From Sphingobium sp. KCTC 72723 (GTDB lineage: Bacteria > Pseudomonadota > Alphaproteobacteria > Sphingomonadales > Sphingomonadaceae): a stretch of DNA of 64,000 nt. The position numbers were made by a program, and so were the translations under genes. The notes beneath the pieces were generated by a model, which was not told where the DNA came from, ran no database searches, and saw only the letters and a list, made by a program, of their open reading frames with translations. Where the stretch lies: the NCBI RefSeq assembly GCF_014280435.1, contig NZ_CP060388.1, forward strand, positions 4,248,001 to 4,312,000, read 5' to 3'. This document shows positions 1 through 64,000 of the stretch, piece by piece. Numbering within the stretch: position 1 is the first letter of the stretch; each line of letters begins with the position of its first letter.

Positions 1-249
1 ACCGGCGCGCTGATCGGCGCGTTCACGGACGGCGACCTGCGCCGTGCGGTGACGGGCAAGCAGAACCTGACCGAAGCGGTGGGCCGGTTCATGACGCCGA
101 CGCCGCTGGCGGTCGGGCCGGAAGAACTGGCGCAGGAAGCGTTGCTGTTGATGCACGAACGCAATGTCATGCTGTTGTTCGTGTGCGATCGCGGGCGGCT
201 GGTCGGGGCGGTCCATATGCATGATTTGTTGCACGCCGGGGTCGCCTGA
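1..249 (+). CDS. kdsD: Arabinose-5-phosphate isomerase, C-terminal fragment (KdsD/KpsF family)
   Basis: This is the 3' end of a gene that begins before the window; 82 codons remain. The reading frame is open from base 1 and opens with TGALIGAFTDGDLRRAV, the signature of the first CBS repeat of KdsD/KpsF. A second CBS half follows (MTPTPLAV, then LLFVCDRGRLVGAVHMHDLL). The family converts ribulose-5-phosphate to arabinose-5-phosphate, the first step of Kdo synthesis, in the cytoplasm. The stop TGA at 247-249 overlaps the proposed start of kdsB, so the two are translationally coupled. The catalytic SIS domain lies outside the window, so a capsule-type KpsF paralogue cannot be told from the housekeeping KdsD. 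Confidence 0.88.
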   Translation, partial: TGALIGAFTDGDLRRAVTGKQNLTEAVGRFMTPTPLAVGPEELAQEALLLMHERNVMLLFVCDRGRLVGAVHMHDLLHAGVA

Positions 250-1055
250 GCCTTCTGGTCGTCATTCCCGCGCGGGCCGGGTCGTCCCGCCTGCCGCGCA
301 AGCCGCTGCGGTCGATCGCCGGGCGCACGCTGCTCCATCGCACCATTGCCATGGCACGCGCGGCCATTGGTGCGCGTGACGGCGTGGCGTTGACCGTAGC
401 GACGGATGATGACGAAATTGCCGATCATGTTCGTGCGGTCGGGTGCGAGGCAGTGATGACCGACAGCGCGATTGCGACCGGGTCCGGGCGGGCGCTGGCC
501 GCCGCGCTGGCGCAGGACGTCGTGCCGCAATTTATCGTGAATTTGCAGGGGGATTCGCCCTTTCAGCCGACCGGGGCGCTGGGGGCGGTGATCGCTGCGC
601 TGGAAGCGGGCGCGCCAGTTGCGACGCCGGTGATCGCGCTCGACTGGCGCGCGCTCGATGCGTTGCGCGATCATAAGACGCGCTCGCCGTTCAGCGGCAC
701 CACCTGCGCCCGCGCGCCCGATGGCAGGGCGCTGTGGTTTTCGAAAAACATCATTCCCGCGATTCGGGGCGAGGACGCCCTGCGCGCCAGCCAGCCACGG
801 TCGCCGGTGTGGCGGCATGTCGGCCTTTATGGCTATGCGCTCGATGCGTTGCGCGCGTTCGAGGCAGCGCCGCCGACCGTGCTGGAGGAATTGGAGGGGC
901 TGGAGCAGTTGCGGCTGCTGGAACTGGGCATCCCGGTGATGACGGTGCCGGTCGATCCGCCATCCTTCGATAGCAGCGGCATCGATACCGAGGCGGACAT
1001 TACCCGTGTCGAGGCGCTGATCGCGCTGCATGGCGACCCCACGCCGCCGCTGTGA
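246..1055 (+). CDS. kdsB: 3-deoxy-manno-octulosonate cytidylyltransferase (CMP-Kdo synthetase), unusual start
   Basis: KdsB activates Kdo as CMP-Kdo in the cytoplasm. The N-terminal nucleotide-binding signature VVIPARAGSSRLPRKPL is encoded from 258 onward, and NLQGDSPF, typical of the family's active site, follows. Length from 246 is 269 aa, close to the usual 245-260. The first ATG in frame is at 351, which would remove the signature. Between the in-frame stop at 222-224 and 351 there is no ATG, GTG or TTG. The likeliest start is therefore CTG at 246 (overlapping the kdsD stop) or CTG at 255. The gene is certain; its start is not. It overlaps the downstream phosphatase gene by one base. Confidence 0.85.
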   Translation: MSLLVVIPARAGSSRLPRKPLRSIAGRTLLHRTIAMARAAIGARDGVALTVATDDDEIADHVRAVGCEAVMTDSAIATGSGRALAAALAQDVVPQFIVNLQGDSPFQPTGALGAVIAALEAGAPVATPVIALDWRALDALRDHKTRSPFSGTTCARAPDGRALWFSKNIIPAIRGEDALRASQPRSPVWRHVGLYGYALDALRAFEAAPPTVLEELEGLEQLRLLELGIPVMTVPVDPPSFDSSGIDTEADITRVEALIALHGDPTPPL

Positions 1056-1642
1056 TGCGCCGCATCTTCATCATTCGCCATGGCAATACATTTGCTCCCG
1101 GCGAGCCTGCGCGCCGGGTGGGCGCGCGCACCGACATTCCGCTGGTGGAAAGCGGGCGGGCGCAGGCGCAGCGGCTGGGCGCGTGGTTCGCGGGGGAGGG
1201 GGTGCCGGTCGCGCGGCTGCTGACCAGCCCGCTGCTGCGCGCGCGCGAAACGGCGCAGGCGATTGCGCAAGCGTGCGATCATGCGCCCGACGGCACGCGC
1301 GACTGGCTGGGCGAAATCGACCATGGGCCGGACGAGAATCGCGTCGAGGCCGATGTGGTCGCGCGGATCGGCGCGCAGGCGATTGCCGACTGGGACGAAC
1401 GCGGCATCGCGCCCGATGGCTGGCTGGTCGATGCCGATACCCGCATCGCGGCGTGGCGGGCGTTCTTTGCGGAGGATGGCACGGGCGCGGACCTGCTGGT
1501 GACGAGCAACGGCGCGGCGCGATTCGCGCTGCTGGCGGCGGGGCGGCCGCTGGCCTCGCTCAAGCTGCGGACCGGCGCGTTCGGGGAGCTGGTGGTGGAG
1601 AAGGGCGCGGTGCGGGTGGTGCGGTGGGACGTGCGGCCATAG
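1055..1642 (+). CDS. Histidine phosphatase family protein
   Basis: A 195-aa cytoplasmic protein of the phosphoglycerate mutase-like (histidine phosphatase) superfamily. The catalytic RHG triad occurs at residues 8-10 (IFIIRHGNTF). A conserved LTSPLLRARETAQ block follows, which carries the second active-site Arg, and there is a later LLVTSNGAARF region. The canonical second His before GG is not obvious; a TSNG sequence sits where SHG is usual, so activity is not assured. The ATG at 1055 shares its A with the kdsB stop (TGATG), so it is co-translated with kdsB; a GTG at 1052 is also possible. The operon position suggests a sugar-phosphate substrate in Kdo metabolism, but that is inference. Confidence 0.8.
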   Translation: MRRIFIIRHGNTFAPGEPARRVGARTDIPLVESGRAQAQRLGAWFAGEGVPVARLLTSPLLRARETAQAIAQACDHAPDGTRDWLGEIDHGPDENRVEADVVARIGAQAIADWDERGIAPDGWLVDADTRIAAWRAFFAEDGTGADLLVTSNGAARFALLAAGRPLASLKLRTGAFGELVVEKGAVRVVRWDVRP

Positions 1643-1660
1643 GGGGGAGCGCTCTGACTC

Positions 1661-1690
1661 GTCATGCCAGCGCAGGCTGGCATCTCAGGC
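1661..1690 (+). repeat. 30-nt REP-like palindromic element, copy 1
   Basis: Unit of the form GTCAtgCCAGC-NNNN-GCTGGcaTCTCAGGC, lying 18 bp after the phosphatase stop. Same orientation as the copy at 1807 and inverted relative to the copies at 1743 and 2151. It could also act as a hairpin after the kds operon, but no T-run follows. Confidence 0.8.
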
Positions 1691-1742
1691 GGTAGCGTGC
1701 GCGCAATGCCTGTTCGCCCTTCTCAAGCCTCATCCTGCTATC

Positions 1743-1772
1743 GCCTGAGACCCCAGCTTTCGCTGGGGTAAC
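1743..1772 (-). repeat. 30-nt REP-like palindromic element, copy 2 (inverted)
   Basis: Inverted copy of the element at 1661 with core CCCCAGC-TTTC-GCTGGGG. With copy 1 it forms a head-to-head doublet around a 52-bp spacer, resembling a BIME-type arrangement. Confidence 0.8.
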
Positions 1773-1806
1773 GGTATAAGGGGTGGGGAGTGGACGCCCC
1801 CTCTCC

Positions 1807-1836
1807 GTCATGCCAGCGTAGGCTGGCATCTCAGGC
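1807..1836 (+). repeat. 30-nt REP-like palindromic element, copy 3 (left flank of GIY-YIG gene)
   Basis: Core GTCATGCCAGC-GTAG-GCTGGCAT followed by CTCAGGC. It lies 21 bp before the GIY-YIG start codon and differs from copy 1 at one position (G-T for G-C in the loop). Confidence 0.8.
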
Positions 1837-1857
1837 GAAGGTGCGCAACAATAGGGC

Positions 1858-2148
1858 ATGGCGCGAGGCGGCTTCACTTACATCATGACCAATAAGGCAA
1901 GGGGCGTCCTGTATATCGGCGTCACGGCAGACCTTGCCGCGCGGGTCGAACAACATCGCACTGGCACGGGTTCTGCCTTCTGCAAGAAATATGGCCTGAC
2001 GCGCCTTGTCCTTGCCGAACCGCATGATGACATCATATTCGCCATTGCCCGTGAGAAAGCACTCAAGGCATGGAAGCGTGCATGGAAAATCCGGCTCATT
2101 GAGGAGAGCAATCCCGAATGGCGTGACCTCTCAGACCTTATCATGTGA
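1858..2148 (+). CDS. GIY-YIG nuclease superfamily protein
   Basis: A 96-aa single-domain GIY-YIG protein of the small YhbQ-like type. The GIY motif appears as TYIMTNK (residues 7-13) and the YIG motif as LYIGVT (18-23). The conserved Arg (R29) and the following H are present in the run ARVEQHRTG. The C-terminal part REKALKAWKRAWKIRLIEE matches the helical end of this family, where a Glu ligates the catalytic metal. Such proteins are predicted DNA endonucleases with unknown physiological role. The gene is bracketed by inverted REP-like elements at 1807-1836 and 2151-2180, only 2 bp after its stop, so gene plus flanks look like one unit. No clear Shine-Dalgarno sequence precedes the ATG. Confidence 0.9.
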   Translation: MARGGFTYIMTNKARGVLYIGVTADLAARVEQHRTGTGSAFCKKYGLTRLVLAEPHDDIIFAIAREKALKAWKRAWKIRLIEESNPEWRDLSDLIM

Positions 2149-2150
2149 CC

Positions 2151-2180
2151 GCCTGAGACCCCAGCCTGCGCTGGGGTGAC
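2151..2180 (-). repeat. 30-nt REP-like palindromic element, copy 4 (right flank of GIY-YIG gene)
   Basis: Inverted partner of copy 3, with core CCCCAGC-CTGC-GCTGGGG and TCTCAGGC on the complementary strand. It begins 2 bp after the GIY-YIG stop codon. Confidence 0.8.
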
Positions 2181-2307
2181 GGAGAAGGGGCATCCGTTCC
2201 CAGGCAGAGAAGCGAAAAGGTGCAATGACCCCAAATGGTCGTTTTTTGCCATCCTCCCCTCGCAGGAGAGGATTTTTATTCCCTGCACATCTCGTAACCA
2301 ACCAACG

Positions 2308-2877
2308 TCAATTCCTCCGCTGCGGCACCGTGAACGTCCCCGTCACGCGCCCGCCGCCGCTACCCACGGCACCCGGCGCGCCGCCCGATGCGCGACCATC
2401 GACCGTGGAGCGCCCGGTGTTGAGGTCCATGACCAGCCGTCCGCCGGTCAACCGGTTGGCCCCTTGCGTCAGCGACACATTGCCCAGCATGGTGATCAGC
2501 TTGCTGTTGAGGTCGTAGATGGCGACATTGCCGCGTGCGGTCTGGTCCGCCTTGGTCACGACGACATTGCCCGATGCGTCGATGCGGTCGATGTCCACGC
2601 CATTGGTGCCGCCGCTTGGCTGCTTGCTGTAGGCGACGGTCATGCGCGCGGCGTTGAGCGTCATGCCGGCCTGCGTCACTTCGACATTGCCGGACACGAC
2701 GACGCGGTCGGCGCGGTCCTGTACCTCGATCCGGTCGGCGTTGAAATTGACCGGGGCGTTGCTGTCATGGTTGCGCATCACCTGCGCATCGGCACCAGCG
2801 AACATGGCACTGGCGAACATCAGGCCAGCGGCACCCACGGCACCGATCGGCAGGAGGAATATGGAGGCTTTCATCAC
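2308..2877 (-). CDS. lptA: Lipopolysaccharide-type export periplasmic bridge protein LptA
   Basis: A 189-aa OstA-like protein. An N-terminal hydrophobic stretch (about residues 6-30, ending near ADAQ) fits a Sec signal peptide. The mature part starts with VNFNADRIEVQDRADRVVVSG, the classic OstA/LptA beta-jellyroll entry, and repeats such as ASGNVVVTKADQTARG and LGNVSLTQGANRLTG follow. LptA forms the periplasmic bridge carrying glycolipid to the outer membrane. It overlaps lptC by 4 nt, so both are read from one mRNA. Sphingomonads usually carry glycosphingolipids in place of LPS, so the carried lipid may differ from enterobacterial LPS. A second ATG one codon in (2874) is an equal start candidate. 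Confidence 0.9.
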   Translation of the reverse strand: MMKASIFLLPIGAVGAAGLMFASAMFAGADAQVMRNHDSNAPVNFNADRIEVQDRADRVVVSGNVEVTQAGMTLNAARMTVAYSKQPSGGTNGVDIDRIDASGNVVVTKADQTARGNVAIYDLNSKLITMLGNVSLTQGANRLTGGRLVMDLNTGRSTVDGRASGGAPGAVGSGGGRVTGTFTVPQRRN

Positions 2878-3521
2878 TTCCGCCCTTTGAGGCCATTTTG
2901 TTCGATGCGCAAGCTGGCCCGGCCATTCAGGGTCACCGTGCGCGCGGCCATGTCCGCTTCCAGATGGTCGCCGCTGAACGTGCCAATGGGGATGCGCCCG
3001 TCGACCCGGCCCGCGCTGCGCATCCGCCGGGTTTTGAGGTCAATGCCCACGTCGCGCGTGGTCAGGCGATATCCGCCCGCCGCTTCGAATTGCACCGGGC
3101 CTTCTATGCCCACCCGCTCGGTTTCCATGTCGTAGCGGCCCTTTTGCGCGGTGAGCGTGGCGGGGCCATCGGACAGGAGGATGCGCGCGGACATGCTGTT
3201 CAAATCCACGACCGGCTCGCGCGAGCTTTTCTGCACGGCCGATCCCGCGCGCAGGGAAAAGGGCTGCCCCTTGCTGTCCTGCCCGCGATAGAGCGCTTCG
3301 GTCACGCGCATCCGTTCCTTGGCCACTTCGACCTTATTCTTGTCGAGGACGAAGCTGACCTTGTCGCCGCCGGTGAAGGGCGCGGTGGCCAGCAGCGCGC
3401 TCAGCACGCCGACCGCCACGGGCAGCCAGTTTTTGAGCGTGCCGACCAGACGGTCATGGCTGCCCCCCGGCTGCGCCCATTGACGGCGCACATCGCGTTG
3501 CTGATCGGCCTGAACGGACAT
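2874..3521 (-). CDS. lptC: LPS export ABC transporter periplasmic protein LptC
   Basis: A 215-aa bitopic protein. A hydrophilic head of about 30 residues is followed by one membrane segment (about residues 31-47, LPVAVGVLSALLATAPF). The periplasmic YrbK/LptC domain contains VTEALYRGQDSKGQPFSLRA and GPATLTAQKGRYDMETERV. LptC receives glycolipid from the LptBFG transporter and passes it to LptA, the next gene. Stop overlaps the lptA start by 4 nt. An RNase D-like gene lies 21 bp upstream on the same strand, an arrangement common in alphaproteobacteria, so the three are probably one operon. Confidence 0.9.
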   Translation of the reverse strand: MSVQADQQRDVRRQWAQPGGSHDRLVGTLKNWLPVAVGVLSALLATAPFTGGDKVSFVLDKNKVEVAKERMRVTEALYRGQDSKGQPFSLRAGSAVQKSSREPVVDLNSMSARILLSDGPATLTAQKGRYDMETERVGIEGPVQFEAAGGYRLTTRDVGIDLKTRRMRSAGRVDGRIPIGTFSGDHLEADMAARTVTLNGRASLRIEQNGLKGRK

Positions 3522-3542
3522 GATGGCGAGCGCTCGCTTCCC

Positions 3543-4160
3543 TTACATATGCGCGAAAATGTCGATCTCCGGCCAACCGGCCAGGTCGAGCGCGGCGCGG
3601 TGCGGCAGGAAATCGAAACAGGCCTGCGCCAGTTCCATGCGGCCTTCGCGGATCAGGCGCTTGTCGAGTTCGGTGCGCAGCGCGTGGAGGAAGCGCACGT
3701 CCGACGCGGCATAATCTTTTTGCGCGTCCGACAGATTGGGGTTGCCCCAGTCGCTCGACTGCTGCTGCTTGCTGATGTCCTGGCCCAGCAGTTCGCGGAC
3801 CAGTTCTTTCAGTCCGTGGCGATCGGTATAGGTGCGAATCAGGCGCGATGCGATCTTGGTGCAATAGACAGGCGCTGCGACCACGCCCAGATAATGCTGG
3901 ATCGCGGCAATATCGAACCGGCCGAAATGATAGAGTTTCAACCGTTCCGGGTCGGCCAGCACGGCGCGCAGGTTGGGCGCGGCATAATCGCTGCCCGCGC
4001 TGAACCGCACCAGATGTTCATCGCCCTTGCCATCGCTGATCTGGACCACGCACAGGCGGTCGCGCGGGGTGATAAGCCCCATGGTTTCGGTGTCTACGGC
4101 GATCGGGCCGGGGGCAAGCACGCCTGCGGGCAGATCTTCTTCATGGAAATGGACGGTCAT
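3543..4160 (-). CDS. RNase D-like 3'-5' exonuclease
   Basis: A 205-aa DEDDy exonuclease. Exo I carries the Asp-Glu pair in AVDTETMGL (about residues 22-30). Exo II is the Asp in YHFGRFDIAAIQ. Exo III is the Tyr/Asp pair in DYAASDVRFLH. It is about half the length of E. coli RNase D and lacks the HRDC domains, as is usual for the short ribonuclease D of alphaproteobacteria. Predicted to trim RNA 3' ends in the cytoplasm. It is the first gene of the rnd-lptC-lptA group on the minus strand. The start ATG at 4160 is the only good one. Confidence 0.88.
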   Translation of the reverse strand: MTVHFHEEDLPAGVLAPGPIAVDTETMGLITPRDRLCVVQISDGKGDEHLVRFSAGSDYAAPNLRAVLADPERLKLYHFGRFDIAAIQHYLGVVAAPVYCTKIASRLIRTYTDRHGLKELVRELLGQDISKQQQSSDWGNPNLSDAQKDYAASDVRFLHALRTELDKRLIREGRMELAQACFDFLPHRAALDLAGWPEIDIFAHM

Positions 4161-4400
4161 GCCACCCCCCTATGCGTAAAGCGGCGCGCTCGCAATCGGC
4201 GCGTTCGGTCGGGGTTCGCGCGGCGCGATATATCGCGTTAAAAACACAAGGTGACGTGATCGGTGAAAATCATTCGCGCTGTCCCGAAAAGTTGATATAG
4301 TGATTCCCAAACCCGCCTTACGCGGTGGATTGTGCATGTCATTCGCCCGACATGTTTTGTCCGATTGGTCTTGGGGCGAAGCGAAAGTGACTAACAGGGC

Positions 4401-5276
4401 ATGAGTTTTGACAGAGGTCGCCGCGGCGGGCGCGGCAAGGATAAGCGCGACGGTTTCGGCGACGACAACTTTTACGACCAGGGCGCTGGCGGCGGTGGCG
4501 GTGGTCGCGGCGGTTTTGGCGGCGGCTTCGGCGGCGGTGATCGCTTCGGCGGCGGTGGCGGCGGTGGCTTCGGCGGCGGTGATCGCTTCGGCGGCGGCGG
4601 CGGCGGTGGTGATCGCGGCGGCTTCGGCGGCGGCGCGCCCCGTGGCGGCGGCTTCGGCGGCGGCGGCGGTGGTGGTTTCGGCGGCGGCGGTGGTCGCGGC
4701 GGAATGCCGGCCCAGGTCGTTGGCGAAGGCACTGGCGTCGTTAAATTCTTCAACGGGCAAAAGGGCTTCGGCTTTGTCGTGCGTGATGATGGCGGCGAAG
4801 ACGTGTTCGTACACATCAGCGCAGTCGAGCAGGCTGGCCTGACCGGCCTGGCCGAAGGTCAGCAGCTTGGTTTCACGCTGGTCGATCGTGGTGGCAAGGT
4901 GTCGGCGACTGACCTGAAGATCGAAGGCGAACCGCTCCCCGTCACCGATCGCGGTCCGCCGCGTGAACCGCGCGAACCGCGCGCCGGTGGTTTCGGTGCA
5001 GCGCCCGGCGGCTTTGGCGGCGGTGCGGACCGTGGTGGCCCGCAGCGTCAGCTGACCGGCGAACGCTCCAGCGGCACGGTGAAGTTCTTCAACGCGATGA
5101 AGGGCTTCGGCTTCATTCAGCGCGATGACGGCCAGCCCGACGCATTCGTCCACATCAGCGCCGTCGAACGCGCTGGCATGGCCGCCCTCAATGAAGGCGA
5201 CCGTCTGGACTTCGAACTGGAAGTCGATCGTCGCGGCAAATATGCTGCGGTGAATCTCCAGTCGAAGGCCGACTGA
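4401..5276 (+). CDS. Tandem cold-shock-domain protein with glycine-rich N-terminus
   Basis: A 291-aa nucleic-acid-binding protein. Residues 1-107 are a low-complexity glycine-rich head with repeated GGGFGGGDRFGG units and RGG-like steps. Two cold-shock domains follow. The first, about residues 112-175, carries GVVKFFNGQKGFGFV (RNP1) and DVFVHIS (RNP2). The second, about 223-288, carries GTVKFFNAMKGFGFI and DAFVHIS. A short Gly/Pro/Arg linker joins them. Double-CSD proteins are common in alphaproteobacteria; a glycine head of this length is unusual and recalls plant and eukaryotic RNA-binding proteins. Role as RNA chaperone is inferred from the domains. A rho-independent terminator lies about 40 bp downstream. 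Confidence 0.9.
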   Translation: MSFDRGRRGGRGKDKRDGFGDDNFYDQGAGGGGGGRGGFGGGFGGGDRFGGGGGGGFGGGDRFGGGGGGGDRGGFGGGAPRGGGFGGGGGGGFGGGGGRGGMPAQVVGEGTGVVKFFNGQKGFGFVVRDDGGEDVFVHISAVEQAGLTGLAEGQQLGFTLVDRGGKVSATDLKIEGEPLPVTDRGPPREPREPRAGGFGAAPGGFGGGADRGGPQRQLTGERSSGTVKFFNAMKGFGFIQRDDGQPDAFVHISAVERAGMAALNEGDRLDFELEVDRRGKYAAVNLQSKAD

Positions 5277-5318
5277 GCCAGCGACGGATCATCCCTGTCC
5301 GCAGGGAGAGAGATAAAG

Positions 5319-5349
5319 AAGGGTCGTCCGAAAGGGCGGCCCTTTTTTT
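5319..5349 (+). terminator. Rho-independent terminator after cold-shock gene
   Basis: AAGGGTCGTCC-GAAA-GGGCGGCCCTT hairpin (one G-G mismatch, GNRA loop) followed directly by a run of seven T. It starts 42 bp after the stop codon of the cold-shock gene. Confidence 0.85.
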
Positions 5350-5684
5350 GCGTTCGAGGGTCGGGGATGGGATCCCCCGGTCCGCTGCCGAGGACCGATG
5401 TTTTAAGATGGCGGAACTTGCGCCGGTATGACTGCGTATGGATTTGGGCGCAGGGCCAAAAGCGCCCTTCCTTTGCGATGCAGGGGCGGCTTCCATGTGC
5501 TGCAATCGCGAACAAAGCCTGTCCGCAAGCATCCTGCTTCGTAAGAAAATGTTGCTTTATCGGGCTATTCGCCGCGTACGCACGCCTGCTGCGGCACAGC
5601 AATATTATCTTACATCCCGGCCACGCATCCATCTTGCCGACTTCCTAGTTTGGATGAACGCAACACAGGATGGAGTGCATAGTC
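5350..5684. other. Gene-poor interval
   Basis: 335 bp between the cold-shock terminator and the next start codon. Somewhat less GC-rich than its surroundings. I see no convincing coding frame, RNA gene or repeat; it presumably holds the promoter of the small membrane protein gene. A Shine-Dalgarno-like GGATGGAG occurs at 5668-5675. Confidence 0.5.
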
Positions 5685-5951
5685 ATGAATCAGTCGGACA
5701 ATAAGGATCGTCGCACGCTGATCGAGAAGGCGGCAGGATCGCTCATGCTGCTTTGCTTCGGTCTGGGCAGCCTGGCCTTTCTGATCGCGATCGACCGGGC
5801 CGAATGGTTTGCGGTGCGTCCCGCTTCGGGCGTTGCTTTGGCGATGGCCAATGCGTCGGATAAATATGCCGATAATGCGACGGAAGCAGCCAGCGCGGCG
5901 TCCACCGGCGCGTTTCGCGCGACGCAGGGCGCTGCTGTCGGCGCGAACTGA
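5685..5951 (+). CDS. Small single-pass membrane protein, unknown function
   Basis: An 88-aa protein that I do not recognise. A charged head (MNQSDNKDRRTLIEKAAG) precedes one hydrophobic segment at about residues 20-38 (LMLLCFGLGSLAFLIAI). An alanine-rich, mildly acidic tail follows, predicted outside the cytoplasm. The ATG at 5685 was chosen over an in-frame ATG at 5670 because GGATGGAG lies 9 to 10 nt upstream of it. It is followed 51 bp later by the bestrophin-like gene on the same strand, so the two may be co-transcribed. Confidence 0.6.
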   Translation: MNQSDNKDRRTLIEKAAGSLMLLCFGLGSLAFLIAIDRAEWFAVRPASGVALAMANASDKYADNATEAASAASTGAFRATQGAAVGAN

Positions 5952-6002
5952 CGCGGTGTATTTGCCCCGTCAGCTTCGTCCAATTCGGCAACAGGCCATA
6001 TC

Positions 6003-6887
6003 ATGATCGTCACCGCGACTCCGGGCATCAAGCAGATCATCCGCGAGGTATGGAAGCCGCTGGCGCTGCTGTTCGTGTGGGACGTGATCGTCACGGTCAC
6101 CTATTTCCTCATGCCCTTCACCGCGCCGTCGCTGCCTTTGACTCTGTTCGGCTCCGCGCTGGTGCTGTTTTTGGGGTTCCGCAGCAATTCGGCCTATCAG
6201 CGCTGGTGGGAAGGGCGCGGGCTGTGGGGGCTGATGATCAACGCCAGCCGCAATCTGGCGCGGCAGGCGCGTAATTTCCTGCCCGAGGAGGCGCGGACAG
6301 AAAAGCGCGGACTGGTCAAGCGCCAGATCGCCTATGTCCACGCGCTGCGGTGCCAGTTGCGGCGGCAAAAGCCCGATAGTGACGTGGCGCGATTTCTGTC
6401 GAAGGGTGACGCGGATCTGGCGCTGGCGCGCGTGAATGTCGCCAACGGCATATTGGACGGCACCGGGCGGCGCATTGACGAGGCGCGGCAGCGCGGCTGG
6501 ATCGACACGATTCAGCAGGCGGCGATGGAAGCGGTGCTGGTGGACATCGCCAATGCGCAGGGCGGGATGGAGCGGCTGAAGAACACGCCGTTGCCGGTGC
6601 AATATCGTTTCTTTCCGACGCTGTTCACCCATTTGATGTGCATCTTGCTGCCGATCGGGCTGGTCGAGACGATGGGACTGGCGACGCCGCTGGGGTCCAC
6701 GCTGGCGGGCCTGATGTTCCTGGCGGTGCTGGCGATCGGCGATGATCTGGTCGATCCGTTCGACAATAGTCCGCATGATTTGCCGCTGAGCGCCATGTGC
6801 CGGACGATCGAGATCGACCTGCTTCAGGCGATTGGCGACGATGCGCCCCCGCCAATGCGGCCCGACAAGGAAGGGATATTGTGGTGA
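6003..6887 (+). CDS. Bestrophin-family (UPF0187) membrane protein
   Basis: A 294-aa polytopic protein. Hydrophobic segments near residues 17-40 (LALLFVWDVIVTVTYFLM) and 43-60 precede the family's signature FRSNSAYQRWWEGRGLWG. A second hydrophobic pair follows near residues 205-245 (LFTHLMCILLPIGLV, then STLAGLMFLAVLAIGDDLVDPF with the conserved DPF). Bacterial bestrophins form pentameric ion channels in the inner membrane. Length matches bacterial members (about 280-310 aa). It converges with the ScfR-like regulator gene, with only 10 bp between the stops. Confidence 0.88.
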   Translation: MIVTATPGIKQIIREVWKPLALLFVWDVIVTVTYFLMPFTAPSLPLTLFGSALVLFLGFRSNSAYQRWWEGRGLWGLMINASRNLARQARNFLPEEARTEKRGLVKRQIAYVHALRCQLRRQKPDSDVARFLSKGDADLALARVNVANGILDGTGRRIDEARQRGWIDTIQQAAMEAVLVDIANAQGGMERLKNTPLPVQYRFFPTLFTHLMCILLPIGLVETMGLATPLGSTLAGLMFLAVLAIGDDLVDPFDNSPHDLPLSAMCRTIEIDLLQAIGDDAPPPMRPDKEGILW

Positions 6888-6897
6888 GGCGCGTCCG

Positions 6898-8310
6898 TCA
6901 CACCCGCCGGAACGGGAAGGGCGCGGCCGTCCGTTCATAACTGTGCAGGTCCAGCGCGCGGGTGACGGGCGGCAGGGCGCGGTCGGGGCAGGCGCGGCGT
7001 TCGCACAGGTGACAGGTCGGGCCGACCTCCGTTGCTTCATCCTTGTCCATGTCGATGCCGTCGGCATGGGCGATGCGCCCGCCATGCTTGGCCTCGCACC
7101 CCAGCGCGATCACGGATCGACTGCGTGCGTCCGGCGCGTTGCGGGGCAGCGCCATTGCCAGTGTGACGAAGCGGCGGCCGTCCAGCGTCTCGATCAGTTG
7201 CGATTCGACCCGGTCCACCGTGCGGGCGTCCTGCGCGTCCCAGCGGGGGCAGGGGCTGCCGTAGCGGGCGAAGGGCCAGGCTTCGCCATCGAACCGTTTG
7301 GACACGATGCCCGCCCGGTCCATCTTGACCATGAAGAAGGGGATGCCGCGCGCGCCGGTGCGATTGAGGCTGGTCAGGCGATGGGCCAGTTGTTCGGTCG
7401 ACACGCCGAAGCGGTCGCGCAGCAGCGGCAGGTCGTGGCGGCTGTGTTCGGCGGCCTGGCGGAAACGGTCATAGGGCATGACCAATGCGGCGGCGGCATA
7501 GTTGGTCAGCGCGATGGTGGCGAGGCGGCGGCTGTCCTCGTCCGGCGGACTGGCGCGCGCGACCTGCGCGGCGATGGCTTCGGCCAGTTCCTGCGCGCAC
7601 AGATGATAGGCGATGGCGAACAGCCGCCCGGACGCAGGCAGCCGTTCGCTAAGCATCAGGCGGCGGCGGTGCATGTCATAATGGCGCAGCGTTCCGGCCA
7701 ATATGTCGGCGCGCACGACCTGAACGGCCATGCCATGCCGGTCCTTCAAGCGGGCGCGCAATTCGGCCTGGAGCAGGGCGGGGTCGTCGCTCATGGATGC
7801 AGCGATGCTTTCCGCGCCTGCGTCGATTTCCGCGAAATGATTGCCCGCGCGCGCGATGGCTTCGCGCAGCCAGTCGACCGGGGCAACCAGCGGGGCGGGA
7901 CCACGATCCCCCGCCAGCGATTCGCCGGGCAGGCGGCGCAGGTCGGCCAGCGCGCGGTAGAAACGGGCAATCGCTTCGCTGACGCCGGGATAATTTTCGG
8001 CGACTTCCAGCACTTCGTCGCGGGCAATGCCGATGTCGCGCACCAGCGCGTCGGACAATATTTCGCCCAGTTCATGGGCGCCGCCCTCCACCGGGGACGC
8101 GGTGAAGTCACGAATGTCGATGTCATAGGTATTGGCCAAGCGCAGCAGCATCTGCGCGGTCAATGGCCGCTGGTTGCGCTCCAGATGGTTGAGATAGCTG
8201 GGGGAAACGCCCAGCTCCTCGGCCATGCGGGTCTGGTTCAGGCCCAGTTCGCGGCGCAGCACGCGCAGCTTGGGGCCAAGATAGAGTTTGCGGTCGGTCA
8301 GCTCTGCCAT
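6898..8310 (-). CDS. XRE-family ScfR-like transcriptional regulator (DUF2083)
   Basis: A 470-aa DNA-binding regulator. An N-terminal HTH_3 domain spans about residues 8-65 (LRVLRRELGLNQTRMAEELG then SPSYLNHLERNQRPLT). A central DUF955/IrrE-like region follows; its usual HExxH site appears as HLCAQE, so peptidase activity is unlikely. The C-terminal DUF2083 domain contains CPRWD and the cysteine cluster CHLCERRACPDRA. Relatives (ScfR/RamB type) control short-chain fatty-acid, propionate or glyoxylate metabolism and may sense acyl-CoA. No metabolic target lies beside it here. A 15-bp palindrome 11 bp upstream of the start could be its own operator. Confidence 0.88.
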   Translation of the reverse strand: MAELTDRKLYLGPKLRVLRRELGLNQTRMAEELGVSPSYLNHLERNQRPLTAQMLLRLANTYDIDIRDFTASPVEGGAHELGEILSDALVRDIGIARDEVLEVAENYPGVSEAIARFYRALADLRRLPGESLAGDRGPAPLVAPVDWLREAIARAGNHFAEIDAGAESIAASMSDDPALLQAELRARLKDRHGMAVQVVRADILAGTLRHYDMHRRRLMLSERLPASGRLFAIAYHLCAQELAEAIAAQVARASPPDEDSRRLATIALTNYAAAALVMPYDRFRQAAEHSRHDLPLLRDRFGVSTEQLAHRLTSLNRTGARGIPFFMVKMDRAGIVSKRFDGEAWPFARYGSPCPRWDAQDARTVDRVESQLIETLDGRRFVTLAMALPRNAPDARSRSVIALGCEAKHGGRIAHADGIDMDKDEATEVGPTCHLCERRACPDRALPPVTRALDLHSYERTAAPFPFRRV

Positions 8311-8320
8311 ATAGTCATAA

Positions 8321-8335
8321 TGTCATAGAATGACA
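8321..8335. promoter_or_regulatory. Palindrome upstream of ScfR-like gene, possible autoregulatory operator
   Basis: Perfect inverted repeat TGTCAT-AGA-ATGACA located 11-25 bp upstream of the regulator's start codon. A partial second copy (ATGACAT) lies near 8353-8359. The position fits autorepression; the binding protein is not shown. Confidence 0.4.
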
Positions 8336-8449
8336 GTTATACCAAATCCTATCATGACATGCGGCCACCAATCGTCCTTCGCAAACGCGAATCTATGTCT
8401 ATGTCGGTGTCTATCAGCCGCACCGACGGCGCAACGAAAGGACAGGATC

Positions 8450-8635
8450 ATGACCACCCAGACCATGGATGACACCACCGGCCATCCCCAGCCCGCCCGT
8501 TCGCGCGCGGTGTTCTCGCCCGAAGATTTCGGCCTGATCCGCACGGCCATTGCCCATTATCTGCGCGAGGTTCAGGACCAGCCTGAATCGGTCAAATATG
8601 CCAATCTCTATCACCGCCTCGGCCGGGTGGCGTAA
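8450..8635 (+). CDS. Small conserved-looking protein, unknown function
   Basis: A 61-aa protein. The ATG at 8450 is preceded by AAAGGACAGGATC, a strong ribosome binding site, which supports translation. An unstructured head (MTTQTMDDTTGHPQPARSR) precedes a predicted helical part (FGLIRTAIAHYLREVQDQ) and a short tail ending YHRLGRVA. No membrane segment or metal motif is visible. It is divergent from the ScfR-like regulator, sharing a 139-bp intergenic region, so it may be that regulator's target. I do not recognise a family. Confidence 0.65.
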   Translation: MTTQTMDDTTGHPQPARSRAVFSPEDFGLIRTAIAHYLREVQDQPESVKYANLYHRLGRVA

Positions 8636-8660
8636 TCTGGCTTCAGCATAACTGAAGCAA

Positions 8661-8743
8661 GCCCGCACCGGCCCTTTCCCCACCCGACCGCCCACAGAAT
8701 ATCCTGAATAGGCGGTCGGGTGGGGGAGAGGGCCGGTGCGGGC
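8661..8743. repeat. Long inverted repeat, family copy A
   Basis: Arms of about 32 nt (left CCCGCACCGGCCCTTTCCCC then ACCCGACCGCC; right GGCGGTCGGG through GGCCGGTGCGGG) around a loop containing AGAATATCCTGAAT. It lies between the 61-aa gene and the end of pit. The loop sequence recurs inverted in copy C, so this is a dispersed element and not just a terminator. Confidence 0.85.
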
Positions 8744-8750
8744 CTTCCGA

Positions 8751-9752
8751 TCAAAAAAGAAGAGTCAGCCAGTAAAAGCCTGCGCCGATCGCGGCGGCGG
8801 CGGGCAGAGTGACGACCCAGGCGACGACGATGCTGGATGCGACGTTCCACCGCACCGCCGACAGTCGCCGTGACGCGCCCACGCCCACGATCGCGCCAGT
8901 GATGGTGTGGGTGGTGGACACCGGAATGCCCAGATGGGTCGCCAGGAACAGGGTGATCGCGCCGCCGGTTTCCGCGCAGAAGCCCTGCGCCGGGGTCAGC
9001 CGGGTGATTTTCGACCCCATGGTGTGGACGATTTTCCACCCGCCCAGCAAGGTGCCGACGCCCATTGCCGCCTGACAGGACAGCACGACCCAGAAGGGAA
9101 CGTGAAACTCCCCCTGCAACATGCCCTGCGAATAGAGCAGCACCGCGATGATCCCCATCGTCTTTTGTGCGTCATTGCCGCCATGGCCCAGCGAATAAAG
9201 CGACGCGGACACCAGTTGCAGCTTGCGGAATACCCGGTCCGCGCCCTGCGGCGTGAAGCGGCGGAAGATCCAGCTGATCAACAATACCAAAAGCAGCGCC
9301 AGCATGAGGCCGATGGCGGGCGACATGACGATCGCCGCGCTGGTCTTGAACACGCCGCTCCATACCACCGCGCCAAGCCCCGCCTTGGCCGTGCCTGCGC
9401 CCAGCAGGCCGCCGATCAGCGCGTGGCTGGACGAGGACGGGATGCCCAGCCCCCAGGTGATGAGGTTCCAGACGATTGCCCCCATCAGCGCGCCGAATAT
9501 GACTTGGGGCGTGATGATGCTGGCTTCGACAATGCCCTTCCCCACGGTTTCGGCGACATGCAGGCCAAAGAAGAGGAAGGCGATGAAGTTGAAGAAGGCG
9601 GCCCAGGCGACCGCATATTGCGGTTTCAGCACGCGCGTCGACACGATCGTGGCGATGGAGTTCGCCGCGTCGTGCAGGCCGTTGAGAAAATCGAAGGCCA
9701 GCGCGACGCCGATCAGTGCGACCAGCAGCGGAAAGGCGATATGGGCTTCCAT
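8751..9752 (-). CDS. pit: Low-affinity inorganic phosphate transporter (Pit family)
   Basis: A 333-aa polytopic inner-membrane protein. The first PiT repeat carries FDFLNGLHDAANSIATIVST (about residues 20-39) and WGLGIPSSSSHALIGGLLGAG. The second carries SLGHGGNDAQKTMGII and GIPVSTTHTITGAIVGVG. These two GxNDxA-type and PxSxTH-type signatures define PiT symporters, which take up metal-phosphate with protons. About ten hydrophobic segments are visible. It is shorter than E. coli PitA (499 aa) but normal for the alphaproteobacterial form. It lies 24 bp after the DUF47 gene, its usual partner. Confidence 0.93.
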   Translation of the reverse strand: MEAHIAFPLLVALIGVALAFDFLNGLHDAANSIATIVSTRVLKPQYAVAWAAFFNFIAFLFFGLHVAETVGKGIVEASIITPQVIFGALMGAIVWNLITWGLGIPSSSSHALIGGLLGAGTAKAGLGAVVWSGVFKTSAAIVMSPAIGLMLALLLVLLISWIFRRFTPQGADRVFRKLQLVSASLYSLGHGGNDAQKTMGIIAVLLYSQGMLQGEFHVPFWVVLSCQAAMGVGTLLGGWKIVHTMGSKITRLTPAQGFCAETGGAITLFLATHLGIPVSTTHTITGAIVGVGASRRLSAVRWNVASSIVVAWVVTLPAAAAIGAGFYWLTLLF

Positions 9753-9776
9753 GGGATCTATCCGGTTCCGGCAGGA

Positions 9777-10421
9777 TCAGGCGTGGTCGATGACCAGGCC
9801 GGAAATTTCGTTGGCGACATCCTCGAACCGGTCAGTGACCTTTTCCAGATGGGAATAGATTTCGTTGCCGACGATGAAGTCCATCGGATTGCCCAGCCGC
9901 GCCTGCGCATAGAGCGCCTTCAGCCCCGATTCGTGCAGCGTGTCGGCATGACCTTCCAGCTTCACCAGCCGCTCGGTCAATTCATGCAGCCGCGTGGCGT
10001 TGAGGTTAAGCGAGCGCAGCAGCGGCATGGCTTCGGCGGTGATGCGCGCACATTCCACGATGATGGCGCTCATATCCTGCATCTGCGCTGAAAATTCGGT
10101 GACTTCGAACAGGGCGATCGCCTTGGCGGTCTGGTTCATCTGGTCGATGGCGTCGTCCATCACACCGATCAGGCCAGTGATGGCACTGCGGTCGAAGGGG
10201 GTGACGAAGATGCGGCGCACGTCCTGCAACACTTCGCGGATGATGTCGTCCGCCTCATGTTCGCGGTCCGAAATGGTCTTGATATGGTCGGCCATGTCGG
10301 GACCGCCCTTGAGCAGGCGGGCGAGCGCGTCGGCACCGGCCACCAATGTGACAGTGTGCGCTTCGAACTGTTCGAAAAAGCGGCCCTGTTTGGGCATCAG
10401 CGCATGAAACCAGCTGAACAT
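9777..10421 (-). CDS. DUF47/PhoU-like accessory protein of the Pit transporter
   Basis: A 214-aa, mostly helical cytoplasmic protein of the DUF47 (PhoU-related) family. It starts MFSWFHALMPKQGRFFEQF and has the family block HEADDIIREVLQDVRRIFVTPFDR. Proteins of this family are nearly always encoded next to pit and are thought to regulate phosphate uptake. The ATG at 10421 has its own strong site GAAAGGACGG 4 to 6 nt upstream. Unusually, the upstream NUDIX reading frame runs into this gene in frame without a stop, so a longer fused product is also possible (see the 9777-10892 entry). Confidence 0.9.
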   Translation of the reverse strand: MFSWFHALMPKQGRFFEQFEAHTVTLVAGADALARLLKGGPDMADHIKTISDREHEADDIIREVLQDVRRIFVTPFDRSAITGLIGVMDDAIDQMNQTAKAIALFEVTEFSAQMQDMSAIIVECARITAEAMPLLRSLNLNATRLHELTERLVKLEGHADTLHESGLKALYAQARLGNPMDFIVGNEIYSHLEKVTDRFEDVANEISGLVIDHA

Positions 10422-10892
10422 AGCCGTCCTTTCATTTTGTTTATCTCTGAACCACAGCAGCATCGCAATGAACCGACCCGGCTGGCGGGGCGGTTCGCGG
10501 AAGGCGGCTATGATGGCCTGAAGATCGGGTTCGTCGACCGCGCTTGCAGCGTCGCGCACGGAAAACCAGCGCAATTCCCGCTGCCCCTTTTCGGGCCAGT
10601 GCGCCAACTGGCCCGTGACCGCGAGCGGGAATACTTCCACCGTGGCTTCGCGGGCGTTGCCGTTGCGCTTGCGCTTGTCGTAACGGTAGCGGCCAAGGGA
10701 CGCGGGGCAGGCAATGCCGTGGATGCCCGCTTCCTCATAGGCTTCCAGTTCGGCGGCGCGGTGGCCCGACAGCCCCTTGATCCGGTTGCCCTTGGGAATC
10801 ACCCAGCGGCCGGTATCGCGCGATGTGATCAGCAGGATCTGCATCGCGCCATCGGCACTGGTGGTATAGGGCAGGGCGGCGATCTGACGCAT
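9777..10892 (-). CDS. NUDIX hydrolase domain open in frame with DUF47 (possible 371-aa fusion)
   Basis: From ATG at 10892 (AGGGTG upstream) the first about 140 residues form a NUDIX domain: SRDTGRWVIPKGN, then a Nudix box ending ELEAYEEAGIHG that keeps the metal-binding Glu pair but has Leu where the box usually has Arg. It ends near DEPDLQAIIAAF, after which about 25 residues lead straight into the DUF47 start at residue 158. No stop codon separates them. Stand-alone NUDIX proteins of this type are about 145-160 aa, so either this is a real fusion with an internal start for DUF47, or a stop codon has been lost. Substrate unknown; the family includes diphosphoinositol-polyphosphate and nucleotide hydrolases. 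Confidence 0.7.
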   Translation of the reverse strand: MRQIAALPYTTSADGAMQILLITSRDTGRWVIPKGNRIKGLSGHRAAELEAYEEAGIHGIACPASLGRYRYDKRKRNGNAREATVEVFPLAVTGQLAHWPEKGQRELRWFSVRDAASAVDEPDLQAIIAAFREPPRQPGRFIAMLLWFRDKQNERTAMFSWFHALMPKQGRFFEQFEAHTVTLVAGADALARLLKGGPDMADHIKTISDREHEADDIIREVLQDVRRIFVTPFDRSAITGLIGVMDDAIDQMNQTAKAIALFEVTEFSAQMQDMSAIIVECARITAEAMPLLRSLNLNATRLHELTERLVKLEGHADTLHESGLKALYAQARLGNPMDFIVGNEIYSHLEKVTDRFEDVANEISGLVIDHA

Positions 10893-10980
10893 CGCTGCAC
10901 CCTGTAACGATATTGTCACAATGTGCAATCGGGGCGGTATCGCACCGCCCCCGATCCGAGTCGCATTCTGTTTTGGAAGC

Positions 10981-11063
10981 ACGGTTCCGGCCCGCTCCCC
11001 CGCCCAGCCACCCGACAGTATGACTCTGGATCGGGTGGTTGGGCGAGGAAGCGCGCCGGAACG
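10981..11063. repeat. Long inverted repeat, family copy B (diverged)
   Basis: Imperfect inverted repeat with left arm GTTCCGGCCCGCTCCCCCGC-CCAGCCACCCGA and right arm TCGGGTGGTTGGGCGAGGAA-GCGCGCCGGAAC, around the loop CAGTATGACTCTGGA. It sits between the start of the NUDIX gene and the end of the TonB receptor gene. Arms match copies A, C and D in plan but carry more mismatches. Confidence 0.7.
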
Positions 11064-11068
11064 TCCCG

Positions 11069-13207
11069 TTACAGCGAAAAGCGCGCCGTTACGCGGATGT
11101 CGCGGCCCGCTAGCGGGGCGAAGTCCTTGAGGACGCTGGCATGACGGCGGGCGTCCACGTCGAAGATATTATTGGCCGACAGCATCAATGTGGTGCGGTC
11201 ATTGCCCCTGAACGGCTTGATCGAGAGGGATGCGTTGACCATCGTATAGCCATTGGTCGTGGTTTCCGACGCGGCGATGCGATCCTGATCGAACACATGC
11301 TCCACTTCGCCGCGCAGGCTCAGCCGGTCGCCCTGCGCTTCCAGTCCGCCCAGCAGACGCAGCGGCGGGATGCGCGGCGCAGGGCCGCTGCCCTTGATCG
11401 TGGCGCGGACATAATCGGCCACGCCGTCGAAATTGATCGCATAGCTGCCGACCTGCGCCAGCTTGAGCGTGGCTTCCGCCTCGAACCCGTAATAGCGTGC
11501 GTCCGCCTGCGCATAGGCGTAGCAGGGAAATTCCAGGTCCGCGCCGCCATTGGCCCCCTGACACACGCTGTCGGCGACGATCGCGTCGTAGATATAGCCG
11601 TTGAACCAGTTGTGATAGGCGGCCAGGCTGATGCTGTACCCTTCGCCCTTGCCGCGCAGCGTGGCTTCGACGCCCCAGCTTTTTTCCTTGGTAAAATCGG
11701 GATCGCCCAGTTCGAACGCCTGCGTTCCGGCATGATTGCCGCGCGCGAACAATTCTTCCGCCGATGGCGCGCGTTCGCTGCGTGAGGCGTTCAGGCCGAT
11801 GCGCCAGCCCGGCACGACCGCCTGGCTGATGCCGAGCGACCCGGACAGCGCGTTGAAGCTGCGCCGCGCCCCTCCGGTGAACAGGTCCGCATCGGCATTG
11901 GCCGACAGGTCGGTATGTTCGTAACGCGCGCCAGCCTCTAGCCGGATGTCGCCCAGATCCAGCGATTGCAGAGTGAACAGGCCCAACTGGTTGGTTTCAT
12001 TCTTGGGCAGGAATTTCTCTTCCCCGATCGCCTGAAAGCGGCGGGTGAAAAATTGCGCGCCGAACGCGCCGTCCCATCCGCCCCGGCGGGACTGGATGAA
12101 TTCCAGCCGGCTTTCCATCGACTGGTTGTAGAAGGTGGTGCCGACTTCGCCCGATGGTTCGATTTCCTGATGCTGGTAATCGGCCCAGCCCGCGCGCAGG
12201 CGGATGGTGTCGAGGAAGCCGCCATTGGTCGCGATTTCGCCGCGCAGGTCGGCGCGGGTCTGGCGCATGGCCAGCGTTACATCCTCATGGCTGTGGCCTT
12301 CCTCTTCCCCCGCATGATCGTCCGACAGGTCGAAGCGTGCTGGCACGCCATAGCGATTGTCGGTGTGGGAGACGGAGATGCCCAGGCTGCCGCGATCGTT
12401 GATATAGGCAAAGCCGCCCGCGACTTCCCATGTCTCCGCCGCCGTATTGGGCAGCTTGCCTTTCAACTGGCCGTCCGCCCGCACTTCGGCGTCGTCCGAC
12501 GCAGCGGCGATGGCGCGCAGCGGTTTGGACAGGATATAGCTGCCGGTGCGCTGGTCGTCGCTGCGGTTGTAGCTGCCGTCCAGATGGATGACGAAATTCT
12601 CGCTCAAGGGCGCTTCGATTTCGCCGCCGACGGTGCGTTCGTTCGCGGCGCTGCCATAGGTGGCGATGCCTTCGACATGGATGGGTTCGTCCGGCACGCG
12701 GCGCGGGATGCGGCTGTCGATGACATTGACCACGCCGCCGATGGCGGACGATCCATAAAGTAGGGCGGCAGGGCCACGCAGCACTTCGATCCGGTCGGCA
12801 GTCAGCGGGTTGATGGCGACGGCATGATCGACCGAGGTGTTCGACACGTCGAAGCTGCCGATACCGTCGGTCAGGATGCGGACCCGCTCCCCCTGAAAGC
12901 CGCGCAATATGGGGCGCGATGCGTTGGGACCGAAGGAGGTAGAGGAAACGCCGGGCTGCCGCGCCAGCGTTTCGCCGATGGTGGAGCGCAGTTCGCGCGT
13001 CAGCTTGTCCCCGGTGACGACGGTGGTGCCGGATAATATGTCGCCCTGCCGCCGGGGGATGAGCGCAGTGACGACGATGTCGGCGCGATTGTCATGATAG
13101 GCGCTCTGGTCGGCCTCGTCGGCAGGTGCCGTCTGGGCCATGACGGGCAGGGCGATGGAGAGCGCACACAGGGCGCAACCGGCGCGAAGCGACAGCGAGA
13201 GAGACAT
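11069..13207 (-). CDS. TonB-dependent receptor, ZnuD-like (putative zinc uptake)
   Basis: A 712-aa outer-membrane receptor. Residues 1-24 form a Sec signal peptide (LRAGCALCALSIALPVMAQ). The plug domain contains the TonB-box-like ADIVVTAL, then GETLARQPGVSS and IEVLRGPAALLYGSSAIGGV. The barrel ends in Phe-Ser-Leu, close to the usual terminal aromatic. A loop near residue 300 reads DDHAGEEEGHSHED, a His/acid-rich metal-binding stretch like that of ZnuD-type zinc receptors. ATG 13207 was chosen because the signal peptide begins there; an in-frame GTG at 13252 would add 15 residues. A 17-bp palindrome upstream resembles a Zur box. Substrate assignment is inference. Confidence 0.85.
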   Translation of the reverse strand: MSLSLSLRAGCALCALSIALPVMAQTAPADEADQSAYHDNRADIVVTALIPRRQGDILSGTTVVTGDKLTRELRSTIGETLARQPGVSSTSFGPNASRPILRGFQGERVRILTDGIGSFDVSNTSVDHAVAINPLTADRIEVLRGPAALLYGSSAIGGVVNVIDSRIPRRVPDEPIHVEGIATYGSAANERTVGGEIEAPLSENFVIHLDGSYNRSDDQRTGSYILSKPLRAIAAASDDAEVRADGQLKGKLPNTAAETWEVAGGFAYINDRGSLGISVSHTDNRYGVPARFDLSDDHAGEEEGHSHEDVTLAMRQTRADLRGEIATNGGFLDTIRLRAGWADYQHQEIEPSGEVGTTFYNQSMESRLEFIQSRRGGWDGAFGAQFFTRRFQAIGEEKFLPKNETNQLGLFTLQSLDLGDIRLEAGARYEHTDLSANADADLFTGGARRSFNALSGSLGISQAVVPGWRIGLNASRSERAPSAEELFARGNHAGTQAFELGDPDFTKEKSWGVEATLRGKGEGYSISLAAYHNWFNGYIYDAIVADSVCQGANGGADLEFPCYAYAQADARYYGFEAEATLKLAQVGSYAINFDGVADYVRATIKGSGPAPRIPPLRLLGGLEAQGDRLSLRGEVEHVFDQDRIAASETTTNGYTMVNASLSIKPFRGNDRTTLMLSANNIFDVDARRHASVLKDFAPLAGRDIRVTARFSL

Positions 13208-13244
13208 AGGTGGCGGATACCCTGAAATGATGCGAATGAGACTG

Positions 13245-13261
13245 TGTAACACGATGTTACA
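13245..13261. promoter_or_regulatory. Zur/Fur-like operator palindrome upstream of the TonB receptor
   Basis: Perfect 7-bp arms TGTAACA-CGA-TGTTACA, 38 bp upstream of the chosen start codon. Fur-superfamily repressors bind palindromes of this layout, and Zur sites contain TGTTA/TAACA halves. The regulator itself is not in the window. Confidence 0.5.
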
Positions 13262-13315
13262 TCATATCAACTTCCGTTCGTCGCTTTTTTGCCGCGCTGC
13301 GTCATAAAAGGGCGA

Positions 13316-14236
13316 TTAGAGGAACAGAAATTTCGCCAATGCCTCGACTGCGGGGGTTTCTGCCGCGCGGGGGCCAAGCGCCTGCCGGATTTCGACGGCG
13401 GGCAGCGGCATGTCGAGCGCCAGCCGCCTGATACCATCCATCCGCCCCAGATCGCGCGCCAGCGGGCCGAAGGCTGCAAAGATGCCTGCGCCTTCGCGCA
13501 GTGCGGCAAGAATCGCGAACATATTGTCGCTTTCCAGTGCGACGGGACCAGTGTCGGCGCGGCCCCGGACGAGGGCAGCTTCAATGATGGCGCGCATGGC
13601 ATTGCTGCGGTCCAGCGCGAGGGCGGGCGTGATGGCAATGTCGGCGCGCGATACGACGTCGGCGCGGGCAAGCGGATGATTGGTCCCGGCATAGAGGCTG
13701 ACAGGTTCCGACCAGCCATAGCGGGACGGGAGGTCGGCCGGTTCCTCCAGCGCGTAGAAATAGGCGATGTCGGCACGGCCGGACTGCAAGGCGCGCGCCG
13801 CATCCGCTGATGAAAGGACGTGCAGGTCGAGCGCGATAGCGATGTCGTCATTTGCAGCTTCGAACGTAGACAGTGCGTCCTGCACCTGGCCGAATACCTG
13901 GGCGGGGGCGGCCAGGGTGATCGTCTGGCGCGGGGATGCGGGGGCAGGTACGGGGACCGGCAGGGTAGGGGGATCGACCTGGACCGCGTCCCAATCTTCC
14001 GGTGCGTCCTGCGACAACAGCGTCATCGCCTGCGCCGTCTTGCGCCCGGCAGGGGTCAGCCGCGCCGCGCCGGTCAGATCGTCGAACAGACGATAGCCCA
14101 GTCGCATTTCCAGCGAGGCCATATCGCGCGCGATCTGATCTACCGACACGCCCATGTCACTGGCGCAGCGCGTGATGCTGCCTGCCGCCACCATCTGCGC
14201 GAATATGTCCAGCTGGCGCAGGGAGGGGGTATCCAT
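13316..14236 (-). CDS. LysR-family transcriptional regulator
   Basis: A 306-aa regulator. The winged HTH occupies about residues 1-60 (LRQLDIFAQMVAAGSITRCA then LEMRLGYRLFDDLTGAARLT). A linker rich in Pro and Ala at about residues 85-103 leads to the LysR substrate-binding domain (QTITLAAPAQVFGQVQDAL, later GREGAG-like EGAGIFAAFGPLAR). The ATG at 14236 was taken because the HTH follows at the normal distance; upstream in-frame codons add an unlikely Pro/Ser-rich leader. It is transcribed in the same direction as the TonB receptor, 108 bp upstream of that gene's start. Effector and targets unknown. Confidence 0.85.
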   Translation of the reverse strand: MDTPSLRQLDIFAQMVAAGSITRCASDMGVSVDQIARDMASLEMRLGYRLFDDLTGAARLTPAGRKTAQAMTLLSQDAPEDWDAVQVDPPTLPVPVPAPASPRQTITLAAPAQVFGQVQDALSTFEAANDDIAIALDLHVLSSADAARALQSGRADIAYFYALEEPADLPSRYGWSEPVSLYAGTNHPLARADVVSRADIAITPALALDRSNAMRAIIEAALVRGRADTGPVALESDNMFAILAALREGAGIFAAFGPLARDLGRMDGIRRLALDMPLPAVEIRQALGPRAAETPAVEALAKFLFL

Positions 14237-14288
14237 CCCGGCGTGATAGAGGAAATGCGGGGCCGGGTTAAGGGGCGATCTTCGCGCG

Positions 14289-15044
14289 TTATCGGCGAGT
14301 GGCGACGATCGCATAGCCCAGGCTGTCGTCTTTGGAACCAAGCCCAAGCGCCATGCTGAGATGGGCCATCAGCAGGAAGACAAGAGTGACGGGGAGCAAC
14401 GGCAGCAGCAGCGGCCATTGGACGAGCATGTAGCGCGATGGTCGCACCATGCGCATGGCCAGCACGATCAGCTTGTTGGCGATGACGGCAATGTCGTTGC
14501 CGCGCTCCGTGATTTGGACGTTGGCGAATGTGCCGAACATCCGCGCCAGCGCGTAGCGGGAGAAGCGGTGGAAATCATAGGGCGCGTAATGCACTCGCGC
14601 GGAAAAGGGGACAGTCGCGATCAGGGTGCCGCCCGGTTTCAGCACCCGCTCCATTTCCGCGATCAGCGCGGCAGGTTCGGGCGCATGTTCCAGCACTTCG
14701 GTACACAGGACCGTATCGAAACTGGCGTCGGGGAAGGGAATATATGCGCCGTCGAAGGGAACGACTTCTGCATTGCCCGCCATGCTGAAGGCGCTGGCCT
14801 GCGGCACGTCTATGCCGGTGTAGCGCACCGATGGCGGCAGCAGGCGGCGATAGGGCATTTCGCCGCACCCCACGTCGAGCAGGTCGCCGCGCAGCGGGGC
14901 AAGGCGGGGTTTGAGGAAGGACCAGATGGTGCCGAGTTGCAGGTCGATGAGGCAGCGCAGGGCAAAGAGGATGCGCGAGAGCATGGACGCATCGAACCGC
15001 ACCGGGATCGGGCGGAAATGTTCGCTGTCGGTCGATGCGGTCAT
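14289..15044 (-). CDS. Class I SAM-dependent methyltransferase
   Basis: A 251-aa protein with a Rossmann-type SAM site: motif I LLDVGCGEMPYRRLLP (about residues 56-71), an acidic residue at GIDVP, and motif post-I FDTVLCTEVLEHAPEP. The C-terminal 40 residues are hydrophobic (PLLLPLLPVTLVFLLMAHLS), suggesting membrane association. Such enzymes often modify lipid-linked or surface sugars. ATG 15044 is favoured over 15059 because GGAAG lies 9 nt before it. It follows a second methyltransferase gene by 40 bp on the same strand, and both are divergent from the transketolase-rfb genes. Confidence 0.85.
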   Translation of the reverse strand: MTASTDSEHFRPIPVRFDASMLSRILFALRCLIDLQLGTIWSFLKPRLAPLRGDLLDVGCGEMPYRRLLPPSVRYTGIDVPQASAFSMAGNAEVVPFDGAYIPFPDASFDTVLCTEVLEHAPEPAALIAEMERVLKPGGTLIATVPFSARVHYAPYDFHRFSRYALARMFGTFANVQITERGNDIAVIANKLIVLAMRMVRPSRYMLVQWPLLLPLLPVTLVFLLMAHLSMALGLGSKDDSLGYAIVATRR

Positions 15045-15084
15045 GCGCCGCACTTCCATCGCGATAGAGGGGCAGGCACTGCGA

Positions 15085-16011
15085 TCACAGCGGCTTGAAA
15101 CCCCAGCTCATATAATTGCCGACATTGACGGACAATTTGCGGCTGTCGAGCCATGATCCACGCAGGGCGCGGGTCAGGCGTTGTTTCAGCGAGTCGGGCA
15201 TCGGCATCAGGCGCAGCCAATAGCTGGGGCGGTAGCGGTTGCGGAAACTGGCCCCGCCGACGGCGTTATAGCCATGCTGCTGCAACAGGCGCCGGGCGCT
15301 TTGGGCCGAGAAAAGCTGCATATGTTCGATATCGACGATCGGCGAGCGTCGCCCCAGCAGGCGGTTGAGCCATGCGCGCCGGTCATGGGTGACGCCCACG
15401 AACACGCCGCCGGGTTTGAGCAGGCGATGGGCCGCCGCCACCAGTGCGCCGGGATCCTGCACATGTTCCAGCGTCATGAAGCAGCAGATGAGGTCGAGGC
15501 TTTCGGGCGCGACATCGGCGTCCTCGAAAATGCCTTCGTAAATCCAGGGGCGGCGATGGGCAGGGGCAGCGGCGATCGCGGCGCTCGACGGTTCGATGCC
15601 GATCAGTCGGGTGAAGCCTGCGTCGCCCAGCCGCTCAAGGAAAGCGCCGGTTCCGGTGCCGATTTCCAGTGCCGAAACGCGGCTGTTCAGCAGCGCCAGC
15701 ACCGGGCGAACCGCAACGGCATAGGCGTCGGCGGCATCCTCCGCTTCCTCCGCGCTGTCATAGTCGGCGGCATGATAGCTGGCGGCGAGCGTGGCGACGG
15801 CGGGTGGCCGATCGACATAGGCCAGGTCGCAGGCGCGGCACCGGACCATGGCGTGGCTCATATATTCCGGCACCTTGCGCGAGGCAAAGCTGGATGCGCT
15901 GACCCGGCTTTCGTCGCGCGTGTCGGACAGGAAGGGTTCGGCCTGATCCGGCCCTGCGCCGCAAAGGGGGCAAGCGCGGGCAGCGATGATGGGTGCGTGC
16001 TTCATGCGCAT
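15085..16011 (-). CDS. SAM-dependent methyltransferase with N-terminal cysteine cluster (sugar C-methyltransferase-like)
   Basis: A 308-aa protein. The head holds two cysteine pairs, CPLCG (residues 14-18) and CRACDLAYVDRPP (from about 58), the putative zinc-binding layout found before the catalytic domain in NDP-sugar C-methyltransferases and related enzymes. The SAM domain has ALEIGTGTGAFLERL (motif I), GIEPSS and CCFMTLEHVQDPG. It is shorter than TylC3-type enzymes (about 400 aa), so the exact acceptor is uncertain. It starts 55 bp from the split transketolase gene on the opposite strand; shared regulation is likely. ATG 16005 is an alternative start. Confidence 0.82.
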   Translation of the reverse strand: MRMKHAPIIAARACPLCGAGPDQAEPFLSDTRDESRVSASSFASRKVPEYMSHAMVRCRACDLAYVDRPPAVATLAASYHAADYDSAEEAEDAADAYAVAVRPVLALLNSRVSALEIGTGTGAFLERLGDAGFTRLIGIEPSSAAIAAAPAHRRPWIYEGIFEDADVAPESLDLICCFMTLEHVQDPGALVAAAHRLLKPGGVFVGVTHDRRAWLNRLLGRRSPIVDIEHMQLFSAQSARRLLQQHGYNAVGGASFRNRYRPSYWLRLMPMPDSLKQRLTRALRGSWLDSRKLSVNVGNYMSWGFKPL

Positions 16012-16024
16012 GGCCTAGCCGAAC

Positions 16025-16047
16025 ATGGTTGATGAAATCTTAACCAT
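16025..16047. promoter_or_regulatory. Inverted repeat with CtrA-like half-site in the divergent promoter region
   Basis: ATGGTT-N11-AACCAT lies between the methyltransferase start (16011) and the transketolase start (16067). The right half reads TTAACCAT, the CtrA half-site octamer. Only one full half-site is present, so CtrA binding is a weak proposal. Confidence 0.3.
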
Positions 16048-16066
16048 ATCTGCCGAAGGTGCAGGC

Positions 16067-16927
16067 ATGAACGACACAGATTTTATCGCGGCCGCGCCAC
16101 AGGACACACGGTTGCTGGCGCAGCGAATCCGGTGTCAGGCGCTGCGCATGGTGACGCGGGCGAAGGCTTCGCATATCGGATCGGCGCTTTCGATAACCGA
16201 CATCATGGCCGTGCTTTATGGCGGGGCGCTGCGAGTCAGCGCCACTACGCCGGACCATCCTGACCGCGACCGTTTCATCCTGTCCAAAGGTCATGCCTGC
16301 GTCGCGGTCTATGCCGCGCTGGCCGAAACCGGGTTCATCGATCGCACGCTGCTGGACAGCTATGGCACTGACGGGTCGATGCTGATGGCGCATATCAGCC
16401 ATAAGGTGCCGGGGTCGGAATTTTCCACCGGCGCGCTGGGGCATGGATTGCCGTTCGGCACCGGCAAGGCGCTGGCGGCCAAGCGGCGCGGCATGGGGTG
16501 GCGCACGGTCGTTTTGACCAGTGATGGCGAATGGGGCGAGGGCAGCAATTGGGAAGCGGCGCTGTTCGCTGCGCATCATGGTCTGGATAACCTGTTGTGC
16601 ATATTGGATTATAACAAGTTGCAGAGCCTGCGCAGCGTGGACGAAACGCTGCGGCTGGAACCGCTCCATTCCAAATTCGCGGCCTTTGGCTGGGCCGTGC
16701 GCGAGGTGGACGGGCATGATCATGACGCGCTGGCGCAGGCAATGACGGGCGCTGCGTGGGATCCGGGCAAGCCGATGATGCTGATCGCCCATACGACCAA
16801 GGGCAAGGGGGTCAGCTTCATGGAAAACAAGGTGGAATGGCATTACCGCAACCCGACGCCGCAACTGCTGGAAGCGGCACTGGCCGAAATTGAAGGCGAA
16901 GGCCGGGAGGCGCAGGTTCATGCGTAA
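16067..16927 (+). CDS. Transketolase-like protein, N-terminal (TPP pyrophosphate-binding) subunit
   Basis: A 286-aa protein covering the N-terminal third of transketolase. It shows RDRFILSKGHACVAVYA, GALGHGLPFGTGKALA and the thiamine-diphosphate site VLTSDGEWGEGSNWEAALFA ending in ILDYNKLQ. The partner half is the next gene, which overlaps by 8 nt. Split transketolases of this kind occur both as housekeeping enzymes and in secondary or surface-sugar loci, where they move two-carbon ketol units. The following rfbF-rfbG genes favour a sugar-nucleotide role. The ATG at 16067 has GAAGGTG 5 to 6 nt upstream. Confidence 0.9.
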   Translation: MNDTDFIAAAPQDTRLLAQRIRCQALRMVTRAKASHIGSALSITDIMAVLYGGALRVSATTPDHPDRDRFILSKGHACVAVYAALAETGFIDRTLLDSYGTDGSMLMAHISHKVPGSEFSTGALGHGLPFGTGKALAAKRRGMGWRTVVLTSDGEWGEGSNWEAALFAAHHGLDNLLCILDYNKLQSLRSVDETLRLEPLHSKFAAFGWAVREVDGHDHDALAQAMTGAAWDPGKPMMLIAHTTKGKGVSFMENKVEWHYRNPTPQLLEAALAEIEGEGREAQVHA

Positions 16928-17783
16928 TGCCTTTATCGACGAACTGGTGACGCTGGCGCAGGCGCATGACCATATCGCCCTGATCGTCGGCGACCTGGGC
17001 TATAATGTGATCGAGCCATTTGCCGATCGCTTCCCCGACCGTTTCGTCAATGCCGGCGTCGCCGAACAGAATATGACCGGGCTGGCCGCCGGGATGGCCA
17101 GCGAAGGCTATCATGTCTTTACCTATTCGATTGCCAATTTCCCGACATTCCGTTGCGCCGAGCAGATCAGGAACGATGTCGACCATCACCGCCTGCCCGT
17201 GACCGTGGTCGCGGTGGGGGGCGGGGTGTCCTATGGCGCGCTGGGCTATTCCCATCATGCGGTGCAGGATTATGCGCTGATGCGGTCGATGCCCAATATG
17301 GTCATTGCAGCGCCCGGCGATCCGATGGAAACGCGCGCCTGCCTGCGCTGGCTGGTCGCCAATCCCGGCCCGTCCTATCTGCGGCTGGGCAAGGCGGGCG
17401 AACCGCAATTTCATGACGCTGTGCCAGATGTTGCGCCGGGCCGCTGGGTCAGCGTGCGCGACGGCGGGCAGGCCGATGTCATGCTGTCCACCGGCGGGGC
17501 GCTGGGCGCGGCGATCGGGCGGGCGGATGGCCGGGCCGTCTGGTCGCTGCCGCTGTGGGGCATGGCGGCCAAGCCGTTGCAGCCCGACCAGATCGCCCGC
17601 CATGGCAGCGTGACGACGCTGGAGGATCATCTGGCCGATGGCGGCTTTGGTTCCTGGCTGACCGAAGCGGTAGCTGGCACCCCTGCCGCCGCCTGCATCC
17701 GCCCCATCGCGCTGTCGGCGGAGATTTGCGACATGGTGGCCGGTCAATCGACGCTCAACCGGGTCGGCGGGCTGACCCTTTAA
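16920..17783 (+). CDS. Transketolase-like protein, C-terminal (pyrimidine-binding) subunit
   Basis: A 287-aa protein completing the transketolase pair. The catalytic Glu that activates TPP lies in FVNAGVAEQNMTGLAAGMA (about residues 41-59). GGGVSYGALGYSHHAVQDYALM and RLGKAGEP correspond to the pyrimidine and C-terminal domains. GGGAGG-like spacing (GGGAGG at 16905-16910) gives a good ribosome binding site for ATG 16920, inside the end of the first subunit gene. The two subunits should form a heterotetramer in the cytoplasm. Substrate in this context is unknown; a 4-keto-6-deoxy sugar acceptor is the interesting possibility. Confidence 0.9.
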   Translation: MRNAFIDELVTLAQAHDHIALIVGDLGYNVIEPFADRFPDRFVNAGVAEQNMTGLAAGMASEGYHVFTYSIANFPTFRCAEQIRNDVDHHRLPVTVVAVGGGVSYGALGYSHHAVQDYALMRSMPNMVIAAPGDPMETRACLRWLVANPGPSYLRLGKAGEPQFHDAVPDVAPGRWVSVRDGGQADVMLSTGGALGAAIGRADGRAVWSLPLWGMAAKPLQPDQIARHGSVTTLEDHLADGGFGSWLTEAVAGTPAAACIRPIALSAEICDMVAGQSTLNRVGGLTL

Positions 17784-17830
17784 CGGGCGCTTTAACCCTT
17801 TCTTCACCACGCCTGTTCATAGCTGGGTCC

Positions 17831-18607
17831 ATGAAAGCGATCATCCTTGCAGGGGGCTTAGGCACCCGTCTGGCCGAAGAAACATCGGTCCGGCCCAAGC
17901 CCATGGTGGAGATCGGCGGCAAGCCGATCCTGTGGCATATCATGAAGATATACGCCCAGCATGGCGTGACCGAATTCATCGTGTGCCTTGGCTACAAGGG
18001 ATACATGATCAAGGAATATTTCTTCAACTACGCGCTCCACATGTCGGACGTGACCATCGACCTGCGCACCGGCACGACGAATGTGCATCGCAATGCGTGC
18101 GAGGACTGGAAGATTTCGCTGATCGACACCGGCGCGGAAACGATGACCGGCGGTCGGCTGCGGCAGGCGATGCAATATCTGGGCGATGACCAGGATTTCT
18201 GCCTGACCTATGGCGATGGCGTCAGCGACGTGGACATAGGCGCCGCGATCGCCTTCCATCGCGGGCATGGCCGCAAGGCGACCGTTACGGCGGTGCGCCC
18301 GGCCAGCCGTTATGGCCTGCTGGATCTGGATGGGGACCGGGTTGCGGCCTTTGCCGAAAAGCCAGTGGAAGAAGGCGGCTGGATCAATGGCGGCTTCTTC
18401 GTCCTGAACCGGGAAATCGAAAACTATCTCGATAAATCAGATGGTTGCACTTGGGAGCGCGAGCCGCTCGAAGGGCTTGCCGCTGACGGGGAGCTTCGGT
18501 CTTTCTTCCATAACGGCTTTTGGCAGCCAATGGACACGCTGCGCGACCGGCAGATGCTCGAAGGCATGTGGGAGCGGCACGAGGCACCATGGAAAAGCTG
18601 GCACTGA
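17831..18607 (+). CDS. rfbF: Glucose-1-phosphate cytidylyltransferase
   Basis: A 258-aa enzyme that makes CDP-glucose from glucose-1-phosphate and CTP. It opens with MKAIILAGGLGTRLAEET and PKPMVEIGGKPILWHIM, the nucleotidyltransferase signature, and FCLTYGDGVSDVDIG carries the metal-binding Asp. Length equals known RfbF/DdhA (257 aa). The ATG at 17831 begins exactly at the signature. It lies 47 bp after the transketolase pair and overlaps rfbG by 19 nt. CDP-glucose is the entry point to CDP-linked 3,6-dideoxy and branched sugars. Confidence 0.93.
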   Translation: MKAIILAGGLGTRLAEETSVRPKPMVEIGGKPILWHIMKIYAQHGVTEFIVCLGYKGYMIKEYFFNYALHMSDVTIDLRTGTTNVHRNACEDWKISLIDTGAETMTGGRLRQAMQYLGDDQDFCLTYGDGVSDVDIGAAIAFHRGHGRKATVTAVRPASRYGLLDLDGDRVAAFAEKPVEEGGWINGGFFVLNREIENYLDKSDGCTWEREPLEGLAADGELRSFFHNGFWQPMDTLRDRQMLEGMWERHEAPWKSWH

Positions 18608-19680
18608 CATACGGATCGCATCCCGCTGCGCCCGACCCGGCTTTCTGGGCGGGGCGGCGCGTGCTGGTGACGGGCCATACCGGCTTCAAGGGCAGCTGGC
18701 TGCTCGTCCTGCTCGACCTGCTGGGTGCGCGAGTCACGGGCCTGGCGCTGGAACCCGATACCGATCCGTCGATGTTCACCCTGATAAAGGGCGCGTCGCT
18801 ATGCGACCATCATATCGCGGACATTCGCGATGGCGATGCAGTCGCGGCGATCGTCGCGCGCGCGCAACCGGACATCGTGCTGCATCTGGCGGCGCAGCCG
18901 CTGGTGCGCCTGTCCTATGCCGATCCGATCGGCACCTTTGCGTCCAACGTCATGGGGACGGCCCATGTGCTGGAAGCGTGTCGCAACACGCCATCGGTGC
19001 GCACGATCATTTCGGTCACGACCGACAAATGCTATGCCAATGACGGCCGGGTGGAAGGTTATCGCGAAGATGCGCCGCTGGGCGGGCATGACCCCTATTC
19101 CAACAGCAAGGCGTGCGCCGAACTGGTGAGCGCGTGTTGGCGCGACAGTTTCTTTGCCGCGCAGAGCGTCGGACTGGCCACCGCGCGGGCGGGCAATGTC
19201 ATCGGCGGGGGTGACTGGTCCGCCGACCGGCTGGTCCCCGACGCGATCCGTGCCTTTTCCGCCGGACGCCCGCTCCAAATTCGCAATCCCGACGCGGTGC
19301 GCCCGTGGCAGCATGTGCTGGAACCGCTGACCGGCTATCTGCTGCTGGCGGAGCAGCTGGCACGCGACCCTGTTCGATTTGCGCGCGGCTGGAACTTCGG
19401 TCCGGCCCCTGCACATATGGCCAGCGTGCGCGATGTCATCGACAGGCTGGCGGACCAATGGGGCGCGACGCATCCGTGGGAAAGACAGCCGGGCGACCAT
19501 CCGCATGAAGCGGCCATGCTGACGCTGGATTCGACCGCTGCCGCCGATGCGCTGGGCTGGCGTTCGCGCCTGTCGCTCGAACGTGCGCTGGCGATGACTG
19601 CCGACTGGTATCGGGCGGACGACAAGCGCCGGGCGACCCGCGCTCAGGCGGATGATTTCATCGCTCTGGTGTCGGCATGA
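18589..19680 (+). CDS. rfbG: CDP-glucose 4,6-dehydratase
   Basis: A 363-aa short-chain dehydrogenase that converts CDP-glucose to CDP-4-keto-6-deoxyglucose. The NAD site is VLVTGHTGFKGSWL (about residues 24-37). The catalytic Tyr and Lys are in DPYSNSKACAE, and SVTTDKCYAN precedes them, a family-specific block. Length matches RfbG/DdhB (about 360 aa). The ATG at 18589 lies within the end of rfbF. Its product is the common intermediate for paratose, abequose, tyvelose, ascarylose and yersiniose; the dehydrase RfbH needed for 3-deoxygenation is not seen in the window. Confidence 0.93.
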   Translation: MEKLALTYGSHPAAPDPAFWAGRRVLVTGHTGFKGSWLLVLLDLLGARVTGLALEPDTDPSMFTLIKGASLCDHHIADIRDGDAVAAIVARAQPDIVLHLAAQPLVRLSYADPIGTFASNVMGTAHVLEACRNTPSVRTIISVTTDKCYANDGRVEGYREDAPLGGHDPYSNSKACAELVSACWRDSFFAAQSVGLATARAGNVIGGGDWSADRLVPDAIRAFSAGRPLQIRNPDAVRPWQHVLEPLTGYLLLAEQLARDPVRFARGWNFGPAPAHMASVRDVIDRLADQWGATHPWERQPGDHPHEAAMLTLDSTAAADALGWRSRLSLERALAMTADWYRADDKRRATRAQADDFIALVSA

Positions 19681-20588
19681 GCCGCATCCTTGTCACTGGA
19701 GCGAGTGGCTTCGTCGGTGCCGCGGTTGCCGATCTTGCCGCGCGGGAAGGGCATGACGTTACCCTATTGGTCCGCAACCCTGATGCCCCGCGCGTCGTGG
19801 CGCTTGCCCGCAGTTGCGCCATAGCGGTCGCCGATCTGGCTGATCGCGCGGCGGTGCGTGATGCCATGCAGGCGCGGCCCGATATCGTGATCCATTCCGC
19901 CTGGGAAGGCGTGGGCGGTCCCAACCGGGCAGGCGATGTGCAACTCGACAATATCCGCACGACCGTAGCGCTGCTGGACGAAGCGATCGCGGCGGGAGCC
20001 AGCCGCTTCATCGGCATCGGCAGCCAGGCCGAATATGGCCGCCACGACCGGCGCATCGACGAAGATGCAGCGACGACGCCCTTCCTGCTCTATGGGGCGG
20101 CCAAATTATCCGCTTTCCACCTGACGCGGCAGCGCGCGGCGGAGGCGGGGATCGGCTTTGCCTGGCTGCGGCTGTTTTCACCCTATGGTCCCGGTGACAA
20201 TGCCAACTGGCTGATCCCGTCCGTCGCCGCGCAGATCATTGCGGGCCGGACGCCGCGCACCAGCGCGGGGACGCAGAAGTGGGATTATCTGCACATTGAC
20301 GACACGGCGCGCGGCATATTGGCCGCTGCGCTGACAGATGGCGCGCAGGGCGTGTTCAACCTGTCGAGCGGGCGGGCGGTGACGGTGCGCTCCATCGTCG
20401 AACGGATCCGCGACATTGCGCATCCGGGCCTGCCGCTGACATTTGGCGAGATCCCCTTTGTTCCCAACCAGATCATGCATCTGGAAGGGGATAACAGCCG
20501 CCTGACCGCCGCGACCGGATGGACGCCGGGCATCGGAATCGAGGACGGCCTCATCACGGTGGTCGATGCGTTGAGGCAGGCGGCATGA
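19677..20588 (+). CDS. NAD(P)-dependent epimerase/reductase (extended SDR)
   Basis: A 303-aa extended SDR enzyme. The NAD(P) motif is RILVTGASGFVGAAVADLA (residues 3-21). The active-site Tyr and Lys occur as YGAAK and a conserved LFSPYGPGDNANWLIPS follows. It overlaps rfbG by 4 nt. Its place suggests it reduces or epimerises the 4-keto-6-deoxy (or branched) CDP-sugar, as RfbJ/RfbS do in abequose and paratose pathways. Exact stereochemistry cannot be read from sequence. Confidence 0.88.
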   Translation: MSRILVTGASGFVGAAVADLAAREGHDVTLLVRNPDAPRVVALARSCAIAVADLADRAAVRDAMQARPDIVIHSAWEGVGGPNRAGDVQLDNIRTTVALLDEAIAAGASRFIGIGSQAEYGRHDRRIDEDAATTPFLLYGAAKLSAFHLTRQRAAEAGIGFAWLRLFSPYGPGDNANWLIPSVAAQIIAGRTPRTSAGTQKWDYLHIDDTARGILAAALTDGAQGVFNLSSGRAVTVRSIVERIRDIAHPGLPLTFGEIPFVPNQIMHLEGDNSRLTAATGWTPGIGIEDGLITVVDALRQAA

Positions 20589-20971
20589 TGGCCCTGACGC
20601 GCGATCGCCGTTTCTGGGGTTATCTGGTCGCGGGGGGCGTCAACACGCTGTTCGGCTATGGCGCCTATAGCGTGCTGGTGCTGCTGGGCGTGCTGCCCCA
20701 TGTCGCGGTCGTGCTGGGTGGACTGGCGGGGATCGCGTTCAATTTCCTGACCACCAGCGTCGTTTTCCGGTCGCATGATGTCCGCCGCCTGCCCCGCTTT
20801 CTGCTGGTCTATGCGGTGATGTTCGGCCTCAACATCCTGTTGCTCGACATGCTGATGCGCGCGGGGCTTGGGCCGTTGGCGGCGCAGGCGCTCGTGCTGC
20901 CCATTTTTACGCTTACTTTCCTTGTCATGCGCCGCTTCGTCTTTGCGGCCTTGCCGGAGCAGACCCCATGA
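20585..20971 (+). CDS. gtrA: GtrA-family membrane protein
   Basis: A 128-aa protein with four hydrophobic segments: FWGYLVAGGVNTLFGYGAYS (about 9-28), VLLGVLPHVAVVLGGLAGIA, LLVYAVMFGLNILLLDML and LVLPIFTLTFLVMRRFVF. This is the GtrA layout. GtrA is thought to flip undecaprenyl-phosphate sugars made by GtrB. ATG 20585 overlaps the SDR stop (ATGA); ATG 20588 is also possible. It is followed with a 4-nt overlap by a GtrB-like glycosyltransferase. Confidence 0.9.
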   Translation: MMALTRDRRFWGYLVAGGVNTLFGYGAYSVLVLLGVLPHVAVVLGGLAGIAFNFLTTSVVFRSHDVRRLPRFLLVYAVMFGLNILLLDMLMRAGLGPLAAQALVLPIFTLTFLVMRRFVFAALPEQTP

Positions 20972-21993
20972 AAACCATCTCCATCGTGACGCCCTGCTTC
21001 AACGAGGCGGATAATGTCGAGGCGTGCCATGGCGCAGTCGCCGCGCTGTTCGCGCCGGGCGCGCCGCTGGAAGGCTATGGCCGCGAACATATATTCGCCG
21101 ACAATGACAGCAGCGATGGCACGCAGGATATATTGCGCGCGTTGGCGGCGAGCGATCGTTCGGTCAAGATCATCCTGAACGCGCGCAATTACGGCCCGTT
21201 CCGGTCCAATTTCAACGCCCTGCGCGCCGCGACCGGGGATGCGGTCGTCGTGTTCCTGCCCGCCGACCTGCAAGACCCGGCGGAAATGATCCCCGAATTT
21301 GTGGCGCTGTGGGAAAGCGGCGTGGAAGTGGTCGCGGGCGCGCGGGTCAACCGGCAGGAAAGCCTGACGCTGCGGGCGTGCCGCGCCATATTCTATCGCA
21401 CCGTGCGTCATTTGAGCGATATCGACATTCCATTGAATGTCGGCGAATTTCAACTGCTGGACCGCAAGGTTTGGGAAGCGGTGGTCAGCCATGACGACCA
21501 TTATCCCTATATTCGCGGCATCATCGCGTCGGTCGGTTTTCGCCGCGTCATCGTCCCCTACACATGGGCGGCGCGCAGCGCGGGCATATCCAAGAATAAC
21601 CTGCCGCGCCTGATCGACCAGGCGCTCAATGGCATTTTCAGCTTTACCAACGTGCCGATGCGCCTTTGCACCTTTGCCGGGGTCGTCATGTCGGCGCTGT
21701 GCCTGCTTTATGCGGTGGCGTCGGTTGGCCTGTACATGATCTGGCCGACGATGGCCCCGCGCGGCATGATGACGCTGATCGTCGCTCTCTTCTTCCTGTC
21801 GGGCGTGCAACTCGCCTTTCTGGGGATATTGGGCGAATATGTGACGTCGATCCATGCACAGGTGCGCAAGCGCCCGCTGGTGGTGGAGCGCGAGCGGATC
21901 AATATGGACGAGGCCGTTGCCGCCGCCGACCTTCCCGTCGTGGATAATCCCGTCCACGCCCTTCAGCGCAAGCTGGACGCAGAGGCGGCGTGA
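20968..21993 (+). CDS. GtrB/DPM1-like family 2 glycosyltransferase
   Basis: A 341-aa polyprenyl-phosphate glycosyltransferase. The GT-A fold shows VTPCFNEADNVEACH (residues 6-20), FADNDSSDGTQDIL, and the DxD-like FLPADLQDPAEM. Two C-terminal membrane spans follow (VVMSALCLLYAVASVGLYMI and TLIVALFFLSGVQLAFLGIL). This is the GtrB design: it loads a sugar from a nucleotide donor onto undecaprenyl phosphate on the cytoplasmic side. The adjacent CDP-sugar genes suggest a CDP donor, which is inference. Overlaps of 4 nt on both sides show strict operon coupling. Confidence 0.9.
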   Translation: MKTISIVTPCFNEADNVEACHGAVAALFAPGAPLEGYGREHIFADNDSSDGTQDILRALAASDRSVKIILNARNYGPFRSNFNALRAATGDAVVVFLPADLQDPAEMIPEFVALWESGVEVVAGARVNRQESLTLRACRAIFYRTVRHLSDIDIPLNVGEFQLLDRKVWEAVVSHDDHYPYIRGIIASVGFRRVIVPYTWAARSAGISKNNLPRLIDQALNGIFSFTNVPMRLCTFAGVVMSALCLLYAVASVGLYMIWPTMAPRGMMTLIVALFFLSGVQLAFLGILGEYVTSIHAQVRKRPLVVERERINMDEAVAAADLPVVDNPVHALQRKLDAEAA

Positions 21994-23513
21994 CACCGTC
22001 GCCGGGGCAGATCGCATCGGTCGACGCCCATCCTGACCCACGCGCATCTGTGTCCCTGCGCACGCTGACGGCGGCGCTGGTCGCTCTGTTCGCGTTTGAC
22101 AATATCGCGCTGCTAGCGCTGTTGGGCCTGTCGCCGCCGGTCGTCGCGGCGCTAGCGCTGGTTTTGCCCGGTGCGTTGGCCTTTTTGTGCTGGAAAGCCA
22201 TGCCTGGCGTGGCGCGGGTCAGTTTGCGCACGCTGCTGTTCTGCCTTGCGATCGCATTTGTCCTGTTGATGCTGGGGGGGGAGGGGCGTCTTTTCTATGC
22301 TCCGCCCGACTGGCAGATTCGCGATGCGGTGCTGGCCGACATGGGCAATCATCGCTGGCCCTTTGCCTATGGGATCGATGGGAAAGAGCAGCTTTTGCGC
22401 GCGCCGGTCGGCATCTATCTGGTCCCCGCGCTGTTGGGCGGGGCCAGCCAGATGGGGCGCGACTGGACGCTGCTGGCGCATAACGGGCTGATCCTTGGCC
22501 TGTTGCTGGCGCAGGGGGCGGTCCTGTTCGACGGCGCGCGCGCGCGGCTGATCGCGCTGGTCATATTCGTGATGTTCAGCGGGTTCGACATATTGGGCGT
22601 GGTTCTGGCAGAGGCGGCGACCGGGGACGCGAACTGGAACCATATCGAACGCTGGGCCAGCAATTATCAGTATAGCGCCCATATCACCCAGCTTTTCTGG
22701 GCGCCGCAACATGCGCTGGCGGGATGGACCGTGGCGCTATTCTATCTGTTGTGGCGCACCGGGCGCGCGCCGGTCGGCCTGTTCGCCGCCAGCCTGCCGC
22801 TGGTCGCGCTCTGGTCGCCGCTCATCCTGTTCGGCGCGCTGCCCTTTGCGGTGTTCGCGGCCATTCGCGTGCTGGCGACGCAGGACTGGCGCGCGCGCGA
22901 TGTGCTGATCGCCATGTTCGCCGCGCTGCTGGCGGTTCCCGCGCTGGTCTATCTGTCCGTGGACGCAGCGGCCATCGGCGCGCATCTGCGCCCGCCTACG
23001 CTGCTGGGCTATATCCTCATCCTGCTGTTCGAAATACTGCCCTTCCTCCTGCCGTTGCTGAGTGATCGGACCGGCGGCACCGACCGGGTGACGATCCTGA
23101 TCGCGGGGCTGTGCCTGTTGCTCATGCCGCTATGGACCATGGGCATCAGCAATGATTTCCAGATGCGTGGTTCCATCATGCCGCTGGCGCTGGTCGCTAT
23201 CGCCTTTGCCCAATGGGCGGGGCGGGTGGACGTGCGGGGGCAGAAGATGGCCGTGGTGGCGATCATGGCGTTGGGTTCGGTGACGGGCATCGTTGAAATC
23301 TCGCACGCTTTCCGCTTCGCCGCGTCGCCCCCGCCGCTCTGTTCGCTGGCGGGCGCGTGGCAGCGGCAGGCGATCAGCGGCGTGCCTTACGCATCCTATC
23401 TGGCGGCGCGCGATGCTTTTCCGGTCGGCATCCTTCCCAGGGACCGCGTCGGCGGCGCAACGCCAGCGACCTGCTGGGACCGGCGATGGGACATGGCGGG
23501 GGCGCGGCCATGA
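21990..23513 (+). CDS. Polytopic membrane protein, possible GT-C-type glycosyltransferase
   Basis: A 507-aa protein I cannot place in a named family. GTG 21990 overlaps the previous stop. About ten hydrophobic segments are visible. A polar loop after the second or third span reads DWQIRDAVLADMGNHRWPFAY, with acidic residues where GT-C enzymes carry their catalytic Asp. A short soluble tail ends CWDRRWDMAGARP. In the position of GtrC, the polytopic enzyme that moves the lipid-linked sugar onto a surface polymer in the periplasm, this role is plausible but unproven. Confidence 0.7.
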   Translation: MTPSPGQIASVDAHPDPRASVSLRTLTAALVALFAFDNIALLALLGLSPPVVAALALVLPGALAFLCWKAMPGVARVSLRTLLFCLAIAFVLLMLGGEGRLFYAPPDWQIRDAVLADMGNHRWPFAYGIDGKEQLLRAPVGIYLVPALLGGASQMGRDWTLLAHNGLILGLLLAQGAVLFDGARARLIALVIFVMFSGFDILGVVLAEAATGDANWNHIERWASNYQYSAHITQLFWAPQHALAGWTVALFYLLWRTGRAPVGLFAASLPLVALWSPLILFGALPFAVFAAIRVLATQDWRARDVLIAMFAALLAVPALVYLSVDAAAIGAHLRPPTLLGYILILLFEILPFLLPLLSDRTGGTDRVTILIAGLCLLLMPLWTMGISNDFQMRGSIMPLALVAIAFAQWAGRVDVRGQKMAVVAIMALGSVTGIVEISHAFRFAASPPPLCSLAGAWQRQAISGVPYASYLAARDAFPVGILPRDRVGGATPATCWDRRWDMAGARP

Positions 23514-25432
23514 CATCGTCGCTGACCCTGATCGCGCTCTATGGCCTGCTGCTGGCGACCGTGCTGCTGACGCCCTATGCGTCGCTTTGCCTTGGCGCGC
23601 GGCTGGAACGGCACTGGTCGCCGGTCTGGATCGGGATATGTGCGGTGATGATGGCGGGTGCGCTGGCGCTGACGATCGCGCGCGATGGCAAGGTGCTGCT
23701 GCTCTGCGCCTTCCTGTTGTTGCCGCTCATCGGCCTTGGCATGGGCGCGCTGCTGGGCGGGATGGCGGCGATATTGCTGTTCGTCACGGTGACATGGTGG
23801 ACGGCCGACCTGCAACTGGGTCCGGTGGCGGGCAGCATCTTTGTCCTGCTGGCGCTGTGGGCCGGGCTGCTGGCACGGCGGGGCGGGCGGCCTTCGCCCG
23901 ATATTGCCCTGCGCTGGCCGGTGCTGCTGTGCGTCCTCATCGGCCTTGGCGCCGGGCTTTTGACGGCGCCGTTCGAATCGACCGACCCGATCCTGTCGGC
24001 CTGGCATCACTGGAGCGCCTATCTGTCGCCGGTGGAAGCATGGCGGGGCGGGGGCGTTCCTTATCGCGACTTTCCGATTCAATATGGGCTTGGCCCGACC
24101 GCTTTGCTGAAAGCGGCGTGCGGCAATGATTGCTGGCGCGGGCTATATTGGACGGCGATCAGCGCCAATGCGCTCTATTTCGCGGTGCTTGCCGGGTGCG
24201 TGCTGATCCTGACCATCGGGGCGTCGCGCGGGCTGCGGTGGCTGGGGCTGGTCGCGCTGTTTTGCGCCTGCTTCATCTGGACCGGCTATCCCGTGCAATT
24301 TGCCGGGCCAGCAATGACGCCGTCGGTCGCGGGGCTGCGCTTCATGTCGATCGCTGCCTTGTTGCTGCACATTCTGCGGGCCGAACATCGTGATGCGCCG
24401 CGTGACCGGGTGGGGCATGGCATCTGGCTGATCAGCCTGTTCTGGTCGGTCGAAGCGGGTCTGTTCGCCACGATATTATGGTGGCCCTATCTTGCGTTGC
24501 GTGCTGCCGGGGCGGCGCAGGGCGGGCGTGGCATCATGGTCGCACTGTTGCGCATCGTGGCGCAGGGGGCGTGTGCGCTGGCGATCGGGGTGTCGGCGCT
24601 TGTCCTGACATTATGGCTGGTGTCGGAAGGCGGCATCACCGCAACGGACTTTTTCGCCTATGTCCAGCATCCGCCCGGAACACGGCCGGTCAATGGCACA
24701 GGCACGATCTGGATCGCGCTGGCGTCGGTCGCGCTGGCGCTGCCGTTGCTGGCGCGACAGGGATATTCGGCGCGCGGCCGGTCGCTTTATGCCTGCATCA
24801 CTGCCTTCGTCGTGGCCGGAACCTATTATATCAGCCGCAGCCACGACAATAATATCCTCAATCTCTTTCCGCTGCTGGTCCTGCTGCTGCTGGCGATCGC
24901 CGCGAACCGGAAGGACAGTGGTGATGCTTCGCCCGGTTTTGCGGGCGGTTTCGTCATCGTCACGCTGGCGGCCATGGTCGCGTTCGTGGCGACATTCAAT
25001 TTCGGGCCTTGGCGCGAAGGCATTGCGCGGACCGGATTGCTGACGGTCGGGCCGGATCGGCTGCTGGCGCATCTGACGCCCCGGCGGGGCGACATTCCCG
25101 TCGTGACGCCACCCGATGGCGTCGCGGGCCTGGACTATCTGCGCGCGCGCAATGCGGGGATGGTGGTCCTGTTCGACAGCCGCAACGTCATGCCCAGGGG
25201 ACCGGGCGGGACGGCATGGACCGGGGTCAACAGCATCGCCAATTTCGCGCCTTTGCCGCGCCCAATGATCCTGCACTATATGGCACGCGGAGCCACGGCC
25301 TATCGTCGGCCGGGCTGGATATTGGCCGACGCGGCGCATCGCGACTGGGTGCGCGATTTCCAGAGCGTCTATGCCATCGGGGAGCAGCACCGCTTTGGCA
25401 GCTATACCGCTTATTATATGGTGCCGCGCTAA
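23510..25432 (+). CDS. Polytopic membrane protein with periplasmic tail, possible GT-C-type glycosyltransferase
   Basis: A 640-aa protein, last of the sugar operon, overlapping the previous gene by 4 nt. At least eleven hydrophobic segments are seen, starting LTLIALYGLLLATVLLTPYA. A loop reads HHWSAYLSPVEAWRGGGVPY followed by RDFPIQYGLG, a pattern common in uncharacterised polysaccharide GT-C-like proteins. The last about 130 residues form a soluble tail (from LLTVGPDRLLAHLTPRRGD). Function is inferred from context: transfer or polymerisation of the lipid-linked sugar. It shares general plan but no obvious sequence identity with the preceding protein. Confidence 0.7.
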   Translation: MTSSLTLIALYGLLLATVLLTPYASLCLGARLERHWSPVWIGICAVMMAGALALTIARDGKVLLLCAFLLLPLIGLGMGALLGGMAAILLFVTVTWWTADLQLGPVAGSIFVLLALWAGLLARRGGRPSPDIALRWPVLLCVLIGLGAGLLTAPFESTDPILSAWHHWSAYLSPVEAWRGGGVPYRDFPIQYGLGPTALLKAACGNDCWRGLYWTAISANALYFAVLAGCVLILTIGASRGLRWLGLVALFCACFIWTGYPVQFAGPAMTPSVAGLRFMSIAALLLHILRAEHRDAPRDRVGHGIWLISLFWSVEAGLFATILWWPYLALRAAGAAQGGRGIMVALLRIVAQGACALAIGVSALVLTLWLVSEGGITATDFFAYVQHPPGTRPVNGTGTIWIALASVALALPLLARQGYSARGRSLYACITAFVVAGTYYISRSHDNNILNLFPLLVLLLLAIAANRKDSGDASPGFAGGFVIVTLAAMVAFVATFNFGPWREGIARTGLLTVGPDRLLAHLTPRRGDIPVVTPPDGVAGLDYLRARNAGMVVLFDSRNVMPRGPGGTAWTGVNSIANFAPLPRPMILHYMARGATAYRRPGWILADAAHRDWVRDFQSVYAIGEQHRFGSYTAYYMVPR

Positions 25433-25590
25433 AACGGATTGCGATTGCCCTGCGGCACCGACGCGCCAAAATCCGCACGCACCATGTTGACGACGCGGCC
25501 ATCGTCGTGGCATTGGGCGAGCGTCCGATAGGCCGGAAGCGCAAAACGCCCGGTCGAATATCAGGCTCTACGGCACCAGGCCGTTGAAAT

Positions 25591-25664
25591 GCGGGTATAG
25601 CTCAATGGTAGAGCACTAGCCTTCCAAGCTTGTGATGCGGGTTCGATCCCCGCTACCCGCTCCA
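25591..25664 (+). tRNA. tRNA-Gly (anticodon TCC)
   Basis: Acceptor arms GCGGGTA and TACCCGC pair perfectly. D arm GCTC/GAGC, anticodon loop CTTCCAA (anticodon TCC), T arm GCGGG-TTCGATC-CCCGC, discriminator T and encoded CCA end. The anticodon stem CTAGC/GCTTG has a U-U mismatch at its second pair. It lies between the end of the sugar operon and a LacI regulator gene; no integrase is nearby. Confidence 0.96.
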
Positions 25665-25687
25665 GCCCTCACCACGACCCAGGCTAT

Positions 25688-26671
25688 TCACACCGGCCCG
25701 GAACTGCCGCGTTCGATCAGGGTGAACAGGAATTCGGGCGCTTCGATCGGGCCGTTGGCCAGCGCGTCGATGACGGATCGGCCCATATCCTCCAACGGCT
25801 GGCGCACGGTCGTCAGCGGGGGCCAGGATGTGGGGCTGGCGGGGGTGTCGTCAAAGCCGACCACGGACAGATCGTCCGGCACGCGCAGGCCGATGCGATG
25901 CGCCAGCGTCAGCACGCCCAACGCCATGTCGTCATTGGTGGCAAAGATGGCGCTGGGGGGATGAGGCAAGGCCAGCAGCGCTTCGCCAGCGGTGATGCCC
26001 GACGCGAAATCGAAGTCGCCACCCACGAAATATTGTTCGTCGATCGCGATCTGCGCGGCGGTCAGTCCGTCGCGAAACCCCTCCACCCGGCGCAGCGCGG
26101 CGCGGTGGGAGGCGGGCGGGGTGATGACGCCGATGCGACGGTGGCCAAGGCCCAGCAGATGATCGGCGACCATGCGCCCGGCGGCGCGTTCGGGCGTGTG
26201 GATGGTAAAGCCCGCCGCGACCACCGACCCGGCGATGCGCGCGCAGGGCAGGCCAAGCTGTGCGATGCGCGCCAGCAGCGCTTCGTCATCGGCCAGCGGT
26301 GGCACCAGCAATATGCCGTCGGGGCGCAGCGCCGCGACCAGTCGGTCCAGCACTTCGAAACATTCCTCGCCACTCGGCGATATGGGTTCGACCACCAGAT
26401 GATAGCCAAGGTCGCGGCAACGCGCCGCTGCGCCGCACTGGATGCCGCTGGTATAGCCGGGTGCGGGATTGCTGTAGAGATAGGCGATCATGAAGGACCG
26501 CCCGCCCGCCAGCCGCCGTGCCGACTGGTTGGGGCGATACCCCAATTGGTCGATCGCCGCCTGCACCCGGCCGCGCAGGTCGGGGCTGACATTGCTTGCC
26601 TTGTTGACGACGCGCGATACCGTCTTGATCGAAACCTGGGCCAGGGCAGCGACGTCGTGGATGCTCGTCAT
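25688..26671 (-). CDS. LacI-family transcriptional regulator
   Basis: A 327-aa repressor. The LacI HTH spans residues 1-50 (IHDVAALAQVSIKTVSRVVN then VQAAIDQLGYRPNQSARRLA with the hinge helix). The periplasmic-binding-like effector domain follows, including PSAIFATNDDMALGVLTLA and DLSVVGFDDTPAS, the usual closing motifs. Such regulators sense sugars. No sugar catabolic operon adjoins it, so the target is unknown. It is divergent from the DUF4169 gene, with 126 bp between them. Confidence 0.9.
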   Translation of the reverse strand: MTSIHDVAALAQVSIKTVSRVVNKASNVSPDLRGRVQAAIDQLGYRPNQSARRLAGGRSFMIAYLYSNPAPGYTSGIQCGAAARCRDLGYHLVVEPISPSGEECFEVLDRLVAALRPDGILLVPPLADDEALLARIAQLGLPCARIAGSVVAAGFTIHTPERAAGRMVADHLLGLGHRRIGVITPPASHRAALRRVEGFRDGLTAAQIAIDEQYFVGGDFDFASGITAGEALLALPHPPSAIFATNDDMALGVLTLAHRIGLRVPDDLSVVGFDDTPASPTSWPPLTTVRQPLEDMGRSVIDALANGPIEAPEFLFTLIERGSSGPV

Positions 26672-26797
26672 GGGGTGGATCGGCTCGCAACTAAGGGGAC
26701 AGGGCTGTCATGGGAGGGGAAGGCGGCGCTTGGCAAGACGCCATTGTCGCAATTATGAAGCAATGATCGGGCGGGATGGACAGGGAAGGGCAGGCAA

Positions 26798-27001
26798 ATG
26801 GGTGATGTCGTCAATTTGACGCAAGCGCGCAAGGCCAGGGGCAGGGCGGACAAGGCACGCATGGCGGACGCCAATCGCGCTAAATTCGGGCGCAGCAAGA
26901 CGCAGCGTCTGGCCGATGAAGCGGCGAAGGAAAAGCAGGCTTTGATCGTCGATGGGGCTTTCCGGGAAAGTCGCGGTGAAGATGATCGGCAGCCTGAATA
27001 A
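26798..27001 (+). CDS. DUF4169 family protein
   Basis: A 67-aa, highly charged, helical protein starting MGDVVNLTQARKARGRADKA and continuing NRAKFGRSKTQRLADEAAKE, the DUF4169 pattern common in alphaproteobacteria. No membrane segment or catalytic motif. GGAAGGGCAGGCAA precedes the ATG as ribosome binding site. Function unknown. The gene's usual partner in other genomes, a ribbon-helix-helix protein, is not seen here. Confidence 0.85.
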   Translation: MGDVVNLTQARKARGRADKARMADANRAKFGRSKTQRLADEAAKEKQALIVDGAFRESRGEDDRQPE

Positions 27002-27029
27002 GAAATTATGGCGCTATCTGTAAATATGA

Positions 27030-27049
27030 CATTCATCTGAAAATGAATG
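27030..27049. promoter_or_regulatory. AT-rich inverted repeat between DUF4169 and secreted-protein genes
   Basis: Perfect CATTCAT-CTGAAA-ATGAATG, about 100 bp before the next start codon and 29 bp after the DUF4169 stop. It lacks a T-run, so an operator is as likely as a terminator. Confidence 0.3.
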
Positions 27050-27151
27050 ATCATTAATCTTGATCGTTCCATCGCTCCTTGCCAACCATTCGTCGCGAAA
27101 TATGACAAGGTGTTGCAGTCGATTGACCAGTTCGACTGTTGATCCTTCACT

Positions 27152-28102
27152 ATGACTGAACATATTCGCAATATCCGCCCCGCCAGGGCCGCGATCGCCG
27201 CTGTTCTGGCTTTGAGTGCAACCCCTGTGCTGGCGCAGGTCGCCGCGCCGCCCACGATAGCGCCGACCATCGCGCCCGCCGTGCCGGATACGCCCGCGCC
27301 GACGGTCGCATCGCCGACGGCACCTGCGTTCGCGGTTAGCCAGCCGGTCGTGCAGCAGACGGCTTCGGTCGAAGACCGCCGCGCCGCATCCATTGCAGCG
27401 GCAGAGGCCGAAGCAGCCACGAAAGCGGCTGCGCCTGTAGCGCCCCGCGTCGTCCGCCCCCGTGCCGTCGAACGCATGGCTGCGCCCGTTGCAGCCGTTG
27501 CCGCACCGATTGCAGCGATGCCCGTGACGCCGTCACCCGTTGTTGCGCCCGAACCTGTCGTCGCGCCAGCACCCGCCGTGACGGAAGCTGCACCCGCGCC
27601 GGTAAGTCAGGCGGTCGCACGCACCGACGATGCCCTGCTGTGGGCCATGGGTGGATCGGCGCTGCTGCTGCTGGGCCTTGGCGGCGCTGCCATGGCGCGC
27701 CGCCGCCGTCCGACAGAAGCGATCGAGGAACGCGAAACCTTCATCGAACCCGCAGTTGCACCTGTCGGAGTTACGCCCGTCGTAGCTGCGCCCGTGGTGG
27801 TTCCGGTTGCGCGCCCCGCCTTTGCTACCGCTCCGTCCGCGTCGCATGAAGATGCCACGCTGGCCGCAATGGTCGCTGCGCCGCCGAGCGAGGATAATCC
27901 GTTCCTCACCCATGCCAAGCGTCTGCGCCGCGCCCGCATATTGCTGGCGCAGCGGGAGGCCGGTCATGCGCCGGTGATGACGCAGGCGCAAAGTCAGGCA
28001 CAAATTGCAACGCCCGCGCCCGCGATGGACCGCAGCCAGACCGTCTACCGCTTCGGCGGGGAAGTCGCCCGTCCGGGCCTGTTGCGTCCACGCACCAGCT
28101 AG
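27152..28102 (+). CDS. Ala/Pro-rich exported membrane-anchored protein, unknown function
   Basis: A 316-aa protein. Residues 1-28 form a signal peptide (AAIAAVLALSATPVLAQ). Residues 29-160 are low-complexity Ala/Pro/Val (repeats such as VAAPIAAMPVTPSPVVAPEP), then one membrane span at about 170-190 (LLWAMGGSALLLLGLGGAAMARRRR), which with its basic end resembles a sortase-like or LPXTG-style C-terminal anchor but without the LPXTG box. About 125 residues follow inside, including DNPFLTHAKRLRRARILLAQRE. I do not recognise a family; composition dominates the sequence. A strong terminator follows 30 bp after the stop. Confidence 0.75.
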   Translation: MTEHIRNIRPARAAIAAVLALSATPVLAQVAAPPTIAPTIAPAVPDTPAPTVASPTAPAFAVSQPVVQQTASVEDRRAASIAAAEAEAATKAAAPVAPRVVRPRAVERMAAPVAAVAAPIAAMPVTPSPVVAPEPVVAPAPAVTEAAPAPVSQAVARTDDALLWAMGGSALLLLGLGGAAMARRRRPTEAIEERETFIEPAVAPVGVTPVVAAPVVVPVARPAFATAPSASHEDATLAAMVAAPPSEDNPFLTHAKRLRRARILLAQREAGHAPVMTQAQSQAQIATPAPAMDRSQTVYRFGGEVARPGLLRPRTS

Positions 28103-28132
28103 GCCGCTGCGCAATCCGCGCCCAATGACTCC

Positions 28133-28168
28133 GAAGGGGACGCAAGCCTTGGTGCCTGCGTCCCCTTC
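28133..28168 (+). terminator. Terminator after the Ala/Pro-rich protein gene
   Basis: Perfect 12-bp arms GAAGGGGACGCA / TGCGTCCCCTTC with a 12-nt loop, followed by TTGTC. The tail is weakly T-rich, but position and stem strength support termination. Confidence 0.7.
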
Positions 28169-28276
28169 TTGTCGGGACATCCGGCTTCTTGCGCTGATCC
28201 GGTTGCGCTTTTACCCCCTGACTGATACCGGCGCGCGCATATCCGCGCCCTCACCTTGCGAAAGAGTCGCTTCATC

Positions 28277-29494
28277 ATGTCAGACAAGATCAACCGCATC
28301 GTCCTTGCCTTTTCCGGTGGCCTCGACACCAGCGTGATCCTGAAATGGCTGCAACAAACCTATCAGTGCGAAGTCGTGACCTTCACGGCCGATCTGGGGC
28401 AGGGTGAAGAACTGGAACCCGCACGGGCCAAGGCGCGGCTGATGGGGGTCAAGGAAGAACATATCTTCATCGACGACCTGCGCGAAGAATTCGTGAAGGA
28501 CTATGTATTCCCGATGATGCGCAGCAATGCGCTGTATGAAGGGCTGTATCTGCTCGGCACGTCGATCGCCCGGCCGCTGATCGCCAAGCGCCAGATCGAA
28601 ATCGCGAAAATGGTAGGGGCCGACGCCGTATCGCACGGCGCGACTGGCAAGGGGAATGATCAGGTCCGCTTCGAATTGGGCTATTATGCCCTGTCACCCG
28701 ACATCAAGGTGATTGCGCCCTGGCGCGAATGGGATCTGACCAGCCGCACCCGACTGATCGAATTTGCCGAACAAAACCAGATTCCCATCGCCAAGGACAA
28801 GCGCGGCGAATCGCCTTTCTCGACCGATGCGAACATGCTGCACACCTCGTCCGAGGGCAAAGTGCTGGAAGATCCGTGGGATGAAGTCCCCGACTATGTC
28901 TATTCGCGCACCGTCAACCCGGAGGACGCGCCCGACGCGCCCGAATATATCACCATCGATTTCGAACGCGGCGATGGCGTGGCGATCAATGGCGTGGGCA
29001 TGTCGCCCGCGACGTTGCTCGAAACGCTCAACGAATATGGCCGCAAACATGGCATTGGCCGGCTCGATCTGGTCGAAAACCGCTTCGTGGGCATGAAGTC
29101 GCGCGGCATGTATGAAACGCCGGGCGGCACCATCTATCATCTGGCCCATCGCGGCATCGAGCAGGTGACGCTGGATCGCGGCGCGGCGCATCTGAAGGAT
29201 GAACTGGCTCCCAAATATGCCGAGCTGATCTACAACGGCTTCTGGTTCTCGCCAGAGCGCGAGATGTTGCAGGCCGCGATCGACCATAGCCAGGAAAAGG
29301 TCACCGGCACGGTCCGGCTCAAGCTGTACAAAGGCGGAGTCTATATCGTCGGGCGCAAATCGCCTTATTCGCTCTACAGCGAAAAGGTCGTGACGTTCGA
29401 GGATGACGCCGGTGCCTATGACCAGCGCGACGCGGCAGGCTTCATCAAACTGAATGCCCTGCGCCTGCGGTTGCTGGGGCGGCGGGATCGGTAA
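28277..29494 (+). CDS. argG: Argininosuccinate synthase
   Basis: A 405-aa cytoplasmic enzyme that joins citrulline and aspartate with ATP in arginine synthesis. The ATP pyrophosphatase P-loop is [18 protein letters not shown] (residues 7-24). [19 protein letters not shown] and the citrulline/aspartate binding region [13 protein letters not shown] are also present. Length is standard for type I ArgG (about 400 aa). ATG 28277 was taken over 28256 because the family starts 5-10 residues before the P-loop. A 16-bp perfect palindrome follows the stop by 4 bp. No other arg genes are in the window. Confidence 0.97.
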
Positions 29495-29498
29495 GCCC

Positions 29499-29534
29499 CA
29501 TCCGTCATGCCAGCATTCGCTGGCATGACGGATG
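29499..29534. repeat. Perfect 16-bp-arm palindrome after argG (REP-related)
   Basis: CATCCGTCATGCCAGC-ATTC-GCTGGCATGACGGATG. The core GTCATGCCAGC / GCTGGCAT is the same as in the REP elements at 1661 and 1807. It could serve as the argG terminator, but no T-run follows. Confidence 0.8.
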
Positions 29535-29655
29535 CAGGTTACAAATTGCGACAGTTTCCCCGTTGCGCTGACACAGTTGCAGGACAAGTCTGGCCGATAA
29601 GCATCTTCAAGGACGGCGACGCCGTTCGTGACAGACACTTGGAAGGAAACAGGAC

Positions 29656-30315
29656 ATGATCCGCAAATTTTTCGGCACGGTGGCGCTGGGTTCGTTGTTC
29701 GTCGGTGGCCTTGCCGCATCGCACCTCGCCTTTGCCCAGCCCGGTCCCGGCGCTGCTCCCGGCCCGCGTGGCGGCATGATGCAACAGGCCGACACGAACC
29801 AGGACGGCAAGATCAGCAAGGCGGAACTGACCGCCGCGCTCGAAGGCCGCTTTGCGAAGATGGACGTCGACAAGGACGGCAAGCTGACCCAGCAGGATCG
29901 CGATGCGATGAAGGCTCAGCGGATGGACAATCGCTTTGCCAGGCTGGACGCCGACAAAAATGGTCAGGTCAGCAAAACGGAGTTCACAGCCGCCCATGAA
30001 GCCCGCGCCGACAAGCGCGCCGAACGCCGCGCCGAAGCGGGCAAGCCCGGTGAGCGCGAAGGGCGCGGCTGGGGCGGACGTCGCCATCATCGCGGTCCCG
30101 GCAAGGGCGGCATGATGATGGGCGGTCCGCGCGGCGAAGCGAACAAGGACGGCACCGTCACCAAGGCCGAGTTCATGGCCGGACCGCTGGCGATGTTTGC
30201 CAAGGCCGACACCAACAAGGATGGCAGCGTGAGCGCCGAGGAAATGAAGGCAGGCCGTGAAGCGATGCGCGGCGCGTGGAAGGACCGCAAGGCTCCCCCG
30301 CCGCCCGCAGGTTGA
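29656..30315 (+). CDS. Secreted EF-hand calcium-binding protein
   Basis: A 219-aa exported protein. Signal peptide at residues 1-26 (LGSLFVGGLAASHLAFAQ). Five EF-hand loops are visible: DTNQDGKISKAE, DVDKDGKLTQQD, DADKNGQVSKTE, EANKDGTVTKAE (first position Glu, so weaker) and DTNKDGSVSAEE. A Lys/Arg/Gly-rich middle with GRGWGGRRHHRGPGKGG separates the third and fourth. Predicted periplasmic calcium sensor or buffer. A terminator separates it from the downstream two-component genes. Confidence 0.9.
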   Translation: MIRKFFGTVALGSLFVGGLAASHLAFAQPGPGAAPGPRGGMMQQADTNQDGKISKAELTAALEGRFAKMDVDKDGKLTQQDRDAMKAQRMDNRFARLDADKNGQVSKTEFTAAHEARADKRAERRAEAGKPGEREGRGWGGRRHHRGPGKGGMMMGGPRGEANKDGTVTKAEFMAGPLAMFAKADTNKDGSVSAEEMKAGREAMRGAWKDRKAPPPPAG

Positions 30316-30382
30316 TCCTGCTCTCCCGTTCGCGGCCCGGCCCGATCATCCCCCCGATCCCTGAACCGGGCCGCGCATAACT

Positions 30383-30428
30383 GGAAGGGCGAAGGCTGCC
30401 CCCTTGCCTTCGCCCTTCCAACCTTTCT
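30383..30428 (+). terminator. Terminator after EF-hand gene
   Basis: Perfect 13-bp arms GGAAGGGCGAAGG / CCTTCGCCCTTCC with an 11-nt loop, followed by AACCTTTCTT. Lies between the EF-hand gene and the response-regulator gene. Confidence 0.75.
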
Positions 30429-30450
30429 TCAGCCGTGACAGACAGGCGCA

Positions 30451-31170
30451 ATGAGCGATAAACCCCATCTCCTGCTCGTCGATGACGAGCGTTCGATCCG
30501 CGAGCCGCTGGCGCAGTATCTCTCCCGCAACGGCTTTCGCGTGACTGCCGTGGACAGTGCGGCGGATGCGCGGGTGCGGCTGAACGCCAATGCGATCGAC
30601 ATGGTGATCCTCGACATCATGATGCCGGGCGAGGACGGGCTGTCGCTGTGCCGCCATATCCGCGAAACGAGCGAGATTCCGGTCATCCTGCTGACCGCCC
30701 GCACCGAAGAAACCGACCGCATCGTCGGGCTTGAAATGGGCGCGGACGATTATGTGCTGAAACCCTTTTCTCCGCGCGAACTGGTCGCCCGTATCAAGGT
30801 GATCTTCCGCCGCGTCGCGACTGGCGGTCAGCGCGTCACCGCGCCCGATGGCGCGAATTACAGCTTTGCCGGCTGGCTCCTCAAGACGCAGGAACGCACG
30901 CTGGTGGACTCAGAGGGCGTGTCGCTGCCGCTGTCGACCGCCGAATATAATCTGATGCTGGCCTTTGCCACGCGCCCCAATTCGGTGTTGAGCCGCGACC
31001 AGTTGCTCGACATCACGCAGGGGCGCGAAGCCAATGCGTTCGACCGGGCGATCGACAACCAGATCAGCCGTTTGCGCAAGAAGATCGAGCCGGACCCCAA
31101 GAACCCGACGCTGATCAAGACCGTGTGGGGCGGCGGCTACACATTGTCGGCGGAAGTCCGCAAACTGTGA
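30451..31170 (+). CDS. OmpR-family response regulator
   Basis: A 239-aa regulator. The receiver domain has the acidic pair DD at residues 11-12, the phospho-acceptor D55 in MVILDIMMPGEDG, T83-type LLTARTEE and the Lys of VLKPFSPREL. A winged-helix DNA-binding domain fills residues 135-235 (LSTAEYNLMLAFATRPNSVL and IDNQISRLRKKIEPDP, ending TVWGGGYTL). It overlaps the kinase gene by 4 nt. This pair resembles OmpR/EnvZ-like systems of sphingomonads; the signal is unknown. Confidence 0.93.
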   Translation: MSDKPHLLLVDDERSIREPLAQYLSRNGFRVTAVDSAADARVRLNANAIDMVILDIMMPGEDGLSLCRHIRETSEIPVILLTARTEETDRIVGLEMGADDYVLKPFSPRELVARIKVIFRRVATGGQRVTAPDGANYSFAGWLLKTQERTLVDSEGVSLPLSTAEYNLMLAFATRPNSVLSRDQLLDITQGREANAFDRAIDNQISRLRKKIEPDPKNPTLIKTVWGGGYTLSAEVRKL

Positions 31171-32510
31171 AGCGGTTTCGCTTGTGGCCGCAAAGCCTGG
31201 TCGGCCAGATCATCCTGCTCGTCGCGCTGGCGCTGTTCGTGGCGCAGGCGATCAATTTCGCTCTGCTCTATCGCGAACGGGTCCGGCTGGAGCTGACGGC
31301 CCAGACCGCGCCTGCGGTCTATCGCGTGGTCGATGCGCTCGACAACCGCCCCGACCGCCCCGGTCCCGACCGGATGCGCGCGCGCTTCGTGCAGGGCGCG
31401 CCCCCGCTCGAAGGACAGCCGCGCCCGGACATCGAAAAGCGCGCGACGGCCATGTTCGAGGATATCGGCCTCACCATCCTGACCGTGCGCGTGGTGCAGC
31501 AGGATGCGGTGATGCCCATGCGCCGCTGGGAAAGGATGCGGATTCGCGCCGATGGCGCACGGCCCCATGACCATCGCGTCGCGGCGCTCACGCTGGCGGC
31601 GGAATATGAAACGGGCAAATGGGTGGTGGCGCAGGCGCGCACCGGCAACCGCGCGCCGCGCTATGGCGGCTGGCTGATCGGCCAGACGCTGATCCTCTAT
31701 GTCATCGTATTGTTGCCGCTGTTGTGGGTCGGGCGGCGGCTGGCGCGGCCATTGAAGCAACTGACCGGGTCGGCGCAGCAATTTGCCCGCACCGGCGCGG
31801 CCGATGCGGTGGACGAACGCGGGCCGGGCGACGTGCGTGACCTCACCATGGCGTTCAACGCCATGCGCGCGCGCATCATCGCGATGCTGGATGAGAAAGA
31901 CCGGATGCTGGGCGCGATCGGCCACGACCTGCGCACGCCGCTGGCGTCGTTGCGGGTGCGCGCCGAATCGGTCGAGGATGATGCAGAGCGCGCGCGCATG
32001 TCCGAAACGATCGACGAAATGAACCGGATGCTGGAGGATATCCTCTCGCTCGCCCGCGCCGGGCGCAGCACGGAAGCGGCACAGAAGGTCGATCTGGCGA
32101 GCCTGGCCGACGCGGTGGTGGAAGATTTCATCGAACTGGGGTCGCCCGTCGACATGACCGACAGCGACCGCGCCGTCGCCTTCGTCCGCCCCCAGCAGAT
32201 CCGCCGCGCGGTGCGCAACCTCATCGAAAACGCCGTCGTCTATGGCGATCGGGCGCATGTGTCGGTGGTGCATGGCGACGGCACGATCCGCATCATCGTG
32301 GCCGATGACGGGCCGGGCATTGCGCAGGACCGGATGGCCGAAATGCTCGAACCCTTCACGCGCCTGGAAGGATCACGCAATCGTGAGACGGGCGGGGCGG
32401 GCCTTGGCCTTGCGCTCGTCCGCGCGATCATGGCCGAACATCAGGGCGAACTGCGCCTGACGAACCGCCCGGAAGGCGGACTGGAAGCGAGCCTCGTGCT
32501 GCCGGTGTGA
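31167..32510 (+). CDS. Sensor histidine kinase
   Basis: A 447-aa inner-membrane kinase starting at GTG 31167 inside the regulator's stop region (GTGA). Two membrane spans: about residues 11-32 (IILLVALALFVAQAINFALL) and 171-190 (LILYVIVLLPLLWVG). The periplasmic sensor between them is rich in Arg/Pro and matches no fold I know. A HAMP region follows, then the phospho-acceptor His253 in IGHDLRTPLASLRVR. The ATPase domain shows NLIENAVVYG (N box), VADDGPGIAQDRM (G1) and GGAGLGLALVRAIM (G2). It phosphorylates the adjacent OmpR-type regulator. Confidence 0.93.
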   Translation: MKRFRLWPQSLVGQIILLVALALFVAQAINFALLYRERVRLELTAQTAPAVYRVVDALDNRPDRPGPDRMRARFVQGAPPLEGQPRPDIEKRATAMFEDIGLTILTVRVVQQDAVMPMRRWERMRIRADGARPHDHRVAALTLAAEYETGKWVVAQARTGNRAPRYGGWLIGQTLILYVIVLLPLLWVGRRLARPLKQLTGSAQQFARTGAADAVDERGPGDVRDLTMAFNAMRARIIAMLDEKDRMLGAIGHDLRTPLASLRVRAESVEDDAERARMSETIDEMNRMLEDILSLARAGRSTEAAQKVDLASLADAVVEDFIELGSPVDMTDSDRAVAFVRPQQIRRAVRNLIENAVVYGDRAHVSVVHGDGTIRIIVADDGPGIAQDRMAEMLEPFTRLEGSRNRETGGAGLGLALVRAIMAEHQGELRLTNRPEGGLEASLVLPV

Positions 32511-32524
32511 AGGGCGTGGTTGTT

Positions 32525-32548
32525 CCCCCTCCCGTTTACGGGAGGGGG
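32525..32548. terminator. GC-rich hairpin between convergent kinase and motB genes
   Basis: Perfect CCCCCTCCCG-TTTA-CGGGAGGGGG just after the kinase stop. A second, weaker hairpin (CCCCTC ... GAGGGG) occurs at 32621-32642, nearer motB. No T-run follows either, so Rho-independent termination is uncertain. Confidence 0.5.
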
Positions 32549-32652
32549 TTAGGGGGTGGGCCGGACGGTGCGATTGCCCACCCCGCTGCGACTAATGCGC
32601 TGCGCGCATAAGTCTCGCTGCCCCTCCCGCTCGCGAGAGGGGAAACACCCAC

Positions 32653-33705
32653 TCAATGCTTGCCGGGCTTGGCCGACGTGCCTTTCGCGCCGGGATTGAG
32701 CAGCTCCACGCCGGAGGGCAGGCCGGTGCCGCCCATGTCGAGCGCCTTGGCTTCGGACCGGGCCACATGCATCGGGTCGTCGCGTTCCCTGATCGCGGCC
32801 TTGGTTTCGGCGTCGTCGCCTTCATCCTCGCCGCTGCTGCCGCCACGGGTCCAGCCCAGGATGATCGACATGCGCCGGTTGCGCGGATCGTAACTGTCAC
32901 CCTTGATGAACGGTTCGCGGTCGGCCACGCCCTCGATCCGGGCAAAGCGGGCGTTGCCGATGCCGGATTGGCTCAGCGCCTGTCGCGTCGCTTCGGCGCG
33001 GGTGGACGATAGCAGCCAGTTGTTCATGGTCCGCCCCGACGCATAGGGCAGGCCATCGGTATGGCCCCGCACGATCAGCGGGTTGGGCATGGTTTGCAGC
33101 ACGGTGGCGACTTCGCCGATCAGCGCGCGGGCCTGCGGCACCAGCCGGTCGGTCCCCATCGCGAACATCGCGAAATCCGCTTCGTCGATCAGGTCGATGC
33201 GCAACCCTTCACGGGTTTCGGTGAAGCGCACATTCTTGCGCAGCTTCGCCATCCCCTTTTGCCGCGCCATGCGGGCTTCCAGTTCCTTCTTGATCGATTC
33301 GAATTTCTGGCGGTCGGCGGCTTTCATCGCCTTGCCGCCCTGATCCTTCGTCCCGCTGGAATCGCGCGGAATGGTGATGGCCAGATTGCCCTGACCACCC
33401 GTGGTCGGATAGCTTTCCTTCGCCATCATGCTGTCGCCACCGAACAGGCCGTTCGACCCGGCGGAGTTTTCCTTCATCTGCACTAAAGTGGGCGTGAAAT
33501 AGTCGGCCAGCCCCTTGCGCTGCTTTTCGGTGGTCGCACCCAGCAGCCACATCAGCAGGAAGAAGGCCATCATTGCCGTCACGAAATCGGCATAGGCGAC
33601 TTTCCAGGCGCCGCCATGATGGCCGCCATGCCCTTCGACGATGATTTTCTTGACGATGATGGGCCGGGGTTCCGGCTCGTTCCCGCCGCGCTTTTTTTCC
33701 GCCAT
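32653..33705 (-). CDS. motB: Flagellar motor stator protein MotB
   Basis: A 350-aa stator protein. A basic cytoplasmic head is followed by one membrane span with WKVAYADFVTAMMAFFLLMW, where Asp40 is the conserved ion-carrying residue. A plug and linker region precede the periplasmic OmpA-like peptidoglycan-binding domain (about residues 165-285; LIVRGHTDGLPYA and SSTRAEATRQAL, ending DPRNRRMSIIL). A Lys/Glu/Gly-rich tail of about 60 residues follows, somewhat longer than in E. coli. It lies 3 bp after motA on the same strand. Confidence 0.94.
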   Translation of the reverse strand: MAEKKRGGNEPEPRPIIVKKIIVEGHGGHHGGAWKVAYADFVTAMMAFFLLMWLLGATTEKQRKGLADYFTPTLVQMKENSAGSNGLFGGDSMMAKESYPTTGGQGNLAITIPRDSSGTKDQGGKAMKAADRQKFESIKKELEARMARQKGMAKLRKNVRFTETREGLRIDLIDEADFAMFAMGTDRLVPQARALIGEVATVLQTMPNPLIVRGHTDGLPYASGRTMNNWLLSSTRAEATRQALSQSGIGNARFARIEGVADREPFIKGDSYDPRNRRMSIILGWTRGGSSGEDEGDDAETKAAIRERDDPMHVARSEAKALDMGGTGLPSGVELLNPGAKGTSAKPGKH

Positions 33706-33708
33706 GGC

Positions 33709-34572
33709 TTATTTGCCCCGCATACCGTCGAACACTTCGGCGAAGGCGGGCTGGTTGGCATGGATCAGGCCGGACCGCGCGGCTTCGATCACCAGCGGCT
33801 GCGGGTGGCCGTGGAGCGATGCGATGATGATCTGCTTGACGACATGATAGATTGCGCCGTCCGCCTCGATCACGCTGCGGCACCGGGTGGCGAAGGGGTT
33901 GACCATGCCATAGGCCAGCAGAATGCCAAGGAAGGTGCCGACCAGTGCGGAGCCGATCATCGCACCCAGCACGGCTGGCGGCTGGTCGATCGACCCCATG
34001 GTCTTGACCACGCCCAGAACCGCCGCGACGATGCCGAGCGCGGGCAGCGCGTCGGCCAGTCCTTGCAGATTGTCGGCAGGCTTGATCGCTTCGTGGTGAT
34101 GGGTCTTGAGGCTGTTGTCCATCACCTCCTCCACCGCGTGCGGGTCCAGCGTGCCGGACGACACGACAACCAGACGCAGCGTATCGCTGATCAGGTGGAT
34201 CAGCGTCTTGTCCTTCATCAGCTTGGGATATTCGGTAAAGATGGTCGAACTGGCCGGATCCTCGATATGGGGTTCCAATGCCACTGGCCCTTCGACTCGC
34301 AACGTCTTCATCAGTTTCGACACCAGAAAGATGCAGTCCAGAAAGTCCTGCTTCTTATATTGTGCGCCCTTGAACACTTTGGCGAAGCCGCCGCCCAGCG
34401 CCTTGAGGTCGGAACCGCTGTTGCCGATGACGAGCGCGCCTACGGCCGCGCCGCCGATGATCAGCATTTCGTGGGGCAAAGCGTGCAGCACGGGGCCAAG
34501 ATCGCCGCCGGTAAAGGCGAATCCGCCAAATACCATGACGATCAGGATGACAAGGCCAATGGCTGCGAACAT
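33709..34572 (-). CDS. motA: Flagellar motor stator protein MotA
   Basis: A 287-aa, four-span stator channel protein. Start FAAIGLVILIVMVFGGF (span 1) and PHEMLIIGGAAVGALVIG (span 2) are typical. ALGIVAAVLGVVKTMGSIDQPP and IGSALVGTFLGILLAYGMV form spans 3 and 4. The cytoplasmic loop between carries the charged residues that contact FliG. ATG 34572 is preceded by GGGGATTTCC, a suitable ribosome binding site; an upstream TTG is less likely. Together with motB it converts ion flow to torque. Confidence 0.95.
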   Translation of the reverse strand: MFAAIGLVILIVMVFGGFAFTGGDLGPVLHALPHEMLIIGGAAVGALVIGNSGSDLKALGGGFAKVFKGAQYKKQDFLDCIFLVSKLMKTLRVEGPVALEPHIEDPASSTIFTEYPKLMKDKTLIHLISDTLRLVVVSSGTLDPHAVEEVMDNSLKTHHHEAIKPADNLQGLADALPALGIVAAVLGVVKTMGSIDQPPAVLGAMIGSALVGTFLGILLAYGMVNPFATRCRSVIEADGAIYHVVKQIIIASLHGHPQPLVIEAARSGLIHANQPAFAEVFDGMRGK

Positions 34573-34709
34573 GGAAATCCCCAAGTAAAACGTCTGGAGC
34601 CGGCGGCTCCACCGGCACCGCGCACGGTGCCTGTCCTGTCATTAATACGGAATGGTTAGCGTCCGGTTTAGGATGACGCGGCTTTTTGCGCGCACTCCCT
34701 TGCCGTGGG

Positions 34710-35555
34710 TCAGCTGATGAGGTCGAACAGCGTCTGCTGGTTGATCCGGGCAAAGGCCGATTGCGCGGCTTCCAGCTGCAACAGCTGCGCCTTCACATTC
34801 GATATCACTTCGGTCAGGTCCGTCGATTCCAGAGACGCACGCCGTTCGGTCAGGTCGAGGTCCACGTCGGTCAACCGCGTGCCGATGACGTCCAGCCTGT
34901 CGCTGCGCACGCCCTGGCGGGTCTGTTGCACGACGATGTGGTTCTGCCCCGTTTTAACGCTGCCCAGCGCCGTCGCGATGCTGGCGTCGTCGCCGCTTTG
35001 CACTGCGCTGATCGCCTGCGCCAATATGGCGTCGATCGACATCGGCGTGCCATCCACGTCGATCCCTTCGGACACGTCCTGCCGCGTCCCCACGACCGCC
35101 AGGTTCAGCCCCCGGCTGACCGGCACCAGCACGCTCTGGCCATCGTCGAATACCGGCGTCCCCTGAAAATCCTTCTGGTTCAGCAATTCGTTGATGGTCG
35201 CGCGGATGGTCGACAATTCTTCGGCGATCGCGGTCTGGCCGGTGCCGTTCAGCGACCCGTTGCGTGCCGACGTCACCAGTTCCTGGGTGCGGGTCAACAG
35301 GTTGGTGACTTCCGCCAGATTGGCTTCGGCCGTGACCGCGCGCGACGTGCCATAGCTGACATTGCTTTGCCATGCGGCCTGTTGCGCCTGCGCCCGGCCC
35401 AGGTCCGATACCTGCACCCATGCCAGCGCATCGTCGGACGGTTTGTTGAGCGTGACCCCGGTGGAGATCGCGGTCTGACCATCGACGATGCTCTGCGACA
35501 ATTGCTGTTGCCGACGGATTTCGGCGAGCATGATCTTGTTCGTAATGCCTACCAT
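34710..35555 (-). CDS. flgL: Flagellar hook-associated protein 3 (hook-filament junction)
   Basis: A 281-aa protein of the flagellin/HAP3 type. The N-terminal helix shows TNKIMLAEIRRQQQLSQSIV and LNKPSDDALAWVQV. The C-terminal helix ends AFARINQQTLFDLIS. It joins hook to filament and is exported by the flagellar secretion system, with no Sec signal. It is the last gene of the flgB-flgL operon, 18 bp after flgK, with GGGAAAGGG as ribosome binding site. Confidence 0.9.
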   Translation of the reverse strand: MVGITNKIMLAEIRRQQQLSQSIVDGQTAISTGVTLNKPSDDALAWVQVSDLGRAQAQQAAWQSNVSYGTSRAVTAEANLAEVTNLLTRTQELVTSARNGSLNGTGQTAIAEELSTIRATINELLNQKDFQGTPVFDDGQSVLVPVSRGLNLAVVGTRQDVSEGIDVDGTPMSIDAILAQAISAVQSGDDASIATALGSVKTGQNHIVVQQTRQGVRSDRLDVIGTRLTDVDLDLTERRASLESTDLTEVISNVKAQLLQLEAAQSAFARINQQTLFDLIS

Positions 35556-35573
35556 GGCTCAGCCCTTTCCCGT

Positions 35574-36911
35574 TCAGATGATCTGAAGGATGGAATCGAC
35601 GGTTTCTTTTGCGACCTGCAATATTTTGGCGGAGGCCGAATAGGCTTGCTGGATGCGCAGCAGGTCGGCGGCCTCCATGTCGAGGTCGACGCCGCTGACG
35701 GCTTCGCGCGCGGCCACGGCCTGATCGCTGCGGCCCAGCGCGGTGACATTTTCCGCCTTGGTCGATGCCAGCAGATTGGCGTGAGTCGCGATCAGCGATG
35801 TCCAATTCTGTTCCACGCTGCCGCTGCCGCGCAGCGTGCTGTTGACGGTCAGCAAATTGCCGTTGAGCGTGCCGTCGGCCGATTTGAGCGCCAGTGCGGC
35901 GGGATCGGTTATCAGCGCGGCGATGGTCGCGGCGCTGCCGCCATAGGACAGCAGCGCGCCACCCGCTGCGTTCGCGTCGGTCAAACCCTGCGCGTGCCAG
36001 TCGTTCATGGAAGTTACGAAATTTTCGGCCAGCGTGTCGAGGCTGTCATGGCGTTGCGCCACGGTGCTGGCGGCGGAAAACAACCCGCCCAGCGCCCCGT
36101 TGGCCGGGGTGGAAAGGGCGGTGCCATCGGTCAGCGACAGGGCCAGCGTGCCGTCGCTGTTGGTCGCGACGGACAGGTTGGACGCGACATTGCCCTGCAC
36201 CAGCACCTGACCATTATAGCTGATTTGCGCGCTGTCATGCGCGCCGAAGCTGATGTCGACATTCAGATTTTCGGTCAGCTCGCCCAGCGCCGAATCGCGG
36301 CTGTCGAGCAGTTGGGCGTAGGCCGACGTGCCGGGTTGCGCGCGCAACAGGCTGTTATTGATGTCGGCCAGCGCGTTGAGCGCCTGGTTGACGGTATCGA
36401 CGGCCGCGCCCGCTTCGGTGGCAATGCCCGACGCCACGGTATCCAGATCGGCGGCGGTCTGGTTGAATGCTTCGGTCACGCGGCTGATACTGTCCAGCGT
36501 AGTGACGCGCAGCGACTTGTCGGTCGGGTTGGCGGCCAGCTTTTCCATATTCTGGAACATGCCGGTCATCAATGTGCCGATGCCGATATTGGTGTCGTTA
36601 AGCGCGGTTTCGGTGTCGCTCAGCCAGCGCAGGCGCGCGTTGGAACTGCCCAGCGCCATGCCGGTCATGCGCACGCTGGCGTCCAGATAGGGGTCGGTGG
36701 CGCGGTTGACGCTCATCACCTGCGTCCCGCCGAAATTGGCGCGCGTGGTGTAAGTGGCCATGGTCGCGGTCGATGCGCCCGATTCCGCCGTGGTTACGGA
36801 ACGGCGGGCATAGCCATCGGTGCTGGCATTGGCGATATTTTCGCCGATCGCGGCCATGGCGGTGCGATAGGCGCGGGTGCCGGACGCACCGATGATGAAC
36901 AGGTCGCTCAT
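35574..36911 (-). CDS. flgK: Flagellar hook-associated protein 1
   Basis: A 445-aa axial protein. The N-terminal flagellar-rod motif occurs as YRTAMAAIGENIANASTDGY (about residues 15-34). The C-terminal helical end reads EAADLLRIQQAYSASAKILQ and closes with DSILQII. It forms the first hook-filament junction layer. Length is shorter than Salmonella FlgK (553 aa), consistent with a smaller outer domain. It overlaps flgJ by 4 nt. Confidence 0.92.
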   Translation of the reverse strand: MSDLFIIGASGTRAYRTAMAAIGENIANASTDGYARRSVTTAESGASTATMATYTTRANFGGTQVMSVNRATDPYLDASVRMTGMALGSSNARLRWLSDTETALNDTNIGIGTLMTGMFQNMEKLAANPTDKSLRVTTLDSISRVTEAFNQTAADLDTVASGIATEAGAAVDTVNQALNALADINNSLLRAQPGTSAYAQLLDSRDSALGELTENLNVDISFGAHDSAQISYNGQVLVQGNVASNLSVATNSDGTLALSLTDGTALSTPANGALGGLFSAASTVAQRHDSLDTLAENFVTSMNDWHAQGLTDANAAGGALLSYGGSAATIAALITDPAALALKSADGTLNGNLLTVNSTLRGSGSVEQNWTSLIATHANLLASTKAENVTALGRSDQAVAAREAVSGVDLDMEAADLLRIQQAYSASAKILQVAKETVDSILQII

Positions 36912-37231
36912 GGCGCGTTGGCCGTGGTCGGTGCGTCAGGCGCAACCCGTTCGCCAAATTGCCGCATCAGCAACTGGGCGATGCCCATGGAATTGCTGCC
37001 CGCCAGCGCGTCTGCGGTGCGCGAATCGGCCATCGACTGAAATTGTTCGGTCGCACTGGAATCGCTGATCCCTTCGGCCAGATTGGCCGATCGCATCGCG
37101 CCGATCATCTGGCGCAGGAATATCGCCTCGAACTGCTGCGCTGCTTTTTGCAGGCTGGCCCTGTTTCCTGCGGCGCTCGATGCGGCGGCCCCTGACGGCG
37201 CTGTCGCGGGGGATGTCGTTCCTACCTGCAT
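36908..37231 (-). CDS. flgJ: Flagellar rod-binding protein FlgJ (rod domain only)
   Basis: A 107-aa protein equal to the N-terminal rod-binding domain of FlgJ (LQKAAQQFEAIFLRQMIGAM then SNSMGIAQLLMRQF). The muramidase domain found in enteric FlgJ is absent, as is normal in alphaproteobacteria. The separate lytic transglycosylase at 46016-46834 may supply that activity. ATG 37231 overlaps the flgI stop (TGATG); a GTG at 37234 is an alternative. Confidence 0.88.
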   Translation of the reverse strand: MQVGTTSPATAPSGAAASSAAGNRASLQKAAQQFEAIFLRQMIGAMRSANLAEGISDSSATEQFQSMADSRTADALAGSNSMGIAQLLMRQFGERVAPDAPTTANAP

Positions 37232-38346
37232 CACAGCACCACCAACTCCGCTTTCATCGCGCCTGCCTGTTTCAAGGCTTCGAGGATCGCGACCATATCC
37301 GCCGGGGAAGCCCCAATCGCATTGACCGCCTTGACTATATCGGCCAGCGACGCCCCACCTTTAAAATTAACCATAGGTTTCTTTTCCTGGTCGATGCTGA
37401 TGCTGCTCGATTGCTCGATGGCAGTCTCGCCCCGGCTGAATGGTGCAGGCTGCACCACGCGCGGGCTTTCGTTGACACTGACGGTCAGCTTGCCATGGGC
37501 GACGGCGGCGGGGTGAATGCGCACCGCGCCGTTGATGACGACGGTGCCGGTGCGCGCGTTGACGATCACCTTGGCCGGCGCTTCGGCAGGCGAAATCTCG
37601 ATATTCTCGATCATGCCCATCATCAGGATGCGGTCCTCCGCCCCCGGAATGGCGTCGATCGTGACCGACACGGCGTCCATCGCGCGGGCGCGGCGGTCGC
37701 CAAAGGCGCGGTTGATGCCGTCTGCGACGCGCAGGGCAGTCGTCAGGTCCGCTTCGGCCAGGTTGAACGTCAGCGTGGGCGCGGTGTCGAACCCGGTGGC
37801 GACGGCCCGTTCCACGGTCGCGCCGCCGGGGATGCGCCCGGCAGAGGGAATATTGACCGAAACCTGGCTGCCATCCGCGCCTGATACGCCCAGGCCACCG
37901 ACGGCCAGATTACCTTGCGACATGGCATAGATTTCATTGTCCGCGCCGCGCAGGGGCGTTAGGATCAGCGTGCCGCCCCGCAACGACTTGGCCTTGCCCA
38001 GCGCCGACACGGTAATGTCGAGCCGCTGGCCGGGCTTGGCAAAGGCGGGCAGATCGGCGGTCACCAGCACGGCAGCCGCGTTCTTGAGCGCAGGATTGAT
38101 CCCCTGCGGCAGCGTCAGGCCAAAGCGCGAAACAACGCCCTTCATGCCCTCAGTTGCATATTGCAGGCTGTCGTCACCCGTCCCGGCCAGACCCACCACA
38201 ATGCCATAGCCGGTCAATTGGTTGGGGCGGACGCCCTGAAAAGTGCCAAGATCCTTGACCCGTTCGGCATGGGCCGGGGTAGCGATCAGCGTGAGGAGCG
38301 GCAGAAGAAAGCGCAGCAGGCGGATCATGGCGAAGGGACGCTCCAT
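37231..38346 (-). CDS. flgI: Flagellar P-ring protein
   Basis: A 371-aa periplasmic ring protein. A Sec signal peptide runs to about residue 27 (MIRLLRFLLPLLTLIATPAHA). The mature part has RVKDLGTFQGVRPNQLTGYG and TGDDSLQYATEGMKGVVSRFG, hallmark FlgI sequences, and the C-terminal SLADIVKAVNAIGASPADMV. The P ring forms the bushing in the peptidoglycan layer. ATG 38346 overlaps the flgH stop by 1 base; ATG 38328 sits right before the hydrophobic core and may be the true start. Confidence 0.95.
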   Translation of the reverse strand: MERPFAMIRLLRFLLPLLTLIATPAHAERVKDLGTFQGVRPNQLTGYGIVVGLAGTGDDSLQYATEGMKGVVSRFGLTLPQGINPALKNAAAVLVTADLPAFAKPGQRLDITVSALGKAKSLRGGTLILTPLRGADNEIYAMSQGNLAVGGLGVSGADGSQVSVNIPSAGRIPGGATVERAVATGFDTAPTLTFNLAEADLTTALRVADGINRAFGDRRARAMDAVSVTIDAIPGAEDRILMMGMIENIEISPAEAPAKVIVNARTGTVVINGAVRIHPAAVAHGKLTVSVNESPRVVQPAPFSRGETAIEQSSSISIDQEKKPMVNFKGGASLADIVKAVNAIGASPADMVAILEALKQAGAMKAELVVL

Positions 38347-39026
38347 CAGAAGGGGCTGATCATCGAGAAGAAGTTCTGCAACCAGCCTTGCTTGCTGGCG
38401 CGGGCGATTTCGCCCTTGCCGGTATAGATGATCCTGGCATCGGCCACGCGGGTCGATGCGATGCGGTTGTCCGGGCTGATGTCGGCCTGGCGGACAAGGC
38501 CGCTGATCTGGATGAACTCGTCACCGCGATTGAGTGTCAGCGCCTTTTCGCCCTTCACCAGCATTGTGCCGTTGGGATAGACTGCCGCGATCGTCACGGT
38601 GATCTCGCCCGACAGGGCGTTGGACTGCGTCGCGCCGCCTTGCCCGGTAAACTGGTTCTGGCCGCCCATGGCGACATCGCTGGCGGAAAACAGCTTGGAC
38701 AACACACCAGTGGACGGCGGGGTCAGGCCGACATTGCCATTGCGGCTGGTGTCGGCGCTGTTGCTCTTGGTCGCCTGCGTCCGTTCGACCAATATGATGG
38801 TGATGATGTCGCCCACGGTGGTGGCGCGCGCGCCGCTGGTCAGCGGGGTATAGCCGACCGACGCCTGAAAGATGGATCCGTTGGCGGCGGGCGGTGCGGG
38901 TGCCGGCGCGACGAGCGTCGGCGCATAAAGCGCGCGTTCGGCCTCGCGCTTCTTGCCCGCAATGGCGGGGGAGGCAGCAAAAGCGACCAGCGTGACGCCG
39001 ATCAGGGTGGCAAGGGTGATGCGCAT
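38346..39026 (-). CDS. flgH: Flagellar L-ring protein, apparently without a lipobox
   Basis: A 226-aa L-ring protein. The body shows the FlgH pattern GDIITIILVERTQATKSNSA and the C-terminal ISPDNRIASTRVADARIIYTG. The N-terminus (LATLIGVTLVAFAASPAIAG) is a cleavable-looking signal peptide but has no cysteine at the cleavage site, whereas FlgH is usually a lipoprotein. ATG 39026 was chosen; a GTG at 39038, overlapping the flgG stop, adds four residues and no Cys. It belongs to the outer-membrane ring around the rod. Confidence 0.9.
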   Translation of the reverse strand: MRITLATLIGVTLVAFAASPAIAGKKREAERALYAPTLVAPAPAPPAANGSIFQASVGYTPLTSGARATTVGDIITIILVERTQATKSNSADTSRNGNVGLTPPSTGVLSKLFSASDVAMGGQNQFTGQGGATQSNALSGEITVTIAAVYPNGTMLVKGEKALTLNRGDEFIQISGLVRQADISPDNRIASTRVADARIIYTGKGEIARASKQGWLQNFFSMISPF

Positions 39027-39034
39027 CAGTCCGA

Positions 39035-39823
39035 TCACATATTCTGGTTTACATATTGCAGCATCTCGTCGGTCGCCTTGATCATCTTGCTGTTGACCTC
39101 ATAGGCGCGCTGCGTCTCGATCATGTCGACCAGTTCCTCGACGATGTTGACGTTCGACGTTTCCAGATAGCCCGAACGGATCGCGCCGCGCCCTTCCAGG
39201 CCCGCGACGCCGACCTGCGGCGCACCGCTGGCGGCGGTTTCGACCAGCAGGTTGCCCCCGGTCGATTGCAGGCCCGACGGGTTCATGAAACTGGCCAGTT
39301 CGATCTGTCCCAGCTGGGTCGGTTCGCTCGTCCCCTGCAATGTGGCCGATACGGTCCCGTCATTGCCGATGGTGACGGATGTCGCCCCCTGCGGCACGGT
39401 GATCTGCGGGATCAGCGGCAGGCCGTCACTGGTGACGACCGTTCCTTCGGCGGTAGTGCTGAAATTGCCCGCGCGGGTATAGGCGATGGACCCGTCGGGC
39501 TGCTGCACCTGGAAATAGCCCGAACCCTCGACTGCCATGTCCAGCACATTGCTGGTCTGGGACAGGGTGCCTTGCGTGTTGATCTTGCTGGTGCCTTGAA
39601 GCGAGACGCCGGAGCCAAGGTTCAGGCCAGTGGCGAACTTGTTTTCGCTGTCCGAATTGGCCCCCGCCGCAATCATCTGCTGATAGGCGAGTGTTTCGAA
39701 ATCGGCGCGGTCCTTCTTGAACCCCGTCGTGTTGACGTTCGCCAGATTGTTGGCGATCACGCGCATCTTCGTGTTCTGCGCGTCGAGGCCGGTGCGGGCG
39801 ACATGAAGGGCGGCGTTGCTCAT
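39035..39823 (-). CDS. flgG: Flagellar distal rod protein FlgG
   Basis: A 262-aa rod protein. It opens MSNAALHVARTGLDAQNTKM and NNLANVNTTGFKKDRADFE, the axial-protein motif, and ends with NVNIVEELVDMIETQRAYEV and DEMLQYVNQNM. Length equals the family standard (260-262 aa). Exported by the flagellar type III apparatus. It lies 72 bp after flgF and overlaps flgH. Confidence 0.95.
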   Translation of the reverse strand: MSNAALHVARTGLDAQNTKMRVIANNLANVNTTGFKKDRADFETLAYQQMIAAGANSDSENKFATGLNLGSGVSLQGTSKINTQGTLSQTSNVLDMAVEGSGYFQVQQPDGSIAYTRAGNFSTTAEGTVVTSDGLPLIPQITVPQGATSVTIGNDGTVSATLQGTSEPTQLGQIELASFMNPSGLQSTGGNLLVETAASGAPQVGVAGLEGRGAIRSGYLETSNVNIVEELVDMIETQRAYEVNSKMIKATDEMLQYVNQNM

Positions 39824-39895
39824 CGTCTCATCTCCGTGCAGCGTCGCTGTTGAAGGACGCCTGTTGCCTCAATCAAAAGCAAGGTTCGTGCCAGT

Positions 39896-40639
39896 TTAGC
39901 TATCCAGCCGCATCAAGGATGCGCCGCCGTCATCCAGCTGCTTGGCGGTGTCGATCAGCTTGACCTGCGTTTCGAACGCGCGGCTCGCCTCGATCATCTG
40001 AACCAGCGCGGCGGTGGCGTTGACGTTCGATCCTTCGACCGAACCCGACGTGACGGTCGCGATCGGATCCTGCGGCAATGCGCCGCCATTGACTTCGCGG
40101 AACAGGCCGTCAGTGCCTTTGGCGATGCCCGATCCGACCGGACTGACCAGCTTGAGCCGGTCGATCAGTTGCGGGTTGGCCGGATCACCGCCCTGCGGCA
40201 CGCCCCATATGCTGCCATCCTGCGCAATCGACAGGCTGTCCAGCTGGGGCAGGGTGATAGGCCCGCCTTCGCCCAGCACGGGCAGGCCGTCGCCGGTGGT
40301 CAAAAGCCCGCTATCGCTGACTTTCAGGTCGCCGCGCCTTGTATAGGCTTCGCCGCCATCGGTCCCCTGTACAGACAGCAGCGCGTCGCCGTTCATCGCC
40401 ACGTCCAGCGCATTGCCGGTGGTGGTAACGGCGCCCTGCGCCATATCGGCGGCGATCACCTGTTCGGACGCCTGCGCCCGCGTATTGAATTCGTCACCCT
40501 TGATCCAGCGCGTCTCGGCATTGGCGATTTCCGCGCGAAAGCCGACGGTGTTGGCGTTGGCGAGGTTGTTCGCGATCGACGCCTGCCGCGCCATCGCGCC
40601 GCGCATTGCCGTAAGTGCCGTGTTGACGAGCCGGTCCAT
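39896..40639 (-). CDS. flgF: Flagellar proximal rod protein FlgF
   Basis: A 247-aa rod protein. The start MDRLVNTALTAMRGAMARQA and NNLANANTVGFRAEIANAE match FlgF. The end SNVNATAALVQMIEASRAFE is the shared axial C-terminus. ATG 40639 is preceded by AGGATCACCCC; an in-frame start at 40669 would lie inside the short inverted repeat region and is less likely. It is separated from flgE by a palindromic element. Confidence 0.93.
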   Translation of the reverse strand: MDRLVNTALTAMRGAMARQASIANNLANANTVGFRAEIANAETRWIKGDEFNTRAQASEQVIAADMAQGAVTTTGNALDVAMNGDALLSVQGTDGGEAYTRRGDLKVSDSGLLTTGDGLPVLGEGGPITLPQLDSLSIAQDGSIWGVPQGGDPANPQLIDRLKLVSPVGSGIAKGTDGLFREVNGGALPQDPIATVTSGSVEGSNVNATAALVQMIEASRAFETQVKLIDTAKQLDDGGASLMRLDS

Positions 40640-40663
40640 GGGGTGATCCTGACAGTTGGAAAG

Positions 40664-40707
40664 CCGCACCGGCCCGCGCCCGGCGATGCGGGCAGGGGCC
40701 GGTGCGG
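40664..40707. repeat. Short inverted repeat, family copy E, inside the flg operon
   Basis: CCGCACCGGCCC-GCGCCCGGCGATGCGGGCAG-GGGCCGGTGCGG. The outer arms equal the ends of copies A, C and D, but the central part is shorter. It sits between flgE and flgF and could act as an mRNA processing or stability element. Confidence 0.75.
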
Positions 40708-40715
40708 ATCACATA

Positions 40716-41561
40716 TTATGAGCGCAGGTTGACGATGGTGGTGGTCAGCGTGTTTGCTGCCTCGATCGCCTTGCTGTTCGCTTGGAAATTGCGCTGCGCG
40801 GAAATCAGCGCCACCAGTTCTTCGGTAATGTCGACGTTCGACCGTTCCAGCGACCCGCTGTTGACCGCGCCGAACATGCCGGTGTTGGCGGTGCCAAGGA
40901 TCGGCGTGCCGCTTGCCACGGTGGAGGTCCAGTGTGCGTCGCCTTCCTGGCGCAAACCTTCCTGGCTGTTGAACGAAGCCATGGCGACCTTGCCCAGATA
41001 GGCGGTGCTGCCATCAGCATAGATGGCCGATACCAGACCGTCCTTGGCCACGCCCACGCTGGTCAGCTGCGCGCCGCCTGCAACGCCCAGATAGGTGGTC
41101 GGGATCTGAAGGTCGGTCAGATCGGCCGGGGTGCTGGTCGTGGTCGGCGTGGTGGTCAGCGTGCCGGTGGCGGCATCGACCGGCCATACCTGAATCCGCG
41201 ATCCGGTCGTGTCGACGGCATAGCGGTCGTCATCGACGGCGAACGCGCCGTTGCGGGTGTAGCTAATCGTGCCATCGGGCGCTTCGACCGTGAAATAGCC
41301 TTCGCCGGTGATGGCCAGGTCCAGCGTCTTGTCGGTGGTTTCGACCGTGCCTTGCGTGAACTGCTGGGTAATGCCCTGAGTGCGCACGCCTTGCCCGGCA
41401 ATCTGGTTGGTGGTCTGCATCGGCGCGGCGGCGAACATGTCGCCAAACTGCGCCTTGCTCTTCTTGAACGCGGTCGAATTGACGTTGGCGACGTTGTTGG
41501 CGATCGCCGACAGGTCGGCCTGCGAAGCCTTGAGGCCGGAAAGCGAAGTGTAGAAGGACAT
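40716..41561 (-). CDS. flgE: Flagellar hook protein FlgE (short form)
   Basis: A 281-aa hook protein. Start MSFYTSLSGLKASQADLSAI and NNVANVNSTAFKKSKAQFGD are typical of FlgE. The end SNVDITEELVALISAQRNFQ is the hook C-terminus. Salmonella FlgE has 403 residues, so the outer D2 domain is reduced or missing; the middle (about residues 115-165) is Thr/Pro rich. It could be mistaken for FlgF/G, but gene order (after flgD) and the GLKASQADL start support FlgE. Confidence 0.88.
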   Translation of the reverse strand: MSFYTSLSGLKASQADLSAIANNVANVNSTAFKKSKAQFGDMFAAAPMQTTNQIAGQGVRTQGITQQFTQGTVETTDKTLDLAITGEGYFTVEAPDGTISYTRNGAFAVDDDRYAVDTTGSRIQVWPVDAATGTLTTTPTTTSTPADLTDLQIPTTYLGVAGGAQLTSVGVAKDGLVSAIYADGSTAYLGKVAMASFNSQEGLRQEGDAHWTSTVASGTPILGTANTGMFGAVNSGSLERSNVDITEELVALISAQRNFQANSKAIEAANTLTTTIVNLRS

Positions 41562-41607
41562 GGCGTTGCTCCTTTGGGTGAGAAGGAAGGGTAGGAAAAA
41601 GAAAGGA

Positions 41608-42267
41608 TTACATCAGGCTGAGGGCATCCGACGGGCTATAGCTGCCCAATGCGGTGATGAGTTTGGAGGAGGATCCGTCCGCAGGCGATTGCACCGCTGC
41701 GATCGTGGCCCAGGTCGCGACCTTGCTGGGGCTGGCCCCGTTGACCTTCACCTGAAGCGTGGATGTGGCGACGGTGTCGCCCGCGTCATTCTTGCCATCC
41801 CAGTAAAAGGTGACATCGCCCGCCTGCTGCGAACCCAGGTCGATCGACTTGACGACATTGCCGCTGGCATCGACCAGGTCGACGCTGGCACCATCGACGG
41901 CGGCGGGCAGGGTGATCTGGCCCGCATACATGCCGGTCGCGTCGGGCGCGGCGATATTGCTCTGCACCAGCATCGACTTGCCGATCCAGCTGGCCGCGTC
42001 GCCCAGGCGGCTGCCGGTCAGCTGTTCCTTGATCGACGTCAGATTGGCATTCATTTCGGCGATGCCGCTCGAATTGGTGATGGTCGCCATCTGCGACACC
42101 ATTTCGGCGTTATCGACCGGCGCGAACGGATCCTGCGTCTGCATCTGTGCGGTCAGCAGGCGCAGGAAATCGGCCTGGCCCATTTCCGACTTGCCCGTGC
42201 CGACGGTCGACGTCGCGTTATAGACCGACAGCCCGGCGGCGTCCGTGGATGTGGAAATCGCGCTCAT
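41608..42267 (-). CDS. flgD: Flagellar hook capping (scaffold) protein FlgD
   Basis: A 219-aa protein. The N-terminal conserved part reads MGQADFLRLLTAQMQTQDPF and NAEMVSQMATITNSSGIAEM. The C-terminal half has the Ig/tudor-like domain (VTFYWDGKNDAGDTVATSTL). FlgD caps the growing hook and is shed afterwards. ATG 42267 overlaps the flgC stop by 4 nt. Confidence 0.93.
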   Translation of the reverse strand: MSAISTSTDAAGLSVYNATSTVGTGKSEMGQADFLRLLTAQMQTQDPFAPVDNAEMVSQMATITNSSGIAEMNANLTSIKEQLTGSRLGDAASWIGKSMLVQSNIAAPDATGMYAGQITLPAAVDGASVDLVDASGNVVKSIDLGSQQAGDVTFYWDGKNDAGDTVATSTLQVKVNGASPSKVATWATIAAVQSPADGSSSKLITALGSYSPSDALSLM

Positions 42268-42680
42268 TTGCCGATCCTTATGGTTTCGAGCATCAGGGAT
42301 TTGGCGGTGTTCAGCACCTGCACATTGTTCTGGTACATGCGCGCCGTCTCGATCATGTCGATCATCTCGGCATTGCTATCGACGGCGGCTTCCCACACAT
42401 CGCCATTGGCATCGGCCAACGGATGATTGGGGTCATGCCGCTTGGTGGGCTGCGCATCGGTGGTGACGACGTTCGACACCTTGACCGTCGACACGCCGGG
42501 GCTGTCGGTGACGGACGTGAACACCGGCTTGATCGCGCGATAGGCTTCCGCCGCGCTGCCGGTGACGTTGCCGGCGTTCGCCATGTTCGAAGCCGTGGCG
42601 TTCAGACGCACCAGCTGCGCACTCATGGCGCGGCCGGCAATATCGAACACATTCATGGGGCCAGAGCCACTCATGCTCAT
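42264..42680 (-). CDS. flgC: Flagellar proximal rod protein FlgC
   Basis: A 138-aa rod protein with FDIAGRAMSAQLVRLNATAS and NMANAGNVTGSAAEAYRAIK at its start and DMIETARMYQNNVQVLNTAK at its end, the FlgC pattern. Length is standard (about 135 aa). Overlaps flgB by 4 nt. Confidence 0.94.
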   Translation of the reverse strand: MSMSGSGPMNVFDIAGRAMSAQLVRLNATASNMANAGNVTGSAAEAYRAIKPVFTSVTDSPGVSTVKVSNVVTTDAQPTKRHDPNHPLADANGDVWEAAVDSNAEMIDMIETARMYQNNVQVLNTAKSLMLETIRIGK

Positions 42681-43048
42681 TCTCCCTTCAGCGCGCGGTT
42701 GATGGTGTTGATGCGGCCCTCAAGGAAAGAGAGGGTCGTGCGATATTTGACCGCATTTTCGGCAAACAGCGTCTGTTCGGTGGACAGTTCGACGGTGTTG
42801 CCGTCCAGACTGGGCTGAAGCGGCACGCGATAGCCCATGGCATCGTCCACCGCCTTCGACATGTCGGCGGCCGAACCGCTGTTCGCCTGCGTGGTGGCGG
42901 TTTTCAGCGCGGCATCGAAATCGATGTCGCGGGCCTTGTATCCGGGGGTGGATGCGTTGGCGATGTTGGACGCGAGCAGGGACAGGCGTTGCGAGCGAAG
43001 CGCCAGCGCCTTTCCATGTATCCCGAACAGACTTTCTTCCACCGACAT
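42677..43048 (-). CDS. flgB: Flagellar proximal rod protein FlgB
   Basis: A 123-aa rod protein, first gene of the flgBCDEFGHIJKL operon. It carries LFGIHGKALALRSQRLSLLA and SNIANASTPGYKARDIDFD, and ends ALRRL-like FLEGRINTINRALKGE. AGGGCAAAG precedes the ATG. A near-perfect sigma-54 promoter lies 93-108 bp upstream. Confidence 0.94.
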   Translation of the reverse strand: MSVEESLFGIHGKALALRSQRLSLLASNIANASTPGYKARDIDFDAALKTATTQANSGSAADMSKAVDDAMGYRVPLQPSLDGNTVELSTEQTLFAENAVKYRTTLSFLEGRINTINRALKGE

Positions 43049-43140
43049 GCACTTTGCCCTTCATCAGGCCTAAAAGTTGGTCGACCGCTGCCGTTCTGTT
43101 GCCTGATGGCGTTCGATACGGGCGATCCAGCCTGACATCC

Positions 43141-43156
43141 GCAAGAGCCGTGCCAA
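43141..43156 (-). promoter_or_regulatory. Sigma-54 promoter of the flgB operon
   Basis: On the minus strand: TTGGCACGGCTCTTGC, matching the -24/-12 consensus YTGGCACG-N4-TTGC at every defined position. Start of flgB is about 93 bp downstream. Clustered CGGCAA/TTGCCG half-sites lie 20-110 bp upstream. Confidence 0.88.
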
Positions 43157-43174
43157 TTTGCGTGGGTGACGCAA

Positions 43175-43266
43175 CGGCAAGGCGAAAATCCCCGGAATAC
43201 GGGGCTTTTGCGGGTACAGGCGGCAAGGACGGCAAGAAATTGCCGGTCGGCGGCAGTGCTTTGCCG
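43175..43266. promoter_or_regulatory. Putative flagellar enhancer (FlbD/FleQ-type activator sites)
   Basis: Six half-sites CGGCAA or TTGCCG (one as CGGCAG) at 43175, 43221, 43230, 43240, 43251 and 43261. The pair at 43240-43256 reads TTGCCG-GTCGG-CGGCAG. It lies upstream of the sigma-54 promoter of flgB, where an activator would bind. The same palindrome, perfect, occurs at 54742-54758 beside the activator gene. Confidence 0.55.
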
Positions 43267-43298
43267 CCGGTTGGCGAAGCAGCGGGGACCAACAGCGC

Positions 43299-43967
43299 GT
43301 GATCACCATTATAGGCCATTTGTTCGATCCGCTGACGCTGCTGGCGATGCTGGGCGGCGTCTTTCTGGTCGCCTGTTTTCAAAATGGCGCGGCGGCGCTG
43401 GGTCGGGCGCTGGTGGCGTTGAAGCCGCTGGTGACGGCCGATCCCGCGCGGGATCGGGATGCCGCCCGCGCCGCGATGCTCAAGATCGACCAGGTCGCGC
43501 AATTGCGTGGCCTGTCCTGCACCGACCGGGTCAAGACCGCCAATCCCTTCCTGACCGACGCCGCGCGCAAACTGGCGAACAGCGAACGCAGCGACCTGTT
43601 CCAGCTATGGGCGAGCCAGACGCTGGCCGACCGCGCGCAACGGCATGGCGCGGTGCATAAGGCGTGGCTGTCCATCGCCGATGCGGCGCCAGCGCTGGGC
43701 ATGGCCGGGACGATCATTGGCCTTGTCGGCATGTTCGCGGCGATGGATGATCCCGCCGCGCTTGGCCCGGCTATGGCGCTGGCGCTGCTCACTACCTTTT
43801 ACGGCGTGGTCATCGCCAACATGATTGCCGCGCCGGTTGCCGCGCGCCTTGCTGACCTGTCCGAACGCGAACTGGCCTGGCAACAGGAAGTCGTCGCGCG
43901 GATGCTGACCATATCGCGCCGTGAAAATGCGCCGGTGCGCCGGGCGTCGATCCGCGAAGTCGCATGA
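43299..43967 (+). CDS. MotA/ExbB-like proton channel protein (second stator candidate)
   Basis: A 222-aa protein starting at GTG 43299. Spans: about residues 8-27 (LFDPLTLLAMLGGVFLVACF), 125-143 (LGMAGTIIGLVGMFAAM) and 150-172 (LGPAMALALLTTFYGVVIAN). ADAAPALGMAGTIIGLVGM is the MotA/TolQ/ExbB signature. It is shorter than MotA (287 aa here), with three visible spans. The next gene, overlapping by 4 nt, encodes a MotB-like partner. It is divergent from flgB. A role as an accessory stator or in flagellar assembly is inferred from position. Confidence 0.85.
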   Translation: MITIIGHLFDPLTLLAMLGGVFLVACFQNGAAALGRALVALKPLVTADPARDRDAARAAMLKIDQVAQLRGLSCTDRVKTANPFLTDAARKLANSERSDLFQLWASQTLADRAQRHGAVHKAWLSIADAAPALGMAGTIIGLVGMFAAMDDPAALGPAMALALLTTFYGVVIANMIAAPVAARLADLSERELAWQQEVVARMLTISRRENAPVRRASIREVA

Positions 43968-44452
43968 GCGCATCCTCCCTCGCGGCCGCGCGGCGCAACC
44001 GATGGGCAATCAGTTTCGCCGATCTGCTGCTGCTGCTGCTTGCTTTCTTCGTGCTGTTGCAGGCCAGCGGCGCGCGGCGTGACGCCATGCTGGCGCAGGT
44101 CGCCCAGCAATTTGGCGGCCGTGCGATGCGGCCGGGCGTGGAATTGCGCGCGGCCGATCTGTTCGTGCCGGGCGAAGCGCTGCTCAGCACGCAGGGCCGC
44201 ATCCGCCTGACGCAAACCGCACGCAATTTCGCGCGCGAAGCGGGCGGGTTGGAAATACGGAGCCACGGCTCCGACCGCGCGCACCAGCGCTTCGACGACT
44301 GGGATCTCGCCGCCGCGCGCCTCGGCGCAGTCGCTCGCGCGCTGCGGGCGGACGGCATCGCGCAGGACCGTCTGCTGATCCGTGGGCTTGACCAGGCCGA
44401 TGGCAAGGGCGGGCAGGGACAGGTGATCCGCATCGCGCCGGGCAAGTCCTGA
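43964..44452 (+). CDS. Short MotB-like OmpA-family protein (second stator candidate)
   Basis: A 162-aa protein. One membrane span (AISFADLLLLLLAFFVLLQA, about residues 15-34) keeps the Asp of the MotB channel motif in FADLL. A periplasmic OmpA-like part follows (LFVPGEALLSTQGRIRLTQT and DWDLAAARLGAVARALRADG). At 162 aa it is less than half the length of the MotB at 32653-33705, and the plug/linker region is very short. Pairs with the preceding MotA-like protein. Confidence 0.82.
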   Translation: MSASSLAAARRNRWAISFADLLLLLLAFFVLLQASGARRDAMLAQVAQQFGGRAMRPGVELRAADLFVPGEALLSTQGRIRLTQTARNFAREAGGLEIRSHGSDRAHQRFDDWDLAAARLGAVARALRADGIAQDRLLIRGLDQADGKGGQGQVIRIAPGKS

Positions 44453-44485
44453 CGCTTTTTGGGAATGGCCTTCGCCCATTCCCTC

Positions 44486-44562
44486 CGCACCGGCCCGCTC
44501 CCCCACCCGGCCATCCATTCAGGATATTCTGTGGGTGGCCGGGTGGGGGAGCGGGCCGGTGC
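44486..44562. repeat. Long inverted repeat, family copy C
   Basis: Arms CGCACCGGCCCGCTCCCCCA-CCCGGCCA and the exact complement TGGCCGGGTGGGGG-AGCGGGCCGGTGC, loop TCCATTCAGGATATTCTGTGGG. The loop is the reverse complement of that in copy A. It lies between the short motB-like gene and the flgA promoter and may end transcription of the former. Confidence 0.88.
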
Positions 44563-44602
44563 AGCCTTCCAAAAATGCGCCCTTCGCGCATTTTCAAAGA
44601 CT

Positions 44603-44619
44603 CTGGCACGCTATTTGCT
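44603..44619 (+). promoter_or_regulatory. Sigma-54 promoter of flgA
   Basis: CTGGCACGCTATTTGCT, a full match to the -24/-12 consensus with GG and GC 10 nt apart. The flgA start (GTG 44663) lies 44 bp downstream. Confidence 0.87.
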
Positions 44620-44662
44620 TTTATCTCCACAAAGATCCTTTCGTCTTTTCAGGAGACAGACC

Positions 44663-45229
44663 GTGTTTCGAGCCAGAACCGTCCTTCTTGCCCTTACAGC
44701 CATGGCAGCGGCCCAGCCCGCCATGGCGCAGCAGAAGTTCGAGAATCTCGATCGTATCGACAGCCTGGTCGCAATGACCGTCGGCGCCAATCGCGGCGAA
44801 CCCGGCGGCCCGGTCGCGCCAGTCGACCGCCGCCTGCGCCTTGCCGCCTGTCCGGGGACGCCCAGCGTCGATGGCCCGGTGTTCGGCGCAGCGATCGTCA
44901 AATGCGACGCCCTTGGCTGGCGCATCCGCGTGCCATTGGTCGCGGGCGGCGCTGCCGCCGCATCCGGTCCGGTCCCGCGTCAGGCATCGGCCAGCCGTTT
45001 CGCTCCGCCCGCCCCATCCGTTCCAAAGGACAATGTCGTCCGGCGTGGCGATCCGGTGCAGTTGATGGCCGGCAACGCCGTGTTCAGCGTCTCGCGCGTC
45101 ATGGTCGCGGATGAAGATGGCGGCATCGGCGATACGATCCGCGTGCGGGAAGACAAGAAATCCGCCCCCATATTTGCCAAAGTCGTGGAAATGGGGCTTG
45201 TGCGCATTCCAGGGTTTAATGATTTTTGA
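44663..45229 (+). CDS. flgA: Flagellar P-ring assembly chaperone FlgA
   Basis: A 188-aa periplasmic protein starting at GTG 44663, with AGGAGACAGACC as ribosome binding site. Signal peptide: RTVLLALTAMAAAQPAMAQ. The C-terminal SAF-type domain contains VVRRGDPVQLMAGNAVFSVS and GDTIRVREDKKSAPIFAKV, the FlgA signature. A first domain with two Cys (LAACPGTPSVDG, AIVKCDALGW) precedes it. FlgA helps FlgI assemble the P ring. It is followed by flgM. Confidence 0.9.
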   Translation: MFRARTVLLALTAMAAAQPAMAQQKFENLDRIDSLVAMTVGANRGEPGGPVAPVDRRLRLAACPGTPSVDGPVFGAAIVKCDALGWRIRVPLVAGGAAAASGPVPRQASASRFAPPAPSVPKDNVVRRGDPVQLMAGNAVFSVSRVMVADEDGGIGDTIRVREDKKSAPIFAKVVEMGLVRIPGFNDF

Positions 45230-45242
45230 ACTTGTCCGTTAT
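45216..45242 (+). promoter_or_regulatory. Putative sigma-28 promoter of flgM
   Basis: TTAA-N15-TCCGTTAT, close to the sigma-28 pattern TAAA-N15-GCCGATAA and to the fliC promoter here (TAAA-N15-GCCGTTAT). It lies at the 3' end of flgA, 33 bp before flgM. Autogenous sigma-28 control of flgM is known in other flagellar systems. Confidence 0.45.
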
Positions 45243-45274
45243 AGGCATAGTGGGATGAGTGAAGGATATGAGCG

Positions 45275-45550
45275 ATGATTAAGTCAGTCGGCCAGAGCAT
45301 CAGCGCTGCCATAGAGGCGACCCGCCTGCGCGAAAGCGGCAAGACGCGCGCGTCCACGGCAACTGGCCCCACGGGTTCGGCTGCGTCTGCATCCTCTGCC
45401 AGCCCCGCTGCGCGCATGGCTGCGGAAGGCGCGCCGGTCGACATGGACCGCATCGCCGCCATCAAGGCTGCGATCGCTTCGGGCAATTATCCCGTCAATC
45501 CTTCGGCCATTGCCGAACGCATGGTCGCGCTCGACCTGTCGGCCGCCTGA
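45275..45550 (+). CDS. flgM: Anti-sigma-28 factor FlgM
   Basis: A 91-aa protein. The head begins MIKSVGQSISAAIEATRLRE; a disordered Ala/Ser/Thr middle leads to the C-terminal sigma-binding region VDMDRIAAIKAAIASGNYPV then NPSAIAERMVALDLS, the FlgM pattern. FlgM holds FliA inactive until it is exported through the finished hook-basal body. It is followed 15 bp later by a FlgN-like gene. FliA itself is encoded at 48997-49725. Confidence 0.88.
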   Translation: MIKSVGQSISAAIEATRLRESGKTRASTATGPTGSAASASSASPAARMAAEGAPVDMDRIAAIKAAIASGNYPVNPSAIAERMVALDLSAA

Positions 45551-45564
45551 CAAGGGTTTTACAC

Positions 45565-45873
45565 ATGCCGCTGGGCCTTGCTGCACTCGATGATCTGTTC
45601 GAAGCATTTGAAGGCCTGCGCGATGTCCTTGACGGCAGCGATGCCGGCGCAATCGAACAGGCCAGCAACCGCGTCAGCCACGCAGTCGCCTCCGTGCGCG
45701 GCATCGGCGCGTGGCGTTCCGATCCTGCCACCGTCGCGCGCCTGACGGCCCTGTTGCCGCTGCTCGACAGCGCGCGGGTGCGCGTGAACGTCCTTGCCGA
45801 TTATGCGAATCAACGGCTGGCGATGCTCGCTGTCCGTGGATCGTCACATGCGCCGCTGACCTACGGCCGCTGA
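45565..45873 (+). CDS. FlgN-like flagellar export chaperone candidate
   Basis: A 102-aa, fully helical-looking protein (LAALDDLFEAFEGLRDVLDG, then RVRVNVLADYANQRLAML). FlgN family members are poorly conserved; the assignment rests on size, helical composition and position directly after flgM, the common flgA-flgM-flgN order. FlgN guides FlgK and FlgL to the secretion system. A terminator follows the stop. Confidence 0.6.
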   Translation: MPLGLAALDDLFEAFEGLRDVLDGSDAGAIEQASNRVSHAVASVRGIGAWRSDPATVARLTALLPLLDSARVRVNVLADYANQRLAMLAVRGSSHAPLTYGR

Positions 45874-45897
45874 ATTTATTTTCATAAAAGATTTAAG

Positions 45898-45920
45898 CGG
45901 CGCCATTTGGCGCCGTTTTT
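45898..45920 (+). terminator. Rho-independent terminator after flgA-flgM-flgN
   Basis: Perfect CGGCGCC-ATTT-GGCGCCG hairpin followed by TTTTT, 25 bp after the stop of the FlgN-like gene. Confidence 0.9.
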
Positions 45921-45960
45921 GTTGATGTCGCGTAATTTCATGAAGCGACGTTAACCAAAT

Positions 45961-45978
45961 CTTGGCACAACCCTTGCT
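45961..45978 (+). promoter_or_regulatory. Sigma-54 promoter of the transglycosylase-flhA-fliA operon
   Basis: CTTGGCACAACCCTTGCT, matching the -24/-12 consensus except A for G after CAC; GG and GC are 10 nt apart. The start of the transglycosylase gene lies 38 bp downstream. Confidence 0.82.
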
Positions 45979-46015
45979 CTAATGATCCCTGCAATTAGTG
46001 GGGAATAGGGTTCAA

Positions 46016-46834
46016 GTGTCCGCCTTCGCAGACATATCGGCTACTGGGGTATCGACCGGCAATCGCGTGACCAACGCGATTGCGATGGCGAGCCGCCGGA
46101 CAGGCGTGGACTTTTCCTACCTGCTGGGTCAGGCGAAGATCGAGAGCAGTCTTAACCCCACCGCCCGCGCCACGACATCGTCCGCCACCGGCCTCTATCA
46201 GTTCATCGACCAGAGCTGGCTGGCCGTCATCGACAAGCATGGCAGCGAATATGGGCTTGGCTGGGCATCGGATTCGATCAGCCAGGGCAGCAATGGCCGC
46301 TATTATGTCGCGGACCCGGAATTGCGCCAACAGATACTCGACCTGCGCAAGCATCCCGAAACAGCCTCTGTCATGGCGGCCGAACATGCCGCCGATAACA
46401 AGGCCTATCTGGAACAGAAACTGGGCCGCGAAGCCGAGCCGGTGGACCTTTACCTCGCCCATTTCCTGGGCGTTGGCGGCGCGGCCAAATTCCTGTCGGT
46501 CCATGACCGCGCACCGCAGGCCAGCGCTGCGTCCCTATTCCCCTCCGCCGCGCGCGCTAACCGCTCGATTTTCTACGACCGCTCCGGCAACGCCCGCAGC
46601 TTCACCGACATTCGCGATCGGTTCGCGTCCAAATTGCAAAAGGGCTTCGATAGCCTGGGCGGCGACGTTCAATATGCGTCCGCCGCTTTGCCGGACGGCG
46701 CAAAGACGGTTCAGCCCGCCGACTATGTGCGGATCGAAACCCAGCGCCTGAGCGAACAGGTGGATGTCGGCATCCGCCCGCAACCGCAAACTGCGCGTCT
46801 CGCCTATCTCATGCTTGCCACCCTCGGAAGGTAA
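46016..46834 (+). CDS. Flagellar-associated lytic transglycosylase (SLT domain), no Sec signal
   Basis: A 272-aa protein. The SLT domain holds the catalytic Glu in LLGQAKIESSLNPTARAT, then SSATGLYQFIDQSWLAVID and LYLAHFLGVGGAAKFL. A C-terminal tail of about 80 residues is low in known motifs. GTG 46016, with AGGG 6 nt upstream, is the likely start; GTG 45998 is an alternative. Neither gives a signal peptide, so export would need the flagellar secretion system or another route. Position suggests it opens peptidoglycan for the rod, replacing the missing muramidase half of FlgJ. Confidence 0.85.
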   Translation: MSAFADISATGVSTGNRVTNAIAMASRRTGVDFSYLLGQAKIESSLNPTARATTSSATGLYQFIDQSWLAVIDKHGSEYGLGWASDSISQGSNGRYYVADPELRQQILDLRKHPETASVMAAEHAADNKAYLEQKLGREAEPVDLYLAHFLGVGGAAKFLSVHDRAPQASAASLFPSAARANRSIFYDRSGNARSFTDIRDRFASKLQKGFDSLGGDVQYASAALPDGAKTVQPADYVRIETQRLSEQVDVGIRPQPQTARLAYLMLATLGR

Positions 46835-46843
46835 CGGCCCATC

Positions 46844-48982
46844 ATGTCTCCAACCCAAGTCAAAGCGAAGATATGGATGAGCGCGGCCAAGGGGGCCGCC
46901 TTGCCCTTCGCGACGCTGATGGTCGTCATGTTCATGATGGTGCCGGTCCCCGCGATCATGCTGGACATCGGGTTCATCACCAACATCATGATTTCGCTCG
47001 CGGTGCTGATGGTGGCGCTGAACGCGGCCAAGCCGCTCGATTTCTCCAGCTTCCCCACCGTCCTGCTGTTCGCCACGCTGCTGCGCCTCGCGCTCAACGT
47101 CGCGTCCACCCGCGTGGTGCTGGTGCAGGGGCATGAGGGGTCGGACGCAGCGGGCCAGGTGATCGAGGCGTTCGGCCATTTCCTGATCGGCGGCGACTAT
47201 GTCGTGGGCATCTTCGTGTTCGCCATCATCATGATCATCAATCTGGTGGTCATTACCAAGGGCGCGGGTCGTGTGTCCGAAGTGTCGGCGCGCTTCACGC
47301 TCGACGCTTTGCCCGGCAAGCAGATGGCGATCGACGCGGATCTGAACGCGGGCCTGATGACGCCCGAAGAAGCCAAGCTGCGCCGGGTCGAAGTCTCGAC
47401 CGAAGCGGACTTTTACGGCTCCATGGACGGTGCCAGCAAATTCGTGAAGGGCGATGCCGTCGCAGGCATCCTGATCCTGGTCATCAACATCGTCGGCGGC
47501 ATCATCCTGGGCGTGGCCAGCCACGGCCTGTCGATGGGGCAGGCCGCCGAAACCTACATCCTGCTCGCCATCGGCGACGGTCTGGTCGCGCAGATCCCCG
47601 CGCTTTTGCTCTCCATCGCGGCGGCCTCCATCGTCACCCGCGTCAAGAGCGAGCAGGATCTGTCGGGTCAGGTCGCCAGCCAGTTCGGTTCGGGCCGCGC
47701 ATGGGTGCCAGTCGCCGTCATCATGGGCATCTTGGGTTTGCTGCCCGGTATGCCGCACTTCATCATCCTGCCTGCCGCAGCGGTCGCGGGCCTCATCGCC
47801 TGGAACCTGCGCAAGGCCAGCCAGAAAAAAGCCGCCGAACCCGCCCCCGCGCCGCCGCCCGTCAATCCGGCGGTCATCGAATGGAACGACGTGTCGGACG
47901 GCGCGCTGCTCGGCCTTGAAATCGGCTATGGCCTCATCGGGCTGGTGGACGAACGCAAGGGTGCGCCGCTGATGGCGCGCATCACCGGCATCCGTCGCCA
48001 ACTGTCGAAGGAACTGGGCTTTGTCGTGCCGATGGTGCGCGTGAAGGACAATCTGGCGCTGGAACCCAATCAATATCGCATCACCATTGCGGGCGTCGTC
48101 GTCGGCGAAGATGAAATCTGGCCCGAAGACCTTCTCGCGCTCGACAGTGGCGCACTGGAAGGCACCGTTGCCGGTCGCGCGGCCAAAGACCCGACCTTCG
48201 GCCTCGACGCGGTCTGGATCAGTCAGGCCAAGCGCAGCGAAGCGGTGGTCGCGGGCTATACCGTGGTCGATCCGCCAACCGTCGTCGCCACGCATCTGAA
48301 CCAGTTGATCGCCATGAACGCGGCCGAAATGTTCGGCCTGGACGAAGCGCGCAAGCTGCTCGACAATCTCAAGGACGCCGCCCCCCAACTGGTCGATGGC
48401 CTGACGCCCGGCACGCTCAGCCTGACGCAGATCAGCGCGCTGTGCCGAGCATTGCTGTCCGAAGGGATCGCGCTCAAGGATTTCCGCCGCATCTGCGAAG
48501 CGATGGTCGACGCCGCCCGGCCCGACATGAGCCACGAGGCTCTGGTCGAAGCGGTGCGCCAGCGGATCGGCGCGCTCATCATTCAGGGGCTGGTGCCGGT
48601 CAAGATGCCGTTGCCCGTCATCACGCTGGACGGCGATCTCGAAGCGATGCTGGCGCAGGCGATGCGCGTGGCGGGCGATGCCCGGCACCCCATCGAACCC
48701 GCGCTGGCCAACCGCATCGTCGAAGCGGTGGTGCAGGCCGCCCGGCCGCTGCTGGGTCAGGCGCGCAACTTCGCCATCGTCACCTCGCCGGTCGCCCGGC
48801 GTGCGCTGGCCCGGTTGTTCAAGCCGCATCTGCCCGAAACCCCGGTTCTGTCCTTCCTCGAAATCCCTGATGGCAAGGGCGTGGAAGTCGCCGCCGTGGT
48901 CGGCGGGGAACAGCGCCCGACGCCCCGCCACGACCCCGCACCGCGCCATGAGCCGATGGCCCAGCGCGAACGGGTTGCTTGA
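46844..48982 (+). CDS. flhA: Flagellar type III export gate protein FlhA
   Basis: A 712-aa protein. The N-terminal half has about eight membrane spans, with MVPVPAIMLDIGFITNIMIS and LLRLALNVASTRVVL. The FHIPEP-type loop reads GVSEVSARFTLDALPGKQMA-like (RVSEVSARFTLDALPGKQMA) with AIDADLNAGLM after it. The C-terminal cytoplasmic domain (from about residue 345) binds export chaperones. Length is normal (690-715 aa). It lies 9 bp after the transglycosylase gene and 14 bp before fliA. Confidence 0.96.
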   Translation: MSPTQVKAKIWMSAAKGAALPFATLMVVMFMMVPVPAIMLDIGFITNIMISLAVLMVALNAAKPLDFSSFPTVLLFATLLRLALNVASTRVVLVQGHEGSDAAGQVIEAFGHFLIGGDYVVGIFVFAIIMIINLVVITKGAGRVSEVSARFTLDALPGKQMAIDADLNAGLMTPEEAKLRRVEVSTEADFYGSMDGASKFVKGDAVAGILILVINIVGGIILGVASHGLSMGQAAETYILLAIGDGLVAQIPALLLSIAAASIVTRVKSEQDLSGQVASQFGSGRAWVPVAVIMGILGLLPGMPHFIILPAAAVAGLIAWNLRKASQKKAAEPAPAPPPVNPAVIEWNDVSDGALLGLEIGYGLIGLVDERKGAPLMARITGIRRQLSKELGFVVPMVRVKDNLALEPNQYRITIAGVVVGEDEIWPEDLLALDSGALEGTVAGRAAKDPTFGLDAVWISQAKRSEAVVAGYTVVDPPTVVATHLNQLIAMNAAEMFGLDEARKLLDNLKDAAPQLVDGLTPGTLSLTQISALCRALLSEGIALKDFRRICEAMVDAARPDMSHEALVEAVRQRIGALIIQGLVPVKMPLPVITLDGDLEAMLAQAMRVAGDARHPIEPALANRIVEAVVQAARPLLGQARNFAIVTSPVARRALARLFKPHLPETPVLSFLEIPDGKGVEVAAVVGGEQRPTPRHDPAPRHEPMAQRERVA

Positions 48983-48996
48983 GGAAAGGCTGACCG

Positions 48997-49725
48997 ATGT
49001 ACATGAACAAGATCACGTCCGGCGCCCATACCTATGCCAAGCCGGGGGATAACAGCCCGGAACGGCTGGCCCGCCAATATATGCCGCTAGTGCGCAAGAT
49101 CGCCTGGCACGTCCATGGCCGCGTATCGACCGCGATAGAGGTGGAGGATCTGCTCCAGATCGGCATGGTCGCTCTGGTCGAGGCCGCCAACAGTTTCGAG
49201 GATCGCGGCTTTGGCTTTGCCTCCTACGCGCAATTGCGCGTGCGCGGCGCGATGATCGACCATCTGCGGCGTCAGGCGACGCTGTGCCGGTCGGGCATGG
49301 CGCGGCGCAAGGAACTGGCCAAATGCCGCAACATGCTGGAACAGAAATTGGGCCGCCTGCCCACGGAAGCGGAAATGTCTGCCGAAATGGGGCTGGACCC
49401 GGCCGATTATCGCGAACTGGCCGACAGCGCCGAAATGGTCCAGCACACCAGCATGGACGAAGTCTATTCCGACCAGTCGATGTGGTTCGCCGATGTGGAG
49501 GATCGCGCCGACGACATATTGGAACGCGAATCGCTGAAAAAGGCAGTAGCCGCCTGCATCGGCGAACTGCCCCCGCGCGAAGCGATGGTCCTGCAACTTT
49601 ATTTCGTCGAGGAACTCAATCTGGAGGAAATCGGCCACACGCTCGACATCGGCGCGGCCCGTGTCTGCCAGATCAAGAAAGCCGCGCTCGACAAGCTGCG
49701 CGAAAAACTGCGCGACTGGGATTAG
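48997..49725 (+). CDS. fliA: Flagellar sigma factor FliA (sigma-28)
   Basis: A 242-aa sigma-70-family factor. Region 2 contains DLLQIGMVALVEAANSFEDR and FASYAQLRVRGAMIDHLRRQ, the FliA/WhiG form. Region 3 includes KLGRLPTEAEMSAEMGL. Region 4 has YFVEELNLEEIGHTLDIGAA and RVCQIKKAALDKLREKL. Recognises promoters such as those seen before fliC and flgM. GAGGAAAGG precedes ATG 48997. FlgM, its inhibitor, is encoded 3.4 kb upstream. Confidence 0.95.
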   Translation: MYMNKITSGAHTYAKPGDNSPERLARQYMPLVRKIAWHVHGRVSTAIEVEDLLQIGMVALVEAANSFEDRGFGFASYAQLRVRGAMIDHLRRQATLCRSGMARRKELAKCRNMLEQKLGRLPTEAEMSAEMGLDPADYRELADSAEMVQHTSMDEVYSDQSMWFADVEDRADDILERESLKKAVAACIGELPPREAMVLQLYFVEELNLEEIGHTLDIGAARVCQIKKAALDKLREKLRDWD

Positions 49726-49796
49726 AATAGCGACAAATCCTGCTCATCCTCCCCTTGCAGGCGGCTATAGCATTTGAAACTGCCCCTTCAGTCATC

Positions 49797-49884
49797 GTCA
49801 TGCTGAACTTGTTTCAGGATCCATTTCTCGTCACGAGCAGTCGCTTGTGTGGCACAATGGATGCTGAAACAAGTTCAGCATGAC
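49797..49884. repeat. Long palindromic repeat with 29-nt arms
   Basis: Arms GTCATGCTGAACTTGTTTCA-GGATCCATT and AATGGATGCTGAAACAAGTT-CAGCATGAC around a 30-nt loop; one mismatch. This type of palindrome is widespread in alphaproteobacterial intergenic regions. It lies between the convergent fliA and opgH genes. Confidence 0.85.
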
Positions 49885-49951
49885 GCAATAAAATGCGGTA
49901 TGTTTCATATGCGATAGTCCTCCCCTGCAAGGGAAGTAGCGGCGTCTCACT

Positions 49952-51904
49952 TCACTCGTCATTCGCCGCCAGAGCGCTCACCCGCCGTTCTTCCGCCGTC
50001 GGCCAGCGAAAGCGCAGCGGGCGATAGCTTTGCGTCCGCCACCACGGGTCGGCGACCTGGAACAGCCCGCTTTGTTCGGCCCGGCGGCCCAGATCCTTGC
50101 GCGCGGTCAGCGCCGCCAGCGCAGGCGCGGTCAGCAGCCCCGCGACCACCGGGATGATCCAGCCCAGCCCTCCGGCCTGCACCGCCATCGCCGTCAACAC
50201 TATGCCCAGCAAGATATGCCATTTGAACAGCCAGATCGCATCGACCGCGCCCATGCCGTCGCGGTCGCGGGTCTGGCCGTTCCAGCTGCTCTTGCGGCCC
50301 ATCAATATGCCGAACAGGTTGATCGTCTGGGTCAGCATCGCCACCGGCGCCATCAGCATCGACAGCGCAATGTCGGCCAGCACCCCGCGCGTCATCCGCA
50401 CGCCCCCGCCGAACCCGATCCGCCGCGCCGGATCGGACAAGGCCCAGATCATCGCCAATATCTTCGGCCCGAACAGCAACGCCGCCGTCACTGCCAGCAG
50501 CCCGCCCGATGGCAGCACCGCGCTCGGCGGCCACAGCCCCGCTATAGCCCCGCCCAGCACCACCAGCATCAGCGCCAGCCATGCGGGCGACGTGCAGTAT
50601 GCCGACGCGCCGACCAGCAACTGGAACCGGCTGACCGGATGCAGCCCCTTGATGCGGAACAGCAGCGGCACATGCTGGATATTGCCCTGGCACCAGCGCC
50701 GGTCGCGGGTGAACAGGTCCGGCATGGCGGGCGGAAATTCTTCGAAACTATCGTCGGCGGTGACCATATGCACGTCCCACCCGCGCCGCCGCAGCAATGC
50801 CGCCTCCAGCATGTCGTGGCTCATGATATGTCCGCCAAAGGGCGCACGCCCCGGCAATTCGGGCAGGCCGCAACTCTGCGCAAAGGCGCGCACCCGCACG
50901 ATGGCGTTATGGCCCCAGAACATCCCTTCCGACCCCGCCCACCATATCATACCAGCGGCGGAAGTCGGCCCGAACAGGCGGCTGGCAAATTGCTGCCAGC
51001 GCGCGAACAATGTCGCTGCGCCCATCACGGTCGGCACCGTCTGGATCAGGCCGACATGGGGGTGCCGCTCCATATCGGAAGCCAGCCGCGCCATCGTCTG
51101 CCCGCTCATCACGCTGTCTGCGTCCAGCACGACCATATAGTCGTACCCGCCGCCAAAACGCTCGATCCACTCGGCGATATTGCCCGGCTTGCGCCCGATA
51201 TTGCGCGCGCGGCGGCGATAATAGACCGGGCGGGAAAAGGCGCCCCGCATCTCCAGATAAGCGCGCTTTTCCGTCTCGCCGCTGTCCGCATTGGAATCCG
51301 ACAGGATGAAGAATTCGAACCGTTCGCCACCCATCACCTGCGCCAGCGACCGTTCCATGATCGACAGTCGGCCCAGCACGCCCAGAAAATCCTCGTTACA
51401 TACCGGCAGCAATATCGCGGTTCGGCCCTGCAATGGCGCTGCAGCGTGCATCGCGCGCGGCGTCACGCTGCGCCCCTTGCCCACGGTCAGCAGCAGAAAT
51501 CCGATCAACGCGGTCGCAAAGCCAAAGGCAATCCACGCGAACAGGGGAATGAACAGCGCCAGATAGACGCCCTCCCACAGGGATATGCCGTCCAGCCCGA
51601 TCGACCGGCGCATTTCATGCGCGGCCATCGCGGCCGGGATCAGCGCCAGCAGCACGACCAGCAATCGGCGCGCCCACAGGTCGATGTTGAACCGGCGGCG
51701 CACGACCAAAGGCGGCGCGACGGAAAAATCCTGCACCGGCATCGCAATCGGCGTTTCTGGCGGCACCTGTTCAAAGGCGCGCGCCAATGGCTTGTCTCCG
51801 GCGGCGGCATCACCCGCCTGCACGCCTCCCGTCACATGGATTTCCAGACCTGTTTGATTGACCCGATTATCAGAACCTGTGGCGACGCCGCCGGTTCCCT
51901 TCAC
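49952..51904 (-). CDS. opgH: Glucans biosynthesis glucosyltransferase (OpgH/MdoH)
   Basis: A 650-aa inner-membrane family 2 glycosyltransferase that polymerises periplasmic glucan. Two spans near residues 80-140 precede the cytoplasmic domain with ILLPVCNEDF, FILSDSNADSGETEKRAY, the DxD region VVLDADSVMSG and TRDRRWCQGNIQH (Q/RxxRW-type QGN). Several C-terminal spans follow (from SPAWLALMLVVLGGAIAGLW). GTG 51904 overlaps the opgG stop. Shorter than E. coli MdoH (847 aa), as in other sphingomonads. Confidence 0.92.
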   Translation of the reverse strand: MKGTGGVATGSDNRVNQTGLEIHVTGGVQAGDAAAGDKPLARAFEQVPPETPIAMPVQDFSVAPPLVVRRRFNIDLWARRLLVVLLALIPAAMAAHEMRRSIGLDGISLWEGVYLALFIPLFAWIAFGFATALIGFLLLTVGKGRSVTPRAMHAAAPLQGRTAILLPVCNEDFLGVLGRLSIMERSLAQVMGGERFEFFILSDSNADSGETEKRAYLEMRGAFSRPVYYRRRARNIGRKPGNIAEWIERFGGGYDYMVVLDADSVMSGQTMARLASDMERHPHVGLIQTVPTVMGAATLFARWQQFASRLFGPTSAAGMIWWAGSEGMFWGHNAIVRVRAFAQSCGLPELPGRAPFGGHIMSHDMLEAALLRRRGWDVHMVTADDSFEEFPPAMPDLFTRDRRWCQGNIQHVPLLFRIKGLHPVSRFQLLVGASAYCTSPAWLALMLVVLGGAIAGLWPPSAVLPSGGLLAVTAALLFGPKILAMIWALSDPARRIGFGGGVRMTRGVLADIALSMLMAPVAMLTQTINLFGILMGRKSSWNGQTRDRDGMGAVDAIWLFKWHILLGIVLTAMAVQAGGLGWIIPVVAGLLTAPALAALTARKDLGRRAEQSGLFQVADPWWRTQSYRPLRFRWPTAEERRVSALAANDE

Positions 51905-53388
51905 ACGCCCATCGGATAATGCACATATTCGCTCAAAGCGCGAGCGCCCGCCCGTAATTGCACCCGAATATCCGCCGACTTGCCCTCCTCAAGCTTTATG
52001 TCGAGGACGACGCGATACAGGTGATCGCGCCCCAGCACCGGATAACCCGCCGTCTTGACGATCGCCCAGCCGCTGCTGTCGGTCCAGATGTCGGGCTTCC
52101 CGTTCGGCAGCGGCCCGGCAAAATCCACCACCAGCCGCTCGATCCCCGGCTGGTCGCCCCGCCCACGCCAGATATTGTCGACGATGGCCATGTCGCTGCC
52201 CGCTGGCGTCTTTGCCGCCGACCAGTCGAGCCGATAGTCCAGGTCGATCCGCGCGCCGGGGCGGGGCGGGGCATCGGGGGTCCAATAGGCCGCAACATTG
52301 TCGGTATATTCGCTGTCGGTCGGAAAAGTGTAGAGCCGAACTTGCCCTGCGCCGAATGGCTTGGCCGGGGTGGCCCATAAAGATGGCCGCCGGTCGTAAA
52401 ACACGCCATCATCCTGATAATGGGTAAAATCCCGGTCGCGCTGGATCAGGCCGAACCCCTTGGGATCCCGCTCGACAAAGCGGCTGACCAGCGGTCGTGC
52501 CGGGTTCACGATCGGGCGGGCATGGGCCGTCCCGTTCGCACTGGCGATCGACAGCATATCGCTGTCATGGATTTCGGGCCGCCAGTCTGTGCCTGTTCCC
52601 CGGTTGGCCTGATCGTACCAGAACATGCTGGTCATCGGCATCAGGCCCAATTCGGGGATCGCCCGGCGCGGAAACAGAGCGGCGGTCACATCCTGCCGCA
52701 CCCCATCGGGTCCAAGGCTACTGACGAACCGAAACGCCCCGCTGATCGACGCCCCATCCAGCAGCGCGTGGATCGTCACGCTGCTATTGCCGGTCCGCTC
52801 CAGCCAGAAATGGGTGAAGCGGGGAAACTCCTCCCGCCCCGGCAAACTCGTGTTGATCGCGATCGCGCGCGCCGACAGGCCGAACTGCTTGCTCGCGCCG
52901 GGCGCCCGGAAATAGCTGGCCCCCAGAAACGACAGCCAGTCGCCGTCCCGCGCCGCGTTCATGATGCGAAAGCCCGCAAAACCGGCGTCGGCTGGCAGCG
53001 CCTTGACCGGATTGCCGGACGGGGCATCGAACATGGCGGGGTCGTAACGCAGCGGGATCGCGCGTCCCTTGTCCACCAGCGCGATCTGCACCGGCTGGGC
53101 GGCGTTGCGACTGAGCGGAAACAGGCGAATACCCGTATCGCCGGGCAAGTCGCCCCAGATCGTCGCTTCGTCGCGAAAGCGCGCTTCGTGCAGCGCCATA
53201 TAATCGACGGCCTGCGCACCGGGATGCAGCGGCGTTTCGACAAAGGGCGCCCGCGCCATCCGCTGCGCCTGCGCAACCAGCCGCTGCCACGAAAAAGGCG
53301 CGCCGGGCGTCTGGGCCAAAAGGCGGGAGGGCAGCAGCAGCGCCGCGCCGGTGGCGGCGATCATCGCGCGCCGGTCGATAGGGTTCAT
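51901..53388 (-). CDS. opgG: Periplasmic glucan biosynthesis protein (OpgG/OpgD family)
   Basis: A 495-aa periplasmic protein of the MdoG family. Residues 1-26 (MNPIDRRAMIAATGAALLLP then SRLLAQ) carry a twin-arginine-like RR before a hydrophobic core, as in OpgD. The MdoG domain shows FPRFTHFWLERTGNSSVTIH, LLDGASISGAFRFV and MTSMFWYDQANRGTGTDWRP then EIHDSDMLSI. The protein modifies or releases glucan backbones made by OpgH. ATG 53388 was chosen for its AAGG site and the signal sequence; upstream ATGs at 53397-53400 are possible. Name between opgG and opgD is not certain. Confidence 0.9.
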   Translation of the reverse strand: MNPIDRRAMIAATGAALLLPSRLLAQTPGAPFSWQRLVAQAQRMARAPFVETPLHPGAQAVDYMALHEARFRDEATIWGDLPGDTGIRLFPLSRNAAQPVQIALVDKGRAIPLRYDPAMFDAPSGNPVKALPADAGFAGFRIMNAARDGDWLSFLGASYFRAPGASKQFGLSARAIAINTSLPGREEFPRFTHFWLERTGNSSVTIHALLDGASISGAFRFVSSLGPDGVRQDVTAALFPRRAIPELGLMPMTSMFWYDQANRGTGTDWRPEIHDSDMLSIASANGTAHARPIVNPARPLVSRFVERDPKGFGLIQRDRDFTHYQDDGVFYDRRPSLWATPAKPFGAGQVRLYTFPTDSEYTDNVAAYWTPDAPPRPGARIDLDYRLDWSAAKTPAGSDMAIVDNIWRGRGDQPGIERLVVDFAGPLPNGKPDIWTDSSGWAIVKTAGYPVLGRDHLYRVVLDIKLEEGKSADIRVQLRAGARALSEYVHYPMGV

Positions 53389-53454
53389 GGCCTTCATCAT
53401 GATAGGCATAACCGGCAAAGCCAAGACCGTATCCCTCAAAACACATATTCGCGT

Positions 53455-53531
53455 CGCACCGGCCCGCTCCCCACTCGGTTACCCCATGGCAATATCCTGT
53501 GGGTGGCCGGGTGGGGGAACGGGCCGGTGCG
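53455..53531. repeat. Long inverted repeat, family copy D
   Basis: Arms CGCACCGGCCCGCTCCCCAC and GTGGGGGAACGGGCCGGTGCG, outer ends identical to copies A and C. Inner arms are partly mismatched (TCGGTTACCCCATGG against GTGGCCGG); the loop retains AATATCCTG. It lies upstream of opgG and downstream of fliC. Confidence 0.85.
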
Positions 53532-53553
53532 GACTTCAACCGTAAAACGCGAT

Positions 53554-53583
53554 GAAGCCCCCGTCCGGGGGGACGAGGGCTTC
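53554..53583 (-). terminator. Hairpin terminator downstream of fliC
   Basis: GAAGCCCCCGTCC-GGGG-GGACGAGGGCTTC, 13-bp arms with one mismatch. On the minus strand it follows fliC by about 130 nt and is followed by ATCGCGTTTT. A second hairpin at 53612-53655 lies nearer fliC. Confidence 0.65.
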
Positions 53584-53611
53584 ACTAAAGCTGGCCGTTC
53601 TGATCGAAGAT

Positions 53612-53655
53612 GTCTCCCCCGGCGCGGTGGGGACTGTTGATGCGCCGGGGGCGAC
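53612..53655. other. GC-rich stem-loop between fliC and its terminator
   Basis: Arms GTCTCCCCCGGCGC / GCGCCGGGGGCGAC (13 of 14 paired) with a 16-nt loop. In the fliC mRNA it would form a stable 3'-UTR structure 55-98 nt after the stop, possibly protecting the transcript. Confidence 0.55.
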
Positions 53656-53709
53656 ATGGACGGTTGCAAGGTGACCAATACCTCAACCGCCCAATCGGGT
53701 AGTCCTGAC

Positions 53710-54525
53710 TTAGCCGATCAGCTTCAGCACGCCCTGCTGGCTCTGGTTGGCCTGTGCCAGCATCGCGGTCGACGCCTGGCTCAGGATCTGCTGCTTGGCG
53801 AGCGCGGTCGTTTCGGTCGAAAAATCGGCGTCTTCGATGCGGCTGCGGGCGTCGGTCAGGTTCGTGATGTTGTTGGTCAGGTTATTGACCGTCGATTCCA
53901 GGCGGTTCTGCACCGCACCAAGGTTGGCGCGGGTGGTTGCAACAGCGGCCAGCGCATCGTCGAAGGTCGTCAGGTCAGCGGTCGTCGCGGCGGTGGCGTC
54001 GACGGCCAGGGCGGCAGTGACGTCGGCATTGCCGGCCACGTCGTCCAGGGTAATCGTTACAGCGTCGGCAGCGTTGGCACCGGCCTGGATGTTCACCGTG
54101 GCGGTCGAACCGTCGAACAGCTTGGTGCCGTTGAATTCGGTGTTGGCCAGCGTGTCGGTGATCTGGGTCTGAAGCTGCGTCATTTCAGCCTGGATGTTTG
54201 CCTGGGCATCCGTGTCGTTGGTGCCGTTCAGCGTCTGGACGGTCAATTCACGCATACGCTGCAACATGTTGCTGACTTCGCCGAGCGCGCCTTCCGCCGT
54301 CTGCGCCAGGCTCATGCCGTCGTTGGCGTTACGGACGCCCTGGGTCATGCCCCGGATCTGCGACGTCATGCTCGAAGCGATGGCCAGGCCAGCGGCGTCG
54401 TCCTTGGCGCTGTTGATGCGCTTGCCGGTCGACAGGCGTTCCATCGCGGTGCTCAGACCCCGGCTGGCCATCGAAGAAGCGTTGGCGGAGCGCAGAGCGG
54501 CGGTGTTGGTTCCGATAACAGTCAT
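53710..54525 (-). CDS. fliC: Flagellin
   Basis: A 271-aa flagellin. The N-terminal D0/D1 helices read [20 protein letters not shown] and [20 protein letters not shown]. The C-terminal part reads [20 protein letters not shown] and [20 protein letters not shown], ending LKLIG. Only about 80 residues of variable middle remain, so the outer D2/D3 domains are absent and the filament should be thin-walled. Single flagellin gene in this window. A sigma-28 promoter lies 68-94 bp upstream. Confidence 0.96.
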
Positions 54526-54592
54526 GGTGTTCCCTTTCTATCCAATATCAGGTCGCTGCCATCCGTCGGAGCGTCTGCGGCCTCGAAAGGGG

Positions 54593-54619
54593 ATAACGGC
54601 GGGATGCGCCGGGCTTTTA
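54593..54619 (-). promoter_or_regulatory. Sigma-28 promoter of fliC
   Basis: On the minus strand: TAAA-N15-GCCGTTAT, against the consensus TAAA-N15-GCCGATAA. Spacing is exact. The predicted 5' leader of fliC is about 60 nt. Confidence 0.75.
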
Positions 54620-54720
54620 GGGGCCATGTCGTTTTTTCTGCATTTTTCGTCTTTTGCCGGTGCGAACGCCCCTCTCTCGCGCGCGCGTAGAGTATGAAGT
54701 GGTTCCGCCCTGGCCCGGAC

Positions 54721-54771
54721 TTGCCGCCTTGCGGAAAAAAATTGCCGGTCAGCGGCAAGCGAAGGCGGCAA
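54721..54771. promoter_or_regulatory. Putative activator-binding cluster, TTGCCG-N5-CGGCAA
   Basis: Half-sites TTGCCG at 54721 and 54742, CGGCAA at 54753 and 54766. The pair 54742-54758 is a perfect palindrome TTGCCG-GTCAG-CGGCAA. It sits between fliC and the sigma-54 activator gene and matches the cluster upstream of flgB. No sigma-54 promoter is visible close by, so it may serve feedback control of the activator. Confidence 0.5.
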
Positions 54772-54787
54772 TTAACCATTTGCTAAC
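54772..54787 (+). promoter_or_regulatory. CtrA-like binding site upstream of the sigma-54 activator gene
   Basis: TTAACCATTTGCTAAC: TTAA-N7-CTAAC, one mismatch from the CtrA consensus TTAA-N7-TTAAC, and containing the octamer TTAACCAT followed by CTAACCAT. It lies 82-97 bp before the start codon. Confidence 0.5.
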
Positions 54788-54868
54788 CATGGAAGCGCAC
54801 ATTGTGGTCATCGAAGAAGGCCGGGGCGCACGGGGGTGCAAGTCGGCCAGTCATTTTGGGGACATCAC

Positions 54869-56146
54869 ATGTCATCGCTCGATATGAGCCGTGGAGTTTG
54901 CGCGTTGGTGCCGGGTTTGCAGCACTGGCTGGAAAACGCGCTGTTCGCCGTCCGGGTCGTGGACGCCGCTGCCCCGCGTGAACGCGACAGCCGCCGCGTG
55001 CTGCTGGCGACCGAAATCGGCCACGCTACCCATCGCGATATTCTCATCACTCTGGTCGATGGCGCACCCTCGCTGGTCGCGGCGGCCAATGGCCTGCCCG
55101 CCCGCGTCGCATTCGGCCTGGAAGATATGGGCTTTGCCTTTGCGCTGATCGCCGAACTGGCCCGTCCCGCCGCCATCCCCGCCGTCGGCGACGCCGCCAG
55201 CGTCCGGCTGATGACGCTGGCCGGGCGAGTCGCGCGCAGCGATGCCACTGTCCTTATTCAGGGCGACACCGGCACCGGCAAGGAAGGCATGGCACGCTTC
55301 CTTCATGCCCAGTCGGGCCGCACCGCCCATGACTTCATTGCCGTCAATTGCGCCGCGCTGCCTGAAACCATGATGGAAGCGATGCTGTTCGGGCATAGGA
55401 AGGGCAGCTTCACCGGCGCGGCCAATGCGTCCGAAGGGCTGTTTCTGGCTGCCGACGGCGGCACATTGTTCCTCGACGAAATCGCCGAACTGCCGCTGAC
55501 CTTGCAGGCAAAGCTGCTGCGCGCGCTTCAGGAAGGCGAAGTGCTGCCCGTGGGCGCGACCCATGCGGTGCCGGTCAATGTCCGCGTCATCGCCGCGTGC
55601 AACCGCAACCTGGCGGTCGAATGTGCCGCCGGGCGCTTCCGCGAAGATCTCTACTGGCGGCTCAACGTCATGCCGCTCGAACTGCGCCCGCTGGCCGAAC
55701 GCGGCGGCGACATCAGCGCGATCGCCGCGTCGATGCTGCTGCGCCATCAGGACGGCGGTCGCCAAGGCTTCGTCTGGCCCACTGCCGCTGCGATCGACAA
55801 GCTGGCCGCCCATGGCTGGCCCGGCAATGCCCGCGAACTGGGCAATGTGCTGCAACGCGCACTGGTGCTGCGCGACGGCGCGCGGATCGAGGCGGACGAC
55901 CTGCATCTGACCGGCGCGCCGACTGGCAACGTCCAGCCGCTGCGCGTCGTCGCCTCGCCGCTGGCGCGGGTCCAGTCCGAACCCGTCCGCCTGCGCGACG
56001 TGGCCCGCCATTCCAAGCTGGAGGCGATCCGCATTGCGCTCCGCGAAACCGACGGTCATCGCGCCGCCGCTGCCGCAAAGCTGGGTATTTCAGAACGCAC
56101 GCTGCGCTATCGGCTCGCCGAAATGCGTGAGCTGGCTGCGGCATAA
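54869..56146 (+). CDS. Sigma-54-dependent flagellar activator (FlbD/FleQ-like, no receiver domain)
   Basis: A 425-aa bacterial enhancer-binding protein. The first about 110 residues form a divergent domain without the Asp residues of a receiver. The AAA+ domain has Walker A GDTGTGKE (from residue 132), the sigma-54 contact loop GSFTGA (from residue 179; the second residue is Ser where Ala is usual), Walker B GGTLFLDEIAELP and the sensor region FREDLYWRLNVMPL. The C-terminal Fis-type HTH is GHRAAAAAKLGISERTLRYR. ATG 54869 has GGGGAC upstream. It precedes fliE-fliL and probably activates the sigma-54 promoters in the window. Confidence 0.92.
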   Translation: MSSLDMSRGVCALVPGLQHWLENALFAVRVVDAAAPRERDSRRVLLATEIGHATHRDILITLVDGAPSLVAAANGLPARVAFGLEDMGFAFALIAELARPAAIPAVGDAASVRLMTLAGRVARSDATVLIQGDTGTGKEGMARFLHAQSGRTAHDFIAVNCAALPETMMEAMLFGHRKGSFTGAANASEGLFLAADGGTLFLDEIAELPLTLQAKLLRALQEGEVLPVGATHAVPVNVRVIAACNRNLAVECAAGRFREDLYWRLNVMPLELRPLAERGGDISAIAASMLLRHQDGGRQGFVWPTAAAIDKLAAHGWPGNARELGNVLQRALVLRDGARIEADDLHLTGAPTGNVQPLRVVASPLARVQSEPVRLRDVARHSKLEAIRIALRETDGHRAAAAAKLGISERTLRYRLAEMRELAAA

Positions 56147-56162
56147 GGGGGGAGCATAGGAT

Positions 56163-56522
56163 ATGACCGGCATTTCCCCCACCGACAGCGTGATGGCGAT
56201 CCGCAACGCCATCCTGCAAAAAAACGCGGCCCTGCGCGACGTTGCATCGACCGGCCCGGCCGGTGGCGCTCCCGGCGCGAACGGCATCGCAGGCACCGCG
56301 CCCGGCGACTTTACCAAGGCGCTGAGCAACGCGCTGCAACAGGTCAACGGCCTTCAGGACAAGGCAGGAGAAGCGTCTGCCGCGTTCGAACGGGGCGAAA
56401 CCACGGACATCGCTGCCGTCATGCTGGCCAAACAGCAAGCCTCGGTAGGCTTCGAAGCGACCCTTCAGGTGCGCAACAAACTTCTGTCCGCCTATAAGGA
56501 CATTATGAGTATGCCGGTCTAA
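56163..56522 (+). CDS. fliE: Flagellar MS-ring/rod adaptor FliE
   Basis: A 119-aa protein. The C-terminal half carries the FliE pattern: DFTKALSNALQQVNGLQDKA, TDIAAVMLAKQQASVGFEAT and LQVRNKLLSAYKDIMSMPV. It links the MS ring to the rod. It lies 16 bp after the activator gene, opening the fliEFGHIJKL run. Confidence 0.93.
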   Translation: MTGISPTDSVMAIRNAILQKNAALRDVASTGPAGGAPGANGIAGTAPGDFTKALSNALQQVNGLQDKAGEASAAFERGETTDIAAVMLAKQQASVGFEATLQVRNKLLSAYKDIMSMPV

Positions 56523-56525
56523 ATC

Positions 56526-58259
56526 ATGAGCGACAACGCACTCACCATCGATGGCGGCGCAGCTGCCCGGCCCAACCTCCCGGCTGCTGCTGGCAACGCC
56601 AAAGGCGTGGACGCGCTCAAGGCGCGCTTCACCGGCTTCATCAAACAGCCTGCGGTGGCCAAAAGCCTGCCGCTGCTCGGCCTGCTCGGCACCGTGGCGA
56701 TTGCCGGGGCTGCATGGCTGGCGCTGCGCGAACCGCCCCAGCGCGACCTGTTCCGTGGCCTGCCCGACACCGACAAATCGGCCGTCGCGCAGATACTGGA
56801 CCAGAATGGCATCCCTTATGGCTTCGACTCCTCCGGCGCGATGACCGTGGGGGAGGGCGATTATTTCAAGGCCAAGATGATGCTCGCCGCGCAAGGGCTG
56901 CCCAAAAGCGCACCCGACGGCAACAGCATGATCGACAGCCTGCCGATGGGCGCCAGCCGCGCGGTCGAGGGCGAGAAATTGCGTTCCGCCCGCGAAATGG
57001 ACCTTGCCCGCACGATCGAGGCGATCGACAGCGTCGAAACCGCCAAGGTGCATCTGGCCGTCGAAGCGCCCAGCGTATTCCTGCGCGACCGGGCCAAGCC
57101 ATCGGCATCAGTGATGCTGCGCCTGTCGCAGGGCCGCAGCCTGACCGACGCGCAGGTCAGCGCCATCGTCCATCTGGTGGCATCGTCCATCCCCGAACTG
57201 TCGCCCGACCAGATTTCGGTCGTGGACCAGAATGGCCGCCTCATCAGCAACAACGACAGCGACAGCACCGACGATCGCCAATTGGCGGTCCAGACCAAGA
57301 TCGAGGATCGCTATCGCCAGTCGGTCGTCGCGCTGCTCACGCCCATTCTGGGCGCGGACAATTTCTCGACCGAAGTGCGCGCCGAACTCAATTTCGCCGA
57401 ACGGCAGGCCACGCGCGAAACCTATCCGCAGGACGAAGCGCGGCTGCGCACCGAACAAGGCACCTGGGCGTCCGACCCGCGTGGACAAGGCACTGGCGAG
57501 GCAGGGGGCATCCCCGGCGCACTCAGCAATCAGGCGCCCGTCAACCCGACCGTGACTCAGACCAACCCCAACGGGCAGGCCGTGCAACAGGGTCAGACTG
57601 CCGCACAAACCCCCGGCACTCCGCCCAACCCGCTGCTCAAGACCGAAGAGACGTTCAACCGCAGCTTCGAACTGGGCCGTGAAGTGTCCGTCACCCGCGA
57701 CGCCATCGGCACGGTCAAGCGCCTGTCGGTTGCCGTCGCGCTCGACAACGCGCCCGATGGCAAGGCCCGCACGCCGCAGGAAATCGCCGCGCTCGAAGCC
57801 CTCGTCAAAGGCGCGATCGGCTTCGATCAGGCCCGTGGCGACGTGGTCGCGCTCTCGTCGCGCAGCTTCCTCAAAGCCGAAGAAGTCAAGCCGCTCTGGT
57901 ATGAAGCCGAATGGGTATCGCCGCTGGTCCGCAATGTCTCGGCGCTCCTTGTCGCGCTGCTGGTCATCTTCGGCATCGGTCGCCCGCTGCTCAAGCGTCG
58001 CGCCGCCGCGCAGGAAAGCGCCGCTGCCGAAACCGTCGAAACGGAACAGAAGATCGGCCGCGAAATTTCCGGCGAACTGACCAAGCAGGCAATCGAAGCG
58101 CCCGATCCGGCCAAGCCGATCACGCTCGACATGATTTCCTCCACCTATGACTATGCCCAGCGCGCCGACCTCATCCGCAACTTCGTGAAGCAGGATCCCG
58201 ACCGCGCTGCCCTTGTCGTCCGCGACCTCCTGAAGGAGGGGAAGAAGGAAAATGCCTGA
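56526..58259 (+). CDS. fliF: Flagellar MS-ring protein FliF
   Basis: A 577-aa inner-membrane ring protein. First span near residues 42-62 (PLLGLLGTVAIAGAAWLAL). The periplasmic part has FRGLPDTDKSAVAQILDQNG and RTIEAIDSVETAKVHLAVE, the YscJ/FliF signature. A second span lies near residues 463-481 (VRNVSALLVALLVIFGIG). The C-terminus (YAQRADLIRNFVKQDPDRAA) binds FliG. Overlaps fliG by 8 nt. Confidence 0.95.
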   Translation: MSDNALTIDGGAAARPNLPAAAGNAKGVDALKARFTGFIKQPAVAKSLPLLGLLGTVAIAGAAWLALREPPQRDLFRGLPDTDKSAVAQILDQNGIPYGFDSSGAMTVGEGDYFKAKMMLAAQGLPKSAPDGNSMIDSLPMGASRAVEGEKLRSAREMDLARTIEAIDSVETAKVHLAVEAPSVFLRDRAKPSASVMLRLSQGRSLTDAQVSAIVHLVASSIPELSPDQISVVDQNGRLISNNDSDSTDDRQLAVQTKIEDRYRQSVVALLTPILGADNFSTEVRAELNFAERQATRETYPQDEARLRTEQGTWASDPRGQGTGEAGGIPGALSNQAPVNPTVTQTNPNGQAVQQGQTAAQTPGTPPNPLLKTEETFNRSFELGREVSVTRDAIGTVKRLSVAVALDNAPDGKARTPQEIAALEALVKGAIGFDQARGDVVALSSRSFLKAEEVKPLWYEAEWVSPLVRNVSALLVALLVIFGIGRPLLKRRAAAQESAAAETVETEQKIGREISGELTKQAIEAPDPAKPITLDMISSTYDYAQRADLIRNFVKQDPDRAALVVRDLLKEGKKENA

Positions 58260-59268
58260 GATCGTCCCCGGTCGGCCCGAAGCGCTCAAGGGCAGCGCCG
58301 CCGCCGCCGTCCTCCTGATGCTGTTCGATGAAGATGAAGCCGCGCAGATCCTCGCCCGTCTCGAACCCGAAGAAGTGCGCCAGCTTGGCTATGCCATGTA
58401 TGATGTTGCCGATGTCGACCCGGAAGAAGTCAACGAAGCGCTCGACCATTTCGTCAACAAGGCCAAGAAGCGCACCACCATCGGCTATGGCGCAACTCGC
58501 CATATTCGCGGCGCGATGACCAAGGCATTGGGCGAGGAACGGGCCGAAACCATCCTGGCGCGCATCACTCCGCCGACCCGCTCGACCCAGCTTGAAATGC
58601 TCAAATGGATGGATGCCAAGGAAATCGCGGCGCTGATCGAAGCGGAACATCCGCAGATCATGGCGATTGTGCTGGCCCATCTCGAAGCGCCCGTGGCCGC
58701 CGACGTGCTGCAATTGCTGCCGGTCGAATATCAGGAAGAAATCGTCTACCGCATCGCCACGCTCGGCCCGGTGTCGAACGAAGCGCTCGATGACCTGGAA
58801 CAGCTTTTGATGCGCGGCCCGGCGAAGAAGCAGGGCGCAGCCTCGCAACGCGGCGGCACGGTCGAAGCAGCGGCGATCATGAACAATGTCCGCAAGGATA
58901 ATGAACAGCGGATCATGAAGGCCGTCGCCAAGCGCGACAAGATGATTGCCCAGACGATCGAGGAGGAGATGTTCGTTTTCGACAACCTCATCGACATGGA
59001 CGACAAGAATCTGGGTGCCTTGATGCGCACCGTGGACAGCGCCGTGCTGGTCGTTGCGCTCAAGGGCGTGAACGACATGCTCAAGGGCAAGATTTTCAGC
59101 TGCATGTCCGCCCGCGCGGCGCAGGCGATCGCCGACGAGATCGAGGAACGCGGCCCCATCCGTCTGGCCGAAGTCATCGACGCGCAGAAACTCATCATCG
59201 CCACCGCCCGCCGCATGGCGGACGCCGGCACCATCATGCTGGGTGGCAAGGGGAATGACTTTGTCTAA
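58252..59268 (+). CDS. fliG: Flagellar motor switch protein FliG
   Basis: A 338-aa rotor protein. N-domain: LKGSAAAAVLLMLFDEDEAA. Middle domain: EHPQIMAIVLAHLEAPVAAD (with the EHPQ motif). C-terminal torque domain: VFDNLIDMDDKNLGALMRTV and DEIEERGPIRLAEVIDAQK, with the charged residues that meet MotA. GAGGGGAAGAAGGAAA precedes the ATG. The stop overlaps fliH by 14 nt. Confidence 0.96.
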   Translation: MPEIVPGRPEALKGSAAAAVLLMLFDEDEAAQILARLEPEEVRQLGYAMYDVADVDPEEVNEALDHFVNKAKKRTTIGYGATRHIRGAMTKALGEERAETILARITPPTRSTQLEMLKWMDAKEIAALIEAEHPQIMAIVLAHLEAPVAADVLQLLPVEYQEEIVYRIATLGPVSNEALDDLEQLLMRGPAKKQGAASQRGGTVEAAAIMNNVRKDNEQRIMKAVAKRDKMIAQTIEEEMFVFDNLIDMDDKNLGALMRTVDSAVLVVALKGVNDMLKGKIFSCMSARAAQAIADEIEERGPIRLAEVIDAQKLIIATARRMADAGTIMLGGKGNDFV

Positions 59269-59899
59269 ATTTTGGGCGGCAGAAGTCGCGCAGGACGTCG
59301 CGCCTGTATCCATGGCGGGCGTGCGTCAGGTCGAAAGCGGCGGTTTCCGCAGCCTCTACACCGCCCATCCCGGCGCGCAGACGGCCACGATCCGCGCCGC
59401 CATGATGGACGAGCCGGAAAGCGATCCGATCGAGGACGCGCGGATGGAAGCCTTCACCATGGGCTTTGACGAAGGCTGCCGCATCACCGCCGAAACGCAC
59501 AAGGCCGACGCCGACATCCGCGCCCAACTGGCCGAATCCCTCAAATTGCTCGCCCCCGCGCCCAGCGGCATGTTGTCCACCATGTTGTCGGCCACGGTCG
59601 TGCGGCTGGTGGAACAGATTGTCGGCGAAGTCGAAATCGACATCGAACGCCTGCTCCAGCGCTGCGAAACCGTCGCGGCCTTTATCGAGGATAATGATGA
59701 GAAGGGCGCGCTGCACCTGCATCCCGACGACATCGTCATGCTGGAAGGCGAAGAAATCGGCGTGAAGCTGATCGCGGACAAAAGCCTGCATCGCGGCTGC
59801 GTGCGGCTGGAAACGGCCGATGGCTGGGTGGAGGATGGCCCGGACGTGCGCCTGTCCCGCCTGCGCGCGATGATCGACGATATGGAGGGGAAAGCGTGA
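59255..59899 (+). CDS. fliH: Flagellar export ATPase regulator FliH
   Basis: A 214-aa protein. A short head is followed by a Glu/Ala-rich helical middle (EAFTMGFDEGCRITAETHKA) and a C-terminal part with LVEQIVGEVEIDIERLLQRC and LHLHPDDIVMLEGEEIGVKL, typical of FliH/HrpE. It binds FliI and anchors it at the C ring. The ATG at 59255 lies within fliG; a TTG/ATG pair just upstream (59243) is possible. Overlaps fliI by 4 nt. Confidence 0.88.
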   Translation: MTLSKFWAAEVAQDVAPVSMAGVRQVESGGFRSLYTAHPGAQTATIRAAMMDEPESDPIEDARMEAFTMGFDEGCRITAETHKADADIRAQLAESLKLLAPAPSGMLSTMLSATVVRLVEQIVGEVEIDIERLLQRCETVAAFIEDNDEKGALHLHPDDIVMLEGEEIGVKLIADKSLHRGCVRLETADGWVEDGPDVRLSRLRAMIDDMEGKA

Positions 59900-61224
59900 T
59901 CGGCGCGTCTCTCGCTCAGGCCGAAAGCCTGTTCGACCATTTGCAGGTGCAAAACCGCGCCCCCCGCCATGTCGGCCGTCTGGTCAGCCATGATGCAGGG
60001 ATGCTCGAAGTCACCGGATTTCGCCGCCCGATCGGCGCCAGCGCCCGCGTCATCGCCAGCGACGGCACCATCGCCCGCGCCGAAGTCGTCGGCTTTCGCG
60101 GCGGGCGCACCATCATGGTCCCGCTCGACAGCGACGCCCCGCTGGAAAATGGCGCGCGCGTCGAACCGGATAGTCAGGCGAACATGGTGCAGGTCGGCGA
60201 AGGGCTGATCGGTCGCGTCGTTGACGCCATGGGCCAGCCGCTCGACCGCAAGGGACCAATCATCGCAGGCGGCGTCTGGCCATTGAACGGGGTCAAGGGC
60301 AACGTCCTCGACCGGGGCCGCGTCACCGAACCCTTTGACCTTGGCGTCCGCGCCGTCAACGCGCTGCTCACCGCCGGGCGTGGCCAGCGTATCGCCATCA
60401 TCGCTGGCTCCGGCGTCGGCAAATCGGTGCTGATGGGCCAGATGATCGCCGGGGCCGAAGCCGACATCGTCGTCGTCGGCCTGATCGGCGAACGCGGCCG
60501 CGAAGTCAGCGACTTCCTCGAAACCAAACTCAAGCACACGATGCACAAGAGCATCGTCGTCGCTGTCCCTGCCGATCATCCCCCGGTGCTGCGCCTGCGC
60601 GCCGCCGCCCGTGCCACCGCCATCGCCGAATATTTCCGCGCCCGTGGCAAGAAGGTGCTGCTGCTGATCGACAGCCTGACCCGCTGCGCCCATGCCCAGC
60701 GCGAAATCGGCCTGGCCCTTGGCGAACCGCCCGCAATGAAGGGCTATCCGCCCTCGGCCCTCGCGCTCATCCCGCGCCTGGTCGAACGCGCGGGCGTTGA
60801 CGCCCGCACCGGCGGCTCGATCACGGCGCTCTACACTGTGCTGGCCGATGGCGACGACACCGACGATCCAATCGTGGACGCCGCCCGCGCCATTGTGGAC
60901 GGCCATTTCGTCCTGTCCCGGCACCTGTCGGAACAATCCATCTTTCCCGCCATCGACGTCGGCAAATCCCTCTCGCGCGTCATGGCCGACGTGGTGCCGG
61001 ACGATCATCGCATGGCGGCGGCCAATTATCGCCGGCTATGGGCCGCCTATGAGGAAAATCGCGATCTCATCCTGATGGGTGCCTACCGCCCCGGCAATGA
61101 TCCGGTGATCGATGAAGCGGTCCAGCGTCGTCAGGAAATTCTCGACTTCATTCGGCAGGATCAGAAAAGCCGGATCGACATCGACACCAGCGCCGACGCG
61201 CTCATCGCCGGGTTCGGCGCATGA
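59896..61224 (+). CDS. fliI: Flagellum-specific ATP synthase FliI
   Basis: A 442-aa export ATPase. Walker A is AGSGVGKSVLMGQMIAG (G171 onward). GLIGERGREVSDFLE and LLLIDSLTRCAHAQREIGLA (Walker B) follow, then GEPPAMKGYPPSALALIPRL. Length is standard (about 440 aa). It unfolds export substrates together with FliH and FliJ. GTG 59896 overlaps the fliH stop (GTGA). Confidence 0.96.
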   Translation: MIGASLAQAESLFDHLQVQNRAPRHVGRLVSHDAGMLEVTGFRRPIGASARVIASDGTIARAEVVGFRGGRTIMVPLDSDAPLENGARVEPDSQANMVQVGEGLIGRVVDAMGQPLDRKGPIIAGGVWPLNGVKGNVLDRGRVTEPFDLGVRAVNALLTAGRGQRIAIIAGSGVGKSVLMGQMIAGAEADIVVVGLIGERGREVSDFLETKLKHTMHKSIVVAVPADHPPVLRLRAAARATAIAEYFRARGKKVLLLIDSLTRCAHAQREIGLALGEPPAMKGYPPSALALIPRLVERAGVDARTGGSITALYTVLADGDDTDDPIVDAARAIVDGHFVLSRHLSEQSIFPAIDVGKSLSRVMADVVPDDHRMAAANYRRLWAAYEENRDLILMGAYRPGNDPVIDEAVQRRQEILDFIRQDQKSRIDIDTSADALIAGFGA

Positions 61225-61646
61225 AGGGGCTGGTCACGCGCCGCCAGCGCGTGCTGCGCGTGCGCCATGTCCAGCACGCCATGGCCGTGGCCGACGCGGC
61301 CCATGCGCGGGACGAAGCGGACGGCCTTGCCCGCAATGTCGATCGCCTGCGCAAGGTGCGCGGCGAATTGTTCGAGACGGAAGGGGCGGCCACCGGCGCG
61401 TCCTTTGCCGCGATGCAGGAACTGGCCACCCGGCTGGAACAGGCGGGGCGTCAGCTCGACGGCGCGCTTTATGATGCCCGGCGCAAGGTAGCGGCCAAGG
61501 AAGGCGTGACGCTGGCCGCCAACCGCGAAAAGGAAATTGCCACCCGCCTCAAGGACCGCGCCCGCGCGACTCTGGAAGAATGGCGCGAAACCAAGCTGGC
61601 GGCGCTGCCGCGCTATCGCCGGATTCAACGCAATGGGGATGTCTGA
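61221..61646 (+). CDS. fliJ: Flagellar export protein FliJ
   Basis: A 141-aa, strongly charged, coiled-coil protein (VADAAHARDEADGLARNVDR and NREKEIATRLKDRARATLEE). FliJ is poorly conserved; identity rests on size, coiled coil and position between fliI and fliK. Overlaps fliI by 4 nt. Confidence 0.85.
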   Translation: MKGLVTRRQRVLRVRHVQHAMAVADAAHARDEADGLARNVDRLRKVRGELFETEGAATGASFAAMQELATRLEQAGRQLDGALYDARRKVAAKEGVTLAANREKEIATRLKDRARATLEEWRETKLAALPRYRRIQRNGDV

Positions 61647-61647
61647 C

Positions 61648-63720
61648 ATGAATATGCTGTCCAATATCAAAGCGTTGCTATTCGCGACGCCGGGTGCTTC
61701 GACGGGCAAAGGGGCGGGCATATCGCCCGTCCCGGCCCCGTTCGATTTCGCCAAACTGATGAACGTGGCGGCCCCGGTTTCGAGCGCTGTCATGCCGACG
61801 CCGGGCGCAACGACCCCCTTGCCGAGTGCAACGACCCCAGTGCCGGGCATGGCGACCGCGCTGCCGGACTCTGTGCCAACGACGCCATCTGCGCTGCCGA
61901 CCGACGCCCTGCCTATGGACGCACCGGACAGGCCCGCTACGGATCAGCCCGCCATGACACAGCCCGCCGACCTGCCAGCGGCCCAGCCCGATGACCTGTC
62001 GCAATTTTCGCTCCTGCGCCCGCTGCCTGTGGAAACCTCCGCGCCGCCCGTGAAGCTGCCGATCGATGCAGGTGATGACCCGGTGGCAACGGCCCAGCCC
62101 GCGCCATCACCTGCCGCTGCGCCGCTGCCAGCCCCGGTCGCGGCTGACAGCCCGCCCGCCATGGCCGGGGTCGCCCCGCCGCCAGTCGCACCCATCCCCA
62201 TGGCCGCCGAAAGGACGACAGCGCAGGAGGCCGCCAGCCCCGCGCCCGTCGCAAATCTGCCATCGCCCGCTGACACAGCGATCGCCGCGCCCATGGCCGC
62301 TGCGCCGGTCATGGCCAGCGAAACAGACGGCGAAACAGACATAGTAACAAACGTTACAGTTTCGTCGGACATCGCCGAGTCTATGTCCATCTCGCTGTCT
62401 ACAAACAGCGCGCCCGAACCTGTCCCAGCACCCGTCCCATCGCCCGACCCGGCCCTCGTCGCGGCGCTGGTTCCAATGCCACTCGCGCCGCCTGCGCAAG
62501 CCCCCGCTGCGCCGGTCGAATCCGCTATTCCGGCTCATCCCGTTCGCGCCGCGCCGCAACCCGAAACGCCTCTCCGCCAGGAACCAGCGACCCCCGATCG
62601 CCCGGCGTTGGAAGACGCGGTCAAACCGGCCGACGATCTGCCACCGCCCGCGCCGCTCCCCGACGCCAGCCTTGTCGCCGCCCTCATGCCGCCCATCAGC
62701 GCCGCGCCAGCGCCAGCGCTAGAGCCTGCGCCCGCGTCCGTTGCAGCGCCCCTGACGGCAGCGCCCGTTGCCCGCTTCATGCCCACCCCGCCGACGCCCC
62801 AGGCGCCCACCGGAACGGAACCACAGCCCATCCCGGCCGCCTCCTTGCCTGCCGCCACGCCGCTACCAGCCGCAGCCCAAACTCCCGTTCAGCCATCCGT
62901 CCAACCCGCTGCCACAAGCCCGGCCCCAAACCCGGCCCAAAACCCGGCAAGGGCCGAAGCCGTGGCGCTGCTGCAACTGGCGCGCGATCATCTGGCGGGC
63001 CGCGTCGCGTCCCGGCCTAAGGCGGACGGCGTCTCGCCTGTCCGCGCCACTTCCGTCACCGACATCGCAACGCCACTCTCCATTGCGTCGCCCGTTGACA
63101 GTGTGGTGACGCCATCGGTCATTGCCCCGACCATTCAGCCCGCCACCATGGCCCCGCTCGCGCCTGCCGCCCCGGTGATCGACCTGTCCGCCAGCCTTGG
63201 CGCGCAGATGGTCGATATGGGCGTGTCGGGCCAGTGGATCGACTCTCTGGCCCGCGACATTGCGGGCCTGTCGGCCAATGGCGCACAGGGCCGCTTCAAC
63301 CTTACCACAAGCCAGCTTGGCGCAATTCAGGTCGACCTGCGTCAGGGCGACGCAGGCATGGCGATCAGCCTGACCGTGGAAACGCAGGCCGCCGAAGCGG
63401 CGTTGCGGCAGGACAGCGACCGGCTGCGCCTCGACGCGGGACTGGCCGCCCTGCGCATCAGCGACGTAAAGATCGAACGCGCCCCCGTCGCCACCGATCC
63501 GGCCCGTTCCGAAACGACGGGGCAGCAGCCTTCGAACCAGCAGCAACAGGGCCAGGGCGCAGGCCAAGGCCTGGGGCAGGGCGCACCGCAACAACAGGGC
63601 CGATGGCAGGCGCGCGAAAATTTTGCGGCCACCCATAAAGCCTCCGGCGACGCGGCCGTTATTAACCATGGACCATCGGGCGATGCGCCGGGCGAACCCG
63701 TTCGCGCGCGCTATGCCTGA
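61648..63720 (+). CDS. fliK: Flagellar hook-length control protein FliK
   Basis: A 690-aa protein. About residues 30-480 are disordered and very rich in Pro and Ala (blocks such as PLPSATTPVPGMATALP), the ruler part. The conserved Flg_hook domain lies near residues 520-620: QWIDSLARDIAGLSANGAQG, RFNLTTSQLGAIQVDLRQGD and LRLDAGLAALRISDVKIERA. A Gln-rich stretch follows (QQPSNQQQQGQGAGQGLGQG). Longer than Salmonella FliK (405 aa). ATG 61648 was chosen because GGGGATG lies about 9 nt upstream; ATG 61633, 61639 and 61654 are alternatives. Confidence 0.88.
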   Translation: MNMLSNIKALLFATPGASTGKGAGISPVPAPFDFAKLMNVAAPVSSAVMPTPGATTPLPSATTPVPGMATALPDSVPTTPSALPTDALPMDAPDRPATDQPAMTQPADLPAAQPDDLSQFSLLRPLPVETSAPPVKLPIDAGDDPVATAQPAPSPAAAPLPAPVAADSPPAMAGVAPPPVAPIPMAAERTTAQEAASPAPVANLPSPADTAIAAPMAAAPVMASETDGETDIVTNVTVSSDIAESMSISLSTNSAPEPVPAPVPSPDPALVAALVPMPLAPPAQAPAAPVESAIPAHPVRAAPQPETPLRQEPATPDRPALEDAVKPADDLPPPAPLPDASLVAALMPPISAAPAPALEPAPASVAAPLTAAPVARFMPTPPTPQAPTGTEPQPIPAASLPAATPLPAAAQTPVQPSVQPAATSPAPNPAQNPARAEAVALLQLARDHLAGRVASRPKADGVSPVRATSVTDIATPLSIASPVDSVVTPSVIAPTIQPATMAPLAPAAPVIDLSASLGAQMVDMGVSGQWIDSLARDIAGLSANGAQGRFNLTTSQLGAIQVDLRQGDAGMAISLTVETQAAEAALRQDSDRLRLDAGLAALRISDVKIERAPVATDPARSETTGQQPSNQQQQGQGAGQGLGQGAPQQQGRWQARENFAATHKASGDAAVINHGPSGDAPGEPVRARYA

Positions 63721-63746
63721 CCCGCGCTATCCTGGGGGACTGACCG

Positions 63747-64000
63747 ATGAGTGAAGAGCCGAAGGCCAAGAAGAAAAAAGGCGGGGGCATGAAGATGATC
63801 CTGCTGATCGTCGTGGCCATGGTCGTGGGCGGCGCTGGCGCGGCAGGCGGACTATATGCCGCCGGTTTCTTCAGCCCCAAGGAGGAAGGGCCAAAGGAAG
63901 ACCCCAACAAGCCCGTTCTGGTGCTGGCCGGGGAAAGCGCCGAAGAGATCGCCAAGGCCCATGCCGTCCCGCATGGCGACGCAGCCGCCGCAGCGGCGCA
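63747..64000 (+). CDS. fliL: Flagellar basal-body-associated protein FliL, N-terminal part
   Basis: The first 84 codons of a gene that continues beyond the window. A Lys-rich head (MSEEPKAKKKKGGGMK) is followed by one membrane span (MILLIVVAMVVGGAGAAGGL) and the start of the periplasmic part (FFSPKEEGPKEDPNKPVLVL). This is the FliL layout, and fliK-fliL is the usual order. CTGGGGGACTGACC precedes the ATG at 63747. FliL supports stator function at the basal body. Confidence 0.85.
   Translation, partial: MSEEPKAKKKKGGGMKMILLIVVAMVVGGAGAAGGLYAAGFFSPKEEGPKEDPNKPVLVLAGESAEEIAKAHAVPHGDAAAAAA

Follow-up and report, generated by a model that had tools for sequence, protein, structure and literature searches.

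A candidate branched CDP-sugar pathway with a split transketolase in a Sphingobium operon

The window, the whole 64,000-nucleotide stretch of Sphingobium sp. KCTC 72723 DNA that was analysed, carries a nine-gene operon on the plus strand at 16067–25432. The operon probably encodes a branched CDP-sugar pathway, in which a split transketolase would add a ketol unit to a CDP-4-keto sugar, an SDR would reduce the branch and a Gtr-type lipid-carrier route would export the sugar. A branched sugar had been suggested by a sequence-only reading of this DNA, and the genomic context gives that suggestion partial support through the linkage of the transketolase pair to rfbF and rfbG, a second transketolase, variable accessory genes and an SDR/transketolase fusion.

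Operon layout and proposed route

All nine open reading frames were present at coordinates read from the window bases, in the order given by the sequence-only reading. TK-N (16067..16927), the transketolase N subunit with the ThDP pyrophosphate-binding domain, matches PF00456 (Transketolase_N) with 124 bits, and TK-C (16920..17783, ATG start), the C subunit with the pyrimidine-binding domain, matches PF02779 (Transket_pyr) with 104 bits, both above the Pfam cut-offs. The glucose-1-phosphate cytidylyltransferase RfbF (17831..18607) scores 413.4 bits against the equivalog TIGR02623 (cut-off 300.25) and the CDP-glucose 4,6-dehydratase RfbG (18589..19680) scores 457.3 bits against the equivalog TIGR02622 (cut-off 278.45). 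With both enzymes over their equivalog cut-offs, the CDP-4-keto-6-deoxyglucose pathway is present, and this RfbG is the sole above-cut-off TIGR02622 match in the genome. They are followed by an extended SDR (19677..20588, PF01370, 144 bits), the proposed branch-ketone reductase; a GtrA-like membrane protein (20585..20971, PF04138, 50 bits, cut-off 26.1), the proposed flippase of the lipid-linked sugar; GT2 (20968..21993, PF00535, 83 bits, cut-off 23), a proposed polyprenyl-phosphate sugar transferase; MEM1 (21990..23513, GTG start), a proposed GT-C glycosyltransferase acting from lipid carrier to acceptor; and MEM2 (23510..25432), a polytopic membrane protein present in six sphingomonad loci of the window type (L008–L012 and L050). 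The overlaps are 8 nt for TK-N/TK-C, 19 nt for RfbF/RfbG and 4 nt at every junction from RfbG/SDR through MEM1/MEM2. TK-C and RfbF are separated by a 47-nt gap, which agrees with the earlier description of the genes as mostly overlapping.

RfbF makes CDP-glucose, which RfbG converts to CDP-4-keto-6-deoxyglucose. With a ketose phosphate or hydroxypyruvate as the possible donor, the split transketolase would place a two-carbon ketol unit on the C-4 ketone. The tertiary alcohol formed would carry a 4-C-(hydroxyacetyl) group, whose ketone the SDR would then reduce, leaving a 1,2-dihydroxyethyl branch. By their families, GT2 would load the sugar on undecaprenyl phosphate and GtrA would flip the lipid-linked sugar; MEM1, by its fold, may transfer it to a glycan or protein outside the membrane.

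The operon GtrA is one of three PF04138 matches in the genome. The best NCBIfam matches of GT2, PgfS (192 bits, cut-off 500) and the ArnC-type PRK10714 (116 bits, cut-off 529), are both below cut-off and hint at a lipid-carrier role. Neither MEM1 nor MEM2 matched a Pfam or NCBIfam model at E ≤ 0.001. By VIA-align comparison the predicted structure of MEM1 has a GT-C fold, and the MEM2 model is unusable (mean pLDDT 53.8). The operon resembles gtr and ArnC-ArnT type modules in having GtrA next to a possibly PgfS/ArnC-like GT2 and a protein with the GT-C fold. It differs from them in its sugar, which would be CDP-derived, and in its exchangeable last genes: at that place L007 carries a 556-aa ORF that matches no Pfam family.

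Linkage and accessory genes across bacteria

Among 56 loci found with TK-C, 55 had TK-N, 48 had RfbF and 47 had RfbG. In the tree group holding the window pair, RfbF and/or RfbG lay nearby in 51 of 57 rows; four of the remaining six were on truncated contigs, and two (L045, L061) lacked both genes in the available DNA. The sequence-only reading had asked for such a neighbourhood search and had named conservation of the pair without rfbFG in relatives as evidence against itself; the nearest relatives are seldom without rfbFG. On the tree of 104 rows a two-state label needed 5 changes. The group tables of the tree analysis gave 9 and 8 changes versus shuffled means of 34.5 and 31.6, with 0 of 500 shuffles as low. 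Six linked rows sit outside the main tree group. Left out of the tree were L062 (DXS-like), L058, whose TK-C runs off a contig end, L068 and the two full-length transketolases. The label 'truncated' was given by hand to L037, L046, L047, L086, L106, L108, L119 and L126, too leniently for L108, where 8.9 kb upstream of TK-N show no RfbF/RfbG, and L055 was scored linked on RfbF alone.

The titles of the records with linked CDP-glucose clusters name Pseudomonadota, Verrucomicrobiota, a Paenibacillus and a Terracoccus. Of 398 sampled Pseudomonadota genomes, 82 had a TK-C relative at E ≤ 1e-25. In 40 chosen stretches with such relatives, the second 20 of them hand-picked and non-random, RfbF and RfbG were both present in 7, all within the 11 best-scoring, and in 0 of the 29 others, three of which are too short to tell (L086, 3.2 kb; L119, 5.9 kb; L126, TK-N at base 289). 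Most of the more distant split transketolases sampled were likewise without RfbF/RfbG linkage. Linkage is not confined to close relatives, since Paenibacillus L066 is linked at 39% identity. Within the own family (149 genomes), the pair was found in this genome only and RfbG in 28; the split transketolase of another member, G365 (locus L134), is more distant and has no RfbF/RfbG beside it.

The survey of accessory genes covered the 54 loci that have the transketolase pair together with RfbF and RfbG. A candidate ketone-consuming gene, SDR or DegT aminotransferase, was present in 52: an SDR match in 47, an aminotransferase directly before TK-N in four more (L028, L039, L049, L053; three of the four fused to a GNAT domain) and another SDR-type protein at that place in one. 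Homology search found no SDR in the other two, L105 and L107. RfbH was present in 34 loci, a C-methyltransferase-like gene in 6 and neither in 14. RfbH was counted at a 41% identity floor, since a looser count of 38 included DegT proteins of about 30% identity, and the C-methyltransferase matches of L014 and L027 are 25–27% identical to the query. In the relatives with RfbH the 3-hydroxyl would be removed first; others have a C-methyltransferase-like gene, and in a few loci the SDR would be replaced by an aminotransferase. These aminotransferases could also act on the 4-keto group itself, so that no ketone would be left for the transketolase. In Paenibacillus cellulosilyticus, SDR and TK-N form one protein, whose SDR part is 34% identical to the operon SDR and which adjoins TK-C, RfbF, RfbG and a C-methyltransferase. 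Both this fusion and the variable accessory genes agree with the transfer of a ketol unit to a CDP-keto sugar.

The RfbH profile NF011936, which scores the RfbH of two relatives at 750 and 736 bits, had 0 matches in the whole Sphingobium genome, and the 3-dehydrase of a CDP-3,6-dideoxyhexose pathway was thus not found there. The earlier view that RfbH is absent and a 3,6-dideoxy sugar less likely holds for this genome; it does not extend to the near relatives L013, L017, L019, L026 and L104, which have the same operon type and carry RfbH.

It is also conceivable, though unlikely, that the transketolase supplies a different building block and the SDR merely reduces the 4-keto group, which would give an ordinary CDP-6-deoxyhexose. 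In NCBIfam profiles the operon SDR is similar to GalE-type enzymes and to further sugar SDRs acting at C-4. Split transketolases also lie near glycan-type genes without RfbF/RfbG in L068, L074, L113 and L117 (L117 judged from ORFs by eye only), and one is described in an Actinoplanes exopolysaccharide cluster in the excerpted text of PMC13390465. This explanation is opposed by the recurrent RfbF/RfbG pairing within one tree group, by the SDR/TK-N fusion and by the make-up of the operon, in which Pfam and NCBIfam profiles showed neither a kinase nor a further nucleotidyltransferase. L068, with transketolase, SDR, GT2 and MEM1-like genes and no RfbF/RfbG match in 18.7 kb, indicates that the module can occur with another sugar. 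L068 counts against the proposed ketol-addition pathway, as do L045, L061, L105, L107, G365/L134, the sub-cut-off GT2 and the six linked rows outside the main group.

The split transketolase chains

Judged by sequence, TK-N and TK-C belong to the split transketolases, both chains having the ThDP-binding and catalytic residues. Their closest solved relatives are the N chain (6yak, E 5e-63) and the C chain (6yaj, E 9e-37) of the Carboxydothermus split transketolase. In E. coli numbering, H26, H66, H100, D155, G156, N185 and H261 of TK-N are conserved in 56 of 56 family rows, and in TK-C E411 is conserved in 57 of 57 rows and H473 in all 56 readable rows. The residues of the window TK-C at 461, 469, 474 and 520 are G, L, H and K. 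Loss of D469 was dropped as a sign of a ketone acceptor because sugar-catabolic split transketolases (Agrobacterium L070) also have L there. G461 together with K520 was dropped as proof of a ketone acceptor because the two also occur in loci without RfbF/RfbG (L074, L115–L124); K520 is missing in some linked loci (R in L110–L112, N in L114).

The excerpt of PMC7661550 describes the Carboxydothermus hydrogenoformans enzyme (6yaj/6yak), which has the same two-chain build and is the closest solved structure, as a characterised split transketolase that lacks a linker of about 70 residues, transfers ketol units to aldehydes and accepts bulky ones. The missing linker and the bulky substrates speak for the proposed ketol addition. 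In an alignment read by eye, that pair keeps H461 and D469, whereas the window pair has G and L.

The same pathway could instead use a DXS-like decarboxylation of pyruvate, adding an acetyl unit to give a 4-C-(1-hydroxyethyl), yersiniose-type sugar. The PDB matches of TK-C that rank after the split transketolase are DXS enzymes, and yersiniose A is made by a ThDP enzyme using pyruvate on a CDP-4-keto sugar (PMC12247030, excerpt). The Carboxydothermus split transketolase is nevertheless the best and a much stronger match for both chains, and the best NCBIfam match of both is the transketolase model PRK05899.2-5 (below its full-length cut-off), which makes acetyl addition improbable.

A spare housekeeping transketolase, lying in a sugar operon by chance, would explain the intact catalytic residues but is most improbable given the patchy occurrence of the pair in its family (1 of 149 genomes), the rfbF/rfbG linkage in several phyla and the full-length transketolase elsewhere in the genome. 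The latter, a 697-aa open frame that matches Transketolase_N with 445 bits, also removes the earlier concern that the pair might be the only transketolase.

Comparison with known systems and flanking genes

YerE carries a TPP_enzyme_N domain. The genome has two TPP_enzyme_N matches (C1:612233 and C1:2531636), both far from the operon, and the ThDP enzyme in the cluster is the transketolase pair and not a YerE-like decarboxylase-superfamily enzyme. According to the available parts of PMC12247030, YerE acts on CDP-3,6-dideoxy-4-keto-glucose, branching it. The branching of yersiniose and erwiniose is alike in that a ThDP enzyme of a CDP-glucose-derived pathway acts on a CDP-4-keto deoxysugar and the branch ketone is reduced later (excerpts of PMC12247030 and PMC4753412). 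YerE is a single decarboxylase-superfamily protein, whereas the operon has a two-chain transketolase and the window type is without RfbH. The proposed route would thus resemble the YerE route with another enzyme family.

Split transketolases have been proposed to branch keto sugars in miharamycin and amipurimycin, with in vitro proof pending, and 13 mined candidates (Krug et al.), all from Streptomycetes, had none characterised in vitro, according to the available parts of a 2025 review (PMC12247030). The likeness is a two-gene transketolase proposed for a keto sugar; those sets are Streptomycete natural-product clusters (PMC12247030, same parts), whereas the present sets are CDP-glucose clusters in Pseudomonadota, Verrucomicrobiota, Paenibacillus and Terracoccus. 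The pairing of a split transketolase with CDP-glucose genes was not recognised in any report among the open-licence literature matches listed, and a term look-up gave no mention of transketolase in the available part of PMC9834719.

Tentatively, the linked loci may be variants of one modular family of CDP-sugar pathways that spans several phyla. Its sugar-building enzyme would be a two-chain transketolase in the place of a YerE-type one, and its products a new class of surface sugars whose two-carbon branch bears hydroxyl groups. RfbH or C-methylation could first trim the sugar; after ketol addition, a variable slot would convert the branch ketone either to an alcohol, by an SDR, or to an acetylated amine, by an aminotransferase-acetyltransferase fusion. 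Because the clusters pair a candidate ketone-acting transketolase with RfbF and RfbG of known reactions, ketol addition to ketones is directly testable. If true, they would offer biocatalysts that form tertiary alcohols and would bring to light a family of bacterial surface sugars not seen before.

Two SAM methyltransferase genes lie on the minus strand beside the operon. MT1 (15085..16011, PF13489, 93 bits) is divergent from TK-N, possibly serves in sugar O-methylation and has relatives adjoining the operon in L007–L011 and L050. A tRNA-His call at 14064–14150 falls within an ORF that looks like LysR and was discounted as probably false. MT2 (14289..15059, PF08241, 67 bits) is more weakly linked to the operon than MT1; its relatives adjoin the operon in L007 and L012, and a 40% relative lies near the split transketolase, GT2 and MEM1 relative of L068.

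The operon and the pathway it would encode

Re-reading the sequence confirmed the nine plus-strand open reading frames (window 16067–25432), with gene order and coordinates matching the sequence-only reading: the two split-transketolase chains (TK-N and TK-C), RfbF, RfbG, a short-chain dehydrogenase (SDR), GtrA, GT2 and two polytopic membrane proteins (MEM1 and MEM2). Neighbouring genes overlap by 4 to 19 nt, except that TK-C and RfbF are separated by 47 nt. RfbF and RfbG both score above equivalog cut-offs, and Pfam cut-offs are exceeded by both transketolase chains and by SDR, GtrA and GT2. The same profile searches returned no family match for MEM1 or MEM2.

RfbF and RfbG of these families together produce CDP-4-keto-6-deoxyglucose. 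The transketolase pair would add a ketol unit to the ketone of this sugar, the SDR would then reduce the branch, and the sugar would pass through undecaprenyl phosphate. Gene content, linkage, gene fusion, residue conservation and the predicted fold of MEM1 (GT-C) are read from the sequence. The earlier interpretation is partly supported, and the comparison of relatives strengthens it; its chemistry is proposed.

PMC12247030 describes a parallel step on CDP-3,6-dideoxy-4-keto-glucose by YerE and ErwE, which is the same type of step but is catalyzed by enzymes of a different ThDP superfamily. PMC4753412 gives the ketoreduction for yersiniose as uncharacterised as of 2016 and assigns that for paulomycin to the AKR-family enzyme Pau7. 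PMC12247030 also names split transketolases as proposed enzymes of the miharamycin and amipurimycin pathways, as yet untested in vitro, and counts another 13 sequences from Streptomycetes. An Actinoplanes exopolysaccharide cluster has a split transketolase together with aminotransferases (PMC13390465). Among the literature matches listed, no report of a CDP-glucose/split-transketolase pairing was found.

Linkage of the pair to RfbF and RfbG

Scanning genome contigs yielded 56 loci of relatives, 55 of them with TK-N. RfbF is present in 48 and RfbG in 47 of these loci. Nine loci do not have RfbF and RfbG together. L037 and L046 are short contigs (4.6 and 6.0 kb), L047 begins within an RfbH-like gene at a contig end, L055 has RfbF without RfbG, and L059, L060 and L062 are distant (31–32% identity). 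In L045 and L061, no RfbF or RfbG was seen and a DegT-type gene (tested further in L045) lies close to the pair. On these two alphaproteobacterial contigs, the pair also adjoins reading frames resembling, by eye only, flagellar motor genes.

A Methylovirgula plasmid carries RfbF-RfbG-SDR-RfbH-TK-N-TK-C with GT2-GtrA convergent, and Paenibacillus cellulosilyticus (L066) provides the second linked named plasmid. The annotation of the other eight plasmid stretches contains no RfbF or RfbG. For the unannotated one, from Methylobacterium aquaticum (L068), direct search across 18.7 kb gave no match to either. TK-N, TK-C, SDR, GT2 and relatives of MEM1 (35%) and of the methyltransferase MT2 (40%) lie together at 8165–14163 of that stretch, which may represent this delivery module fed by a different sugar.

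As a control, TK-C relatives were found at E ≤ 1e-25 in 82 of 398 sampled Pseudomonadota genomes, and 40 stretches around chosen matches were taken, 20 from among the leading matches and 20 hand-picked lower down the list. TK-N and TK-C matches are adjacent in all 40. RfbF and RfbG accompany them in seven (L104, L105, L107, L110, L111, L112 and L114), all of which rank in the top 11 by score. RfbF and RfbG were not found in the other 29 stretches, of which three are too short for their absence to count. Among the 11 best, L106 ends just upstream of TK-N, and L108, L109 and L113 show no RfbF or RfbG. The linkage thus belongs mainly to this branch rather than to split transketolases generally, with the Paenibacillus locus as a distant linked exception.

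A tree of 104 rows contains a 57-row group (support 80) made up of 51 linked, four truncated-contig and two unlinked rows; six linked rows lie outside it (L065, L066, L110–L112 and L114). The two-state linkage label needs five changes on this tree, and the tree group tables give 9 and 8 changes versus shuffled means of 34.5 and 31.6. The Pseudomonadota stretches L115–L124 hold more distant split transketolases without RfbF or RfbG; in L116 and L121, methyltransferase and GT2 matches adjoin them.

Accessory genes and the slot before TK-N

Modularity was assessed in the 54 loci that combine the pair with both RfbF and RfbG (the contig scan supplied 47 and the control sample seven); 47 of the 54 have an SDR match. 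The 3-dehydrase RfbH (counted at ≥ 41% identity) is present in 34, a C-methyltransferase-like gene in six and neither in 14, including the seven loci whose operon is of the same type as that in the window (L007–L012 and L050). RfbH lies between GT2 and MEM1 in the near relatives L013, L017, L026 and L104, and after TK-C in L019.

The place directly before TK-N holds SDR in many loci. In four of the seven SDR-less loci (L028, L039, L049 and L053) it holds a DegT aminotransferase, which in L028, L039 and L053 is fused to a GNAT acetyltransferase domain (NCBIfam run on L028 and L053), so that the branch may carry an amino group in these variants. In L040 the place is taken by a different SDR-type protein, which leaves L105 and L107 as the two exceptions. 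After a ketone-making enzyme one would expect such a slot, filled by either a reductase or a transaminase; the pattern is also compatible with the transaminase acting on the 4-keto group itself.

In Paenibacillus, SDR and TK-N are fused: a 635-aa reading frame matches the window SDR over its residues 19–361 (34%) and TK-N over 381–631 (44%). Its neighbours are TK-C, RfbF, RfbG and a protein whose C-terminal domain is of the C-methyltransferase type. This fusion links SDR and transketolase to one pathway.

Across the family alignment (E. coli TktA numbering), ThDP and catalytic positions are kept. At positions which we take to be substrate contacts or their neighbours, H461 is replaced by G in 53 of 57 rows, D469 by L in 50, Q474 by H in 54 and R520 by K in 50. 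Because D469 is also lost in catabolic split transketolases in a wider comparison, these changes carry little weight. Split transketolases are without the linker of full-length enzymes, and the authors of the Carboxydothermus structure tie its absence to room for a bulkier acceptor (PMC7661550).

Host genome, family distribution and surroundings

The host genome (4.43 Mb, two contigs) contains a second Transketolase_N match (445 bits) in a 697-aa open frame far from the operon, so the pair is not its only transketolase. It has one RfbG match above cut-off and none to RfbH, whose absence had been claimed. Among 149 sampled family genomes, including two others of the genus, TK-C was found at E ≤ 1e-40 in the host only, and RfbG in 28. 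The phylum sample added two family members with a split transketolase: G383 (L104), linked to RfbF, RfbG and RfbH, and G365 (L134), more distant and without RfbF or RfbG. The pair is therefore an accessory feature in the family, and use of RfbG in its absence is common. The best named protein matches of the transketolase chains come from sphingomonads, e.g. Sphingopyxis and Sphingobium.

Two SAM methyltransferase genes on the minus strand, MT1 (15085–16011) and MT2 (14289–15059), are oriented away from the operon; the position of MT1 is kept in L007–L011 and L050. In the nearest relative, a Sphingopyxis MAG (L007), neither MEM1 nor MEM2 was matched at the locus, and a different 556-aa reading frame (7185–8855) occupies the MEM1 place. 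An ARAGORN call of tRNA-His (anticodon atg, window 14064–14150) lies inside a LysR-looking reading frame and is probably false. A tRNA-Gly gene (window 25591–25664) begins about 160 nt past the last operon gene and, together with the patchy distribution, could mark an island boundary.
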